Source: a virus
Direction: 5' to 3' (one strand)
DNA: 45,797 bases
Virus record (IMG/VR): IMGVR_UViG_3300031673_016581
Coordinates: 1 to 45,797 of that record
The notes under the pieces were generated by a model. It ran no database searches and was not told where the DNA came from. It saw only the letters and a list, made by a program, of their open reading frames with translations. Below are positions 1-45,797 of the stretch, one piece after another; position 1 is the stretch's first letter, and each line of letters opens with the position of its first letter. The position numbers and the translations under genes are program-made.

Positions 1-48
1 GTGTCGCTCACCAAACCTTCTTCCGAACTCGGGGTGGGTTTCTACCAG

Positions 49-84
49 GATGTGCGTGTGGGCGCGAATATAATATGGTATAAT
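49..84 (+). promoter_or_regulatory. Bipartite promoter P1
   Basis: GATGTGC at 49-55 and TATAAT at 79-84 (with TGG just before it) are 30 nt apart start to start. Three other places (2528, 11034, 29775) have the same pair at 30-31 nt, each ahead of a gene cluster. The box continues as TATAATATGGGTA, part of the shared consensus TATAATA-N-G-N-GTA. A second TATAAT lies at 69-74. Transcription should begin near 91, so the first gene is nearly leaderless. Confidence 0.65.
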
Positions 85-93
85 ATGGGTAGG

Positions 94-516
94 ATGGTGA
101 ACCGTGATGTCGTAGAGCTGTATAATATCGTTACGTCGGAGCCGGAGGGCCCAGACCACCGTGAGGCGCGTCGTCTTACCCGTGCGTATATTCGTGAGAT
201 GTCGCCTGATGCTGTGCAGCGTGTCTGGGATAGACGTGCGGAGATTGAGGAGCGTGAGTTAGAGGTGTTCTTTATGCGTAAGGAGGTGTTCATGCGTTTG
301 GGGTTCATGGAGGCTGAGGCTGGGTTCTTTGCGCGGTGTAGGTTGAACAGCCCAGGTATTCGGACGCTCCTCAAGGAGCGTGTGCGGATTACACAGTACG
401 CTACGGCAGAGGAGATAAAGCGCATAAACGTGGGTAGTCGTGGGACGTTAAAGGGCTTAACGAAGCTTTACGGCGAAGGAGGCTTGTATGCCACGAGGAA
501 GACCATTAGGGCGTAG
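94..516 (+). CDS. Hypothetical protein with GFxEAE...SPG motif (copy 1)
   Basis: A 140-residue, charged, mostly helical protein of unknown function. The frame is open to the window edge (a GTG at position 1 would give 171 residues), but promoter P1 lies inside that extension, so ATG 94 (or ATG 85) is the better start. The C-terminal half has the pattern GFMEAE, then SPG, then LLKERVRI and EEI; the next gene has the same order of residues, so the two are probably paralogues. It overlaps the next gene by 29 nt. The basic C-terminus could bind nucleic acid, but that is a guess. Confidence 0.65.
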   Translation: MVNRDVVELYNIVTSEPEGPDHREARRLTRAYIREMSPDAVQRVWDRRAEIEERELEVFFMRKEVFMRLGFMEAEAGFFARCRLNSPGIRTLLKERVRITQYATAEEIKRINVGSRGTLKGLTKLYGEGGLYATRKTIRA

Positions 517-775
517 GCCGTCTGGGGAGGCTCTTGCGCGTCTCAAGACGTATCGTGTCTTGAGGCTGCGTGCGGAGGGGTTTACTGAGGCTGAGATACG
601 AGTGTACATGGACCGGAGGATTTCGTCGCCTGGTATGTTGCAGCTTCGACGTGAGCGTGCGAGGGAGATTAGGGGGCTTTCGTCTGTGGAAATTGAGGAG
701 TGGCGTGACCAGATGTATGAGGCCTACGATGAGATGTACGCTGCGGATAATTTGAGAAGGGTTTCTCCGGATTAG
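488..775 (+). CDS. Hypothetical protein with GFxEAE...SPG motif (copy 2)
   Basis: A 95-residue protein starting at an ATG with GGAGG eight bases upstream. Residues 31-70 carry GFTEAE, SPG, LRRERAREI and VEIEEW in the order and spacing of the preceding gene, so this is a shorter paralogue. The N-terminus is very basic (PRGRPLGRR) and the C-terminus acidic. No known family was recognised. Its stop sits two bases before the DNA polymerase start, which suggests co-translation and perhaps a replication-related role. Confidence 0.7.
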   Translation: MPRGRPLGRRPSGEALARLKTYRVLRLRAEGFTEAEIRVYMDRRISSPGMLQLRRERAREIRGLSSVEIEEWRDQMYEAYDEMYAADNLRRVSPD

Positions 776-777
776 GT

Positions 778-2511
778 ATGAAGGTACTGGATGTTGAGCT
801 TCCTAGTGCCTACAGGAAGCACGGAGTGTCTGGGCGACTGGTTGTAGGCGTTGATTGTGAGTCGCTCACTACTGGGTATGCTTTTCTGCTCTGCGACTCG
901 CGGGGTCGGTATACTTGGATTCGGTCGTTCGACGATGTGTTGACGTTCTTCAACCACGATGTCTATGCTTATTGTATGCTGGTGTCGTTCAACATGAACT
1001 TCGATGCTGGTGTGATGCTGAAGTGGATGGGTAAGGAGTTGTGTACGAAGCTTGTCAACGAGCATCGAGTTTCGCTGCCGACGTGTAACATAGAGTACAT
1101 TCCTGGTAAGTACTTGCAGTTTCGCTTTGGTAACAGGTTCGTGCGTGTCTTTGATATAGCACAGTACTTTCAGGGGTCATTGGACTTCAACGCTAAGATG
1201 TACTTGGGGCAGGCTAAGAAGGTTGTCAAGGATAAGATGTTTACTGAGGCGGACTATGGGCGTGTGAGGCTCGCTGAGTACTGCGAGTGGGATGCTGTGC
1301 TTGCTGAGGGTCTGGGTAAGTATGTTGTGGAGGCGTTCAGTAAGTTGGGTGTAGAGGTGTGGACGTTGGCGAGTCCTGCTGCAATTCTGGAGACTTATAT
1401 TATCGACCAGCAGTTGATACGTAATCCTGTTCATTCAGTGCCTAAGGGTGCGTTGGAGTTGTCGATTAAGTCCTTCAATGGGGCGTGGTTTGAGAACTTC
1501 AAGGCTGGTACGTTTCCGAGGACGTATCGTTATGACTTAGTTAGCGCGTATCCGTACGTGATAAGGGACTTAGTTGACTTGAGTCTTGGACGTTGGAGTG
1601 ACAGCTTGAAGCGACCTAAGGGGGCGATGTATGGGCGGCTGGAGGGTGTTGTGACTGTACCAAAGTCGCATATCTCGCCGATAATGTTCCGGAATGAACA
1701 GGGTGACGTTTTGCACCCTCATGGTTCCTGGCCGACTTGCATTGCGATGCAGGAGTATGATTGGCTTTTGGAACACGGCGGCAAGATGGACGTTTGGAGT
1801 GCGCAATGGTTTGTCCCGTTTGCTAAGGTATGTAAGTACGAGGGGGTCGTTAACAAGTTCTTTGCGGTTAAGCGGAATGCGGCGGCGGACTCGATGGAGC
1901 GGTGGTCTGCTAAGATTGCGCTCACGGGCATGTACGGTAAGTTCTTGCAGCATCGTGGTGGAGTTGGTGGACGTTTGTACAATCCGGTGTACGCGTCGGA
2001 GATAACTTCGCAGGTGAGGTTGATGTGCGCAGATGCTTGTATGCAGGACCCCGACAACGTTATTGCAGTGATGAGTGACTGTGTGACTTCTATGAATGCA
2101 CTGTCGCTACCTCTGGGTAAAGAGATTGGACAGTGGAGTAAGCAGGGTCCTAATGCGTCGTTGTGGATTGGACCCGTACAGTACGAGGCTGAGGGTCAGG
2201 ACTACCGGTTCCGTCGAATTCCGTGGCGGAGTTTGTTGGAGTCTGCTCCTGGAGATGTTGAGTATGACGTGGTGAGACATGGCCCTCTTAGTCTGGTACA
2301 AGGGGTCGTACAGAATAGATTTGATGACGTTGGGGTGTTTGTGGACATTCCTCTGACTTTTAACATCCGAAAGCTGAACTGGCGGAGGTTTTGGCCTGAG
2401 CGGCCGAAGTGTGGTCGGGACTTACTGACTCGACAGTACGATAGTAGACAAATCCATGTTACGTCGAGGCTTAAGCCCGAGGACATGGTGCTTTGGGCTA
2501 TGGACGGGTAG
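778..2511 (+). CDS. Family B DNA polymerase, phi29-sized, with altered motif C
   Basis: A 577-residue polymerase. The 3'-5' exonuclease motifs are visible: Exo I D26-C-E28, Exo II N72...F75-D76 and Exo III Y168-x3-D172. Polymerase motif A is Y-D253-L-V-S-A-Y-P, and motif B is K379...T-G-M-Y-G387. Motif C, normally Y-x-D-T-D-S, reads M-S-D434-C-V-T-S, so the second metal-binding aspartate is valine. Length and compactness match protein-primed polymerases of the phi29 type (about 575 residues), but a terminal protein was not recognised. The window also encodes a family A polymerase. Either this enzyme uses a shifted acidic residue, or it works mainly as an exonuclease. Family assignment is firm; activity is uncertain. 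Confidence 0.85.
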   Translation: MKVLDVELPSAYRKHGVSGRLVVGVDCESLTTGYAFLLCDSRGRYTWIRSFDDVLTFFNHDVYAYCMLVSFNMNFDAGVMLKWMGKELCTKLVNEHRVSLPTCNIEYIPGKYLQFRFGNRFVRVFDIAQYFQGSLDFNAKMYLGQAKKVVKDKMFTEADYGRVRLAEYCEWDAVLAEGLGKYVVEAFSKLGVEVWTLASPAAILETYIIDQQLIRNPVHSVPKGALELSIKSFNGAWFENFKAGTFPRTYRYDLVSAYPYVIRDLVDLSLGRWSDSLKRPKGAMYGRLEGVVTVPKSHISPIMFRNEQGDVLHPHGSWPTCIAMQEYDWLLEHGGKMDVWSAQWFVPFAKVCKYEGVVNKFFAVKRNAAADSMERWSAKIALTGMYGKFLQHRGGVGGRLYNPVYASEITSQVRLMCADACMQDPDNVIAVMSDCVTSMNALSLPLGKEIGQWSKQGPNASLWIGPVQYEAEGQDYRFRRIPWRSLLESAPGDVEYDVVRHGPLSLVQGVVQNRFDDVGVFVDIPLTFNIRKLNWRRFWPERPKCGRDLLTRQYDSRQIHVTSRLKPEDMVLWAMDG

Positions 2512-2527
2512 ATGTGAGCTCTAGTCT

Positions 2528-2563
2528 GATGTGCTAGCGTTTAGGTGAAACCTATGGTATAAT
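2528..2563 (+). promoter_or_regulatory. Bipartite promoter P2
   Basis: GATGTGC at 2528-2534 and TATAAT at 2558-2563, with an extended -10 (TGGTATAAT), 30 nt apart start to start as in P1. Between them a small inverted repeat (TAGGT-gaa-ACCTA) could be an operator. It follows the polymerase stop and would drive the next cluster. Confidence 0.65.
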
Positions 2564-2569
2564 ATGGGT

Positions 2570-2689
2570 ATGATATGGGAAGTGCCGAGAGACACGATGT
2601 TCTGGTTTACGGTCAGTATTGTTGCGTTTTTGTTGGTGTGGTCGATTGTGATGTTGGTTGGCATGCGCAAGTTCGGAGGTGGGAAATGA
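2570..2689 (+). CDS. Small single-pass membrane protein
   Basis: A 39-residue protein from ATG 2570 (ATG 2564 adds two residues), lying seven bases after the TATAAT box, so the message is probably leaderless. It has one hydrophobic segment of about 22 residues and a glycine-rich tail. The stop overlaps the next start as ATGA, and GGAGG for that gene lies inside this one, a good sign of coupled translation. Function unknown. Confidence 0.55.
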   Translation: MIWEVPRDTMFWFTVSIVAFLLVWSIVMLVGMRKFGGGK

Positions 2690-2847
2690 CGACAAGCTCG
2701 CCTATTCGTAAGGTTCACGACGTTCCGATTGTTAGGCCTGTGCGTACGTGTACGCCCCGGCAGTTGCCTAGTCCAGATGAGCGTACGTGGGTTCCTGTTA
2801 TGCCTTTTGTGCCCGACAGGGAGAAGGTGAAGGTTGAAGCCAAATAA
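2686..2847 (+). CDS. Small proline-rich hypothetical protein
   Basis: A 53-residue soluble protein rich in proline, valine and arginine. ATG 2686 is chosen because it overlaps the upstream stop (ATGA) and has GGAGGT eight bases before it; a longer upstream reading would overlap the small membrane gene and lacks a ribosome site. No family recognised. It overlaps the next gene by 14 nt. Confidence 0.5.
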   Translation: MTTSSPIRKVHDVPIVRPVRTCTPRQLPSPDERTWVPVMPFVPDREKVKVEAK

Positions 2848-3616
2848 GGATAGAGAGCGCGAGTTGGAGCGCGAGTACATACTTCAGGGCATGAGTTACA
2901 AGCGAGCTCGTAGTCAGGCCAAAGCGCGGTACGTGCGTGAGTATGTGGGGTATCTAAGGATTGAGGACCCTACGGAGTATGCACGTCTGCAGAAGATGCT
3001 CAATAATACTGACTTTGCGGAGTCGGAGCGTCAGCGACGTGAGCGTGAGCGTTACCTCGAGGTGCACACTCGACGAGAGCGTGCCCTGAGGGCTTTGGTT
3101 GATGTTGGATTGCCGCTACCCTTCATAGCTGCTGACGATTTTGTGGCGTTTAGGTCCTGGACGATTAATGGGGGTGGTAGGATACAAGGTGTTGGTGCTG
3201 GTTCGGGCTATGAGTGGAAAGAGGTTAACTTCGCTGATTGTGTTCCAACGGAGTGGAACCAGCACGGCTTCTACTGTTGGCGTATCAATGCTCAGACTCT
3301 AGTTACTGGGGGTATCGGAGGGTACTTTGATGGTAGGGCTGCGGGTTTGGTAGCGTTGAGTGGTAAGATAGTGGAGCATGCGGATGGTGTTCTCAGGGCC
3401 GAGTGTGCTAGGATTCGGTGCATTTGGTACTTGCCTAACGTTCCTGCCGACGCGTATCTTGAGGTTCCGTGGCTTAGAGCGGCGTACCCTACGACACCTC
3501 TGTTTGTGACTACTAAGGCTCGCGCGGCTGATGCGTTGCTTAGGATTGCAGTAATGCTCGAGTGGCGCGACGGTGAGGACTTTGTTGAGAGCTTTGGAAT
3601 GCGAGGTCAGCGGTGA
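2834..3616 (+). CDS. Hypothetical protein with coiled N-terminus and globular C-terminus
   Basis: A 260-residue protein from a TTG start preceded by GAAGGTGAAGG. Residues 1-95 are highly charged and probably helical. From about residue 105 there is a globular part containing HGFYCWRI, GGYFDGRAAG and a stretch ending HADGVLRAECARI, a pattern I associate with uncharacterised phage and actinobacterial proteins (a glycine-rich strand followed by H..G..RAE). No catalytic assignment is safe. It overlaps the next gene through GTGA. Confidence 0.7.
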   Translation: MKPNKDRERELEREYILQGMSYKRARSQAKARYVREYVGYLRIEDPTEYARLQKMLNNTDFAESERQRRERERYLEVHTRRERALRALVDVGLPLPFIAADDFVAFRSWTINGGGRIQGVGAGSGYEWKEVNFADCVPTEWNQHGFYCWRINAQTLVTGGIGGYFDGRAAGLVALSGKIVEHADGVLRAECARIRCIWYLPNVPADAYLEVPWLRAAYPTTPLFVTTKARAADALLRIAVMLEWRDGEDFVESFGMRGQR

Positions 3617-3789
3617 GTGGTAAGTGGATAGTGTTAATAGGTGCGGTAGTAGGCCTCCTACTGTATTGGGCTCTAGAGTTGCTGGGCTGTCCGTTTTGGG
3701 CGTGTCTGCTCGGTGGCGTTGTGTCGACTGGTGTTGTTAGTATGGTTGTTGTGCGTATCGCGAGTCGCGTGGAGAGGAATGAAGAGTAG
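3613..3789 (+). CDS. Small membrane protein, two hydrophobic segments
   Basis: A 58-residue protein beginning at a GTG that overlaps the upstream stop (GTGA). Residues 5-25 and 28-48 are hydrophobic, and the end is charged (RVERNEE). It overlaps the next gene by 11 nt. Many genes here are of this size and type; function unknown. Confidence 0.55.
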   Translation: MSGKWIVLIGAVVGLLLYWALELLGCPFWACLLGGVVSTGVVSMVVVRIASRVERNEE

Positions 3790-3979
3790 GTTTGCGAAGC
3801 TGGCTGTTATGCTGGGCTTGATGTTGCTAGTTCTGGTTGGCTTTAGCATCCTGCTGTCGGCTCCGAAGGTGGCTATTGTCGGTGCGTGTTTATTGCTTGT
3901 GACTGCGTTGGGCATTGTTTTGGGAGCGCTTGCGATAGTGTGGTGGGGTATAGTGATGAGATATGATGAAGGTGATTGA
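3779..3979 (+). CDS. Small membrane protein, two hydrophobic segments
   Basis: A 66-residue protein. ATG 3779 is preceded by GGAGAGG; the frame extends upstream but without a ribosome site and into the previous gene. There are two transmembrane segments (about residues 6-27 and 32-55) and an acidic end (MRYDEGD). It touches the next gene at position 3979. Confidence 0.55.
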   Translation: MKSRFAKLAVMLGLMLLVLVGFSILLSAPKVAIVGACLLLVTALGIVLGALAIVWWGIVMRYDEGD

Positions 3980-4131
3980 TGCCGGATAACGGGCTTCATT
4001 ACCATCCAGCTCGCCGGTTGCACTGCCGTAAGTGTGGCTGCACAAAGTTTCACGACCGTAGCTCGTCGTTGCGACAGTGTGCTAACCCTGCCTGTGGTAA
4101 GTTCTACAGGACGAGGGAGCTTTATAGATAA
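3979..4131 (+). CDS. Small zinc-ribbon protein
   Basis: A 50-residue protein with the paired cysteine motifs C-R-K-C near residue 16 and C-A-N-P-A-C near residue 34, separated by a basic linker. This is the usual layout of a one-zinc ribbon that binds nucleic acid or protein. It is followed by AAGGAGG for the MarR-like gene. At least five small or modular proteins in this window carry such cysteine pairs. Confidence 0.6.
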   Translation: MPDNGLHYHPARRLHCRKCGCTKFHDRSSSLRQCANPACGKFYRTRELYR

Positions 4132-4141
4132 GGAGGTAGGT

Positions 4142-4606
4142 ATGTCGGACACGGAAAGGTTAACTTCGGAGGTATGCTTTGAGTTGAGGCGGACTCACGA
4201 GGAGTTTGAGAGTCTCATGACTAGTGCATTCAGGACTCTAGGCCTTACGGTAGAGCAGTTTAGGGTGCTTACGGTTGTATGTGACAAGGGACCTGTGAAT
4301 GTGAGTGACATTGCTCGGCGACTGTCGCGTAGTCCTAACAGTGCTACTATGATAGTTGACCGTATGGTCAAGACTGGTTTGGTTAGGCGGGTGCGTCTTG
4401 GTAGGGACCGCAGGATAGTACATGTGTTTCCTACGCGACGTGCGGAGGCGGTCTTGCCTGCGGCAATGGCAAAGAGTCATGAGCTTACTCAAGCGGTCTC
4501 AGTGGCGTTGCAGGACGAGGCCAAGCAGACTCTTGTCGAGTTGCTTGGACGGTTGCAGTGCAGGATGGTCGAGTTGCGTCCGCGATTTGGCTGGGACAAG
4601 AAATGA
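4142..4606 (+). CDS. MarR-family transcriptional regulator
   Basis: A 154-residue protein from ATG 4142 (GGAGG eight bases upstream; a longer upstream frame runs through the zinc-ribbon gene and is not used). It has the MarR winged-helix layout: N-terminal dimer helices, then ISARRLS-like positions seen here as VSDIARRLSRSPNS, the recognition helix ATMIVDRMVKTGLV, and a wing RRVRLGRDRRIVHV. MarR proteins bind DNA as dimers, usually to repress nearby genes, and respond to small ligands. In a virus it may control the early/late switch or host genes. A target palindrome was not identified. Confidence 0.8.
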   Translation: MSDTERLTSEVCFELRRTHEEFESLMTSAFRTLGLTVEQFRVLTVVCDKGPVNVSDIARRLSRSPNSATMIVDRMVKTGLVRRVRLGRDRRIVHVFPTRRAEAVLPAAMAKSHELTQAVSVALQDEAKQTLVELLGRLQCRMVELRPRFGWDKK

Positions 4607-4812
4607 AATCTTTGGGAGAGTGTGAGCAGAGAGACTATGAGCGCCAGCAGATAATCCCGAAGGCGGTAGAAGCTGCTGACAGAATCATACTGGATGGTTC
4701 GGATGGGAGTGTTGAGGAAACTGATTGGTTTACATCTGAGGTAGCTAAGAAGTTTGTTGAGAAGGTAGGCATTGCAATGTCTGCTAAGTTAACTCATAAA
4801 GATTTAGAATAA
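4603..4812 (+). CDS. Hypothetical small acidic protein
   Basis: A 69-residue acidic protein whose ATG overlaps the MarR-like stop (ATGA). The predicted helices are amphipathic; no motif was recognised. From here to about 9.0 kb the DNA is visibly richer in A and T, and AGA arginine codons become common, unlike the flanking genes. Confidence 0.5.
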   Translation: MKSLGECEQRDYERQQIIPKAVEAADRIILDGSDGSVEETDWFTSEVAKKFVEKVGIAMSAKLTHKDLE

Positions 4813-4827
4813 GGGAGGTATAGAACT

Positions 4828-5484
4828 ATGAGGTTATTTGAGACGAGGAAGGATAGGTGGCCTAGACAGGCTGGCAAAGCAGTACTAGAGTATGAGCATA
4901 CGGGTGAGCCGGTTAGAGAGGGAAATAAGATTATCATACCGGATGACGGAAGAGTTGAGCTTTTCAGGCTCCAGAAGGGCTGGAATCAGTTTCTGGTAGG
5001 TCTTGGAGAGAACTCTTTGTGGTTCGGGGGCACGGACGAGAATCCCTTCTTGGTCAGGCTTGGCTCAGACGTCTTTGATGAATTTGTCCAGAGCCCTAAG
5101 GGGTTCTACTCACTGCTTGTACCCAAGTTGATTAGGAACTTACAGGAAAAGTTCCCGTCAGTAACGTATGTGAGGCAGGGGGATATATTTGCATTTCCAC
5201 TTCCGTATTCCTGGGAGGAGCTGGAGAAGGCTTTCAATATCTGTCACTGGTACACACTAGCTTACAAGGAGGTGAAGAAGGCCGAGTTGATGTTGTTTGG
5301 GACTAGGCACACGCTCAGTGGTGTTAACCTTGTAGTTGGTGAGGAAAGTGGCTTCTTTAGGGGTCTCGTTACTCAATTAGTGGAGGGGACAGTGAATGCA
5401 CCCGACCATACAACTAGGGTACTTGAGGGTCCTCACGTTATTGCGCAGACTGCACATTTATATTCTCCCAAGGAGGCGGACTAA
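4828..5484 (+). CDS. Conserved-looking hypothetical protein
   Basis: A 218-residue soluble protein with AAGGGAGG before the ATG. The N-terminal half looks like beta strands; the C-terminal half contains GTRHTLSG, then EGTVNAPDHTT and GPHVIAQTAH, whose repeated histidines (R-H, D-H, P-H, A-H) suggest metal or ligand binding. It overlaps thyX by one base, so it may act in nucleotide or DNA metabolism. The family was not recognised. Confidence 0.65.
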   Translation: MRLFETRKDRWPRQAGKAVLEYEHTGEPVREGNKIIIPDDGRVELFRLQKGWNQFLVGLGENSLWFGGTDENPFLVRLGSDVFDEFVQSPKGFYSLLVPKLIRNLQEKFPSVTYVRQGDIFAFPLPYSWEELEKAFNICHWYTLAYKEVKKAELMLFGTRHTLSGVNLVVGEESGFFRGLVTQLVEGTVNAPDHTTRVLEGPHVIAQTAHLYSPKEAD

Positions 5485-6074
5485 TGATTGGTGATTACGA
5501 CATAGAGGTGAAGTTAGTTGCTGTTACTCCCAATGCCGAGAAGCTAATAGAAGAGGCAGGAAGGTTGTGTTGGGACACACAGGACAAAACAGGCACGGTA
5601 CCCGACCGAATTCAGAAATGGATAGAAGTCGGACACGAGACAATGATTGAGCATGCTTGTGCTACCTTCTACATTCGCTGCAGTAGGGTCGTAACCCACG
5701 AACTTGTCAGGCACAGATTGGCAAGTTACAGTCAGAGAAGCCAGCGATATGTGAACGAGAGTAGTCCACGATTCATAGAGCCTCCTGACTTCACTAATGA
5801 TACGTATGTGGCGCAGCTATTCCAGAATGCTATGGCGGACTGCTGGTGGACTTACCAGCAATTTCTGGAGCACGGGATTCCTCGAGAGCTTGCTCGCTAC
5901 GTTCTTCCTAATGCCTGTGAGACCCAGATAATGGCAACCTGGAACTTTCGTGAAATTCGTCATATCATCAAGCTGCGCACATCCAAAAGAGCACTTCCTG
6001 AGATGAGAGCAGTTGCGGGTGAGATACGCCGAATAGCAAAGGAAATGGCACCTCAAGTATTTGAGGACTTATAG
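5484..6074 (+). CDS. thyX: FAD-dependent thymidylate synthase ThyX
   Basis: A 196-residue flavin-dependent thymidylate synthase that makes dTMP from dUMP with methylene-tetrahydrofolate and NADPH. The signature R-H-R-x7-S is exact at R76-H-R78...S86, and the substrate-binding region near the C-terminus contains NFREIRHIIKLRTSKRA. Length is normal for the tetrameric family. GGAGG lies just before the ATG. With the dUTPase and the class II ribonucleotide reductase downstream it gives the virus its own dTTP supply. Confidence 0.95.
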   Translation: MIGDYDIEVKLVAVTPNAEKLIEEAGRLCWDTQDKTGTVPDRIQKWIEVGHETMIEHACATFYIRCSRVVTHELVRHRLASYSQRSQRYVNESSPRFIEPPDFTNDTYVAQLFQNAMADCWWTYQQFLEHGIPRELARYVLPNACETQIMATWNFREIRHIIKLRTSKRALPEMRAVAGEIRRIAKEMAPQVFEDL

Positions 6075-6085
6075 GGAGGAACCAT

Positions 6086-6283
6086 ATGCTAGAGCATTAT
6101 GACGCCTACATAGTCGATTCTAAGGGTGAGTCTTGGGGGGCGAGTTTAGGTCGAGAGAGTTCTGAGGAAGCAGAGAAGTGTGCTCGAGAACATTTGAGTC
6201 GTAGGCTTGGGGCTGAGTTGAACTACAAGCCAGCGAAGCTCGTGATTTTCAAGTGTGTGTCTGTTTCGGAAGTTTCTTTGTAG
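6086..6283 (+). CDS. Small hypothetical protein
   Basis: A 65-residue protein with GGGAGG nine bases before the ATG. It starts with a possible strand (HYDAYIVDS) and then a charged helix. No motif recognised. It follows thyX by 11 bases and is probably on the same transcript. Confidence 0.5.
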   Translation: MLEHYDAYIVDSKGESWGASLGRESSEEAEKCAREHLSRRLGAELNYKPAKLVIFKCVSVSEVSL

Positions 6284-6299
6284 ATAAGGGGAACGGAGA

Positions 6300-6482
6300 A
6301 TGAATAGGCTTGAGTGGTTGTTTGTCCTACTATTTCTTATTGGAACGGTCGTTTTGGCAAGTTTCGGAATAGACCATGCTGGAGAGAGTATGGTTATTGC
6401 AATAATCTCTCCTATACTACTTGTGGCTGCAGTAACCCTTGGTGTTGCAATCACTCTTGCTAAATTCACAAGGAGAGGGTAG
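6300..6482 (+). CDS. Small membrane protein, two hydrophobic segments
   Basis: A 60-residue protein with AAGGGGAACGGAG upstream. Residues 5-24 and 31-54 are hydrophobic, and the end is basic (KFTRRG). It is the last gene before the 550-base RNA region, to which its transcript may continue. Confidence 0.55.
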   Translation: MNRLEWLFVLLFLIGTVVLASFGIDHAGESMVIAIISPILLVAAVTLGVAITLAKFTRRG

Positions 6483-6490
6483 AACGTTAG

Positions 6491-6660
6491 GTGCTGGTGT
6501 CCTACTGCTGTTGGGACGGCCAATACTCGCTAGACAGTGGCTTGCTGTGGCAGTAGGTGACTTAGAGTTTAGGTAACGATTGCCTCACTCTAGGAAGACG
6601 AGAGGGTGACAAGTGTCTAGCCCCTAAGACGTAGTAGGTTCAAATCCTGCCACCGGCACA
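6491..6660 (+). ncRNA. Structured RNA with tRNA-like acceptor and T-arm (RNA-1a)
   Basis: There is no gene here, but dense complementarity. A 9-bp end helix joins GTGCTGGTG (6491-6499) and CACCGGCAC (6651-6659). Inside are CCTACTGC/GCAGTAGG (6501-6508/6550-6557), CTTAGAGT/ACTCTAGG (6561-6568/6587-6594) with an inner 6-bp stem, and a T-arm with stem GTAGG/CCTGC and loop TTCAAAT (6634-6650). The T-arm runs directly into the 3' acceptor strand, as in tRNA and tmRNA, yet the span is 170 nt and the D and anticodon arms are replaced by long helices. I could not make a standard tRNA, a tmRNA tag or an intron fit. Stems are seen; function is inference. Confidence 0.6.
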
Positions 6661-6662
6661 AA

Positions 6663-6970
6663 GTCTGAGCTGAAAGAGTGACCACGCTTCATCTCAAGAG
6701 ATAGGTGAGTCCTTGTTATAGTAGAGAGGTAGGCTCAGGCGAGGGTGCCGGTTACTCCGATAGGACGCCTAGGGCAGGACAGGCAGTTACTTGCTGAAGG
6801 AAGCAAACACGAGCGCCAGGGATGGAGTCGAACAACGGCTTTTTATGCTGGAGGGTAGCTCGATTTGCGCAGTCTGACTGAATGAGGAGCGGGTGAAAAT
6901 GAGCCGGTGTCCATACTGTTTCTCCTTTTTTTAGAGGCGCGGAAGAGGCACGAGTTGTGTCTCTTCCGCC
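6663..6970 (+). ncRNA. Structured RNA region (RNA-1b)
   Basis: Non-coding continuation of the preceding RNA. Visible stems: GTCTGAGC/GCTCAGGC (6663-6670/6733-6740), TTGCT-gaagga-AGCAA (6791-6806), CAGT-CTG-ACTG near 6870, and a long hairpin 6936-6970 (3 bp, a two-base bulge, then 11 bp). GGTGCCGG at 6744 and GCCGGTG at 6902 could also pair with the tRNA-like 3' strand at 6651-6659, so alternative folds are possible. Seven T at 6926-6932 could end transcription but lack a clear hairpin directly before them. It may be one molecule with RNA-1a or separate. Confidence 0.5.
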
Positions 6971-7032
6971 TACCGGAGTGGTAGAAAGGACTATGCAGAC
7001 TGGTCGGAAAAGGTTTCAGGTAAGGAGACGAT

Positions 7033-7326
7033 ATGACAAAGAAGAGGAAGAGAGTATTCACAAGAGAGTGGGAGAAGCTAATTTGGAGACCCTTTGGTAG
7101 GTTTCTAGAGCTGCTGTTTCTCTTCCTGCTAGTCCAAGTTTTTGGTGCCCTGAGCGTAGTAATGTTGGCAGTCTACATCCTTCTGGGACTCCTCTGGTTC
7201 TTTAGTTTAGGGCATATTTTCCTTATCAAAGGTTGGAATAGCTACCTGGATAGAAAGGTTGGGCCTTTCCTACTCAATAAGCTTGGAAGAAAGCTAATAC
7301 GTTTGCTGATTGGAAGGTCGGAGTGA
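7033..7326 (+). CDS. Small basic membrane protein
   Basis: A 97-residue protein with AAGGAGA before the ATG. The N-terminus is strongly basic (KKRKRVFTREW), followed by a long hydrophobic region from about 28 to 70 (two segments), then a basic tail. It lies between two structured RNAs. Basic ends with a membrane hairpin would fit a membrane-remodelling or holin-like role, but there is no family evidence. Confidence 0.55.
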   Translation: MTKKRKRVFTREWEKLIWRPFGRFLELLFLFLLVQVFGALSVVMLAVYILLGLLWFFSLGHIFLIKGWNSYLDRKVGPFLLNKLGRKLIRLLIGRSE

Positions 7327-7353
7327 TAGTAACGAAAAAAGGAGGTACGAAAA

Positions 7354-7554
7354 ATGGAAAAGCCAGATGTCGAGCTAGAAATTCAAAGGAACGAAAAGGG
7401 TAGAGTGATAAGGCTCTCCTATAAGGTGCATAATGCAGGTGATGAGGGAAAACGTGCAATGGAGGGTCTTGCACTAATGACCACGGCGATTGCGTCAATG
7501 TTTGAGTCCGAAGGTCCTGAAGACCACAGTACTCTCGTGGACGTGGGACTGTAA
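7354..7554 (+). CDS. Small hypothetical protein
   Basis: A 66-residue acidic protein with AAAGGAGG eleven bases before the ATG. It has beta-like residues (VELEIQRNEKGRVIRLSY) and then a helix. No motif recognised. Its stop lies nine bases before the next structured RNA. Confidence 0.5.
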   Translation: MEKPDVELEIQRNEKGRVIRLSYKVHNAGDEGKRAMEGLALMTTAIASMFESEGPEDHSTLVDVGL

Positions 7555-7562
7555 CTGAATAG

Positions 7563-7815
7563 ATTCCCAGCCACCAACAGGGTTAGGGGTGATTATAGTG
7601 GCAGTAAAGGACTGTGATTGCGAAATACCAATCTGTCGTTCCGTCCCCGTGCTACTGGCTGGGAATGTGCTGGTGCAGGTAGGCTCAAATTGGAGTTCGA
7701 CTCTCTGAGCCAGTGCAAGCTGAGGGTGAGGGTGCATAAGACCTGTAGAGCTGATGTTGAGAAATAGGACTAAGGCTATGTCTAGTGGTGTAAAGTCCAC
7801 CGGCCCTCACCCTCA
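7563..7815 (+). ncRNA. Structured RNA (RNA-2)
   Basis: There is no gene between 7554 and 7833; instead there are perfect long helices. ATTCCCAGCCA (7563-7573) pairs with 7656-7666 (11 bp). TGAGGGTGAGGG (7721-7732) pairs with 7804-7815 (12 bp). Between them a T-arm-like element has stem TGGAG/CTCTG and loop TTCGACT (7691-7707), directly followed by AGCCAGT, which can pair with ACTGGCT at 7654-7660. The alternative GGCTCA/TGAGCC (7682-7687/7706-7711) competes with it. The T-loop beside an acceptor-like strand recalls RNA-1a. Stems are seen; function unknown. Confidence 0.6.
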
Positions 7816-7832
7816 AAGAAGAGAAAATAAGT

Positions 7833-7988
7833 ATGCACCAGAAAAAATGCCCTCTATGTGATGATACAGGCAAGATGTTTGTTAAGCCCAAAAGGCTAAT
7901 AGGCTGGACAGGTGGGCCTGGAGAAACTGTAGAGAATACGCTCGATGAGCACTATGAGCGTTGTGTTTGCCAGAAGGAGGGAAAATGA
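7833..7988 (+). CDS. Small zinc-ribbon-like protein
   Basis: A 51-residue protein with C-P-L-C near residue 6 and C-V-C near residue 44, arranged like a DnaJ- or ribbon-type zinc site (CPLCDDTGKM is a typical knuckle). The ATG overlap (ATGA) with the next gene and internal AAGGAGG support coupled translation. The upstream ribosome site is weak (AAGAAGAG). Function unknown. Confidence 0.5.
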   Translation: MHQKKCPLCDDTGKMFVKPKRLIGWTGGPGETVENTLDEHYERCVCQKEGK

Positions 7989-8188
7989 GAAAGGCATTTA
8001 CTATCCTGAAGAAGATAGCTATAACTCTGCGTTACGATAAAGCATTGTGTGTAGCATTTGCTTTGTTTATAGGTGGAGTAGTGGGGATGATTTATCCCTG
8101 GGGGATTACATGGCCTCATTGGGTGGGTTTCGGTTCATTTTGGGTAGGTGTTGGGGTAGGTTATTTTTCATTCCCTATTTGCTTTTAG
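7985..8188 (+). CDS. Small membrane protein
   Basis: A 67-residue protein from ATG 7985, with AAGGAGG seven bases before. A longer upstream start would lie inside the zinc-ribbon gene. A basic N-terminus is followed by two hydrophobic segments rich in glycine and tryptophan. Function unknown. Confidence 0.5.
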   Translation: MRKAFTILKKIAITLRYDKALCVAFALFIGGVVGMIYPWGITWPHWVGFGSFWVGVGVGYFSFPICF

Positions 8189-8285
8189 CCACGGTAGTGA
8201 GGAGGAAAACATGGTTGAGTAGTTGCTGAGTTTATATTTTCTCAGGGTGCAGTAAGCAAATAAACAAAGAAGGAGGCTTTTGTCT

Positions 8286-8753
8286 ATGAAGAAATTTCTA
8301 AAGAGAAGGTGGCACGGAATACCAGTAGGTATAATAACTGTGCTTGTCCTGGTAGGAGTGGTTGCCGCTAGCTACACTTTCCTCAGCCACACAATTGAGA
8401 TAACGGTCGATGAACCTCTGACTATCGAGTATAATCTCAATGGTGCGTATGGCGGGGATGCCCTTTGGCATCCACTTCCAGATGTAGATTCCCTAACCAT
8501 TGAAGGCTCTGCTGGTGACATATTCAATATAGACCTGAGGATAAACAACAGAGCTAATAGTGCACTGACGGTCACTACTACCTTTGCCGGGGATACTTAC
8601 TGGTTTACACTTACCGGATTTCCTAGTGGTTCTATTCCCGCCTCAGATGGTAACGATAGTAACCCAGAATGGAGTGGACCAACATCCATAAAGATACATG
8701 GAGATGCTCCAGTAGGAGCCTACAACGTAACGCTAAATTTTAACAGAAGCTAA
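8286..8753 (+). CDS. Secreted or membrane-anchored beta-sandwich protein
   Basis: A 155-residue protein. ATG 8286 is preferred over an in-frame TTG at 8280 because GGAGG then sits about ten bases away. Positively charged residues 1-10 and a hydrophobic segment at about 12-34 form a signal anchor. The rest is beta-rich and threonine/serine-rich (EYNLNG, DLRINNRA, TTTFAG), resembling an Ig-like domain outside the cell. A virion or host-surface role is likely, by inference only. Confidence 0.6.
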   Translation: MKKFLKRRWHGIPVGIITVLVLVGVVAASYTFLSHTIEITVDEPLTIEYNLNGAYGGDALWHPLPDVDSLTIEGSAGDIFNIDLRINNRANSALTVTTTFAGDTYWFTLTGFPSGSIPASDGNDSNPEWSGPTSIKIHGDAPVGAYNVTLNFNRS

Positions 8754-8754
8754 G

Positions 8755-8775
8755 GGGAGCATGCTTACTGCTCCC
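8755..8775 (+). terminator. Hairpin after the beta-sandwich gene
   Basis: GGGAGCA and TGCTCCC form a perfect 7-bp stem with a 7-base loop two bases after the stop. No T-run follows, so it may be a weak terminator or a 3'-end stabiliser. Confidence 0.35.
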
Positions 8776-8788
8776 TGAGAGAATATAA

Positions 8789-8995
8789 ATGGAAACAGTT
8801 AACATCGCCAAACAGAGTAGAACGGAAGTCCAGAAGATTGGTACTGAGGAGTGTCCATTTAGAAAACCGGCTGGCAGCTACTATGCTCCAGAGCCTTGGG
8901 ATACTTGCTCTAAGATGCCAAGTCCAGCCTCTAATGAGAATGGGATGTGTGATATAGACGCAGGTGTAGAATGTCGATATGCCGATGAATGTTAG
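8789..8995 (+). CDS. Small cysteine-rich hypothetical protein
   Basis: A 68-residue protein with five cysteines (E-E-C-P, D-T-C, M-C-D, E-C-R, D-E-C) and no transmembrane segment. No clear ribosome site precedes the ATG, so the call is tentative. It overlaps the dUTPase start by 17 bases. The cysteines could bind a metal or Fe-S cluster. Confidence 0.4.
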   Translation: METVNIAKQSRTEVQKIGTEECPFRKPAGSYYAPEPWDTCSKMPSPASNENGMCDIDAGVECRYADEC

Positions 8996-9410
8996 GTTAC
9001 TGAGAGTTAGCAATCGTGCCCAGCTGCCCATTCGTGGTACACCTGGGAGTGCTTATCTTGATTTGTGTGCAGCTGAGTTCGCGATTGTGGATGTAGGTAC
9101 CGTTCGTCTGATAACTACGGGATGGCGAATAGAGGTTCCGGAGGGCTATTTCTTAGATGTTCGACCCCGAAGTGGTATGGCGAGTTTTGGTGTAACGGTC
9201 AACAACGCACCTGGCACGGTAGATGCGGACTATCGTGGGGAGCTGAAGGTTATTGTAGTTAATCATGGTTTTATTCCTTACCAGATTTCGATTGGAGACA
9301 GAATAGCTCAGTGTGCTCTGATGCCAGTTGTACCTACAAGCTTCGAAGAGGTTGGCGAGCTTACTTCAACATTGCGAGGTCGGAAGGGATATGGAAGCAC
9401 GGGTCGCTAA
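8979..9410 (+). CDS. dut: dUTP diphosphatase (trimeric dUTPase)
   Basis: A 143-residue enzyme that hydrolyses dUTP to dUMP, feeding ThyX and keeping uracil out of DNA. The five motifs are in order: GSAYLDL, PRSGMA, the APGTVDADYRGE segment with the catalytic aspartate, GDRIAQ, and the C-terminal RGRKGYGSTG that closes over the substrate. Length fits the trimeric family. The start could be ATG 8979 or 8985. It overlaps the next gene by 20 bases. Removing dUTP also fits with the uracil-DNA glycosylase domain on the family A polymerase. Confidence 0.95.
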   Translation: MPMNVRLLRVSNRAQLPIRGTPGSAYLDLCAAEFAIVDVGTVRLITTGWRIEVPEGYFLDVRPRSGMASFGVTVNNAPGTVDADYRGELKVIVVNHGFIPYQISIGDRIAQCALMPVVPTSFEEVGELTSTLRGRKGYGSTGR

Positions 9411-9837
9411 GAAAATGAAAGTTTATCGTACGTTGCATTCGAGTAAGACGTTTTGGGGTCTTGTGAGGTTGAGAGGTGGTGGTTGGAGATTTGGGTTTGG
9501 TCGTGGCTTCTTTGAGTGGGGTAAGAATGCAATGTCTGGTCTTTATTTGCCTATAATGAAGTTAGTGGAGGAGATGGAGTGGACTTTAATTGTTAAGCAC
9601 TGTGCGCCGAAAGACATGTATGATGATGGTGGCTACTGTGGAGCAAAGATAAGGAAGCATGGTGTGTACTATTGGTTTGGTGTGGCTGATGGCAATGGAG
9701 AGAACTTCTGTTCTGAGTGTGCACTTCAGGCTTTAATACATCAGTTGCAGATGGGTGGTAGACTTCCTGAGTACCGTGATTGTTGGATGCAAGATTTTGA
9801 TTTATTGTGTAAGGCTAGGAAAGTAATGGAGGTGTGA
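9391..9837 (+). CDS. Hypothetical protein with cysteine pairs
   Basis: A 148-residue protein from ATG 9391 (GGAAGGGAT before it); the frame extends upstream but only inside dut. The N-terminal half is basic and rich in glycine, tryptophan and phenylalanine. The C-terminal half has C-A-P, Y-C-G and F-C-S-E-C-A, a possible zinc site. No family recognised. Confidence 0.55.
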   Translation: MEARVAKKMKVYRTLHSSKTFWGLVRLRGGGWRFGFGRGFFEWGKNAMSGLYLPIMKLVEEMEWTLIVKHCAPKDMYDDGGYCGAKIRKHGVYYWFGVADGNGENFCSECALQALIHQLQMGGRLPEYRDCWMQDFDLLCKARKVMEV

Positions 9838-9841
9838 AGCA

Positions 9842-9937
9842 ATGAGTGGTTCTATGGCTTTTATTCCCGAATTGCGGGAGTTTCTGGTTGTTTTGGTGTT
9901 CCTGCAGGGTCGATTTCTTTATACCTCTATAAGGTAG
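9842..9937 (+). CDS. Very small hydrophobic peptide gene
   Basis: A 31-residue frame with a strong GGAGGTG site nine bases before the ATG, four bases after the previous stop. It is mostly hydrophobic (EFLVVLVFLQG) and could be a membrane peptide. Supported only by the ribosome site and spacing. Confidence 0.35.
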   Translation: MSGSMAFIPELREFLVVLVFLQGRFLYTSIR

Positions 9938-9962
9938 AGGTAAGTACTTAAGGAGGTGCATA

Positions 9963-10091
9963 ATGCACGGATTTGTGTTAGTAGGTAAGGTTAGAGTTGT
10001 CTTTGGGGTACTTCGGGCTCTGGCGTTGCTGGAGTGGGAGTTTCCGAATTTACTGGCTCAGGTAGACGGCCAGGTTGTGAGGGTGACGTGA
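9963..10091 (+). CDS. Small hypothetical protein
   Basis: A 42-residue frame with AAGGAGGTG just before the ATG. It is amphipathic and valine/leucine-rich. Its stop overlaps the next start (GTGA). No motif recognised. Confidence 0.4.
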   Translation: MHGFVLVGKVRVVFGVLRALALLEWEFPNLLAQVDGQVVRVT

Positions 10092-10342
10092 GCTGGTTCG
10101 ATTGGTTGTCGGGACTCCTTGGACCTTCTAGTGGCAAGGTAACTAGCTTGGGGGATAAGGTTACGAAGCTAGAGGAGCAGGCGGATGCGGCCGAGACAGA
10201 GGCGAAGCTGAGGACGCGGGCAGTGGAGGCCCGGAGGCGTATTAAGGCTGCGGGAGGACCCGCTAACCGTCGCTTTGCCACGTGGGTTGCGATTGTGATA
10301 TTGATACTGTTTATCTTCCTGTTCTTCAGGACTTGCTTTTAG
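10088..10342 (+). CDS. Coiled-coil protein with C-terminal membrane anchor
   Basis: An 84-residue protein. GTG 10088 overlaps the upstream stop and lies after GAGGGTGAC; a longer start at 10034 is possible. Residues 22-52 are a heptad-like charged helix (LEEQADAAETEAKLRTRA), and residues 63-83 form one transmembrane segment at the very C-terminus. This tail-anchored layout could suit a spanin-like or membrane-tether protein, but no family match was seen. Confidence 0.5.
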   Translation: MSWFDWLSGLLGPSSGKVTSLGDKVTKLEEQADAAETEAKLRTRAVEARRRIKAAGGPANRRFATWVAIVILILFIFLFFRTCF

Positions 10343-10352
10343 GAGGTGTAGT

Positions 10353-10742
10353 ATGTTAGTTATAATAGGTGGAAAGCGTTCTAGTTGTGTGTACCCAGGT
10401 ACTCACGTACTGGACGAGTCGGTGAAGCCTGAGGTCTTGGGTTGTGTCCCTGACCTCATACACGTAGTGGACTTTGGGTGTGAGGAGACTGTTAGGGAGT
10501 TTCTGGAGTCCTTGCAGGTCCGACACCCCCATGACGCGGATTGCATACTGGTGGTCGAACATGCATGGCTTGCTTTGGGAGGTCGTAATGCACCTACGGA
10601 GCTAGGTCGGAAGGCGTCTTACTTTGTTTTAGCGCATCGGCAGTTCGGGTACGCACACATTATTCTGTTGACCCGCGAGGTTTCTGGAATTAGGAAGACG
10701 ATTCGGGACGCGGCGGATGTTGCGTTCGACTTTTCAGCCTGA
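10353..10742 (+). CDS. Hypothetical alpha/beta protein
   Basis: A 129-residue protein with GGAGGTG before the ATG. Alternating strands and helices (MLVIIGG, LIHVVDFG, CILVVEHAW, HIILLTREV) look like a Rossmann or P-loop fold without the Walker lysine. The pattern resembles degenerate ATPase domains that follow lost Walker A motifs, but this is speculative. Confidence 0.55.
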   Translation: MLVIIGGKRSSCVYPGTHVLDESVKPEVLGCVPDLIHVVDFGCEETVREFLESLQVRHPHDADCILVVEHAWLALGGRNAPTELGRKASYFVLAHRQFGYAHIILLTREVSGIRKTIRDAADVAFDFSA

Positions 10743-10804
10743 GATACGAGCTTGGTCGCGTTAATCGTTTTGGATGAGGAGGACATGTAGAAAGGAGGTG
10801 TGGG

Positions 10805-11032
10805 ATGAGTAAAAAGACTCGTGAGTTTCTCTGGGACAATAAAGGCGTAGCAGAGGCAATGGAGGCTCTTCGCAAGGAGTGCGAGAACAAGGACCTACCG
10901 GGGTTGCTGGCTATGGTTGAGGTGTCTGAGGCACTGTTAGCGGCAATTCGGTTCTTGATTATTGCGGAGATTGCCCGAGCTAGGGGTTTACTTGGCCAAA
11001 CAAAAAGGGGTAACCTAAAAGGGATGCTATAA
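10805..11032 (+). CDS. Small helical hypothetical protein
   Basis: A 75-residue, all-helical protein with AAAGGAGGTG before the ATG. It alternates charged and hydrophobic residues and ends basic. It is the last gene before promoter P3. Function unknown. Confidence 0.5.
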   Translation: MSKKTREFLWDNKGVAEAMEALRKECENKDLPGLLAMVEVSEALLAAIRFLIIAEIARARGLLGQTKRGNLKGML

Positions 11033-11033
11033 G

Positions 11034-11070
11034 GATGTGCTTGCCCTTGGGTAACCAACTATGGTATAAT
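11034..11070 (+). promoter_or_regulatory. Bipartite promoter P3
   Basis: GATGTGC (11034-11040, in ATAAGGATGTGC) and TATAAT (11065-11070, with TGG before it) are 31 nt apart start to start. The downstream sequence AGGAGTAT fits the shared consensus and also supplies an AGGAG ribosome site. A small inverted repeat (TTGG-gtaa-CCAA) lies between. The ATG follows 11 bases after the box, so the leader is about 5 nt or less. Confidence 0.65.
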
Positions 11071-11081
11071 AGGAGTATATT

Positions 11082-11288
11082 ATGACGACTAGGTTGTTAG
11101 ACAAGATGTCTCGGGTTGAGAGGCTGCGGGATATTGTTGCTAGGGTAAAGCGTGGCGAGGAGTTTTCTGCCTTCGACATTGCTGTCTGGTATGATGTTTC
11201 GATAAATGTTGCGTACCGGGACATTAAGGCTCTCAAGGATGAGAGATATATCCCAAAGGACTGGACGTTTAAGAGAAAGCAACAATGA
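11082..11288 (+). CDS. Small helix-turn-helix protein
   Basis: A 68-residue basic protein directly after promoter P3. RVERLRDIVARVKRG followed by FSAFDIAVWYDVSINVAYRDIKAL reads as a DeoR/HTH-11-like helix-turn-helix in which VAYRDIKAL is the recognition helix. As first gene of its unit it may regulate that promoter. It overlaps the next gene by four bases. Confidence 0.6.
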   Translation: MTTRLLDKMSRVERLRDIVARVKRGEEFSAFDIAVWYDVSINVAYRDIKALKDERYIPKDWTFKRKQQ

Positions 11289-11812
11289 TTACTGAGTGGT
11301 ACGAGGTGGCCTACTTTATCATTATAGGCGCGCTTCTTGTTGCGGTTGTGTACTTTTGGTTCCGGGGAAGACTTCTGAGGAGTTCATGGAATAAGCGGAT
11401 GAAGGTTAAGGTGTTGAGGGCCGAGAATGCGACGATAGACCTCCTCATTGATGGGGTGCCTTATACCTACTTAGTTAGTCGGTCCCGGCCCTTGGCAGCT
11501 CGGGATATTGCAGTCGCGCGGCAGGTTCTGGACTTCTCTCTAATGGAATCTTTGTGCCGTGCGGGTAGCGTTACTGAGGCCGAGCATCCTCTGACGCGAT
11601 TGTGGGACAGGTTCGTTTTCCGACTGTGTAAGCGTGAACGTCCGGCTGTTGCGCAAGTAAGGGTAATGACCCAGGCGTTTGGGATTCCTGCAGTCGGTAG
11701 GTATATCCGAGAGAATGGCGTGCCTGTAGACATTGACGGGACTACATATACTATAGTGTCTCCTGCGCTTCTCGAGGCGCTGGAGAGAGGAGAGCTTGAT
11801 GAAGAGGTCTAA
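11285..11812 (+). CDS. Membrane-anchored hypothetical protein
   Basis: A 175-residue protein with one N-terminal transmembrane segment (about residues 8-27), a basic cytoplasmic-type linker and a soluble alpha/beta domain containing DLLIDGVPYTYLV and, near the end, VDIDGTTYTIV, which look like two related strands. No family recognised. It overlaps both neighbours. Confidence 0.55.
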   Translation: MITEWYEVAYFIIIGALLVAVVYFWFRGRLLRSSWNKRMKVKVLRAENATIDLLIDGVPYTYLVSRSRPLAARDIAVARQVLDFSLMESLCRAGSVTEAEHPLTRLWDRFVFRLCKRERPAVAQVRVMTQAFGIPAVGRYIRENGVPVDIDGTTYTIVSPALLEALERGELDEEV

Positions 11813-12029
11813 GACGTTTAGGGTCGGTGATAGAGTTCGGGTTAAGGCGTGTAGTAGGAATGCCGGAGGCGTGTTTGCGGGTAGGATGGGTGAGGTGATA
11901 CGTGACGACTATAGTGGTCATTACCCCTACTTGGTGTCGTTCTCGGCTCTTAACTCACGGCACAGGCCTTTCTGTGCCGCCGAGCTAGAACTGGTTGAGA
12001 GGCCTGGAGGTACTGATGGACAAGTTTAA
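11799..12029 (+). CDS. Small SH3/KOW-like beta-barrel protein
   Basis: A 76-residue protein starting at ATG 11799 with GAGAGGAG upstream. The pattern FRVGDRVRVK...GRMGEVIRDD...YPYLVSF...ELELVE is typical of small KOW/SH3-like barrels, which often bind nucleic acid or protein partners. It overlaps the ATPase gene by 14 bases. The fold call is moderate; the role is unknown. Confidence 0.55.
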   Translation: MKRSKTFRVGDRVRVKACSRNAGGVFAGRMGEVIRDDYSGHYPYLVSFSALNSRHRPFCAAELELVERPGGTDGQV

Positions 12030-12756
12030 CTGCATACTTTATGGAGAGAGTGGGGTTGGTAAGACTCCCTTTGCTGGAACACTTCAGATGTGGGAGAAGA
12101 CCAAGCCCTGTTTACTTTTAGACGTGGATATGGGAGCTATGAGTCTCGGCAGCTTGGAGGAGAAGCCTGTTGTGCTTCCAGTAGAGACCTGGCCCGAGAT
12201 GGCTCAGGTTTATGACTACTTTAAGAGGGCTGCTTGGGACGAGTTGGCTGGGTACATATCCAAAAAAATGGGTATTGAGGTTCCAGTATTAGAGTATAGG
12301 AGTGTGGTTATAGACTCCGGTACGGAATTGGAATACAAGCTTCGTATTGGGGTAGTAAAGGCTAACGAGAAGGGAGACGGGGAGGTTCCTTCTCAGCCCG
12401 ATTATCTTAGAACGCAGGAGCGCTTTCGTAGGATGTATAGGCTCTTTAGGGACTTGCCGATTAGCCTTGTTATGACTGCGGGGCTTCGGGAGCTCAAGGA
12501 GGAGTCTACGGGAATAATTAAACGGAGTCCCGGCTTTCAGCCGTCTTTGTCGCACGACCTAGTTCGGATGACGGACTTGGTTGTTTATATGGCTGTGACT
12601 ATGTCTGGTGTGGGCTCGGATGCTAAGTGGACGAGACACTTAGTCACGAGTCTTTCGAATCGATTCATTGCCAGAGACCGCTCCGGTCAGTTAAAGCCAG
12701 TATTAGAGGGCGAGAAGTTCTATTGGAAGAAAATTCTCGAGAACGTGTTAGTCTAG
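12016..12756 (+). CDS. RecA/Sak4-like phage AAA ATPase
   Basis: A 246-residue P-loop ATPase of the type annotated AAA_24 or Sak4 in phages. Walker A is G10-E-S-G-V-G-K16-T17, and a Walker B-like SVVIDSG lies near residue 97. ATG 12016 is chosen because GGAGG precedes it; the frame extends 21 bases upstream without a ribosome site. Sak4-like proteins anneal single strands for recombination and are often found beside a DUF669/SSB-like gene, exactly as here. The structured RNA-3 lies between the two genes. Confidence 0.75.
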   Translation: MDKFNCILYGESGVGKTPFAGTLQMWEKTKPCLLLDVDMGAMSLGSLEEKPVVLPVETWPEMAQVYDYFKRAAWDELAGYISKKMGIEVPVLEYRSVVIDSGTELEYKLRIGVVKANEKGDGEVPSQPDYLRTQERFRRMYRLFRDLPISLVMTAGLRELKEESTGIIKRSPGFQPSLSHDLVRMTDLVVYMAVTMSGVGSDAKWTRHLVTSLSNRFIARDRSGQLKPVLEGEKFYWKKILENVLV

Positions 12757-12762
12757 GGGGTT

Positions 12763-12898
12763 CATCCAGGGCTTAAGTGTTCTGGTGCGAATATGAATGT
12801 AGTTCTTGGTTACGCGGTGTCGCTTTGTAGCGTAGTAGGTGACTAAAGCGGCTGGATGGAGTCGTATCCAAGCCCTGAAAGGGGACGCTAGGAACTGC
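12763..12898 (+). ncRNA. Structured, possibly pseudoknotted RNA (RNA-3)
   Basis: The 166 bases between the ATPase and SSB-like genes hold four perfect pairings: CATCCAG/CTGGATG (12763-12769/12852-12858), CAGGGCTT/AAGCCCTG (12767-12774/12870-12877), GTAGTTC/GAACTGC (12799-12805/12892-12898, one G-U) and TACGC/GCGTA (12811-12815/12830-12834). The first two share CAG, so they compete or form a trimmed pseudoknot; the third crosses the second and makes a true pseudoknot possible. It could be a leader that controls the SSB-like gene or a free RNA. Pairings are seen; function is unknown. Confidence 0.55.
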
Positions 12899-12922
12899 AA
12901 ATCTAGAGTAGAGGTGTAGACT

Positions 12923-13372
12923 ATGGGTGTTCCAGTATCTTTTGCAGACGTCGAATCCCGTGAGTTTGAACCTTTACCTGTCGGTCGGTACCCCGCAAAG
13001 GTCAGTGTTGTGGAGTACGTGGCAGAGTCCGCCCGGAGTGGCGAGCCCACTCTAGCCTGGCAGTTTACTGTTCAGGGTGGGGATTACGATGGAAGAATTG
13101 GCTTCCTAAATACTTCCCTTCAAGTGGGCGACGAGGAAACGGGTAAGAAGGACGCTCGCTGGGCCACAATGCGTGTACTTAAGGCGCTCGGTTTTTCCGA
13201 GGACGAGATTAAGGCGCGTAGTTGGGACTTTGAGGACCCCGATACCATGGACATGCTTATCGCGCGCGACTGCATTATCAGCATTGGGCATGAGATGTAC
13301 GAGGGCGAGAAGAAGCAGCGTGTGCGTCGGATATTCCCCATTAGCGAGCTGAAAGAAGCCGCACCCTTCTAG
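12923..13372 (+). CDS. DUF669-like single-strand DNA binding protein
   Basis: A 149-residue protein with the DUF669-type layout: an opening like FEPLPVGRYPAKV, a strand pair around PTLAWQFTV and GRIGFLNTSL, then KALGFSEDEI and a late VRRIFPI segment. DUF669 proteins sit beside Sak4-like ATPases and are thought to act as phage SSB-type proteins in replication or recombination. Its message may be governed by RNA-3 directly upstream. The family call rests on pattern memory. Confidence 0.6.
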   Translation: MGVPVSFADVESREFEPLPVGRYPAKVSVVEYVAESARSGEPTLAWQFTVQGGDYDGRIGFLNTSLQVGDEETGKKDARWATMRVLKALGFSEDEIKARSWDFEDPDTMDMLIARDCIISIGHEMYEGEKKQRVRRIFPISELKEAAPF

Positions 13373-13413
13373 TTGCTGGGCCTTGGGTGAACCCTTTTTG
13401 ATAGGTGAGATGT

Positions 13414-15273
13414 GTGACTACTAAAGTGCGCGAAGTTAGTTTAGCAGACACTTCTAAGGCCTCGAACTCTGGTCGCCGCCTCAAGACGAGCGTATATGTA
13501 TCGGGTAGAGGGTCTGCTCCATATATTATTCCTAAGGAAGTTGAGTTCGACTGTAGTGGGACTCGTAAGGAGTGTCCGTTGTGTCCGTTGGTAGGAGGTG
13601 CGAAGGGTCTCGAGATTGTTGCCTCTAACCGGAACATCCTCAACCTCCTAGGTAAGGCGGATAGTACGGTAGTCAAGTACATAAGGTCTTGGGCAGGTGC
13701 GTGTGACAAGGCGCACGTTCACATCATGAGTACTCAAAATGTCGAGGAGCTGAGAGTTAGCCCTCGGATGGAGACGTTTCTTCCCTCTGCGGAGTATGTT
13801 ACCCGCGAGTGCCTCTATCTCGGGCACGGACTTTTACCTAATCGTCCGTACTCCATTGAGTGTTTTTGCTACCCTGACCCGACTAGCCAGCGTGCTGTGC
13901 TAGTGTCTGATAAGGCGATGCCCTTGAGGGATATGCTAGAGACCTTCAACTTCCAGAAGTGTAGGGAGTCTCTCGAAGTTTTCAGGAAGAGTCCGGGAGA
14001 GCTGTTTGACGAGCTGTATGCGGACTTCGTGTCTAATGTGCATCACATCGTAGGTCGGCGGGCTTTGCAGATAGCCTTCGACCTCGCGTTCCATAGCGTT
14101 CTCGAGTTCAAGTTCCAGGGCGTGAAGTTGCGCCGTGGCTGGGTCGAGGCGTTCATTTTGGGTGATAGTGGTCAGGGCAAAACTGAGATGAGTTTGTGCT
14201 TGCTGAATCACTACAGTTTGGGAGACAGGATTCAAGGGGAAGGTGCCAGCACTGCTGGGCTCATAGGCGGGCTTGAGAAGCTCGGCGAGAGGTGGATACT
14301 TGTTTGGGGGAGAGTCCCTCAGATGGACAAGCGTCTATTGATTATCGACGAGTTCTCGGGACTTAGTGAGGAGGACGTAGCTAAGCTGAGCGACATTAGG
14401 TCTACAGGTATTGCGGAGATAACCAAGATTAGGACGGAGCGTGCGAGTGCTCGGACTCGTCTTGTGATGATGTCCAATACTCGTGACGGTCAGCCTTTGT
14501 CGACGTATAACACGGGTGTAGAGGCTCTGAAGGGAGTATTCGGACACGCCGAGGACGTGCGTAGGCTGGACTTCGCGGTCTGTGTTGCGAGTGGGGAGTT
14601 GCCTGCAGATGCTTTTAATGCTATTCAGGAGAGTGTGCCCCACAAGTATACTGGGGAGTTGTGTCGTAACCTAATTTTGTGGGCCTGGTCGAGGTCTGTC
14701 GACGATGTTGTTATTCCTGAGGATGTTACTCAGATGATTCTGACGCGCGCTTCGGAGCTCTCAGGGATGTATAGCTCATTCATTCCGCTTGTGGAGCCTG
14801 CGGACATGCGCGTCAAACTGGCGCGGCTCGCGGTTGCTTGCGCGTGTAGGTGCTTTTCCTCGGACGAGTCTGGCCGAGTGTGTGTGATGCTGGGACATGT
14901 TAAGTTCGTGTACGAGTTCCTGCGTCAGTGTTACGATTCAGCTTTTATGGCCTATGACACCTACAGTACTAGAGTCAAGCACGAGTCTGTCTTTGACGAC
15001 GGGGAATTTGAGAGGGCGCTCGAGGACTTTCGAGCATTGCCCAGGTGTGGAGAGTGTGCAGACATCCTGACGCGCTTGGGTAATCCCTTTAGGGGCTACG
15101 AGCTTGGTGAGCAGTTAGGCATAGAGTCTTGGGATGTTAAGGAGATTACCCGTTTTCTGTCGCGGTATCGCATGATTCAGACGTTGCCTGCGGGCTACCG
15201 CAAGTTATCCAAGCTCCAGACGTTCCTGAAAAGAATCGACGCTTTGCGTGTCGAGAAGGAGGCGCGAGGATGA
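13414..15273 (+). CDS. MCM-like AAA+ replicative helicase
   Basis: A 619-residue protein. GTG 13414 is preferred to GTG 13405 because GGTGAG then lies at the right distance. A CPLCPL cysteine pair near the N-terminus may be a zinc site. Walker A is G250-D-S-G-Q-G-K256-T. Walker B is I-I-D312-E313-F, followed by SEEDVAKLSDI, an EITKIRTE loop and MMSN (sensor 1), which is the order of an MCM core (IDEF, SIAKAGI hairpin, AAANP). The C-terminal 70 residues look like a winged helix. It would be the replicative helicase of the virus; MCM-type enzymes are archaeal/eukaryotic in cells but occur on some phages and integrated elements. Confidence 0.7.
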   Translation: MTTKVREVSLADTSKASNSGRRLKTSVYVSGRGSAPYIIPKEVEFDCSGTRKECPLCPLVGGAKGLEIVASNRNILNLLGKADSTVVKYIRSWAGACDKAHVHIMSTQNVEELRVSPRMETFLPSAEYVTRECLYLGHGLLPNRPYSIECFCYPDPTSQRAVLVSDKAMPLRDMLETFNFQKCRESLEVFRKSPGELFDELYADFVSNVHHIVGRRALQIAFDLAFHSVLEFKFQGVKLRRGWVEAFILGDSGQGKTEMSLCLLNHYSLGDRIQGEGASTAGLIGGLEKLGERWILVWGRVPQMDKRLLIIDEFSGLSEEDVAKLSDIRSTGIAEITKIRTERASARTRLVMMSNTRDGQPLSTYNTGVEALKGVFGHAEDVRRLDFAVCVASGELPADAFNAIQESVPHKYTGELCRNLILWAWSRSVDDVVIPEDVTQMILTRASELSGMYSSFIPLVEPADMRVKLARLAVACACRCFSSDESGRVCVMLGHVKFVYEFLRQCYDSAFMAYDTYSTRVKHESVFDDGEFERALEDFRALPRCGECADILTRLGNPFRGYELGEQLGIESWDVKEITRFLSRYRMIQTLPAGYRKLSKLQTFLKRIDALRVEKEARG

Positions 15274-15283
15274 AGGTTAAGGT

Positions 15284-15436
15284 ATGGAGTTGCTGGGTAA
15301 CGTCTTAGAGAAGGTTGCGATAGTGGTAGCTTTATGCGGCTTTTTGTACGCAACGGTTCTGACTCTTCGGTATTGGGCACGAGAGGATTGGGCACGAGAG
15401 AATAGAGATGGTACGAACAGCAAGAACGGTACTTAG
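15284..15436 (+). CDS. Small membrane protein
   Basis: A 50-residue frame, ATG preceded by GAAGGTTAAGG. It has one hydrophobic segment (about residues 8-28), then a charged, polar tail with a repeated WARE motif. It overlaps the next small gene. Evidence is the ribosome site and composition only. Confidence 0.4.
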   Translation: MELLGNVLEKVAIVVALCGFLYATVLTLRYWAREDWARENRDGTNSKNGT

Positions 15437-15542
15437 GTTTCTAGCGTGGTTGTGGTGGGGCATAGTGAAGCCTATGAATACTCCCCTGAGAGGCTTAAGA
15501 GAAACATTGAAGGAGGCAGACGAACATGGCGAGCGAGGCTAA
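15408..15542 (+). CDS. Small basic tryptophan-rich protein
   Basis: A 44-residue frame overlapping its neighbours on both sides, with a basic amphipathic N-terminus and WLWW. It contains the queC ribosome site (AAGGAGG). No ribosome site of its own is obvious, so the call is weak. Confidence 0.3.
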   Translation: MVRTARTVLRFLAWLWWGIVKPMNTPLRGLRETLKEADEHGERG

Positions 15543-16218
15543 GAAAGCGGTAGTGTTACTGAGCGGTGGTTTGGATTCCACAGTGCTGCTGTATAATATG
15601 GTTAAGGACTTTGAGTGTTACCCCCTGACCGTATCGTATGGACAGAGGCATGAGAAGGAGGTCCTGGCGGCCCGAACGGTCTGTATGGCGCGCACTCGTG
15701 ATTTGCTTGTCAGGTGGACTTGGCTCAACCTGGAGGTGCTTAAGGAGTTCCTACCTAGCGCACTAACGGGTGTAGGTGAAGTTCCGCGTGGTCACTACGA
15801 GACAGAGTCTATGAAGCTAACAGTTGTACCCAACCGGAACATGATACTGTTAGCTATTGCGGCCGGCTATGCCCAGGGTCTAGGTGCAGGAACGGTTGCG
15901 TACGCTGCGCACCAAGGGGACCGTGCAGTCTATCCCGACTGCCGTCCAGAGTTCGTTACGAGTGTTGCGGAGACTACACGTCTTGGGACTGGTGATGCTG
16001 TAGTACTATATGCACCTTTTGTGCACATGACCAAGGCCGAGATTGTTAAGCTGGGTGCGAAGTTGCATGTTCCGTTCCCGAAGACTTGGAGCTGCTACGA
16101 GGGCGGTCCATTACACTGTGGGGTTTGTGGAACTTGTACTGAGAGACGTGAGGCCTTTCGGTTGGCTGGAGTGTATGATTCTACGAAGTATGTTGCGGAG
16201 GTAGTTAGCCATGCCTAG
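15526..16218 (+). CDS. queC: 7-cyano-7-deazaguanine (preQ0) synthase QueC
   Basis: A 230-residue ATP-dependent enzyme that turns 7-carboxy-7-deazaguanine into preQ0. The PP-loop S13-G-G-L-D17-S18 is exact, and the C-terminal zinc cluster shows as SCYEGG then HCGVCGTC. AAGGAGG precedes the ATG. It has normal QueC length and no amidotransferase (GAT) extension, so a dG+ (archaeosine-type) end product is not predicted. FolE, QueD and QueE are encoded 5-9 kb downstream, and a DpdA-type transglycosylase follows FolE. Confidence 0.95.
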   Translation: MASEAKKAVVLLSGGLDSTVLLYNMVKDFECYPLTVSYGQRHEKEVLAARTVCMARTRDLLVRWTWLNLEVLKEFLPSALTGVGEVPRGHYETESMKLTVVPNRNMILLAIAAGYAQGLGAGTVAYAAHQGDRAVYPDCRPEFVTSVAETTRLGTGDAVVLYAPFVHMTKAEIVKLGAKLHVPFPKTWSCYEGGPLHCGVCGTCTERREAFRLAGVYDSTKYVAEVVSHA

Positions 16219-16444
16219 GTTGCGGGACTTGTTACCTACACGCTTCTTGAGGCCTCACTTTAGTGAGTTGATTCTCGAGAGGCCACCCGAGGGTAAGGAA
16301 GTTAATACTAGCTACGGAGGTCCTAACATGCCTCGGTACCAGTTCTGTAACTGCGGACTATCCTCACGAAGGGTGAAGAAGACTGTGAGTGGCGCCTTGT
16401 ACGATTGTAGGTGTCACGGAGAGTTTTTTGTGAAGGCTGCGTGA
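16211..16444 (+). CDS. Small zinc-binding protein with a nested start
   Basis: A 77-residue protein with GGAGGT before the ATG and overlapping queC. The C-terminal 38 residues hold C-N-C and C-R-C-H, a compact zinc knuckle. An in-frame ATG at 16328 has its own perfect GGAGGT site, so a 38-residue zinc-only form may also be made. The N-terminal part is basic. Function unknown. Confidence 0.5.
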   Translation: MPRLRDLLPTRFLRPHFSELILERPPEGKEVNTSYGGPNMPRYQFCNCGLSSRRVKKTVSGALYDCRCHGEFFVKAA

Positions 16445-16445
16445 G

Positions 16446-16766
16446 ATGAAGGAAGACGAAGACGAAGTGATTGCGTTGGACGAGCTGTACCTACAGACTC
16501 CGGTCGGGCCAGCACCGTTCTGGCAGGTATTTGACGAGGCGACTGAAACTCCGTCTAAAATGGTGCTGCCTGTAGGCCGGTTCTATGGTATGTACAACTC
16601 TCAGGAACTAATTGCGTTGCGTGGCTGGGTTGCGCAGGCTCGTATGGGGCGTGCGGCATCGATGCAGTTGCTGGGCTTGCTCGACCAGGTGGTTGTGTTG
16701 CCGAATGGAGTGACTTGTACTATTGAGGAGTTGCGAGAGGCTATTGAATATGCTGAGGAGGTGTAG
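16446..16766 (+). CDS. Hypothetical protein
   Basis: A 106-residue protein beginning immediately after the preceding gene. It has an acidic N-terminus (KEDEDEVIALDE) and a helical C-terminal half. No family recognised. The GGAGGTG inside its end serves the next gene. Confidence 0.5.
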   Translation: MKEDEDEVIALDELYLQTPVGPAPFWQVFDEATETPSKMVLPVGRFYGMYNSQELIALRGWVAQARMGRAASMQLLGLLDQVVVLPNGVTCTIEELREAIEYAEEV

Positions 16767-16769
16767 ACA

Positions 16770-17111
16770 TTGATAATACACGACGATGAGACTCTTGAGG
16801 AGGCGGTTGCGTTGGTCCTTCAGGGGCCTGTTAAGTACTCGGACGAGTATTCGTATCGGACTGTAGCATCTGAGACGCAGCTACGTGAATTGATTACGCA
16901 GGCTTTTAGTCGTCAGGATATCTCGATAGTTGTTCCTGTAGGTCAGGAGCGCTCGATGGAGGTTCACTCTGTAGCGCGTCGAGCTGTCAAGCTGGCTCGG
17001 GAGAATGCAGAGAAGACTGCGGTCAGGCAGTTCTTGTCCGATAACCCCGAGGTTCGTAAGGCTAAGACCGTCGACGAGGCTATGAGGATATTCCGTACGA
17101 AACATAAGTAG
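16770..17111 (+). CDS. Hypothetical protein
   Basis: A 113-residue protein from TTG 16770 with GAGGAGGTG before it. Charged helices; the end is basic (FRTKHK). No motif recognised. It forms a tight set with the neighbouring small genes. Confidence 0.5.
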   Translation: MIIHDDETLEEAVALVLQGPVKYSDEYSYRTVASETQLRELITQAFSRQDISIVVPVGQERSMEVHSVARRAVKLARENAEKTAVRQFLSDNPEVRKAKTVDEAMRIFRTKHK

Positions 17112-17126
17112 GAAAGGAGGTGACGT

Positions 17127-17360
17127 ATGCACCATGAGGCGTTGGAGAAGAAAGGGAAGAGCGCAATTCGGACTGGCTTAGTGCTGGCTCTTGTGGGCGT
17201 GTTACTTGGAGTGTTGGCGACCATGTTCCAGAATAGCCTAGTCATTATGCTTGGGCTGTTGTTAATGGCAGTAGGATTGCTCTTCCTAGGAGTCTGGTCG
17301 GGCATAAACTACGCCGACAAGGCTCTTCCTATTGAGGAAGCGTCGGATGACGCCAAATGA
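17127..17360 (+). CDS. Small membrane protein, two hydrophobic segments
   Basis: A 77-residue protein with AAAGGAGGTG before the ATG. Basic N-terminus, segments at about 17-35 and 38-58, and an acidic tail. It overlaps the next membrane gene by 14 bases. Function unknown. Confidence 0.55.
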   Translation: MHHEALEKKGKSAIRTGLVLALVGVLLGVLATMFQNSLVIMLGLLLMAVGLLFLGVWSGINYADKALPIEEASDDAK

Positions 17361-17535
17361 CGTCCTGAGAACCGGCCTGGAGTTGCTAATTGCTTTCGCA
17401 ATTGGGGCGTTTGCGGAGGCAGTTTTAGTAGCAGTTCTGGTAGTCGTTATCACCGGAACTGTTTGTATCAAAGTATTTAGGGAGGTGAAGTATGCCACTG
17501 TTAGTGGACGAAATGCCCGAGCAGGCAAGGCCTGA
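17347..17535 (+). CDS. Small membrane protein
   Basis: A 62-residue protein. ATG 17347 has GAGGAAG upstream; a longer start at 17332 is less likely. One or two hydrophobic stretches are rich in alanine and valine, followed by a basic end. It overlaps the MazG-like gene by 44 bases. Confidence 0.45.
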   Translation: MTPNDVLRTGLELLIAFAIGAFAEAVLVAVLVVVITGTVCIKVFREVKYATVSGRNARAGKA

Positions 17536-17803
17536 AGACCCGGTTTGGACTACAGCTGTAATGGCCTACGAGCTTGGTAGCGTGATTAGGTGTCTAGTTC
17601 GTGCCGAGCATATCCAGTTGGCGGGCGGTGCGCCCGAGCGTGTGAAGGCCCTCTTGGCTACGGCTCGTATTGGAGCAGCTGACCTTATTACCCAAGTTCG
17701 CGTTCTGAGTGAGCAAATGGGTTGGAAGTGGATTGACCTGGAAAACGACGGCATCGAGCGATTCAAGGAGCGTATGACCGAGATAGCCGAGGGGAAGTTA
17801 TAG
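17492..17803 (+). CDS. MazG-like protein
   Basis: A 103-residue all-helical protein with GGAGGTG before the ATG. The helices YELGSVIRCLVRAEH and GAADLITQVRVLSEQMGW follow the MazG-like pattern seen in phages (E-L-x2-V near E, and A-D-L-I-x-Q-x-R-x-L). MazG enzymes hydrolyse NTPs or dNTPs and may lower alarmone effects or clean the pool. The usual E-E-x2-D metal motif is only partly present, so catalysis is uncertain. Confidence 0.55.
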   Translation: MPLLVDEMPEQARPEDPVWTTAVMAYELGSVIRCLVRAEHIQLAGGAPERVKALLATARIGAADLITQVRVLSEQMGWKWIDLENDGIERFKERMTEIAEGKL

Positions 17804-17870
17804 TAGACGTGGTCAAGCCGGGACATGAGGTTGTGGACGGCGTCGAGAATGTCATTGTAAGGAGGTGACT

Positions 17871-18374
17871 TTGAAAAAGCATAAAACTTTGGTGGCAGTG
17901 TGGCTTCTAGTGGGCTTGCTTGCGGGCCTGACACTTACTGTGCCAGCTGCTGGTGCGTTAGATGTCTGTACCAACTGTACTGTGGCGATTTCCTGGGCAG
18001 TTGGAGAGATTCAGGGCGTAATGCCTACGGACTTTACGACTGAGCCTCTAGAGGTCGATTGGAATGTCAACGAGATTGAGTATATCTGGTTAGGACTCAA
18101 CTGCTCAACGACACTCGACGACCTCTTTATAGTGTTCGAGACCGGAGGCGACGTACTTGAGGTTGTGAGGACTACTCCACCCGCTGGTTGGCCGTCTCTG
18201 GTTACGTATAGGTCGGACTTTGAGTTGGGAGCGTACGTCTACGGACCTGCTGGAGGGTTCCAGTTAAGTTCGGGCCAGACTAGTGCCGAGTTTACAGTTA
18301 TGCCGACGGTGACTGGTTGTCGCGACTTAAAGGTGTACATTATTCGGGACGAGCAGCCCTTTCAGGAGTTGTGA
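17871..18374 (+). CDS. Secreted hypothetical protein
   Basis: A 167-residue protein from TTG 17871, with AAGGAGGTG at the right distance (GTG 17865 is too close). Residues 1-29 are a classical signal peptide ending GALD. The mature part is beta-rich with paired cysteines (C-T-N-C, and later single cysteines), suggesting an extracellular beta-sandwich. It is followed, with a one-base overlap, by a surface protein gene, so both may form a surface complex. Confidence 0.6.
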   Translation: MKKHKTLVAVWLLVGLLAGLTLTVPAAGALDVCTNCTVAISWAVGEIQGVMPTDFTTEPLEVDWNVNEIEYIWLGLNCSTTLDDLFIVFETGGDVLEVVRTTPPAGWPSLVTYRSDFELGAYVYGPAGGFQLSSGQTSAEFTVMPTVTGCRDLKVYIIRDEQPFQEL

Positions 18375-19531
18375 TGATGGTACGAGTTTTTTTTGTTCTG
18401 GCAATACTTGTCGCTGTTGGGCTCTGTCCTGCAATCGCTAGTGCCGATGAGCCTGTAGAGGTAGTCTCGAACATTCTGGTGGGTGGAGTAGACTGTTGCG
18501 AGTGTGGGTGCGAACCATGTCCCGAGTGTCCTGACATTACTCCTGTTAGTCCCGTAGCCGTCTCGACTCGGCTTGTGGAGTCGGTTGGTGAGACGAGTGC
18601 TACTCTGATGGGACTGTTGGTGGGTGATGGAGGTGGTGTGTGTTCAGTACGATTTCTCTATGGTGCGTCGACATCCTATGGCTCTAATACTTTGTGGGAG
18701 GATGGTTTAAGAGGCAATGACTCCTTTAGTGCCGAGCTTGAGGGCCTGTTACAGGGTACTGTGTACCACTATCGTGCTCAGGCTGGGAACACTACAGTTA
18801 CTGTTGAGGGCTCTGACGAGACGTTTGCGACGCCTCCAGGAGCTGTGATTGCGCCTGGTGCGACTCCTAATGTAGGCTCGATTCTGTTGACCTGGATGAA
18901 GGGTACTGGAGCTACGAGAACGCTCGTTAAGCGGAGCACGGTGAGTGTTCCTACTACTCCGACTGAAGGGGACTTAGTCTATTTTGGCCCCGATATGTCT
19001 TGTAACGACGCTAACCTAGAGAGTGGTGTAATGTATCAGTATGCTGTGTGGTCCGAGGCCAACGGCGTCTACTCTACTACTGCTTTGACTGTAGCCACTA
19101 TGCCTCTGGCGGCTGAGCTGCCGTCCTCGACGAACTGGTGGGGTGCGATTATTGGTATTGGTGGCATAATGGCGGTTATTGCACTCTACATCGTCTTCAG
19201 GCATCGTCGTCCCGAGCCTCCCCCGCCGTCGCCTACTGTACTTGAGGCTGACAAGGAGCCTTCTGGTAAAGCTACGTCGGTGTCGAAGCTGCCTAAGGTA
19301 AGTGAGAAGAAGGAAACCAAGGAGGAGGTTAAGGAGGTCGCCAAGAAGGAGGAGCCCGAGAAAGCCTCCGAAGAGGCGCCGCCTGGCGGTTCGGGCTTCG
19401 ATGAACATGCACCGCCTTGTGCCGTGTGTGGTTCGCGGATTACTCAACTTAACGAGGGTTCCAAGACTAAGTATACTTGCATGAAGTGCGGAGCTACGTT
19501 CGAGACGCCTACTGAGTCTGGAGATGCTTAA
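18374..19531 (+). CDS. Surface protein: signal peptide, FN3-like domain, TM, cytoplasmic zinc ribbon
   Basis: A 385-residue protein from ATG 18374, where AGGAG gives a ribosome site. In order: a signal peptide (residues 1-25, ending ASAD), a cysteine cluster (CCECGCEPCPEC), one or two fibronectin-III-like beta domains (near residues 65-240), a transmembrane helix (about 258-280), a lysine/glutamate-rich linker, and a C-terminal zinc ribbon (CAVCG...CMKCG). The topology puts the ribbon inside the cell. An anchored adhesin or assembly scaffold is plausible. Very unusual in a virus. Confidence 0.65.
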   Translation: MMVRVFFVLAILVAVGLCPAIASADEPVEVVSNILVGGVDCCECGCEPCPECPDITPVSPVAVSTRLVESVGETSATLMGLLVGDGGGVCSVRFLYGASTSYGSNTLWEDGLRGNDSFSAELEGLLQGTVYHYRAQAGNTTVTVEGSDETFATPPGAVIAPGATPNVGSILLTWMKGTGATRTLVKRSTVSVPTTPTEGDLVYFGPDMSCNDANLESGVMYQYAVWSEANGVYSTTALTVATMPLAAELPSSTNWWGAIIGIGGIMAVIALYIVFRHRRPEPPPPSPTVLEADKEPSGKATSVSKLPKVSEKKETKEEVKEVAKKEEPEKASEEAPPGGSGFDEHAPPCAVCGSRITQLNEGSKTKYTCMKCGATFETPTESGDA

Positions 19532-20564
19532 AGAACTGATAGCTGAGGATGTCCAGGAACCTAAGGTAACCAAGCTCTTTCGAGCTAGTGAGGTAGGGGA
19601 GTGCGAGACGTACCTGTGTAGGGTGCTTCTCGGGCATCATCCCTTACCGATGTCTGGCCGCGTGCGCCATATGCTTGCCGACGGTATTACTCACGAGAAG
19701 GATATTGTGGAGCGGCTGGTTCGAGAGGGTGTTGACGTGAAGCACTCGTGTCTCGACTCTCAGTTGTCTATTGTGTGTGTCGACGAGGGCGATTTGAAGA
19801 TTCCTGGACATCCTGACGGACTATTGGAGCACCAGCCTTCAGGGTTCGAGCTCGACTACGCTGAAGAGGGGTTCAGGTACGATCGTGGTACGTACCTGTT
19901 AGAGATAACTGCTCCGAATCACTTCTCGTTCCTACGAGTTGAGCGCGACCACATGCGCTCGGCACTGTGGCGGAAGTACGTACAAATTCAGATGTACCTG
20001 AACTCTGAGGTTATTAAGGAGCGTACTGACTGTTGTGTAGTCGAGGTCAAGAACAAGAATACGTCCGCTCTCTACGAGGAGGGGGTTGTTTACGACCCGA
20101 AGGTCGTACGGGGTGTAATGGATGTGCTGTGTCGCGTACAGGTCCTAGTTGCGAACGGCGAGGTAAGTCCTTACAGGTGTAAGGACTGGCGTAGGAGCTA
20201 CTGCAAGTTTCGGCATATGTGTTTCGGTGAGGAGGTAGTAGAGGTTGAGCCTTCTGGTAAGTTCCTTAGTGGAGAGAGTCTTTCGAATGCTGAGGAGCTC
20301 CTACAAGCGGCTGAGCTATGGCTAAAGGGTAAGGATATGGTTGAGTCCGGTGAGGAACTGGTTGAGGATGCTAGGTCTCTTTTTCGGGCAACCATTGAGG
20401 AGTATGGTGCTTCTGGCTTGACTGTAGCGTGCGCTAGGGCTGCTATGATAAATGCAAACCGACGAAAGATTAGCCTAGACATTTTCAAGGCGAAGTACCC
20501 AGAGGCCTATAAGGATATGGTGTACTTGGAGCCGAGTCGGTATGTGAGGGTTACTAAGACATGA
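19524..20564 (+). CDS. Cas4-like PD-(D/E)XK nuclease with Fe-S cysteines
   Basis: A 346-residue protein. The nuclease core shows as G-H-P-D98-G, then L-L-E127-I-T129, then the Q-I-Q motif at 154-156; the usual E-x-K lysine is threonine. Cysteines C32 and C219, C227, C233 match the one-plus-three Fe-S pattern of Cas4 and AddB. Such enzymes process DNA ends during recombination. The C-terminal 110 residues are helical and outside the usual core. No cas1, cas2 or repeats are present, so a role in replication or recombination, not CRISPR, is likely. Confidence 0.7.
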   Translation: MLKELIAEDVQEPKVTKLFRASEVGECETYLCRVLLGHHPLPMSGRVRHMLADGITHEKDIVERLVREGVDVKHSCLDSQLSIVCVDEGDLKIPGHPDGLLEHQPSGFELDYAEEGFRYDRGTYLLEITAPNHFSFLRVERDHMRSALWRKYVQIQMYLNSEVIKERTDCCVVEVKNKNTSALYEEGVVYDPKVVRGVMDVLCRVQVLVANGEVSPYRCKDWRRSYCKFRHMCFGEEVVEVEPSGKFLSGESLSNAEELLQAAELWLKGKDMVESGEELVEDARSLFRATIEEYGASGLTVACARAAMINANRRKISLDIFKAKYPEAYKDMVYLEPSRYVRVTKT

Positions 20565-20686
20565 GTTCCCTAGAGGACACGCTACCTGGGTACAGAGAGG
20601 CTGTGAAGCTGGGCTATCAGTTGGCAACGTACTCGGATGACCGCAACAGCGCAACGTATTGTAAGAGCGACTTGACGCGGAGGTAA
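20561..20686 (+). CDS. Small hypothetical protein
   Basis: A 41-residue frame starting in the overlap ATGA with the nuclease stop. Polar and tyrosine-rich, one cysteine. Weak evidence: only the coupled start and the tight fit before the next gene. Confidence 0.35.
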   Translation: MSSLEDTLPGYREAVKLGYQLATYSDDRNSATYCKSDLTRR

Positions 20687-20691
20687 GTAAT

Positions 20692-20889
20692 ATGGATAAA
20701 AGTATGATTACGGGAATGAATATGTTCTTTTTAGGGATGGTAGGTAAAATGCTACCTACTATATTTCCCAACTATGCCTTTCCTACTTGGGTGGATCCTG
20801 CATCCCTACTTCTTCTGCTGATTGGATTTACCATTATAATCCTCAGTGGGACAGGAGTAATTAAAACTATGTTTGGTAAAAGTAATTAG
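20692..20889 (+). CDS. Small membrane protein, two hydrophobic segments
   Basis: A 65-residue protein with GGAGGTAAG before the ATG. Segments at about residues 8-25 and 36-56. Base composition is richer in A/T than its neighbours, as for several other small membrane genes here. Function unknown. Confidence 0.5.
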   Translation: MDKSMITGMNMFFLGMVGKMLPTIFPNYAFPTWVDPASLLLLLIGFTIIILSGTGVIKTMFGKSN

Positions 20890-20900
20890 AAGGAGGTATA

Positions 20901-21113
20901 ATGGACATAATAAGTTGGGTAGAGTGTATCTGGACAAAGGTGCCTACGTGTCGCTTCTGTAGTCACGTTTACGAGAACGCGGAGGGGTACCCTAGTATCT
21001 GGGTCGAGGACAAGAAGGGCGAAGACCACCTGCGGCGGTTAGTCGAGTCCCATATGAGTTTTGCACATAGGGGCAAGCGAGTCTGCTACCGCGGCAAGTT
21101 GTGGTCTAAATAA
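20901..21113 (+). CDS. Small C2H2-like zinc protein
   Basis: A 70-residue protein with AAGGAGG before the ATG. It carries C-R-F-C near residue 17 and histidines at about 43, 51 and 56, like a single zinc finger. A DNA- or RNA-binding accessory role is possible. It directly precedes queD. Confidence 0.5.
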   Translation: MDIISWVECIWTKVPTCRFCSHVYENAEGYPSIWVEDKKGEDHLRRLVESHMSFAHRGKRVCYRGKLWSK

Positions 21114-21123
21114 GGAGGTATGA

Positions 21124-21507
21124 GTGTACAAACTGAAGGTTAGGATGCACTTCGACGCGGCACACTTCATTAGGGACTATCAGGGTAAGTGTAGTCGCGA
21201 GCATGGACATCGCTGGACTGTTGAGGCGGTCTTCGAGGGTAAAGTGCTTGATGCGAAGAATATGTTGTCGGACTTCGCGAACATCAAGTACGTAATGGGC
21301 AACATAATAAACGGTATGCTTGACCATTACCAACTCAACGAGACTCTGAAGGAGCCAAACGTGACTGCCGAGTTCCTGGCGGAGTACCTCTACAAGCGGT
21401 TCTGGGACGCTTTTACCGGTAAGGGTTCCTTGGTGCAGGCGCTAGCGACACTGAAGAGTGTCACGGTATGGGAGAGTCCAGACTGCGGCGCGGAGTACGC
21501 TGAATGA
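21124..21507 (+). CDS. queD: 6-carboxy-tetrahydropterin synthase QueD
   Basis: A 127-residue enzyme of the 6-pyruvoyl-tetrahydropterin synthase family; step two of preQ0 synthesis. Zinc ligands are H14, H27 and H29 (E-H-G-H), and catalytic C23 lies in GKCSREHGH. LDHYQLNE and the end VTVWESPDCG are also family marks. It starts at GTG 21124 after GGAGG and overlaps nrdJ by four bases. Confidence 0.93.
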   Translation: MYKLKVRMHFDAAHFIRDYQGKCSREHGHRWTVEAVFEGKVLDAKNMLSDFANIKYVMGNIINGMLDHYQLNETLKEPNVTAEFLAEYLYKRFWDAFTGKGSLVQALATLKSVTVWESPDCGAEYAE

Positions 21508-23480
21508 CGATTCAGGCACCGAGCGAAGCGTCTCAAAAGGTTCTGTGCAAGTCGTACTTGCACAGAGACGAAACTCAAGGTGAGTGCCCTTATTGTGGTC
21601 AGCGTCACGAGAGCATCGACGCGATGTTCGATAGGGTGTCGTTTGGCAATGCTGCGTATCGCGCGATGCTGAGCGCGTTCGACTTTCTACCGAACTCTCC
21701 GACGATGTTTAATGCGGGTGGTCTCGGTACTCTCAGTGCGTGTTTTAAGTTCGATGTGGCGGACGATATGGAGTCCATACTTGAGGTGGGTCGGAAGTCT
21801 GCACTAGTTCAGAAGTGGGGTGGAGGAGTCGGGTACTGCTTGTCCGAGTTGCGACCCGAGGGCGCACCGATAAGGTCTACGCACGGGAGAGCGTGCGGTC
21901 CAGTCGCCGTGATGCACATGTATCACGCAATAGCTGAGATGATTACTCAGGGTGGGAAGCGTAGCGGTGCACAGATGGCGATTCTGCACTGCGACCACCC
22001 CGATATACTGAAGTTTGTGAGTAGTAAAGAGCGCGAGGGAGTTCTCGATACCTTTAATATCAGTGTGGCGGCGACTCAGGAGTTCATGGAGCATGTAGCC
22101 GACGCTGGGCCGCGAAAGGACCTGTTCGACGAGATTGTCAAGCGAGCCTGGTCTAATGGTGACCCCGGACTGTACTTCATAGATACTGCTGAGGTATTCA
22201 ATCCGACTCCCGACCTGGGAAAGTTAACTGGGACTAATCCTTGTGGTGAAGTTCCCTTGTTGGATAACGAGTCCTGCAATCTTGGGAGCATTAACCTGTC
22301 TCACTTTGTTGAGTCGGGTCATGCCGGCTTTAACTGGGATAGGTTGAAGGGTGTGGTGACTTTAGCTACTCGCTATTTAGACGATGTTGTCGACCGTGAT
22401 TATTATCCTGTTAAAGAAGTTCGGGAGGCTACAATACGCACTCGCAAGCTTGGTCTGGGAGTGATGGGCTGGGCTGATGCTCTTGCAATGCTTCAAATAC
22501 CCTACGACTCTAGAGAGGCTTGTGACTTGGCCCGTGGCGTTATGCAATTCATACACGATAGAGCTCGTGCGGCGAGTAACGAGTTGCTTGAAGACCGGGG
22601 TCCTTGTTCTGCGGACTCTTCAAGGCGGAATGTATGTGTTACGTGTATCGCGCCTACAGGAACCATCTCGACTGTGGCAAACTGTTCTAGTGGCATTGAG
22701 CCCCATTTCTCGCTTGACTACACTCAGTTCATGGGTGACGGGACTGCGTTACCGCGCAAGGTGTCGTTCGGAGCCTTCGTGCCTAGGATAGCGAGCGAGA
22801 TTTCGTGGCAGTACCACATACACCACCAAGCTGCGTTTCAGGTGTATACTGACTTGGCGGTTAGTAAGACTGTTAACATGCCGAGTTCTGCGACCGAAGG
22901 GGATGTGCGCGATGCGTACATGATGGCTTGGGAGTTAAGGTGTAAGGGTGTAACAGTATACCGTGAAGGTAGTCGCGTGAGGCAAGCGCTGGCTAAGAAC
23001 TACGTGACTGACATTAAGTTTGATGGACGACGCAAGTTAAGGCGGGATGGAGTGAGCCTTCGGCACAAGTTCGATGTGGGAGACGTTGAGGGGTACTTGC
23101 ACGTCGGCCTCTTTGATGATGGGAGTCCTGGAGAGGTATTCATTACGGGCGTTAAGCAGGGTAGCACTATTTCAGGTCTATTGGACGGTGTTGCTATCTT
23201 GACTAGTCTAGCGCTTCAACGTGGCGTACCCTTGGAGGAGATGGTTTCCAAGTTGCAGGGTACGAAGTTCGAGCCTGCTGGACTCACTAGGAATGCGAGC
23301 ATTCCAACTACAACGTCGTTACTGGACTACATCTTTAGGTATGTGCAGCTCAGGTGTAGCGGACAAGAGGTAGCGAGTCTCGAGTATAGTGGCATGCTTT
23401 GTCCGGATTGTGGAGCTACAATAAAGTTTCAGGAGGGTTGTATGCATTGTTCGAGAGATTGTGGGTGGTCAAGATGTTAA
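21504..23480 (+). CDS. nrdJ: Class II (adenosylcobalamin) ribonucleotide reductase
   Basis: A 658-residue reductase that converts ribonucleotides to deoxyribonucleotides using vitamin B12. The active-site loop N245-P-C247-G-E249 is exact, the first redox cysteine lies in LSACFKF, and the phosphate loop PTGTIS is present. The C-terminus ends in a zinc/redox cluster (CPDCG...CMHC...CGWSRC), typical of NrdJ. No ATP cone is seen at the N-terminus, so allosteric activity control is probably absent. The host must supply cobalamin. It overlaps queE. Confidence 0.93.
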   Translation: MTIQAPSEASQKVLCKSYLHRDETQGECPYCGQRHESIDAMFDRVSFGNAAYRAMLSAFDFLPNSPTMFNAGGLGTLSACFKFDVADDMESILEVGRKSALVQKWGGGVGYCLSELRPEGAPIRSTHGRACGPVAVMHMYHAIAEMITQGGKRSGAQMAILHCDHPDILKFVSSKEREGVLDTFNISVAATQEFMEHVADAGPRKDLFDEIVKRAWSNGDPGLYFIDTAEVFNPTPDLGKLTGTNPCGEVPLLDNESCNLGSINLSHFVESGHAGFNWDRLKGVVTLATRYLDDVVDRDYYPVKEVREATIRTRKLGLGVMGWADALAMLQIPYDSREACDLARGVMQFIHDRARAASNELLEDRGPCSADSSRRNVCVTCIAPTGTISTVANCSSGIEPHFSLDYTQFMGDGTALPRKVSFGAFVPRIASEISWQYHIHHQAAFQVYTDLAVSKTVNMPSSATEGDVRDAYMMAWELRCKGVTVYREGSRVRQALAKNYVTDIKFDGRRKLRRDGVSLRHKFDVGDVEGYLHVGLFDDGSPGEVFITGVKQGSTISGLLDGVAILTSLALQRGVPLEEMVSKLQGTKFEPAGLTRNASIPTTTSLLDYIFRYVQLRCSGQEVASLEYSGMLCPDCGATIKFQEGCMHCSRDCGWSRC

Positions 23481-24154
23481 TCAACGAGGTGTTCAAGTCT
23501 TGCCAAGGAGAGGGTCCAGGAGCGAGGCTCCCGACTATATTCGTGAGAATGGCCGGGTGCAATCTCGCTATCGCTAAGAGGCCCTGTAGTTGGTGTGATA
23601 CGCCACGTGCTCAAGCACGTGGCGACTGGGACCTGACTGTAGAGCAGGTTGTGGAGCTTGTCGTGAGCCGCTCTGAGGGGTGTTCGAGGGTGTGCATTAC
23701 TGGCGGCGAGCCGCTTTATCAGCTAGCAGAGTTGCAGAGGCTGATAGCTGTTCTGCAGGGTTCCGAGTACTTCGTAGAGGTGTTCACGAATGGTACGCTG
23801 TTCCCGCCTATGGCGCTCTTGCGGGATGTACAGTCTTGGATTGTGGACATCAAGACCCCTTCATCGGGAGTGTCCGACGCGTGTCGCGTGTCGCATTGGC
23901 TAGGAGCTGCGCGGCCTCAGGACGCGGTCAAGTTCGTTGTATTGGGTGAGATAGACTTGGAGTACGCTGTAGAGACGTTGAAGTCCCGGTATACTCGTGC
24001 TCCGGTGTTCATAAGTCCTTGTATTACCGATGACGTTCTGCGCGAAGGCTCTAGGCCGTGGTTGCAGCGTGTATGGACTTTTTGCTACAGACACAACTAC
24101 TGCTTTGGACTTCAATTACATAAGGTCGCATTCGGAAATGCTCCGGGAGTATAG
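23474..24154 (+). CDS. queE: 7-carboxy-7-deazaguanine synthase QueE (radical SAM)
   Basis: A 226-residue radical SAM enzyme making 7-carboxy-7-deazaguanine from the QueD product. EVFKSCQGEGP opens it; the Fe-S cluster motif is C-x8-C-x2-C (GCNL...CSWCDT), shorter than C-x14-C-x2-C of some relatives but known in others. GGEPL, VDIKTPSSG and LQLHK complete the family marks. ATG 23474 is chosen since the longer frame lies inside nrdJ. A long perfect palindrome at 23601-23624 lies inside the coding sequence. Confidence 0.93.
   Translation: MLINEVFKSCQGEGPGARLPTIFVRMAGCNLAIAKRPCSWCDTPRAQARGDWDLTVEQVVELVVSRSEGCSRVCITGGEPLYQLAELQRLIAVLQGSEYFVEVFTNGTLFPPMALLRDVQSWIVDIKTPSSGVSDACRVSHWLGAARPQDAVKFVVLGEIDLEYAVETLKSRYTRAPVFISPCITDDVLREGSRPWLQRVWTFCYRHNYCFGLQLHKVAFGNAPGV
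23601..23624 (+). repeat. Perfect 11-bp inverted repeat inside queE
   Basis: CGCCACGTGCT and AGCACGTGGCG are separated by only two bases. In RNA it would form a very stable hairpin (with a loop opened to about four bases); in DNA it is a cruciform-like site containing two CACGTG boxes. It lies within codons just after the CSWCDTP motif. Confidence 0.75.
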
Positions 24155-24177
24155 TTTCCCCAGAAAAGGAGGTTAGT

Positions 24178-24381
24178 ATGAGAGCTAGAAGGTGGGGAGT
24201 CGTGCTTAGGGACGGGACTACGTTCGTGGGACTTCGAACCGCTGCATGTGTTTGGTGGCATGACAGCATTAGGGTACTTACGTTCGTAGTGGACGACCCT
24301 CGAGAAACTGGTATGCCTAGGGGCGTGCTAGTGAGGGTGCGTACAGACAGCTTGCTGTACCGGTACAGGTTGCCGGTGTGA
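24178..24381 (+). CDS. Small hypothetical protein
   Basis: A 67-residue basic protein with AAAGGAGG before the ATG. Mostly beta-like (WGVVLRDGTTFVGL, VLVRVRTDSLLYRYRL). No family recognised. It overlaps the next gene by GTGA. Confidence 0.5.
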   Translation: MRARRWGVVLRDGTTFVGLRTAACVWWHDSIRVLTFVVDDPRETGMPRGVLVRVRTDSLLYRYRLPV

Positions 24382-24545
24382 GTAGAGACTGGGTAGTGTA
24401 TACTATTCTGCTGGCCTTGGGGGCTAGTGGAACTGCGGTAGGAGCTGTGGGGGTAGTGTTGTGCACTCCTTTCGCTTTGGCTGTGGGCTTTGGAGTGGCA
24501 GCAGCTACTGGAGTGCTTCTCTTGGTGCGCGCGGTGCGTACTTAA
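24378..24545 (+). CDS. Small membrane protein, two hydrophobic segments
   Basis: A 55-residue frame beginning at GTG in a GTGA overlap. Two glycine/alanine/valine-rich transmembrane segments, short basic end. Followed by AAAGGAGG for folE. Function unknown. Confidence 0.45.
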   Translation: MSRDWVVYTILLALGASGTAVGAVGVVLCTPFALAVGFGVAAATGVLLLVRAVRT

Positions 24546-24563
24546 TGGAAAGGAGGACTACGA

Positions 24564-25121
24564 ATGGACAAACTGAGAGCCGTGGCCGCTGTTAGGGAGC
24601 TCTTACTAGCCCTGGACCGGGACTTAGAGTCTGAGGGTCTACAGGATACTCCTAGGCGCGTCGCGGAGATGTACATAGAGCAGTGTTCGGACGCAGAGCC
24701 GTTCGAGTATAAGTCTTTTACAGAGGTTCGACACGAGGAGCTTGTGTTAGTGCGGAACATTCCCATTACTTCCTTCTGTGAGCATCACCTAGTGCCGTGG
24801 TATGGTAGGGCGTTCGTGGGCTACATTCCACATAAGAAGCTCCTGGGTTTGAGCAAGCTGGCACGTCTTGTGTACTCGTGCAGTGAGGGCTTTACTATCC
24901 AGGAAGGGGTTACGAAGCTGATTGCTGACAGGTTGTATGACGAGTTCGAGCCCTTGGGAGTGATGGTAGTTATCAACGCGATGCATACGTGTATGAACCT
25001 GCGAGGCGCTAGGGCGTTTGGTGCTAGTACAGTAACTTCGGCCGTTAGAGGTGTGATGAGAGACGTGCCGGCGGCGCGAGCTGAGGTGCTGGCTCTAATG
25101 CAGCAGGAGGTCAAGCAGTGA
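24564..25121 (+). CDS. folE: GTP cyclohydrolase I FolE
   Basis: A 185-residue type IA enzyme that opens GTP to 7,8-dihydroneopterin triphosphate, the first step to preQ0. Zinc ligands C72, H75 (FCEHH) and C143 (HTCMNLRG) are present, as are GYIPH and SKLARLV. It overlaps the DpdA-like gene by four bases, tying the pathway start to its DNA-modifying end. Confidence 0.95.
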   Translation: MDKLRAVAAVRELLLALDRDLESEGLQDTPRRVAEMYIEQCSDAEPFEYKSFTEVRHEELVLVRNIPITSFCEHHLVPWYGRAFVGYIPHKKLLGLSKLARLVYSCSEGFTIQEGVTKLIADRLYDEFEPLGVMVVINAMHTCMNLRGARAFGASTVTSAVRGVMRDVPAARAEVLALMQQEVKQ

Positions 25122-25882
25122 GGGCTGCACTAATGGCCCCTACAAACTTGTTGCCTTTAGTACAGCCCTTTAGCAACTATCACCTTGTATTAGCGTACAA
25201 GGTCATCTACGATGTGGGGTACTATAACTACTGTAAGGAACGTTCGAAGGCCGGTGACTATGTCATATTGGACAATGGTGCGGTTGAGAAGGGTGGACGT
25301 AGCGTTCCGTTGAAGAATATAGTGCTTGCAGCGGTGTTGTGCAAGCCGTCTTTGGTAGTCCTCCCCGATTTTTTGTTCGACAGTCTTAGGACCTTGGACG
25401 AGCTGGAGAACGCGTTGCGAAGCCCTGCGTTCCGTTTTCTTAAGAAAGTGCACCCTGGCGTGAAACTGTGCGCTGTCGTTCAAGGAGTCGATGAGTCGGA
25501 CTGGCTGGAGTGCTTCGACATTCTGAACGACCGTAATAACGGTATCGACGTTCTAGGCATTCCGAAGATAACGGGCCAGTTCTTCGGTAGCCGCCTAGAG
25601 GCTCTCAAACGAATTAGTCGTAGGGTCAAGAAGCCCTGTCATCTTTTTGGTGTGTGGTGGCAGTCGACTCTTGAGGAACTTCGTCAGGAGGCCCAGTTCC
25701 ACTTTGTGCAAGGAGTGGACACTCCTAAGCCTGTTCGATTGGCAGCGCACGGCCTGAGCCTTTCGCAGTGGGCTGCGATGCCTAGGGGTAAGGACTTCTT
25801 GGACAGGCCTTGCGTCGACTACAATGTAGAGCTGTTGCGGGACAACTGCGCCAAGTTTGTTGAGCTGTGTGGGGGGAGTTGA
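25118..25882 (+). CDS. dpdA: DpdA-type DNA 7-deazaguanine transglycosylase
   Basis: A 254-residue TGT-fold protein. I see the phage DpdA pattern: ILDNGAVE (L51-D-N-G), VLPDFLFD (P83-D84), HLFGVW near 176, and the nucleophile-type GVDT with D201, followed by KPVRLA. These enzymes swap guanine in DNA for a 7-deazaguanine such as preQ0. GTG start overlapping folE. It lacks the tRNA-binding zinc cluster C-x-C-x2-C of bacterial TGT, which supports a DNA target. With no queF in view, the predicted base is 2'-deoxy-preQ0. Confidence 0.85.
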   Translation: MRAALMAPTNLLPLVQPFSNYHLVLAYKVIYDVGYYNYCKERSKAGDYVILDNGAVEKGGRSVPLKNIVLAAVLCKPSLVVLPDFLFDSLRTLDELENALRSPAFRFLKKVHPGVKLCAVVQGVDESDWLECFDILNDRNNGIDVLGIPKITGQFFGSRLEALKRISRRVKKPCHLFGVWWQSTLEELRQEAQFHFVQGVDTPKPVRLAAHGLSLSQWAAMPRGKDFLDRPCVDYNVELLRDNCAKFVELCGGS

Positions 25883-25884
25883 TT

Positions 25885-26103
25885 ATGGTTACGTTTCTGC
25901 GCTGGTTGTTCTCGAATAGCGGCGCGATTAGGGGTGCGCCGGATGTCCAATCTCAGTACTTGTTTATGAGGGCTAAGCGGCCTTTGATGGAGAAGAAGTG
26001 TCCATATTGTGGGTGTGTGTACTGGGCGTTTGCTACGGGCAACAAGTACTGTGGTGGGTTCAAATGCTTTAGGGAAATGTTAAAGAGGAGGCGAAATGAA
26101 TAA
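25885..26103 (+). CDS. Small zinc-ribbon protein
   Basis: A 72-residue basic protein from ATG 25885 with GGGGAG upstream. C-P-Y-C-G-C at about 39 and C-G-G-F-K-C at about 56 make a zinc ribbon. Directly after dpdA, it could help DNA recognition, but this is only position-based. It overlaps the next membrane gene by eight bases. Confidence 0.5.
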   Translation: MVTFLRWLFSNSGAIRGAPDVQSQYLFMRAKRPLMEKKCPYCGCVYWAFATGNKYCGGFKCFREMLKRRRNE

Positions 26104-26281
26104 ACACTCAAAGAGATTTCTACTTGGTTGTGCTTGGGTTGGCTTGGCACTAATACCTATCGGGGCACTAGGCACCATATATGCCTTGGTATTTATTGGC
26201 TTTGGGCTACTCGTGGGATTCATTGCCCTAGTGTTATGGGCTAAAAAGCACAAGCCTTTATGGTATGAAGCCTTAGGGTAA
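26096..26281 (+). CDS. Small membrane protein, two hydrophobic segments
   Basis: A 61-residue protein with AGAGGAGG before the ATG. Basic start, two segments (about 8-27 and 29-48), basic loop end. A/T-richer than neighbours. Function unknown. Confidence 0.5.
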   Translation: MNKHSKRFLLGCAWVGLALIPIGALGTIYALVFIGFGLLVGFIALVLWAKKHKPLWYEALG

Positions 26282-26312
26282 AATAGCGACAAAACAGAAG
26301 AAGGAGGCGAAA

Positions 26313-26627
26313 ATGACCGATAACGAGAGTAACGCGTCGATAGAGAGTCAACTGGTTGACGAGACTGCGAAGCTGGTGGCTGAGGGTGAGGAGGTTACGC
26401 AGGAGATGGTCGTTGACCCCTTCTTTGAGAGCCTTAAGGAGGCTTTGCGAAAGGACGCGAAGCAGCATATGAAGAAGGGTACGATAAAGTTGCCTGTCGA
26501 CCCTGAGGAGTTCGCGACTCGTCTTGAGAGCAGCCCGTTGATGCGCGCGCTAGCTATGAAGCACGAGGACTACGTGCGCGCTGTCAAGGAGGTTTGTGAC
26601 GAGCTAGGCATAGAGCGTGTCCAGTAG
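26313..26627 (+). CDS. Acidic helical hypothetical protein
   Basis: A 104-residue acidic, helical protein with AAGGAGG before the ATG. A VVDPFFESLKEALRK helix is followed by a basic linker. No family recognised. It is the last gene before RNA-4. Confidence 0.5.
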   Translation: MTDNESNASIESQLVDETAKLVAEGEEVTQEMVVDPFFESLKEALRKDAKQHMKKGTIKLPVDPEEFATRLESSPLMRALAMKHEDYVRAVKEVCDELGIERVQ

Positions 26628-26823
26628 GACCGTGTTCTGTGTGGGTGTCACCGGAAAGTTCTGCGGGGCAGACTGTGAACAGCAGATGTCCCATGCCTCC
26701 CGGTCCCGTGTGGTGCAGGGCCTTGTAATCGGGGAGTAGGTACGCGAGACACGTACTAAAGTATCCGGGGTAGTGTAATGTCCGACACTACCTCGGACAG
26801 ACACTCTTACATTTGGAGGTGTT
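26628..26823 (+). ncRNA. Structured leader or RNA with bistable hairpin (RNA-4)
   Basis: A 196-base gap with no gene. Near its end GGTAGTG (26769-26775) pairs with CACTACC (26786-26792), and TGTCCGA (26779-26785) pairs with TCGGACA (26793-26799). With no linker between strands the two stems cannot both form, so the RNA has two exclusive folds, as in attenuators and riboswitches. GTACG-cgagaca-CGTAC lies just upstream, as do GGTGTCACC and TCTGC-gggg-CAGA. GGAGGT and the ATG of the next gene follow 15-25 bases later, so translation control is plausible. Confidence 0.55.
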
Positions 26824-27210
26824 ATGATAGTACCAGACGAAGAGGTAACTTCGGTCCGCACCCTGCAGCAACGCCTAGGGAGTGTACGAACAGCGCTGTA
26901 CCAGGGCATCTTACACAAGTCGACTACGGGGCTCTTAGTATCAGAAGAGTGGCTCCGAGATGCCCTGGAGAAGCGAGTGCTGGAACTCGAGCACCTGATT
27001 GTCGAGCTGACGGGCATTGAAGCGGATTGTCATTGTAAGGTGTGTGGTGTAGGCACTGACGGTGAGGATAGGGTATTCTGGGCCTCGAGTGCGTTGTACA
27101 TAATCGAGTGTGGTATAAAGCTAGAGCATCTGAGTTCTGGCGACCCTCTTTGTCAGCGCTGCCGCAGGAAGGCTAAGTTGTACAAGTCAACTGAGGGGAT
27201 TTCGGCATGA
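26824..27210 (+). CDS. Hypothetical zinc protein with helical N-terminus
   Basis: A 128-residue protein with TGGAGGT before the ATG. Residues 1-65 are helical and leucine-rich; the C-terminal half has C-H-C-K-V-C-G and C-Q-R-C-R-R, separated by a beta-like insert, making a zinc-binding domain. It overlaps the polymerase start (ATGA), so it may be a polymerase partner. Probably controlled by RNA-4. Confidence 0.55.
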   Translation: MIVPDEEVTSVRTLQQRLGSVRTALYQGILHKSTTGLLVSEEWLRDALEKRVLELEHLIVELTGIEADCHCKVCGVGTDGEDRVFWASSALYIIECGIKLEHLSSGDPLCQRCRRKAKLYKSTEGISA

Positions 27211-29672
27211 AACCCAATGAGTGTTTAGGTTGTGCCCTCTACGACTGTCCGGGACCTGTACCTGGAGAGTTTACCGACGAGGAGGTTGACGTGGTCTTTG
27301 TAGGTGAGGCCCTCGGTGCTGTTGAGGTTCAGCAGCATCGTCCGATGGTAGGTCAAGCGGGTCGGGTGTTGCGGCATACTATCAAGTACTATATCGAGGA
27401 CAGGAAGTTGCCTCTACGTTACGGCATAACGAACGTCTGGGTGTGTCGTCCTCCAGGTAACAAGCTTCCGGAGGATGCCGAAGAGCCAGCTGAGTACTGC
27501 CGGAGGCGACTATACGAGGACTTGACAACTCATGGCCAGAAGCTTACAGTACCTCTGGGTAGTACAGCTCTGGATACTATAACTAATGTGGGAATGTCGA
27601 TTACATCGATTCAGGGCCACATGTTCTCGACCGACTACAACGGCACTCGTCTAGTTGTATTGCCCATGTTTCATCCCTCGTACTTACGTCGTCACGGCTC
27701 GAGTTGGCGCTATTGGGAGTTGGGTTGGGACAAGCTCGAGATGTACATTCGCGACGGCAAGACGCACTTCATACCATTCTCGCAACGAAAGGTGCACCAT
27801 GCGCACTCTCCTGCAGAGGCGTTGCAGTTCCTGAAGCGTATCCGTGAGCTGTCGCGAGAGTATCCAGTAATGTCGTGTGACGTCGAGACGAGTGCGGGCT
27901 ATCACCCTTGGGCGGGTGCACGACTACTCTCGGTTAGCATAGCATGGAAGTCTACTGAGTGTGTCGCGATAATGTGGCACGATATCGAGCACTTTCCTGC
28001 GTATGATGAGTTGAAGGCGCTACTCGAAGACCCGAACATAATTTGGCTGTGGTACCAGGGATTATTCGACACAGCACACTTTAGGAACGTTGGTATGGAG
28101 CCGCGTATCGACAGAGACGGGCTACTCGAGATGCACCTAATAGATGAGCGTCCGAACATTCACGGTCTTAAGTCTAACTCGTGGCTCTTTTTGGATGCAC
28201 CTAACTGGGAGGCAGACATTAAGGAGTATGCACCCAAGAAGGAAGACTCGTACGAGAAAATTCCGCCTGAGAAGCTTCTCGAGTATAACGGTATGGATAC
28301 CGTGCATACTATTCACTTGTCCGAGGTTGCTCACGACTACTTCGAGCTCGAGGGCTTGACTTGGTACTACGATAATATCCTGGCTCCTGCGTACGATATG
28401 TTGGCACGGTCGCGATTCATAGGACTGCGGTGTGACTTGTACAGGGTTAAGTCGTTGCAGGGTGAGATTCAACCCGTGCTTAACGACCTGCACAAGCAGA
28501 TGTGTGAGGTGGCTGGCGACCCGTTTTTCAATCCTCGGTCGCCTGCACAGGTCAAGGAACTACTACACTCAAGGGGTATTATGGTGCCGAATACCCGCAA
28601 GGAAGTTCTCGAAGAGTATCTGGGTGACGAGCTGGTCGATGCGATTCGAGACTACCGGGATGCTGACAAGATGATGAGTACGTACATTATAGGCGTCGTT
28701 GACGATGTGTACGATGACTTGAGGGTACACCCAGACTGGAAGTATCCTACGGAGACTGGAAGGTTAAGATGCGGCGACCCCAACCTGCTTGGAATGCCTC
28801 GAAAGGCCGAGATTGCCGAGCACAAGTGGAAGCGGTTTATCAAGGAGATTTGGGTTGCGGACCCCGACACACTATTTATGCATATAGACAGGGGTCAGAG
28901 CGAAGTGAGGTGTAACGTCTATCTAGCTAAAGCTAAGGACTTTATGCAACGGTTGATTGACGATCCTACTATCGACATCCATGGCGAGTACGCTACGATG
29001 TTATTTGGGCCCGATTTCACCTACGAGCAGCGCTTCCTGGCCAAGATGATAGTAACCTTTGCAGTCCCGTACGGCGCTGAGGCTGAATCTGTGGCAAGGC
29101 GGTTTACGGCTGCGGCTCGTCAGACGGCTCGTAACATAGCCGAGAAGGCTGGGCTTGATCGCAGAGCCCTCAAGGGCAGTGCAAACCGAGTAGGATTGCA
29201 GAATGGTATCGTGTACTATCACGCTTGGACAGTGTTGGAGGCGCGGAAGATTATCAGCGACTTCTTTGCTAAGATGCCCGAGGTAGACGAGGCTCGTAAG
29301 AGATGGAAACATACTGCACTGACTGAGGGTAAGTTGGTGAACTACTTCGGGCGAATTAGGCGGTTTGGCTTGGTAGCACAGGAGCGTCGCAAGCATGTAG
29401 GGAACGAGGCCTACAACTTTCCACCGTCTAGCCTCAGTAACGACCTTAATTTACTGAGCTGTATCGAGACTAGGCGGCAGTTTGGTAAGTATGGTGTGGA
29501 AGTACTCGTGCCGATTCACGACGCGGGACTACTACGGCTTCCAAAACAAGGGGCCGAGCAGTTAGCTGCGGACATTCAGGGTGTCTGGGAGGCTCTACCT
29601 ACACAATACTTACATACTGACTTGCCGTTTCCATGTGAGGTAACACTCGGCGAGCGCTGGAGCGACCTGTAG
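27207..29672 (+). CDS. Uracil-DNA glycosylase / family A DNA polymerase fusion
   Basis: An 821-residue fusion. Residues 1-200 are a family 4/5-type uracil-DNA glycosylase domain: C-L-G-C...C Fe-S ligands, GEALG, MVGQAGRVLR, VCRPPGNKLP and FHPSYLRR. Then a 3'-5' exonuclease domain: D225-V-E227-T, FDTAHF and Y-N-G-M-D. The polymerase part has motif A D561-R-G-Q-S-E, an O helix R609-x3-K613...Y622-G with one extra residue compared with Pol I, and motif C H771-D772-A (normally H-D-E). SPO1-type phages also join a glycosylase-like domain to Pol A. Likely the main replicase, keeping uracil out of new DNA. Confidence 0.88.
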   Translation: MKPNECLGCALYDCPGPVPGEFTDEEVDVVFVGEALGAVEVQQHRPMVGQAGRVLRHTIKYYIEDRKLPLRYGITNVWVCRPPGNKLPEDAEEPAEYCRRRLYEDLTTHGQKLTVPLGSTALDTITNVGMSITSIQGHMFSTDYNGTRLVVLPMFHPSYLRRHGSSWRYWELGWDKLEMYIRDGKTHFIPFSQRKVHHAHSPAEALQFLKRIRELSREYPVMSCDVETSAGYHPWAGARLLSVSIAWKSTECVAIMWHDIEHFPAYDELKALLEDPNIIWLWYQGLFDTAHFRNVGMEPRIDRDGLLEMHLIDERPNIHGLKSNSWLFLDAPNWEADIKEYAPKKEDSYEKIPPEKLLEYNGMDTVHTIHLSEVAHDYFELEGLTWYYDNILAPAYDMLARSRFIGLRCDLYRVKSLQGEIQPVLNDLHKQMCEVAGDPFFNPRSPAQVKELLHSRGIMVPNTRKEVLEEYLGDELVDAIRDYRDADKMMSTYIIGVVDDVYDDLRVHPDWKYPTETGRLRCGDPNLLGMPRKAEIAEHKWKRFIKEIWVADPDTLFMHIDRGQSEVRCNVYLAKAKDFMQRLIDDPTIDIHGEYATMLFGPDFTYEQRFLAKMIVTFAVPYGAEAESVARRFTAAARQTARNIAEKAGLDRRALKGSANRVGLQNGIVYYHAWTVLEARKIISDFFAKMPEVDEARKRWKHTALTEGKLVNYFGRIRRFGLVAQERRKHVGNEAYNFPPSSLSNDLNLLSCIETRRQFGKYGVEVLVPIHDAGLLRLPKQGAEQLAADIQGVWEALPTQYLHTDLPFPCEVTLGERWSDL

Positions 29673-29843
29673 GCCTGCCGACGCTCATTCTCAAAACTGG
29701 ATTTCACTTTTCTCTTACCTCTTTTGCTCCCCAATGCTGTCAACCAGCTCCTTACCCATTCCGATTCCTATAAGGATGTGCGTGTGTACACTCATTGTAT
29801 GATGTATAATAGGTGTATCATAAAACTTTGAGGTGACGCGCCT
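29673..29843 (+). promoter_or_regulatory. Intergenic region with promoter P4
   Basis: The main replication-to-virion boundary. GATGTGC (29775-29781, in ATAAGGATGTGC) and TATAAT (29805-29810) are 30 nt apart as in P1-P3, with the palindrome GTGTACAC between them and AGGTGTAT after the box. A pyrimidine-rich stretch (29694-29730) lies upstream; I see no clear terminator there. GAGGTG at 29829-29834 serves the TTG start. This should drive the virion genes. Confidence 0.65.
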
Positions 29844-30131
29844 TTGTACGAAGGCGCTGCCAAATATCTTGAGGAGGTTAGTGCTATAGCCAATAAAAAG
29901 TACAGTGAATTGACTCCTGCCGACAAGGCGAAGAGGCGTGAGTATGCTAAGGACCGCCGACATCGCATCAACGACGCAGCGAGGAAAGCTGGTGTCATTG
30001 GCGCACCACGGCCTAAGATGTCCGATACGGAGCGGAAGGCGAAGAGAAAGACGTATCAGAAGGCGTACCGGAAAACTGTGGTTGCGCAGGCCCGGGCTTA
30101 TCGACAGCTCCAAGCCGAAGGAAAGGCTTAA
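29844..30131 (+). CDS. Small lysine/arginine-rich protein
   Basis: A 95-residue very basic protein from TTG 29844. About a third of residues are K or R, in helices with tyrosine (REYAKDRRHR, KRKTYQKAYRK). It looks like a nucleic-acid packing or nucleoid-type protein. As first gene of the virion unit it could condense viral DNA. No family match recognised. Confidence 0.6.
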   Translation: MYEGAAKYLEEVSAIANKKYSELTPADKAKRREYAKDRRHRINDAARKAGVIGAPRPKMSDTERKAKRKTYQKAYRKTVVAQARAYRQLQAEGKA

Positions 30132-30183
30132 TACACCTTTGGCTTTTCTGTCAAAAAGAATAATACAAGGAGGTTATCCATAG

Positions 30184-30408
30184 ATGATTGGTAGTGTAAT
30201 TGGTGCATTGGTGGTTGGTCTGATAGGCGTTTTCGCCATCGTGATATCTCAGGGTATCATATCCGGCCAGACTACTACTGGATGGCCTACGGTCCTCACA
30301 TCGATTATGACCAACATCTCCCCAGTGATCGGTATAGTGGCCATCATTGCGATGTTTATCATAATTGTGAGGTTAGCGGGAGGCTTTGGAGGCGCCAGCG
30401 GCGTCTAG
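30184..30408 (+). CDS. Candidate major coat protein: 74-residue two-helix membrane protein
   Basis: A 74-residue protein with AAGGAGG before the ATG. Hydrophobic segments at about 4-27 and 43-65 are joined by a polar SGQTTTGWPT turn; the C-terminus is glycine-rich (GGFGGASGV). Size and layout match the coat proteins of spindle-shaped viruses and other membrane-coated virions. Two strong hairpins follow the gene (30400-30469), as often seen after very highly expressed coat genes. Identity is inference from layout and position. Confidence 0.5.
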   Translation: MIGSVIGALVVGLIGVFAIVISQGIISGQTTTGWPTVLTSIMTNISPVIGIVAIIAMFIIIVRLAGGFGGASGV

Positions 30409-30469
30409 TCAATCTATTCGAGACGCCATGACGTAGAAATACGGAGAGGGGACGGCAACGTCCCCTCTC
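30400..30469 (+). terminator. Two strong hairpins after the coat-like gene
   Basis: GGCGTCT/AGACGCC (30400-30406/30421-30427) overlaps the stop codon, and GAGAGGGGACG/CGTCCCCTCTC (30444-30454/30459-30469) is a perfect 11-bp stem with a GCAA tetraloop. No T-run follows, so partial termination or protection of the upstream mRNA end is more likely than full termination. Confidence 0.6.
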
Positions 30470-30487
30470 TGTCTATGGGGAGTGAGT

Positions 30488-31081
30488 ATGCACGGCGCAA
30501 TGGCCTTCTTCGTGTTTGTGTTCATAGCGTGCCAGATAGTGGTTATTTCCATTTCTGGCGGTGGTATGGCTGTTACTGCTCTTACAAGTAGTGTTGATGA
30601 GGATGACGCAACTTTTCCAGTTAGCAGTACTACAGGACTTCTAGGGGCTTCGGTACTCCATCCTGCGTACTTGATAGTGGTCGGAAGCACCCGCGAGGTA
30701 GTCTCTTATGCAGGGCTGACGAGTACTACTATAACTGGTATTACTCGGGGTGTTGCAGACCCTCAGACCGGTGAGCAGTATGAAGCTAGTGAGCATGCTG
30801 TAGGGTCGAAAGTGATGACCACTAATGTGGGCGCTCTCGACAGCTTTGTCGGGTACAATGTAGGTAGTGCCCAAGGCACTGGTGGTTCCATAAGTGTGAT
30901 AGTAGCGTCTGGCCTTGCTGTCCTGCGAAACTTTCCTAGGATGCTGGTATGGGATTATCCCTGGTTCAACAACCAAACGGCTATTCTGCGACTCCTGCTA
31001 CTTTGTCTCAGTGCAGGTTTTATATGGTCGCTATTCATGACGTTCCTTCAACTCGCTCGAGGTATTCTGATTCCATCGTAA
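30488..31081 (+). CDS. Virion-type membrane protein with phage beta domain
   Basis: A 197-residue protein; ATG 30488 has GGGGAGTG upstream (GTG 30482 possible). An N-terminal hydrophobic signal/anchor (residues 4-24) is followed by a beta domain with the pattern TFPVSST-G-I-V-G-E-V-V-SYAGL-T-ITRGVADP-H-GSKV, common in phage tail and fibre proteins. The C-terminus has one or two membrane segments (about 163-190). A membrane-held virion protein fits. Confidence 0.6.
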   Translation: MHGAMAFFVFVFIACQIVVISISGGGMAVTALTSSVDEDDATFPVSSTTGLLGASVLHPAYLIVVGSTREVVSYAGLTSTTITGITRGVADPQTGEQYEASEHAVGSKVMTTNVGALDSFVGYNVGSAQGTGGSISVIVASGLAVLRNFPRMLVWDYPWFNNQTAILRLLLLCLSAGFIWSLFMTFLQLARGILIPS

Positions 31082-31113
31082 CGGAGGTATAAGCGGCAAA
31101 TGGAGGTGCATAC

Positions 31114-31335
31114 GTGGTAGAGTGGGCAACGGTAATAGTCTCAATATGTCTTGCAGGCCTGGTTTACTTCCTCATTAAGGGTATTGGACTAGCACTCAAG
31201 GGCAGAGAGCTGCCGGATGCCGAAGAAGGCGACTATGTTATTAAAGTGGTAGCGAGGATAGGTCACAGAGGCTACTTGGCTGTGATGAGCCGGTACGAGA
31301 GACGTGATAAGAAGCGAGAGGTGGATGGGCCGTAG
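31114..31335 (+). CDS. Small membrane-anchored protein
   Basis: A 73-residue protein from GTG 31114 with GGAGGTG before it. One N-terminal transmembrane helix, then a charged domain ending in basic residues. It overlaps the next gene by 11 bases. Function unknown; location suggests a virion component. Confidence 0.5.
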   Translation: MVEWATVIVSICLAGLVYFLIKGIGLALKGRELPDAEEGDYVIKVVARIGHRGYLAVMSRYERRDKKREVDGP

Positions 31336-32302
31336 GGTACTAGTTGCGGTTCTAGTTGCGACTGTGGTGCTGCTGCTTTGGCCCATAGCGACGCTCGCAA
31401 TTAGTGTCCCGGACGAGGGCCCATACATTATTCAAGTCGACGCTTACAGACACGTCCTTGAAGATGGCGACTTGTTGATACATGGCCGTTACAACTGGCC
31501 GTACGCATCTCCGCCTACTGAGACGATAACCCAGGCTGTGTTCGTGAGGCTTTTGGCTGGTACTACGGAGCTTGCATACTGTGCACCCTATGCCTATTAC
31601 AGTCGTGGCTGGAGCTACGGGTCGTTCTCGATGTACCTGACGGCTGCAGAGGCCTCGGGGTATTGGGAGGACACTCTGACTGTAGATATGCGTGGCAGTC
31701 CTACGCTTACCTGGACGGGTGGTGGCGACTATGTTGTGACCACTACTACAATTAACTGGAGGTCGACTGCAACCGCTGTTGCGACTCGAGCCCTGATGTG
31801 TAGCCACTTAATTTCGTGGGCGACTACTTTGGGTGACTACTGGAGTGTTGCTTTGGTGTCTCAGTACGCGGCCGGTGATAAGTTCTCGTCGTATGGCGAG
31901 GAGTACTTTACTAATGTGATACCGGGTCTGAGGGTTATGGTACCGGACTTGTTTGCAGGCGCCTCGGAGACACCTTCATACGACGATATTACCTATAACA
32001 CTACCGCTGCGGCGACTATGCAGGATAACTGGCCTTTCGATATGGGCGGCATATCTGAGTGGCTGGGTATGCCTAACAATGACGAAGTTCTACGGACCGT
32101 AATAGCGTTCGTGATTATCTTTATTATAGGTATGGCAATGGCACGTCAGGGTATTCCCTCCGGAGCTATCCTCTTTGCGTGCTTTACGCTCTTGTTCGTT
32201 CTTGCTGTACCGGGATTCATCTCAATGATACTGGTGGGAGGCATTATGTTCGTCCTCATTCTGCTGACGGGTATGGTATTTCTCCTGCGGAGGGGTACAT
32301 GA
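31325..32302 (+). CDS. Secreted virion-type protein with C-terminal membrane segments
   Basis: A 325-residue protein from ATG 31325 with AGAGGTGG. Signal peptide at 1-27 (LWPIATLAIS), a large outer domain with serine/threonine and tyrosine-rich beta strands, and three hydrophobic segments in the last 75 residues. The C-terminal membrane hairpin plus signal layout resembles the next gene. It overlaps that gene by ATGA, so both may form one surface complex. Confidence 0.6.
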   Translation: MGRRVLVAVLVATVVLLLWPIATLAISVPDEGPYIIQVDAYRHVLEDGDLLIHGRYNWPYASPPTETITQAVFVRLLAGTTELAYCAPYAYYSRGWSYGSFSMYLTAAEASGYWEDTLTVDMRGSPTLTWTGGGDYVVTTTTINWRSTATAVATRALMCSHLISWATTLGDYWSVALVSQYAAGDKFSSYGEEYFTNVIPGLRVMVPDLFAGASETPSYDDITYNTTAAATMQDNWPFDMGGISEWLGMPNNDEVLRTVIAFVIIFIIGMAMARQGIPSGAILFACFTLLFVLAVPGFISMILVGGIMFVLILLTGMVFLLRRGT

Positions 32303-34641
32303 AGCGTGGTCTCGTGTTGGGCTTGTTTCTCGTGCTGTTGCTGACGGTTCCAGTGGTTGCCGCGACGTATACAGCTCCAGTTACATTGACCGAGGAGGGC
32401 ACGACCGGCTACGACATGTTGCCTGTGTCTGTTGCTGTTGACAACGACAACCTGGTCGACCTAGGTATCATGTCGAGTACGGGTCTTGATACTCGCGTTC
32501 TACAGGGGTCTACAGAGCTTCCTCATATGGTCGTTAATGACTACCTATGGTTCGCGTTGCCTGTAGTTCAAGGCAATCAGTACCCGCTCAAATACACCTT
32601 TGGCAACACCGCATTATCTAGCTTTCCAGTTATCGTTGGTGATGGGGGGTACATTGTCATAACAGACGATGCTGATTTGGAGTTGGACGGTGATTTTGAG
32701 ATTGAGTATGACGGTTGGGTAGACACTACGGCTCCCACGTATCCTAAAGTGGAAGCAACAACTACGGGCTATGACGACTCATCGACCTTAACTCACGTAA
32801 TGGATGTGCCTGCAGGGGCAGAAGAGGGTGACCTACTCATCATAATGGCAGTCTGTTATGGAAGTGCGTCAGCTCCCGTTATTACTTGGCCGAGTGGCTT
32901 CATCAACTTGGACAAGTTCTCGCATAGTACCTATTCTCAGGCGGGAGCTGCGTATAAGTTTGCTACTGGGTCTGAGGGCAGTACCGTTACTACTACATCC
33001 TCGACAATTTCCTACTGCTCGTGGCAGGTATTTAGAATCTCTGGGGCTACAGCTGCACCCGCAATCACAGCTGAGGCAACAGACTATGACTCCAGTCCCA
33101 ATTCAGCTGGCTTGAATCCAAGCGGTTGGAATAAGAGTGTAGGAACGCTATGGATAAGCTTCTTTGCCATGATGAGTGCTCATGACGTAGATTGCTCAGG
33201 GTACCCTAGTGGATATGGTGATGGATTGTATGTAGAAGACCCTGCTGCCAGCTTTACTGCTGTTGGCAGTGCAAGAAAGCAGTCTATTTCAGATTCCGAT
33301 GACCCTGGTGCCTTTACTTTGACAGGAATAGACACCTGGGGAGCATGGACAATTGCAGTGAAGGGTAGTGAGTATCTGGTAAACAAAACGGATTCGTTTA
33401 GCATTATGGTCGGCGATGTTGGGGAGGTGTTGGCCTCTATACCTGGTATTGATATTAGTCAAACCATAACGGGCGGTGGAGTGCTGCTCTATAATGGTAG
33501 TTATATCAGGGCTGGGGAGAAATTCACTAGTATGCCCATGGGTTACATAGACAGTGCTTCAGTTTACCTTACTAAAGTAGGGAGTCCTACAGGTACTGCA
33601 TATGTCAGACTCCGAAAGGTTTCTGATGATTCTGAGATAGGCACTTTCGGAAGCATAGATGCGTCTACTGTAACTGCTGGCACTAATCGGTATGACTTCA
33701 CAACTCCTGTTTTCAATCCGACAGCCCAAGCTGCGAGAGTTACCATTGAGTTCAATGGTGGTAGTGGAGGTGCCTACATCTTTGTTAATACTGCGAATAG
33801 TGACGAGTTAGCTGATGCTCATGTCTGCAGGTATATTAGCTCATGGGATGATACTTTGACCGGATATGATTTGACATTCGAGCTTGATTATAGAGACTGC
33901 ATAGGTAGTGCTACCTCTATAACTGCAGGAGACCACAATGTGAAAGCGGCTGGGGACGGTACCGACATGAAGCTATACATAGATGACGTTGAGAAGGACA
34001 GTGAGACAATAAGGGCAGCCTCTGACAGCGACAATGGTTGGCTTATTTCTGGCTCGTACTTTAATTCTTACACGCACACGACTTCGGATACTTTGAGGCT
34101 GACTTATGAGCCTGATTCTATTATAGTAGACACGACGCTACCCAATGAGGAGTTTCCCGGTACATACGATGGTGCTATAACCTTTGGCTCGAATCCTTCG
34201 AACGTTTCTACAACCCTGGGCGCGCTGCTCCCAGTAGAAACATCGGCGGCAAGTGCGTCCGCGGACGAGACTCAGCCTAGCTTTGTGCCGGATACTGGTG
34301 ATACTACCTGGGTTACTTCGGGCATCGAGGGTGAGAACTTGCCGCTATATGGATTCTTCAAGGGGCTGTTTGCGACCTATCACGAGCAGGGTGGGCCGGA
34401 TATTTCTATGCCACTGTTCTGGAAGGTAGTTGCGGTAATACTTGCGTGGGCCTTTGGTACCGCAGTTCTGGTGACGACTAAACAAGTTGCGTTCGCGTTC
34501 ATTGCGTACGTTGCGGGATTCGCTGTTCCTGCCTACTACATGGGAGGCCTGTTGGACTCTTGGCTTCCTATAGTGTACGGACTAGGTGCTGTGTGTCTCG
34601 CAGCGCTGACCTGGAAGTGGACTAGTAGTTCTATGGCATAA
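32299..34641 (+). CDS. Large surface protein: signal peptide, beta domains, C-terminal membrane segments
   Basis: A 780-residue protein from ATG 32299 (ATGA overlap; a longer frame lies inside the previous gene). Signal peptide at 1-22. Residues 25-130 resemble a DUF2341-like beta domain (TGYDMLPVSV...YPLKYTFGN). A long series of beta sandwich-like parts follows, and the last 80 residues hold three membrane helices. The part encoded by about 32690-34150 is clearly A/T-richer than both ends, suggesting a swapped-in adhesin domain. Likely receptor binding on the virion surface. Confidence 0.6.
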   Translation: MKRGLVLGLFLVLLLTVPVVAATYTAPVTLTEEGTTGYDMLPVSVAVDNDNLVDLGIMSSTGLDTRVLQGSTELPHMVVNDYLWFALPVVQGNQYPLKYTFGNTALSSFPVIVGDGGYIVITDDADLELDGDFEIEYDGWVDTTAPTYPKVEATTTGYDDSSTLTHVMDVPAGAEEGDLLIIMAVCYGSASAPVITWPSGFINLDKFSHSTYSQAGAAYKFATGSEGSTVTTTSSTISYCSWQVFRISGATAAPAITAEATDYDSSPNSAGLNPSGWNKSVGTLWISFFAMMSAHDVDCSGYPSGYGDGLYVEDPAASFTAVGSARKQSISDSDDPGAFTLTGIDTWGAWTIAVKGSEYLVNKTDSFSIMVGDVGEVLASIPGIDISQTITGGGVLLYNGSYIRAGEKFTSMPMGYIDSASVYLTKVGSPTGTAYVRLRKVSDDSEIGTFGSIDASTVTAGTNRYDFTTPVFNPTAQAARVTIEFNGGSGGAYIFVNTANSDELADAHVCRYISSWDDTLTGYDLTFELDYRDCIGSATSITAGDHNVKAAGDGTDMKLYIDDVEKDSETIRAASDSDNGWLISGSYFNSYTHTTSDTLRLTYEPDSIIVDTTLPNEEFPGTYDGAITFGSNPSNVSTTLGALLPVETSAASASADETQPSFVPDTGDTTWVTSGIEGENLPLYGFFKGLFATYHEQGGPDISMPLFWKVVAVILAWAFGTAVLVTTKQVAFAFIAYVAGFAVPAYYMGGLLDSWLPIVYGLGAVCLAALTWKWTSSSMA

Positions 34642-34653
34642 GGAGCATGTAAG

Positions 34654-37600
34654 ATGATTAGACGACACGATTCGCGAGATAACACTTTGCTAGTGCAAAG
34701 TTCTGTGACCTCGACACCTGAGCAGCGACGTCCCGGGATACAAGACGTCGAAGCGCAGGGTGTGCAGGGTGTGCAGGGTCGCGGACCGGGTCGCCCTCAT
34801 GCAGTTCACTGGGACGATGTACTGTCTAGCGCGACAGTTTATGCACAGCAAGGTGTGGACGCAAACGTCCTTGTGCAGCTAATACGAGAGAGCAACCTAC
34901 GGTCTGAGGGAGAGACTGGCTTTGTACTGAGTCAAGTAGTCTCGGCTGAGGTCCTAGACACCCTTACTGCTGAACATCGCAGTTGGTACGACCAACAGAT
35001 TGTAGAGATGACTCGAGTACTTGAGGAGGCTCAGAAGAACGTACAGAAGCGAATAGCGTCCTTGAAGGCACGTGGAGGCTACACATCGTCCGACATTCAA
35101 CGGATTAAGACGAGCGAATACCCCAAGTGGAGTGCGCGGTACAAGACCGCTGATAAGGCTCTTGTCGGACTAGTCGCTAAGGGTGGTAAGGGAGCAGTCG
35201 CGACAGAGCAGGCAGGAGCGTTTGCTAGGATACGAGCCAAAACAGCTGGTGTCGACCTTGGCGACTTGTCGGAGCAAGACGTTGCTCAGTTGAAGCTGGC
35301 GTCGGGTGCCGATGTGTTGAGGCAAGCGGCTGACTTAGGCCTGAGCTCGGGGCAGCTAGCTGCTGCTATAGGCGGTGCGAGAGGAAAGACTCTTGGAACG
35401 CTTCTAGAGTTGGAGCCGTACAAAATTGAGGCCGAAGATGTTCCTGAGGGCGTTCCCGAGGTTATACTACGAGCTACTCCCGAAGAGCTGCACAGGATTG
35501 AGGAGGCTGCGACCTCTGGGGTGTGCGTGGGTGCGATGCGCGCGTACTACACTATTCAAACCTGTCGGGCAGTGTTGCGCGACGGCAGCTTCATATACGT
35601 GGAGGCCTTGAGTGTAGCTGATGCGGAGCAGAAGGCTAAGGATGCCGGATATGATGTTGTGTGGACAACCTGGATGAGCGCCCGACCCTACGACGAGTGG
35701 AAGGGTGCTACAGCTTCCGAGCCTCCTGAGGATGCAGGACCTCTTGCGTCGACGGAGGACCTTCCAGTAACTCCAGAGACTACGTATCGCGCGGAGCCTC
35801 TTCCTATACCCCCGGACACAGAATACGACATACTTCAAGTAGTGGGAGCGGCTCAACGTGGAGAAGTCCCTATGGACGATCTCAAGAGAGTGTTTGGCGC
35901 CGACGTCGTCGAGGCCACACTACAGGGTTGGAACGCACTCTCTCCAGAGTACCAAGAAGTTGTGATGGCTCAGGGTACCGACGTCTTGCGTCAGACTATG
36001 CAAGCCTCGATGCCCTCGGAGTACCAAGAGATTGCAGAGGCCGACGGCTTGGAGGTCGCGATAGCAGCATATAGCAACGCTCTCGAGGCCTCGGAGACAG
36101 CGCAACAGACTATTCAGGACTTTGCAATGGAACGGGGTCTAGCTTCCGACGACCTCGTATCGCTATACTATGCAGGAGTGGGCGTTGACACCCTTCGTCA
36201 AGCATACCCCGGTAACTCAGAGTATTTCGGTAACCTCGAGCGAGTGCTCGATGCGATAGTGTCTACAGTAGAGGTCAAGGAGACTCCTGGAACGTTTTGG
36301 ACTGTTGAAGGTGCTCCCACTCCCGTAACACACGCTCCAGACTATGTGGGTGCGGTGGCCCTAGGTCTTGTTACTGTAGATGACATAGGGCTTCTTGGTT
36401 ACGACTCTCAGGTGTGCACAGGCATTGGCAACGCAGTTAGTGGTATTCAGACAATCGTTGCTAAATTCGATGCGGGAGTACAGTTAACGCCGCATCCCTA
36501 TCCCCTGGGTAGCGGCACGTACGAGGCAACAAATCTTACGCGCGCGGAGATGACAGACTTGACGACTGCTTTTCGGGAAGCTGGCGTGCCGTTCTTCGAT
36601 GCCTCTTCGGAGGTTTCAGAAATCGAACAGGCAGCCCAGGCGTGGCGCGAGGAGTTAACGAGTGAAGATAAGATAAGGGTCGCGAGGGTATTAGTGAGCT
36701 ATCCCGCCTTAGGGCGTCCGCTCGTGAGTCTCCACAGGGCACTGAGCACTCCGACTGCAGGCGAGGCCACAATGTCTAGGATTGCTAACAGCTTGCTCGC
36801 GGCCCCAGTGAGCGCAGTCATGACGCCCTTTGTCAAAGATATGACTGCAGGCGAGCTGCGGGAACAGTTAGGACCTTACGCGACTATCGGTGCCGAGGAC
36901 AAGGAGACTAGCTTCGACATCACAAAGTTTCTCGAGGATAACCCCTACGATGCGCCGTTGCTACTGCGTGGCGGCTTTGCTCCTGAGGAAGTCGAACGGG
37001 CACAAGAGGGTGAGCAAGTTAACACCATGCCGCAGGGTGCTACGCCCTTGGATTGGGTCATTATGGGCGCCGTGGTAGCGTCTTTCGCACTCCCAGGATT
37101 GCGGCACGGAATGATGGCTGTACTCGGTACTAAGGGCCCACTACACTTTGTGACCGCAGGACACTTTTACCGTTCTGCGGCAGCTACAGTCCTGTACCAG
37201 AGCCTAGCTATCGGCGAGACTGCTCTGAAGTGGGGCTTTCCAGTCGGACTGACTGCAGCAGACCTCATTTACTGGAAGGACTGGACGATTGAACAGAAGG
37301 CCATTGCGGGCATATTCACTGGTCTAGCATGGCTACCAGTTGTGGGGACACTGTTCCGAACTGCTAGAACCGGAACTCAGTACGCTAGGGCTGCGTTGTC
37401 TCGAGGCCCTACAGTACCTGGGAGGGCCTTGACAACGGGCTACTACGACCTCTACCCGATACAGGTTCCTCGAAGCTTTTTCGCAGACCTTCCACTGGAG
37501 GTGCGAGTACAGATTCGCACGATAGTGACTAGCAATATGGCCCCGGAGGCCCAGATTAAGGCTATATCTGAATTACTCGAGCCTACGCAAACCGCGCCCG

Positions 37601-40600
37601 CTTTCTTAGAAGTAATGGGGTTGCGAAGTCTCACATCCTACGATGTTCCAGCACAGTTTCATGGGAGCGCTTCGGCAGCCTTCGAGAGTGTACCCGGAAT
37701 GACTCCTGCTAAAGCACAAGCACTTCTGGTCTACCTGAACCGGAACCCAGACGTAACGGTCGGCGGGAGCGTATCCATGGTCGCGAACGGGTTCAGGGGA
37801 ATCGAGCCCCACGACCTCGACATGGTCGTAGCAGGCGACGATGCTCGGGTAGCTCAAGTGCGTAGGGACTTGGATGGCATTCTAGGTTCGGGGGTCTCTA
37901 GGGATGTTAAGAGGCTAGGTCAGTACGCTCCTCCGCCGTATAGTCTTGCGGCGGATATTCCTCTACCCGTAGTAATTGATGGCGTGAGGTTCGTGCCGGC
38001 AGGCGAGCTAGTAGGAAACTTATTGTCGACCGTTGCGTCACCCGGTCTTGAAGGCTGGATGGGTCCGGGTGCTGAGACCTTGCCTCGCAGCGACTTTCCC
38101 GAAGTTAGAGTGGGGACGCACGAGGGCCGAGTTCCTGACTACTACAAGTTGAAGACTTTAGCCAGTCAGATTGCAACACAGTTGGAGTCCCAAGGACACA
38201 CGGCAGAGGCTCAAGCGGTGACAGCACACTTACAGGCCTACGAAGATTGGCTAAGGACCTTCGAGACCGAGGGTCTCGAGACACTTCCACCCAGCGAAGC
38301 GGCCCAACTACGGGCGGACGTCTTGGCGCTCGTACGTGATGCACAGTACCAACTCCTAGAACAGGGTAAGGGTGTTGTGGTATTAGACCCCAAAGGGCGG
38401 TGGGTAGTTGCCGTGGCGGCTTCGCCTGCTAACGAGGTTATGCCGGGTGCCGTGATTATGGCTACGGGGGATATTAGACCCAACATTGAGATGGCTAATA
38501 CCCTCGGTAAGTTCAAGCCAACTGACCAGATGGTGTTCTTGTCGCCTAAGGCTGCCATGACGTATGCTCGTGGTGAGGCACCTGGCCTAAACATCATTCT
38601 CACAGTTCCGTCGGTAGATATCGGGCCGGGAGGCATAGTCAAGGGGCTATTCAGGTACGAGACTGTAGAGCAGGCATTCGGGGGCGAGATGCAAGTAATT
38701 TACGACGAGTTGACGACGAGTGAGGAGTTCCTACCGACACCTAAGACCGCGCTGTCTTACGAGCTCGGCGTCGACACCGGAGTTATTAACATACTCGACT
38801 CCACTACGGGAAGGACCATACCAGCACTTGTTTGGAGGACTCCCGCAGCCGCCGCTAAGGGATTAGCTGCACCCTCTAAGGCGATAGCTTTGACCATGAC
38901 CCACGTAGCTCTTAAGAGTGCTTTGCGCGGGCTACTGAAGCCTCACATGCACGACATAACACTGTCGGAGGTACCGGAAGCCGTGCGCACGGGTCTATTC
39001 TGGTTCGGTGACAAGCCATACGACTTGAGGCTTGCTACGGTAGACGACCTGCAGGGTGTTGCGAGTGTCGAAGTTCAGCGTGCCTTGACTCAAGCCGTCG
39101 AAGCTCTGCAACGTGAAGGGACGGCTTTAACTGAGAGGAACATTCTGAGCAAGGCCCAAGATATTCTTAGTACGGAAGTGGACGCAGCAAGCGTACCCAC
39201 GATGATTACACAGGGTATGCAGACGAGACTCAAGACGTTAGGGCACTCTGATGCTGCTATTGCTAAGATGACGCCCCAAAACGCTTGGGACGTTTTGAAT
39301 GCCGAAGGAGAGCCGTTCGTACCCAGTCCTCCAGAGACCGAGAGTGTTGTAGAGAGTGTCAGGGACTTGGTAAGTGGCTTGGATACTAGGAGTCGTGCCC
39401 TGGTGGTCCGCGAGGCTACGACGGCGTACAGCGAGGCTATGAGGGCGGTCATTGACGAGTGGCAGAGGGGTGTGACATCCTTGCCAGATGCTCGTAAGCG
39501 GCTTTATTACCTTAATCTAGGATTATTGAGTCTGCGTCTCGCAGAGACTGCATTAGCTACGTCGTTACTCACTGCTAGAACGGGCGCGGGCTCGACGCTA
39601 TTTCTACCTACTACGTCTTTGACAGGCACCTCGATAGGAGTCACGTCGGAAGTTGAGTCGATACTGTTTGGTACAACATCGGGAGTGTCTGGACCTGAGA
39701 CGCTCGTAGCGGAAGTTACGTCGCCACTCACTGTACCGACGCTCAGTACCACCCCAATAGGAACTGACGTTACTACGTCGCTACCTACACTACCCACAAC
39801 GTCGCCTACTGTACCTCCAACTTCGCTTGTTACCGGCGGAACGGTGCCGGGCACGCCCGTTTTGACTCCGCCACCTACGTTACCGAAGGGACGTCCTCCA
39901 GTTACGCGGGGTGCTACGGAACAACTGCGAAAGGCGTACGAGCAGGGTGAGCCCATTCTGCTTTGGCGCCAGGGCGAGCTCAGTAACAAGGACGTGTGGA
40001 AGGCAGTATTAGACCCCGAGAACCAGAAGAACTTGCTGACGGTCGTAGGAACTGAGAAGTTACCTGTGGAACCAGCGAAGTATGCTACTGGTCCGGGAAG
40101 TGCGCGTGCAACACTACAGTGGATAGGTACAGGACCCAAGTTTGCAGGCTCCGCTGACCTCGGAATCGTTGACGTCTTTTGGGGTGTGGAGGGTACGAAC
40201 CTGAGATTCAAGGGCAAGGGCCTAGAGACCATTGTGGGTGAGCGCATAGATTCGCCGACGATAGGCATCAGCATTCCCGAGAAGGGTCAGCGAAAGTTCG
40301 GCACAACGTTTGCAGAGGCTCTAGCGTACGAGCCGGTAGACGAGGCCCAGAGAGACTTCATAGAGCAACAGATACAGAAGATGCTCCCGAACATGAGTTC
40401 CGAGGAGATTGCACGAGAAATGAAGGCCGTCAACCTGCCCGAGGAGCGCGCTGGGGAGATACTTTCGTACATCCCTGACCAACAGCGTAACGTCGTGCGC
40501 GCCTTGCTAAAGCCCAAGTACTACACTAAAGTGGGTTCGGGTTTCGAGTTCGCGAAGACCTCAGCACGGCCGGCGTCTTCGGAACTAGTAGCCCAGGTAT

Positions 40601-40773
40601 TTAATGGAGAGATAGTCGACGAGCCTATGGGTCCTGAGGAGGAGAAGGCTCTGTACTCTGAAAGTGAGCTTGCACAGTTGAGGTCGGAAGCGCTGTCTAA
40701 AGTTAAGTCCACGCTTCCTCTCTCTGAGGAGCAAGAAGTCGCGGCAATGTTGTTGGAGGTAAAAGGACTATGA
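34654..40773 (+). CDS. Giant 2039-residue virion-type protein with nucleotidyltransferase-like motif
   Basis: The longest gene, with AAGGAG before the ATG. Residues 1-800 are mostly helical and alanine/glutamate-rich. Two hydrophobic segments lie at about 820-900. Near residues 1037-1058 the sequence VGGSVSM...PHDLDMVV fits the G-S-x-D-x-D motif of Pol beta-type nucleotidyltransferases. About 1640-1760 is a threonine/proline/serine-rich linker, followed by a charged C-terminal domain. No tape-measure repeats or peptidase motif were seen. It could be an injected or internal virion protein. Function is unknown. Confidence 0.6.
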   Translation: MIRRHDSRDNTLLVQSSVTSTPEQRRPGIQDVEAQGVQGVQGRGPGRPHAVHWDDVLSSATVYAQQGVDANVLVQLIRESNLRSEGETGFVLSQVVSAEVLDTLTAEHRSWYDQQIVEMTRVLEEAQKNVQKRIASLKARGGYTSSDIQRIKTSEYPKWSARYKTADKALVGLVAKGGKGAVATEQAGAFARIRAKTAGVDLGDLSEQDVAQLKLASGADVLRQAADLGLSSGQLAAAIGGARGKTLGTLLELEPYKIEAEDVPEGVPEVILRATPEELHRIEEAATSGVCVGAMRAYYTIQTCRAVLRDGSFIYVEALSVADAEQKAKDAGYDVVWTTWMSARPYDEWKGATASEPPEDAGPLASTEDLPVTPETTYRAEPLPIPPDTEYDILQVVGAAQRGEVPMDDLKRVFGADVVEATLQGWNALSPEYQEVVMAQGTDVLRQTMQASMPSEYQEIAEADGLEVAIAAYSNALEASETAQQTIQDFAMERGLASDDLVSLYYAGVGVDTLRQAYPGNSEYFGNLERVLDAIVSTVEVKETPGTFWTVEGAPTPVTHAPDYVGAVALGLVTVDDIGLLGYDSQVCTGIGNAVSGIQTIVAKFDAGVQLTPHPYPLGSGTYEATNLTRAEMTDLTTAFREAGVPFFDASSEVSEIEQAAQAWREELTSEDKIRVARVLVSYPALGRPLVSLHRALSTPTAGEATMSRIANSLLAAPVSAVMTPFVKDMTAGELREQLGPYATIGAEDKETSFDITKFLEDNPYDAPLLLRGGFAPEEVERAQEGEQVNTMPQGATPLDWVIMGAVVASFALPGLRHGMMAVLGTKGPLHFVTAGHFYRSAAATVLYQSLAIGETALKWGFPVGLTAADLIYWKDWTIEQKAIAGIFTGLAWLPVVGTLFRTARTGTQYARAALSRGPTVPGRALTTGYYDLYPIQVPRSFFADLPLEVRVQIRTIVTSNMAPEAQIKAISELLEPTQTAPAFLEVMGLRSLTSYDVPAQFHGSASAAFESVPGMTPAKAQALLVYLNRNPDVTVGGSVSMVANGFRGIEPHDLDMVVAGDDARVAQVRRDLDGILGSGVSRDVKRLGQYAPPPYSLAADIPLPVVIDGVRFVPAGELVGNLLSTVASPGLEGWMGPGAETLPRSDFPEVRVGTHEGRVPDYYKLKTLASQIATQLESQGHTAEAQAVTAHLQAYEDWLRTFETEGLETLPPSEAAQLRADVLALVRDAQYQLLEQGKGVVVLDPKGRWVVAVAASPANEVMPGAVIMATGDIRPNIEMANTLGKFKPTDQMVFLSPKAAMTYARGEAPGLNIILTVPSVDIGPGGIVKGLFRYETVEQAFGGEMQVIYDELTTSEEFLPTPKTALSYELGVDTGVINILDSTTGRTIPALVWRTPAAAAKGLAAPSKAIALTMTHVALKSALRGLLKPHMHDITLSEVPEAVRTGLFWFGDKPYDLRLATVDDLQGVASVEVQRALTQAVEALQREGTALTERNILSKAQDILSTEVDAASVPTMITQGMQTRLKTLGHSDAAIAKMTPQNAWDVLNAEGEPFVPSPPETESVVESVRDLVSGLDTRSRALVVREATTAYSEAMRAVIDEWQRGVTSLPDARKRLYYLNLGLLSLRLAETALATSLLTARTGAGSTLFLPTTSLTGTSIGVTSEVESILFGTTSGVSGPETLVAEVTSPLTVPTLSTTPIGTDVTTSLPTLPTTSPTVPPTSLVTGGTVPGTPVLTPPPTLPKGRPPVTRGATEQLRKAYEQGEPILLWRQGELSNKDVWKAVLDPENQKNLLTVVGTEKLPVEPAKYATGPGSARATLQWIGTGPKFAGSADLGIVDVFWGVEGTNLRFKGKGLETIVGERIDSPTIGISIPEKGQRKFGTTFAEALAYEPVDEAQRDFIEQQIQKMLPNMSSEEIAREMKAVNLPEERAGEILSYIPDQQRNVVRALLKPKYYTKVGSGFEFAKTSARPASSELVAQVFNGEIVDEPMGPEEEKALYSESELAQLRSEALSKVKSTLPLSEEQEVAAMLLEVKGL

Positions 40774-41009
40774 ATGTACACTTGAAGTACTGTATATTAG
40801 CAGCCTGCGGCATCGCAGCTTCGGTGCTGCTTGGGTTGTTTGTTGACAGTAACGCGTACATAGTGTCGGCTATATGTACTGTATGGTGCGTGTACTACTT
40901 TGTTGTGTGGCTAGCGCGTACCCCTATCAAGCCTAAGTTGACATCTGAAGAGGTTTTCAGGAGCTTTCACGAAGATGACTCAGACCAGTCCAGTACTAAA
41001 GAGAGTTGA
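40770..41009 (+). CDS. Small membrane protein
   Basis: A 79-residue protein starting in the ATGA overlap. Two hydrophobic segments (about 5-23 and 29-48) are followed by an acidic, serine-rich tail. It overlaps the next gene by 35 bases. Possible minor virion membrane protein. Confidence 0.5.
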   Translation: MNVHLKYCILAACGIAASVLLGLFVDSNAYIVSAICTVWCVYYFVVWLARTPIKPKLTSEEVFRSFHEDDSDQSSTKES

Positions 41010-41331
41010 GCGTCGGCTCAGTAGACTGAGCAAGAAGACCTACAAGAATGCTGCTCCGCACACCTACGGCCAGAAGTGGTTTTACCCTTACGGGTTCAAG
41101 GAGGTACGGAACTACCGTAAGGAGTTGGTCACAAAGCTCTATGTAGATGGACCGTTTGCAGCTAAGAGGGAAGCTGAGCTTAGGCTTGACGAGTTAAAGC
41201 TCGATATGGGTGACATCTATGAGAGTGAACACCGTGACCCTAACAGAGCTAAGAAGGAAATAGCTGAGAAGCTGAACAAAGACCATAAGTTGCCGGTCGA
41301 GGTCGCGACCCAACGAAAGTACAGGAAGTAA
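40975..41331 (+). CDS. Basic helical hypothetical protein
   Basis: A 118-residue basic protein. The N-terminus has a KRVERRLSRLSKK helix; the middle has YGQKWFYPYGF, the rest charged helices ending in basic residues. No strong ribosome site and a long overlap with the upstream gene, so the start may be later. DNA binding or an assembly role possible. Confidence 0.5.
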   Translation: MTQTSPVLKRVERRLSRLSKKTYKNAAPHTYGQKWFYPYGFKEVRNYRKELVTKLYVDGPFAAKREAELRLDELKLDMGDIYESEHRDPNRAKKEIAEKLNKDHKLPVEVATQRKYRK

Positions 41332-41347
41332 ATGAAGGAGGTTTTGA

Positions 41348-41941
41348 ATGAGTCCATGGCTAGAGGGAATATGGGCCCTGGCAAAGGTTTTCGGGGCCGT
41401 TCTCGGTGTAATGGCTATCGGTCTGCTGGTCCTAGTAATCTTTATAGATATATGGGCCAAGAGGACGACTGCCGGCAAGTTCTGTTGCTTCTTCCTAGAG
41501 CAGAAGCACCTGTTTAGTCGCCTTTTGAAGGAAGATGGTGGAAAGGTGTATATGGGTAGGGGCGAGAACAAGGAGGAGTACCTTCTCGACCCCCGGAGAC
41601 AGTTCTGGGCGTACTGGCCTGCTGGATTGCCTGCCGCGTTGCAGGTAGCTGTGCGGGCGCACTTCTACGTAAGGCATAGTCCAGACCCCTGGGACCCTGA
41701 GGACACCGAGTCGCTTATCAGTGCTAGGTCTCTCCGGATAATCTCGGACGAGGCGATGCTAAGGACAACTTGGCGAGACGTTCGAGATAGTGCTAGTCCT
41801 CGCGCGGGCGTAGCCGCTGGGTTGCCCTCGTGGGCGCTGGCGCTTTTGCTTGCTAGTACCGCGCTAACTGGAATTGCGCTATACATGTTGATGGGAGTGC
41901 AGAAGAATGTTAACTTGCTCATGCAGATGTTTGGAGGTTAA
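41348..41941 (+). CDS. Membrane protein with anchors at both ends
   Basis: A 197-residue protein with GAAGGAGG before the ATG. A transmembrane helix at about 11-36, a soluble central domain (FLEQKHLFSRLLKEDG, RRQFWAYWP), and a second helix at about 158-180. It lies beside the ATPase operon and could be its membrane partner in genome packaging or extrusion. Inference from position. Confidence 0.55.
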   Translation: MSPWLEGIWALAKVFGAVLGVMAIGLLVLVIFIDIWAKRTTAGKFCCFFLEQKHLFSRLLKEDGGKVYMGRGENKEEYLLDPRRQFWAYWPAGLPAALQVAVRAHFYVRHSPDPWDPEDTESLISARSLRIISDEAMLRTTWRDVRDSASPRAGVAAGLPSWALALLLASTALTGIALYMLMGVQKNVNLLMQMFGG

Positions 41942-41943
41942 GC

Positions 41944-42291
41944 ATGTCTAATGGTGGAGCTAAGCTAACTCGAGAGAAGATTCTCGATTTCATACGTCGC
42001 AAAACCGAGGAGCAGGACACTACTCCTTACGTAGTGAAGGCTCTCTTTGGAGACGACCTGTCCTTGGTTACCGAGACTCACGGACGTATGATAATTCCAA
42101 AGGTGCGTATGCGATTGCTCCTAGCGGCCATGGATCCAACCCGTGAGGAGCCACTAATCAGTGTGTTTCTGCGGGAGTACAATAAGGAGATGGTAAACTT
42201 CGAGCGAAAGGGTCGTCTCGAACTACTGGGTGCGCTCCAGGCGCTTGTAGCAGAGGGTGAAGAAGAGCGTGCAGTAAGTATGGGAAAGTAA
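41944..42291 (+). CDS. Hypothetical helical protein beside the ATPase
   Basis: A 115-residue soluble, helical protein with TTGGAGG before the ATG. LTREKILDFIRRKTEE and MRLLLAAMDPTREE are amphipathic. It ends one base before the ATPase start, so they are likely partners. No family recognised. Confidence 0.5.
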   Translation: MSNGGAKLTREKILDFIRRKTEEQDTTPYVVKALFGDDLSLVTETHGRMIIPKVRMRLLLAAMDPTREEPLISVFLREYNKEMVNFERKGRLELLGALQALVAEGEEERAVSMGK

Positions 42292-42292
42292 A

Positions 42293-43066
42293 ATGTCTTT
42301 AGGTAGTCCGCCCACAATCATACAACCCACAGACATCGAAGAGCTCTCCGATGAAGAGCTGTTGATGATTGCCGAAGCCTTCCTGCATATCGAACGTGAG
42401 GAGCGGGAGGAGAAGCTTGCACGCCTGGTCGAGCAAGCTATTTTGATTGAGGGCAAGAAGGGCCGAGGAAAGAGTCTAGTGGCTCTAGCCATTGCATGGT
42501 GGCTGCGAGAGCTATTCAATCGTCCAGTCATCACTATCGGTTCCAAGATGGGACTAAAGCCCAGCTTCGGGCCACACTTAGTAATGAGTGAAATGGCTTT
42601 TAGGGACGAGCTGATGCAGCTGTCCATTGTAGCCAATGAGAACGATAATGCTGAGGCGGTTGCCAAGGCCTTCGAGAAGTACGGCATTAACATTCTCTAC
42701 GCCACGCTCATCTTTGATGAGTCCTACAAGTTGTTCAACGCTCGTAACCCCATGGAGAAGCTCATTCAGCTCTTTGGGTTCTTCATAGCACAGTCTCGGC
42801 ACTACCATGTCACGACGATGCTGTTAACACCCGACAGAAGCATGCTTGACGGTAAGAGGGTCCGGCCTCAGATGGATTGGAACGGTCGAGTCTATCACAA
42901 CAAGTATACTAACAAAGCGAGGCTGCGTCTCATCTCAGGTATAGAGACAATGACTGTCACGGTCGATGGCAGAAATGACCCAAGTCCTGAAATGCCCTTC
43001 TACGATATGTACGATTCGTGGGCACTGCTCGGAATGCTTCCGAGCCAACTCAACATAAAGACTTAA
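42293..43066 (+). CDS. P-loop ATPase of packaging/assembly type (FtsK-HerA or Zot-like)
   Basis: A 257-residue ATPase. Walker A lies at G54-K-K-G-R-G-K60-S61; Walker B at ATLIFD142-E143; then AQSRHYHVTTMLLTPD, the arrangement seen in packaging ATPases of membrane-containing and archaeal viruses and in Zot-type proteins of filamentous phages. It is not a terminase: no nuclease domain, and only 257 residues. An N-terminal charged helix may bind a partner. It would power DNA packaging or virion extrusion. Confidence 0.7.
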   Translation: MSLGSPPTIIQPTDIEELSDEELLMIAEAFLHIEREEREEKLARLVEQAILIEGKKGRGKSLVALAIAWWLRELFNRPVITIGSKMGLKPSFGPHLVMSEMAFRDELMQLSIVANENDNAEAVAKAFEKYGINILYATLIFDESYKLFNARNPMEKLIQLFGFFIAQSRHYHVTTMLLTPDRSMLDGKRVRPQMDWNGRVYHNKYTNKARLRLISGIETMTVTVDGRNDPSPEMPFYDMYDSWALLGMLPSQLNIKT

Positions 43067-43078
43067 GGAGGCAATACT

Positions 43079-43279
43079 ATGTATATACTCGCGACCGAAC
43101 CATCGAAGGACGGGACGCTGTCCGACGCCTTCGATGCAGTCGATAACGCATATGGAACCGGCGAGTTCGCGGAAGAACAAGCAGTAAGTGCGATTGCTCT
43201 GGGTATGACAGTCGACGACACCCGAGCTTCGCAGCTGTTTAAGAACTTGGTTGACCGAGGATTCGTATCGGAGGTATGA
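43079..43279 (+). CDS. Small winged-helix-like protein (tandem copy 1)
   Basis: A 66-residue protein with AAGGAGG before the ATG. The end TRASQLFKNLVDRGFVSEV has the look of the recognition helix and wing start of a small winged helix. The next gene ends in nearly the same way (ARKVMDRLARRGFVAEV), so they are tandem relatives. Confidence 0.5.
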   Translation: MYILATEPSKDGTLSDAFDAVDNAYGTGEFAEEQAVSAIALGMTVDDTRASQLFKNLVDRGFVSEV

Positions 43280-43506
43280 TGGCAGGTAGTTTCAAGTTGA
43301 CGGCATCGGGCGAAACCCGAGCCTTGAAAATTAAGCAGGTTCAAAATCCTGAGGACGCTGTTGTGTCGTTCATGTACGAGAACACTACCGGCGAGCACAC
43401 TACCGTAGAGTTCGAAGAGATTCTCGACGAGACTCAGATGGACGACGAAGCAGCGCGCAAGGTTATGGACCGACTAGCACGTAGGGGCTTCGTAGCAGAA
43501 GTCTAA
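43276..43506 (+). CDS. Small winged-helix-like protein (tandem copy 2)
   Basis: A 76-residue protein; ATG 43276 overlaps the upstream stop, while ATG 43279 lies better spaced from GGAGG. Acidic centre, and a C-terminal helix plus RGFVAEV matching copy 1. Between the ATPase and the fibre, these may be regulators or small structural adaptors. Confidence 0.5.
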   Translation: MMAGSFKLTASGETRALKIKQVQNPEDAVVSFMYENTTGEHTTVEFEEILDETQMDDEAARKVMDRLARRGFVAEV

Positions 43507-43517
43507 AAGGACGGGAC

Positions 43518-45797
43518 ATGAAAAAGAGAGTATTGAACAAGTTTCTATTAACGTTCCTGATAATCGCAATAGTTATGCTTGGGCTGGGTTGTAGCTCTAG
43601 TGACCCTTATACCGAAACAGCCTACTTTGAGGAACTGTGGACAAAGAACATTAGTGACAGTTGGGTTCGACTGCCAGCTTCTGCTGGAGGAGGAGGCGGT
43701 CTATGGAAAGTTGATGGCTCAGAGACTCAGCTTATAACTCCTGACGAAGTGGACATGCAAGGTCTCAGAATTACTAATGTCCTTGACCCCGCTCTTGCCC
43801 AAGACGCAGCTACCAAGAAGTATGTTGATGACAACGGAGGAATAGCAGAACATGGCAATGAGTATCATAATCCTGATTTTGCCACAGAAGCAGCCTTGAC
43901 GACACTGCAAGGTACTGTCAGCACTCACACAACAGCAATATCCAATTTAGAGACGGGCTTAACTACTCATGTGTCAGCCACTACTGGAATACATGGTGTA
44001 GGCGGCTCTACGGTCGAAAGCGCTGCTGGCTCTCAGGCTAAAGTAGATGCACACAAGAACCTCACTACAGGTGTTCACGGGGTAACCGGAACTATAGCAG
44101 ACGTATCTGACATAGCAGTAGATGCTAACTTGTCTGCTGCTGGTCAAGATGCAATAGCCAAGAAGCACACTCAAGGTGCAGATACATCACTGGGGATTCA
44201 GGTTGCAAACCTTGACATGGGTGGGTTTGCCATTACCAGTGTCGGCAACGTTGACGGGGTAGATGTAAGTGGATTAAGCAGCACAGTAGGGACGCATACA
44301 ACCGCAATATCAGGGCTAGATACCAGGCTCACAACAGCTGAAGGGAGTATTGCTACTCTAATATCAGACCTAGACACCGCAGAGGCTGCTATCGTTACGG
44401 CTGAGGCTGATATTGATACTTTGGAATCAGACTTGACAACGCATGAGGCTGATACTTCTACTCATGGTGCTGTAGATATAGCAGACGTGTCAGATATAGC
44501 GATAGATACCAACTTATCTACTGCGGCTCAGGATACAATAACTGCGAAGCACACACAAGGCACAGACACCACACTAGGCACTCTGACAGCAGATGTAAAC
44601 TTTGCTAGCTACATGGCTGTTGCTATGGTTTGCGATAGTGGTGCTGTCATGCCTAACGATCCTGGCAACGGACAGTGGTTTCTTCAGACTGGCATAGGAC
44701 GAACTATTCTGTATCAATATAGTGGTGCATGGCTTCCGGTGTTCTCTGTTGGAACTATGACTGTCTATGTGGATTCGAGTGATGGCACAGACGACTTGAA
44801 TCATGGTTCGGGAGTGGATTCAAATGCCTTTGCCACGGTGCAATATGCGATTGATTGTATTCCTGGCGTATTTGGTGGTAATGTAATAATCAGTGTAAAT
44901 GATGAAACTTACGTTGAGACAGTTACTATTCAGGGTAAGAATGCAATAGGAAATTATGCAATCACACTCCAGGGAACACTCATTGTTCATGCTACATATA
45001 GTCAGGAATCGGCAGTTAAGGGAGTAGGTGCAACAATGGGAAGCATTACTGACACTGGAGCATTCACAGGACATAGTGAGGACCTGTTATATTCCTCTAG
45101 CAATGATGAATATAGGGTAATAGATAGTGCTACTGCCAATGTAGGTACTATTGTTGGGTATTGGACAGCAGTACCAAGTGGTTCCTATACGATTTGCCAG
45201 TGGGGAACCACAATAAATAGGCTTGTTCTTGAAGATGGGCAATTAGCTATTCAAGTTAAGGATATTTATATTCAGGGTAATGGGGAAAGCACCACGGCAC
45301 CAATGTTATCACCTGGAATGGGAAGTTCGGTTGTATTATACAGGTGTAAACTATCCCATGCCACAGACAGAGCTCTATGGACTAATACTGGAAGGGCAAT
45401 TCTTTACCAATGTTTATTGTCAAGTGCGAATAGTCGAACCGTAGTTTCATCACAATCTGGATATGTTGAAATGAATGGCTGTAAAGTCAACAACAAGCTA
45501 GACTCTGGGCAGTGTATAGAAGTTAGATATGGAGCGCAGTGTTTAGTGGGTTATTCTGTTGTCGATCAACCTTGTGTACTTGACGGAACAGCAGGAGTGA
45601 ATAAGGCTTTATATGGAATTAACTGCCACGGTAATGGTTATACATCTTGTGAGAATCGATACAATATCATTAGGAATTGTGATACTGGAATATATGCCTA
45701 TAGTGGGGGTATGGTTGAATACACTGCCAATAATCAATACAGTGGCAACACTGCTGATGAGACTCCCATAGCAGCAAGTTTTGGGTACATAGACTAA
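43518..45797 (+). CDS. Fibre/adhesin with lipoprotein-like signal, trimer motif and beta-helix
   Basis: A 759-residue protein with AAAAGGACGGG before the ATG. A basic start and hydrophobic segment end in LGLGC25-SSS, like a lipoprotein signal (the -3 residue is not ideal). QDAATKKYVDD at 95-105 is a typical phage tail-fibre motif. Residues 120-370 are coiled-coil or threonine/alanine repeats with a duplicated ADVSDIA...QDAI/TITA-KHTQG block. From about 410 a right-handed beta-helix pattern (short N/G-rich turns) resembles tailspikes and pectate-lyase folds. It would be displayed on the membrane before virion release. A/T-rich compared with its neighbours. Confidence 0.75.
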   Translation: MKKRVLNKFLLTFLIIAIVMLGLGCSSSDPYTETAYFEELWTKNISDSWVRLPASAGGGGGLWKVDGSETQLITPDEVDMQGLRITNVLDPALAQDAATKKYVDDNGGIAEHGNEYHNPDFATEAALTTLQGTVSTHTTAISNLETGLTTHVSATTGIHGVGGSTVESAAGSQAKVDAHKNLTTGVHGVTGTIADVSDIAVDANLSAAGQDAIAKKHTQGADTSLGIQVANLDMGGFAITSVGNVDGVDVSGLSSTVGTHTTAISGLDTRLTTAEGSIATLISDLDTAEAAIVTAEADIDTLESDLTTHEADTSTHGAVDIADVSDIAIDTNLSTAAQDTITAKHTQGTDTTLGTLTADVNFASYMAVAMVCDSGAVMPNDPGNGQWFLQTGIGRTILYQYSGAWLPVFSVGTMTVYVDSSDGTDDLNHGSGVDSNAFATVQYAIDCIPGVFGGNVIISVNDETYVETVTIQGKNAIGNYAITLQGTLIVHATYSQESAVKGVGATMGSITDTGAFTGHSEDLLYSSSNDEYRVIDSATANVGTIVGYWTAVPSGSYTICQWGTTINRLVLEDGQLAIQVKDIYIQGNGESTTAPMLSPGMGSSVVLYRCKLSHATDRALWTNTGRAILYQCLLSSANSRTVVSSQSGYVEMNGCKVNNKLDSGQCIEVRYGAQCLVGYSVVDQPCVLDGTAGVNKALYGINCHGNGYTSCENRYNIIRNCDTGIYAYSGGMVEYTANNQYSGNTADETPIAASFGYID

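Follow-up and report, generated by a model that had tools for sequence, protein, structure and literature searches.

A viral preQ0 gene cassette with a small DpdA-like protein points to probable virus-made 7-deazaguanine DNA

Does a virus that carries genes for preQ0 (7-cyano-7-deazaguanine) use them to modify its own DNA, and by which enzyme? This question is raised by IMGVR_UViG_3300031673_016581, an IMG/VR virus contig of 45,797 bases, which was analysed at its full length and is referred to here as the window. The contig may be a fragment, and no terminal repeats were found in its first and last 2 kb. A first-pass annotation had claimed a full FolE/QueD/QueE/QueC route to preQ0 together with a DpdA-type transglycosylase. 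We found that the genes for QueC (15526..16218), QueD (21124..21507), QueE (23474..24154), FolE (24564..25121) and the small DpdA-like protein (25118..25882) are all transcribed in one direction (all coordinates in this text refer to the + strand). The preQ0 set does not form a single tight operon, because QueC sits 4.9 kb from the remaining genes; a Cas4-like exonuclease (19524..20564; phrog_1990, 2.6e-12) has QueC on one side and QueD on the other. The cassette also includes a B12-dependent ribonucleotide reductase, NrdJ (21504..23480; TIGR02504 above cut-off), whose role is dNTP supply and which lies outside the base pathway.

Comparison with three profile libraries and solved structures gave strong family matches for all four preQ0 enzymes, with their catalytic motifs present, so that the claimed set is indeed complete. 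QueC, a preQ0 synthase of 230 aa without a fused amidotransferase domain (PF06508, 6.7e-60; TIGR00364 above cut-off), has the SGGLDS motif and aligns with the solved QueC 3bl5; its zinc motif CX7CX2CX2C has the commonest spacing, seen in 34 of the 46 QueC copies found in loci with the small DpdA. QueD, a 6-carboxytetrahydropterin synthase, matched the PTPS family (PF01242, 1e-28) and TIGR03367 (2.1e-25; 88.9 bits, slightly under the cut-off of 89.25), and its motifs C-SREHGH, LDH and WES align with those of solved QueD/PTPS proteins. FolE, a GTP cyclohydrolase I (PF01227, 3.1e-53; 4uqf, 2.9e-41), carries FCEHH and HTCMNLRG. QueE, the radical SAM 7-carboxy-7-deazaguanine synthase, matched phrog_2076 (1.7e-34) and TIGR04349 (3.1e-29, far under that model's cut-off), and its best start is the ATG at 23474 rather than the TTG at 23399 given in the ORF list. 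Its cysteines show the unusual spacing CX8CX2C, as compared with CX3CX2C in 22 relatives; the spacing varies among solved QueE structures too (5tgs and 4njg were compared; 4njg has CX14CX2C).

A Pfam scan of the 70 ORFs of the window detected neither QueF nor GATase at E < about 3e-4, in agreement with the earlier claim that queF and an amidotransferase domain on QueC are lacking; the only QueF signal was a weak T-fold echo in FolE. No dG+ or dPreQ1 pathway (Gat-QueC, ArcS, QueF, QueF-L) was recognised, where ArcS had no model of its own and QueC is single-domain. Likewise, a PADLOC scan of the same 70 ORFs yielded no Dpd family, and the bacterial Dpd island (dpdB-K) was absent from them, as had been stated. 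By analogy with CAjan and Rosebush, deoxy-preQ0 is the simplest prediction for the base in this virus.

The small DpdA starts at a GTG (25118) that overlaps the stop codon of FolE and is served by a Shine-Dalgarno of its own, caggaggtcaagca-GTG. The 254-aa product had no match in Pfam or NCBIfam. Its AlphaFold2 model was confident (pLDDT 95.3, pTM 0.92) and adopts a TIM-barrel TGT fold, and a VIA structure search with this model returned tRNA-guanine transglycosylases as the best matches (Z 16.9, 226 residues, 3.4 A), the DNA-guanine transglycosylase 7ui4 not being among the best 50 matches listed. The LDNG, PDFLFD and GVDT motifs pointed out in the first-pass annotation proved to be real family constraints: among 41 homologues, Asp52 (LDN) and Asp201 were present in 41, Asp84 in 40, and E57, H175 and G178 likewise in all 41. 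In the profile alignment, the TGT nucleophile (MFDCV) corresponds to Asp201, the aspartate of FDE to Asp84 and the glutamine of QG to Gln122. The CxCxxC of the TGT zinc site (CxCxxC...H) was found in 0 of 41 members. Together with the predicted fold, these motifs and the linkage to preQ0 genes indicate a TGT/DpdA superfamily transglycosylase with catalytic aspartates.

To which branch of the superfamily does it belong? Searches of IMG/VR and of PDB sequences with the single window sequence gave no match and chance-level matches only, respectively; relatives in IMG/VR were found only with a five-sequence alignment. Since single-sequence profile comparisons with the 9g and nt-1 proteins were also too weak, small family alignments were built. 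With the 41-member profile, 7ui4 was the only significant match among PDB sequences (2.5e-4), and no tRNA TGT appeared there below E 10. PF01702 had no match anywhere in the record and was positive in 14 of 14 control genomes, an absence that is not decisive alone, as 9g DpdA and nt-1 DpdA2 are also without a PF01702 match. A better alignment with tRNA TGT, named earlier as grounds for abandoning the DpdA assignment, was thus not observed. The 9g-type DpdA profile, which is shallow (4 sequences), did not recognise the small DpdA (best E 240 for any member), and hhalign gave a non-significant, though collinear, alignment (E 0.09). The nt-1-type DpdA2 HMM failed similarly (best E 310; 0.037 in the reverse direction), and hhalign against it gave the best value among the DpdA/TGT profiles compared (2.9e-5), which is weak and indicates kinship only. 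The earlier DpdA assignment therefore holds at the level of the superfamily, but sequence comparison places the protein in a separate subfamily of about 255 aa, neither 9g-type DpdA nor nt-1-type DpdA2.

To assess the linkage, 55 loci were collected via the small DpdA gene itself, not via preQ0 genes, and neighbours within 8 kb were tallied as raw counts. FolE was present in 44, QueE in 42 and QueD in 35 of these loci, and a family-A DNA polymerase (PolA) lay downstream in 42. The gene-selected loci show the same linkage, so the clustering is no chance feature of one contig. In the window, the PolA is part of a fusion with a family-4 uracil-DNA glycosylase (UDG) and a 3'-5' exonuclease (27207..29672). 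Upstream lies a shared replication module consisting of a Sak4/AAA_24 ATPase (11995..12756; PF13479, 1e-17; phrog_124), a DUF669 single-strand-binding-like protein (12923..13372) and a helicase of the MCM/phage primase-helicase type (13405..15273; phrog_18685, 1.1e-91), which shows 31% identity to the Bacillus phage BSTP/BSP7 primase-helicase.

The host virus itself is unusual. It encodes a family-B DNA polymerase (PolB) of the protein-primed type (778..2511; phrog_11768, 8.8e-29; tblastn matches to phage Toil, His1, His2 and ABV2), a ThyX thymidylate synthase (5484..6074; PF02511, 4e-58) and a dUTPase (8979..9410; PF00692, 1.1e-22; motifs in the translation), and no tail or terminase genes were recognised. 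IMG/VR scans showed no close relatives of the UDG-PolA fusion or of PolB, and neither a giant 2039-aa protein nor a Zot-like ATPase had a tblastn match in known phages. The virus that carries the cassette thus has a PolB of the protein-primed type but no recognised tailed-virus genes; therefore, the module appears mobile between quite different virus types.

From the genes, motifs, fold and genomic linkage observed here, we infer the following chemistry, base, substrate and protective role. FolE would convert GTP to dihydroneopterin triphosphate, QueD would convert this to carboxytetrahydropterin, QueE would form 7-carboxy-7-deazaguanine, and QueC would yield preQ0. The small DpdA would then swap guanine for preQ0 by a transglycosylase mechanism, with Asp201 as the nucleophile and a base pocket that includes Asp52 and Asp84; its most likely target would be freshly made viral DNA next to the replication machinery. 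DNA containing 7-deazaguanine would withstand those nucleases of the host that recognise or touch N7 of guanine. We give this reading, in which virus-made preQ0 is exchanged into viral DNA by the small DpdA as protection from host nucleases, a probability of roughly 0.7. That the virus makes 7-deazaguanine DNA is likely; less certain are the identity of the base as preQ0 and the mode of insertion, presumed to be exchange in finished DNA by the small DpdA. Several points count against this DNA-level model: the profile links to 9g DpdA and to nt-1 DpdA2 are non-significant and weak, respectively, enzymes acting on other polynucleotides share the TGT fold, QueE has an unusual cysteine spacing, the record may be incomplete, and the kinases, MazG-like and HD partners in relatives hint at nucleotides as the substrate.

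Given these kinase, MazG-like and HD partners, a route in which the base enters DNA as a modified nucleotide is a serious rival, albeit one that we regard as unlikely. The small DpdA would here act on dGMP or a different free deoxynucleotide, replacing its guanine ahead of polymerisation, dedicated kinases would make the triphosphate, MazG/HD phosphohydrolases would lower the dGTP pool and PolA would incorporate the base in place of G, in a scheme that parallels, for guanine, the Z-genome (diaminopurine) route. Campylobacter phage CP220 encodes a subfamily member (3.3e-33), as do 13 more Campylobacter phage records (identity at least 95%), including some duplicate entries, and complete dG replacement is reported for Firehammervirus DNA (PMC10273834; PMC8306585). 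In CP220, the gene has a fusion of HD-phosphohydrolase and Pnkp-like kinase on one side and a kinase-like P-loop protein on the other; in loci L008 and L011, relatives of the latter immediately follow the small DpdA, and Flavobacterium phage vB_FspM_immuto has a similar annotated thymidylate kinase. P-loop proteins also occur directly upstream of the small DpdA in BSP7, Youna2, MA9V-3, L006, L016 and L045, an AAA_18 P-loop protein occurs in phi13:1, and MazG-like proteins were found in 9 loci; in the MazG comparison only cluster c9 matched, c13 and c7, upstream of the small DpdA, showing no MazG match. PolA neighbours the small DpdA in many loci, as noted, but this may reflect the replication module only. 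Several P-loop matches are weak, and in the window neither a kinase nor a MazG gene adjoins the small DpdA. To our knowledge, no TGT-fold enzyme acts on free nucleotides. Separately, the window ORF at 17492-17803 was considered as MazG-like and dropped, as it had no profile support. It appears doubtful that the small DpdA, as a deoxynucleotide base-exchange enzyme, works with kinases, phosphohydrolases and PolA toward complete G replacement and is the missing enzyme of Firehammervirus.

Alternatively, the pathway may be real and the final base other than preQ0, namely dADG, a 7-carboxy form or a derivative for which an unrecognised viral gene is responsible, which would be compatible with either insertion route. 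CP220, with QueC and the same subfamily, carries dADG (PMC8306585), the immuto cluster has QueF and a formyltransferase, many ORFs of the window match no family, and the contig is possibly incomplete. However, the window has no QueF, GATase or Dpd match, its QueC looks complete, and CAjan and Rosebush, which share the gene set, have dPreQ0 (PMC6884629), so that we consider another base rather improbable. Finally, supply of preQ0 for host queuosine/archaeosine tRNA, with the small protein as a tRNA enzyme, is very improbable: the model has the TGT fold, and QueC, QueD, QueE and FolE alone would equally support tRNA modification, but the absence of PF01702 from the record and of CxCxxC from 41 of 41 members, the preference of the family profile for 7ui4, the linkage to DNA polymerase and the lack of tRNA genes in the window argue against it.

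As compared with known systems, the preferred reading, exchange of virus-made preQ0 into viral DNA, finds its closest precedent in the CAjan/Rosebush-type cassettes, which likewise combine FolE, QueD, QueE and QueC with a TGT-superfamily transglycosylase, without amidotransferase or QueF. DpdA is essential for dPreQ0 in CAjan and confers protection from restriction enzymes (PMC6884629). The window virus differs from the 9g/CAjan-type systems in having a transglycosylase of a separate 254-aa subfamily and a protein-primed-type PolB, and in lacking recognised tail genes. Vibrio phage nt-1 DpdA2 shares the motif order DSGG/LDN, FDE/PD, QG, HxLG, DS, but has 464 aa. tRNA-guanine transglycosylases share the TIM-barrel fold and the catalytic aspartate positions, whereas the small DpdA is about 120 residues shorter, lacks PF01702 and the zinc motif, and has no tRNA-modification genes nearby.

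Within the subfamily, Bacillus phages BSP7/BSTP and Weizmannia phage Youna2 encode members with 30-31% identity, and BSP7 and Youna2 share the order helicase-QueC-QueD-QueE-FolE-small DpdA-PolA; in contrast to the window virus, these are tailed phages, a P-loop protein precedes the small DpdA, and the UDG-PolA fusion was not seen annotated there. Phage immuto has a subfamily member already annotated as DpdA (2.5e-45) with QueD, QueE, FolE and PolA, and differs by QueF, the formyltransferase, an annotated pyrophosphohydrolase and the thymidylate kinase-like gene in its cluster. The small DpdA is easily overlooked, and its relatives occur in phages with fully replaced guanine whose insertion enzyme lacked identification. 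Phages scored as preQ0-making without DpdA can carry this subfamily, missed by the Pfam/NCBIfam models used, Campylobacter phages included: Hutinet 2019 grouped Firehammervirus phages as lacking DpdA and mentioned that a route via modified dGTP had been proposed. The subfamily makes guanine exchange in finished DNA versus before polymerisation directly testable. Campylobacter Firehammervirus (CP220, CPt10) resembles the window virus in having a subfamily member with the key residues, plus QueC, and differs in the reported complete dG replacement and in the position of the small DpdA gene, which lies apart from queC with HD and P-loop proteins as its neighbours.

The first-pass annotation had claimed a complete preQ0 pathway within 15526-25882 and had predicted that the viral DNA contains deoxy-preQ0. 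The pathway was borne out, as QueC (15526-16218), QueD (21124-21507), QueE (23474-24154) and FolE (24564-25121) were each identified by family matches and by catalytic motifs located by alignment with solved structures. Pfam, PHROGs and NCBIfam all recognised QueC, QueD and FolE; QueE matched PHROGs and the Pfam radical-SAM family, and matched the NCBIfam QueE models below their cut-off. The true start of QueE is most likely the ATG at 23474. The enzyme has a CX8CX2C cysteine spacing, against CX3CX2C in the 22 readable phage relatives; this spacing is also variable among the solved QueE structures. The 7-deazaguanine pathway itself is already known. The record, an IMG/VR virus contig of 45,797 bases, is possibly a fragment.

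The protein beside FolE (25118-25882, plus strand, 254 amino acids), previously proposed to be a DpdA-type transglycosylase, has no match in Pfam or NCBIfam and only a weak match to one unnamed PHROG. A tblastn search of phage genomes found proteins of 23-31% identity, mostly annotated as hypothetical, in Weizmannia phage Youna2, Bacillus phages BSP7/BSTP and Cellulophaga phages, and a search of IMG/VR with an alignment of these relatives yielded 54 small DpdA loci. Among 41 subfamily members, G46, L51, D52, N53, E57, H175, G178 and D201 do not vary at all, variation is rare at D84, Q122, G123, G147 and N243, and the CxCxxC zinc motif occurs in none. AlphaFold2 modelled the protein confidently (pLDDT 95.3, pTM 0.92), and the best Foldseek matches of the model were tRNA-guanine transglycosylases (VIA: Z 16.9, 226 residues, 3.4 Å), supporting a TGT fold.

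It had been considered that the protein might align better with tRNA TGT. Against the sequences of solved structures, however, the family profile preferred the DNA-guanine transglycosylase 7ui4 (2.5e-4), with no tRNA TGT at E <10. PF01702 matched all 14 control genomes and gave no match in the window record, with the caveat that 9g DpdA and nt-1 DpdA2 also go unmatched by it. Profile-profile comparison gave 2.9e-5 for nt-1 DpdA2, 1.8e-4 for tRNA TGT and a non-significant 0.09 for 9g DpdA; in it, D201 aligns with the nucleophile of TGT, and D84 with the second aspartate. In the alignment with 9g DpdA, LDN(G) lies over LDSG. Since the group HMMs separate cleanly, small DpdA is a subfamily of its own. 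Its members are mostly unannotated in the database records examined, the immuto member being named DpdA in GenBank, and the subfamily may already carry a name in the literature.

Within 8 kb of small DpdA, FolE was present in 44, QueE in 42, QueD in 35 and QueC of the main cluster in 31 of 55 loci, and a family-A DNA polymerase lay nearby, typically directly downstream, in 42/55. The window, Youna2 and BSP7 agree in gene order: an AAA ATPase comes first, then DUF669 or the gene next to it, then helicase, QueC, QueD, QueE, FolE, small DpdA and PolA. Only this replication/modification module is common to the window and its relatives, joined in a few loci by ThyX, NrdJ and dUTPase. In many phages, one of two families of small proteins that look helical and match neither MazG nor Pfam lies immediately upstream of small DpdA, in clusters of 13 and 7 loci (L020:9150-9500, L019:9354-9728 and relatives). 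On a Planctomycetota MAG contig (L080, VRUG01000009.1), probably a phage contig inside that bin, small DpdA stands between ThyX and PolA, and preQ0 genes are absent within 8 kb.

Among named phages, the family profile found a clear, unannotated member in Campylobacter phage CP220 (3.3e-33; L109:8676-9452, FN667788 54675-55451), which keeps every key residue except G46 and G147. Thirteen more records of this phage group, duplicate entries among them, carry a member at >=95% identity. Complete replacement of dG by a 7-deazaguanine has been reported in Firehammervirus DNA (PMC10273834; PMC8306585), and these phages were grouped as lacking DpdA, with mention of a modified-dGTP route (Hutinet 2019). 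The small DpdA subfamily is therefore a candidate for their missing enzyme. In halovirus HVTV-1, previously described as lacking DpdA, the hypothetical protein gp69 (L110:6804-7964, NC_020158 33803-34963) lies directly downstream of FolE in a QueC-QueD-QueE-FolE run; it shows a weak, collinear match to the small DpdA profile (hhalign 4.2e-5), with HLLG and SIDG motifs.

A strong rival to guanine exchange in DNA is exchange at the nucleotide level, before polymerisation. On one side of the CP220 member lies a fusion of HD phosphohydrolase and kinase, on the other a P-loop protein; similar P-loop proteins lie downstream of small DpdA in loci L008 and L011 and are present in immuto, others lie upstream in BSP7, Youna2, MA9V-3, L006, L016 and L045, and MazG-like proteins are close by in 9 loci. 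These neighbours resemble the gene make-up of the Z-genome route, a nucleotide-level system (PMC12783734). In the window itself, however, no kinase or MazG gene adjoins small DpdA, and we therefore rank DNA-level exchange first.

The window encodes two DNA polymerases. The family-B enzyme (778-2511), classed here as protein-primed-type, has among its tblastn relatives the enzymes of phage Toil, His1, His2 and ABV2, which are protein-primed polymerases; the other belongs to a fusion of family-4 uracil-DNA glycosylase, 3'-5' exonuclease and family-A polymerase (27207-29672), which co-occurs with dUTPase and ThyX. The record may be a chimeric assembly, but GC content and strand are uniform along it. 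A putative virion region without recognised relatives (30184-45797) holds a Zot-like ATPase (42293-43066), a membrane protein of 74 aa with two helices, a protein of 2039 aa and a lipoprotein-like one of 759 aa; several small membrane proteins are also encoded. Of the window proteins scanned, none matched a terminase, portal or HK97 capsid. The virus could be non-tailed, perhaps spindle-shaped or pleomorphic.

Neither QueF nor GATase was found among the window proteins scanned, and the earlier statement that dpdB-K genes are absent holds for the same set. Prediction of the base is not secure, because the same subfamily has a member in phages with another base; the simplest prediction is dPreQ0, with CAjan and Rosebush as the precedents (PMC6884629).
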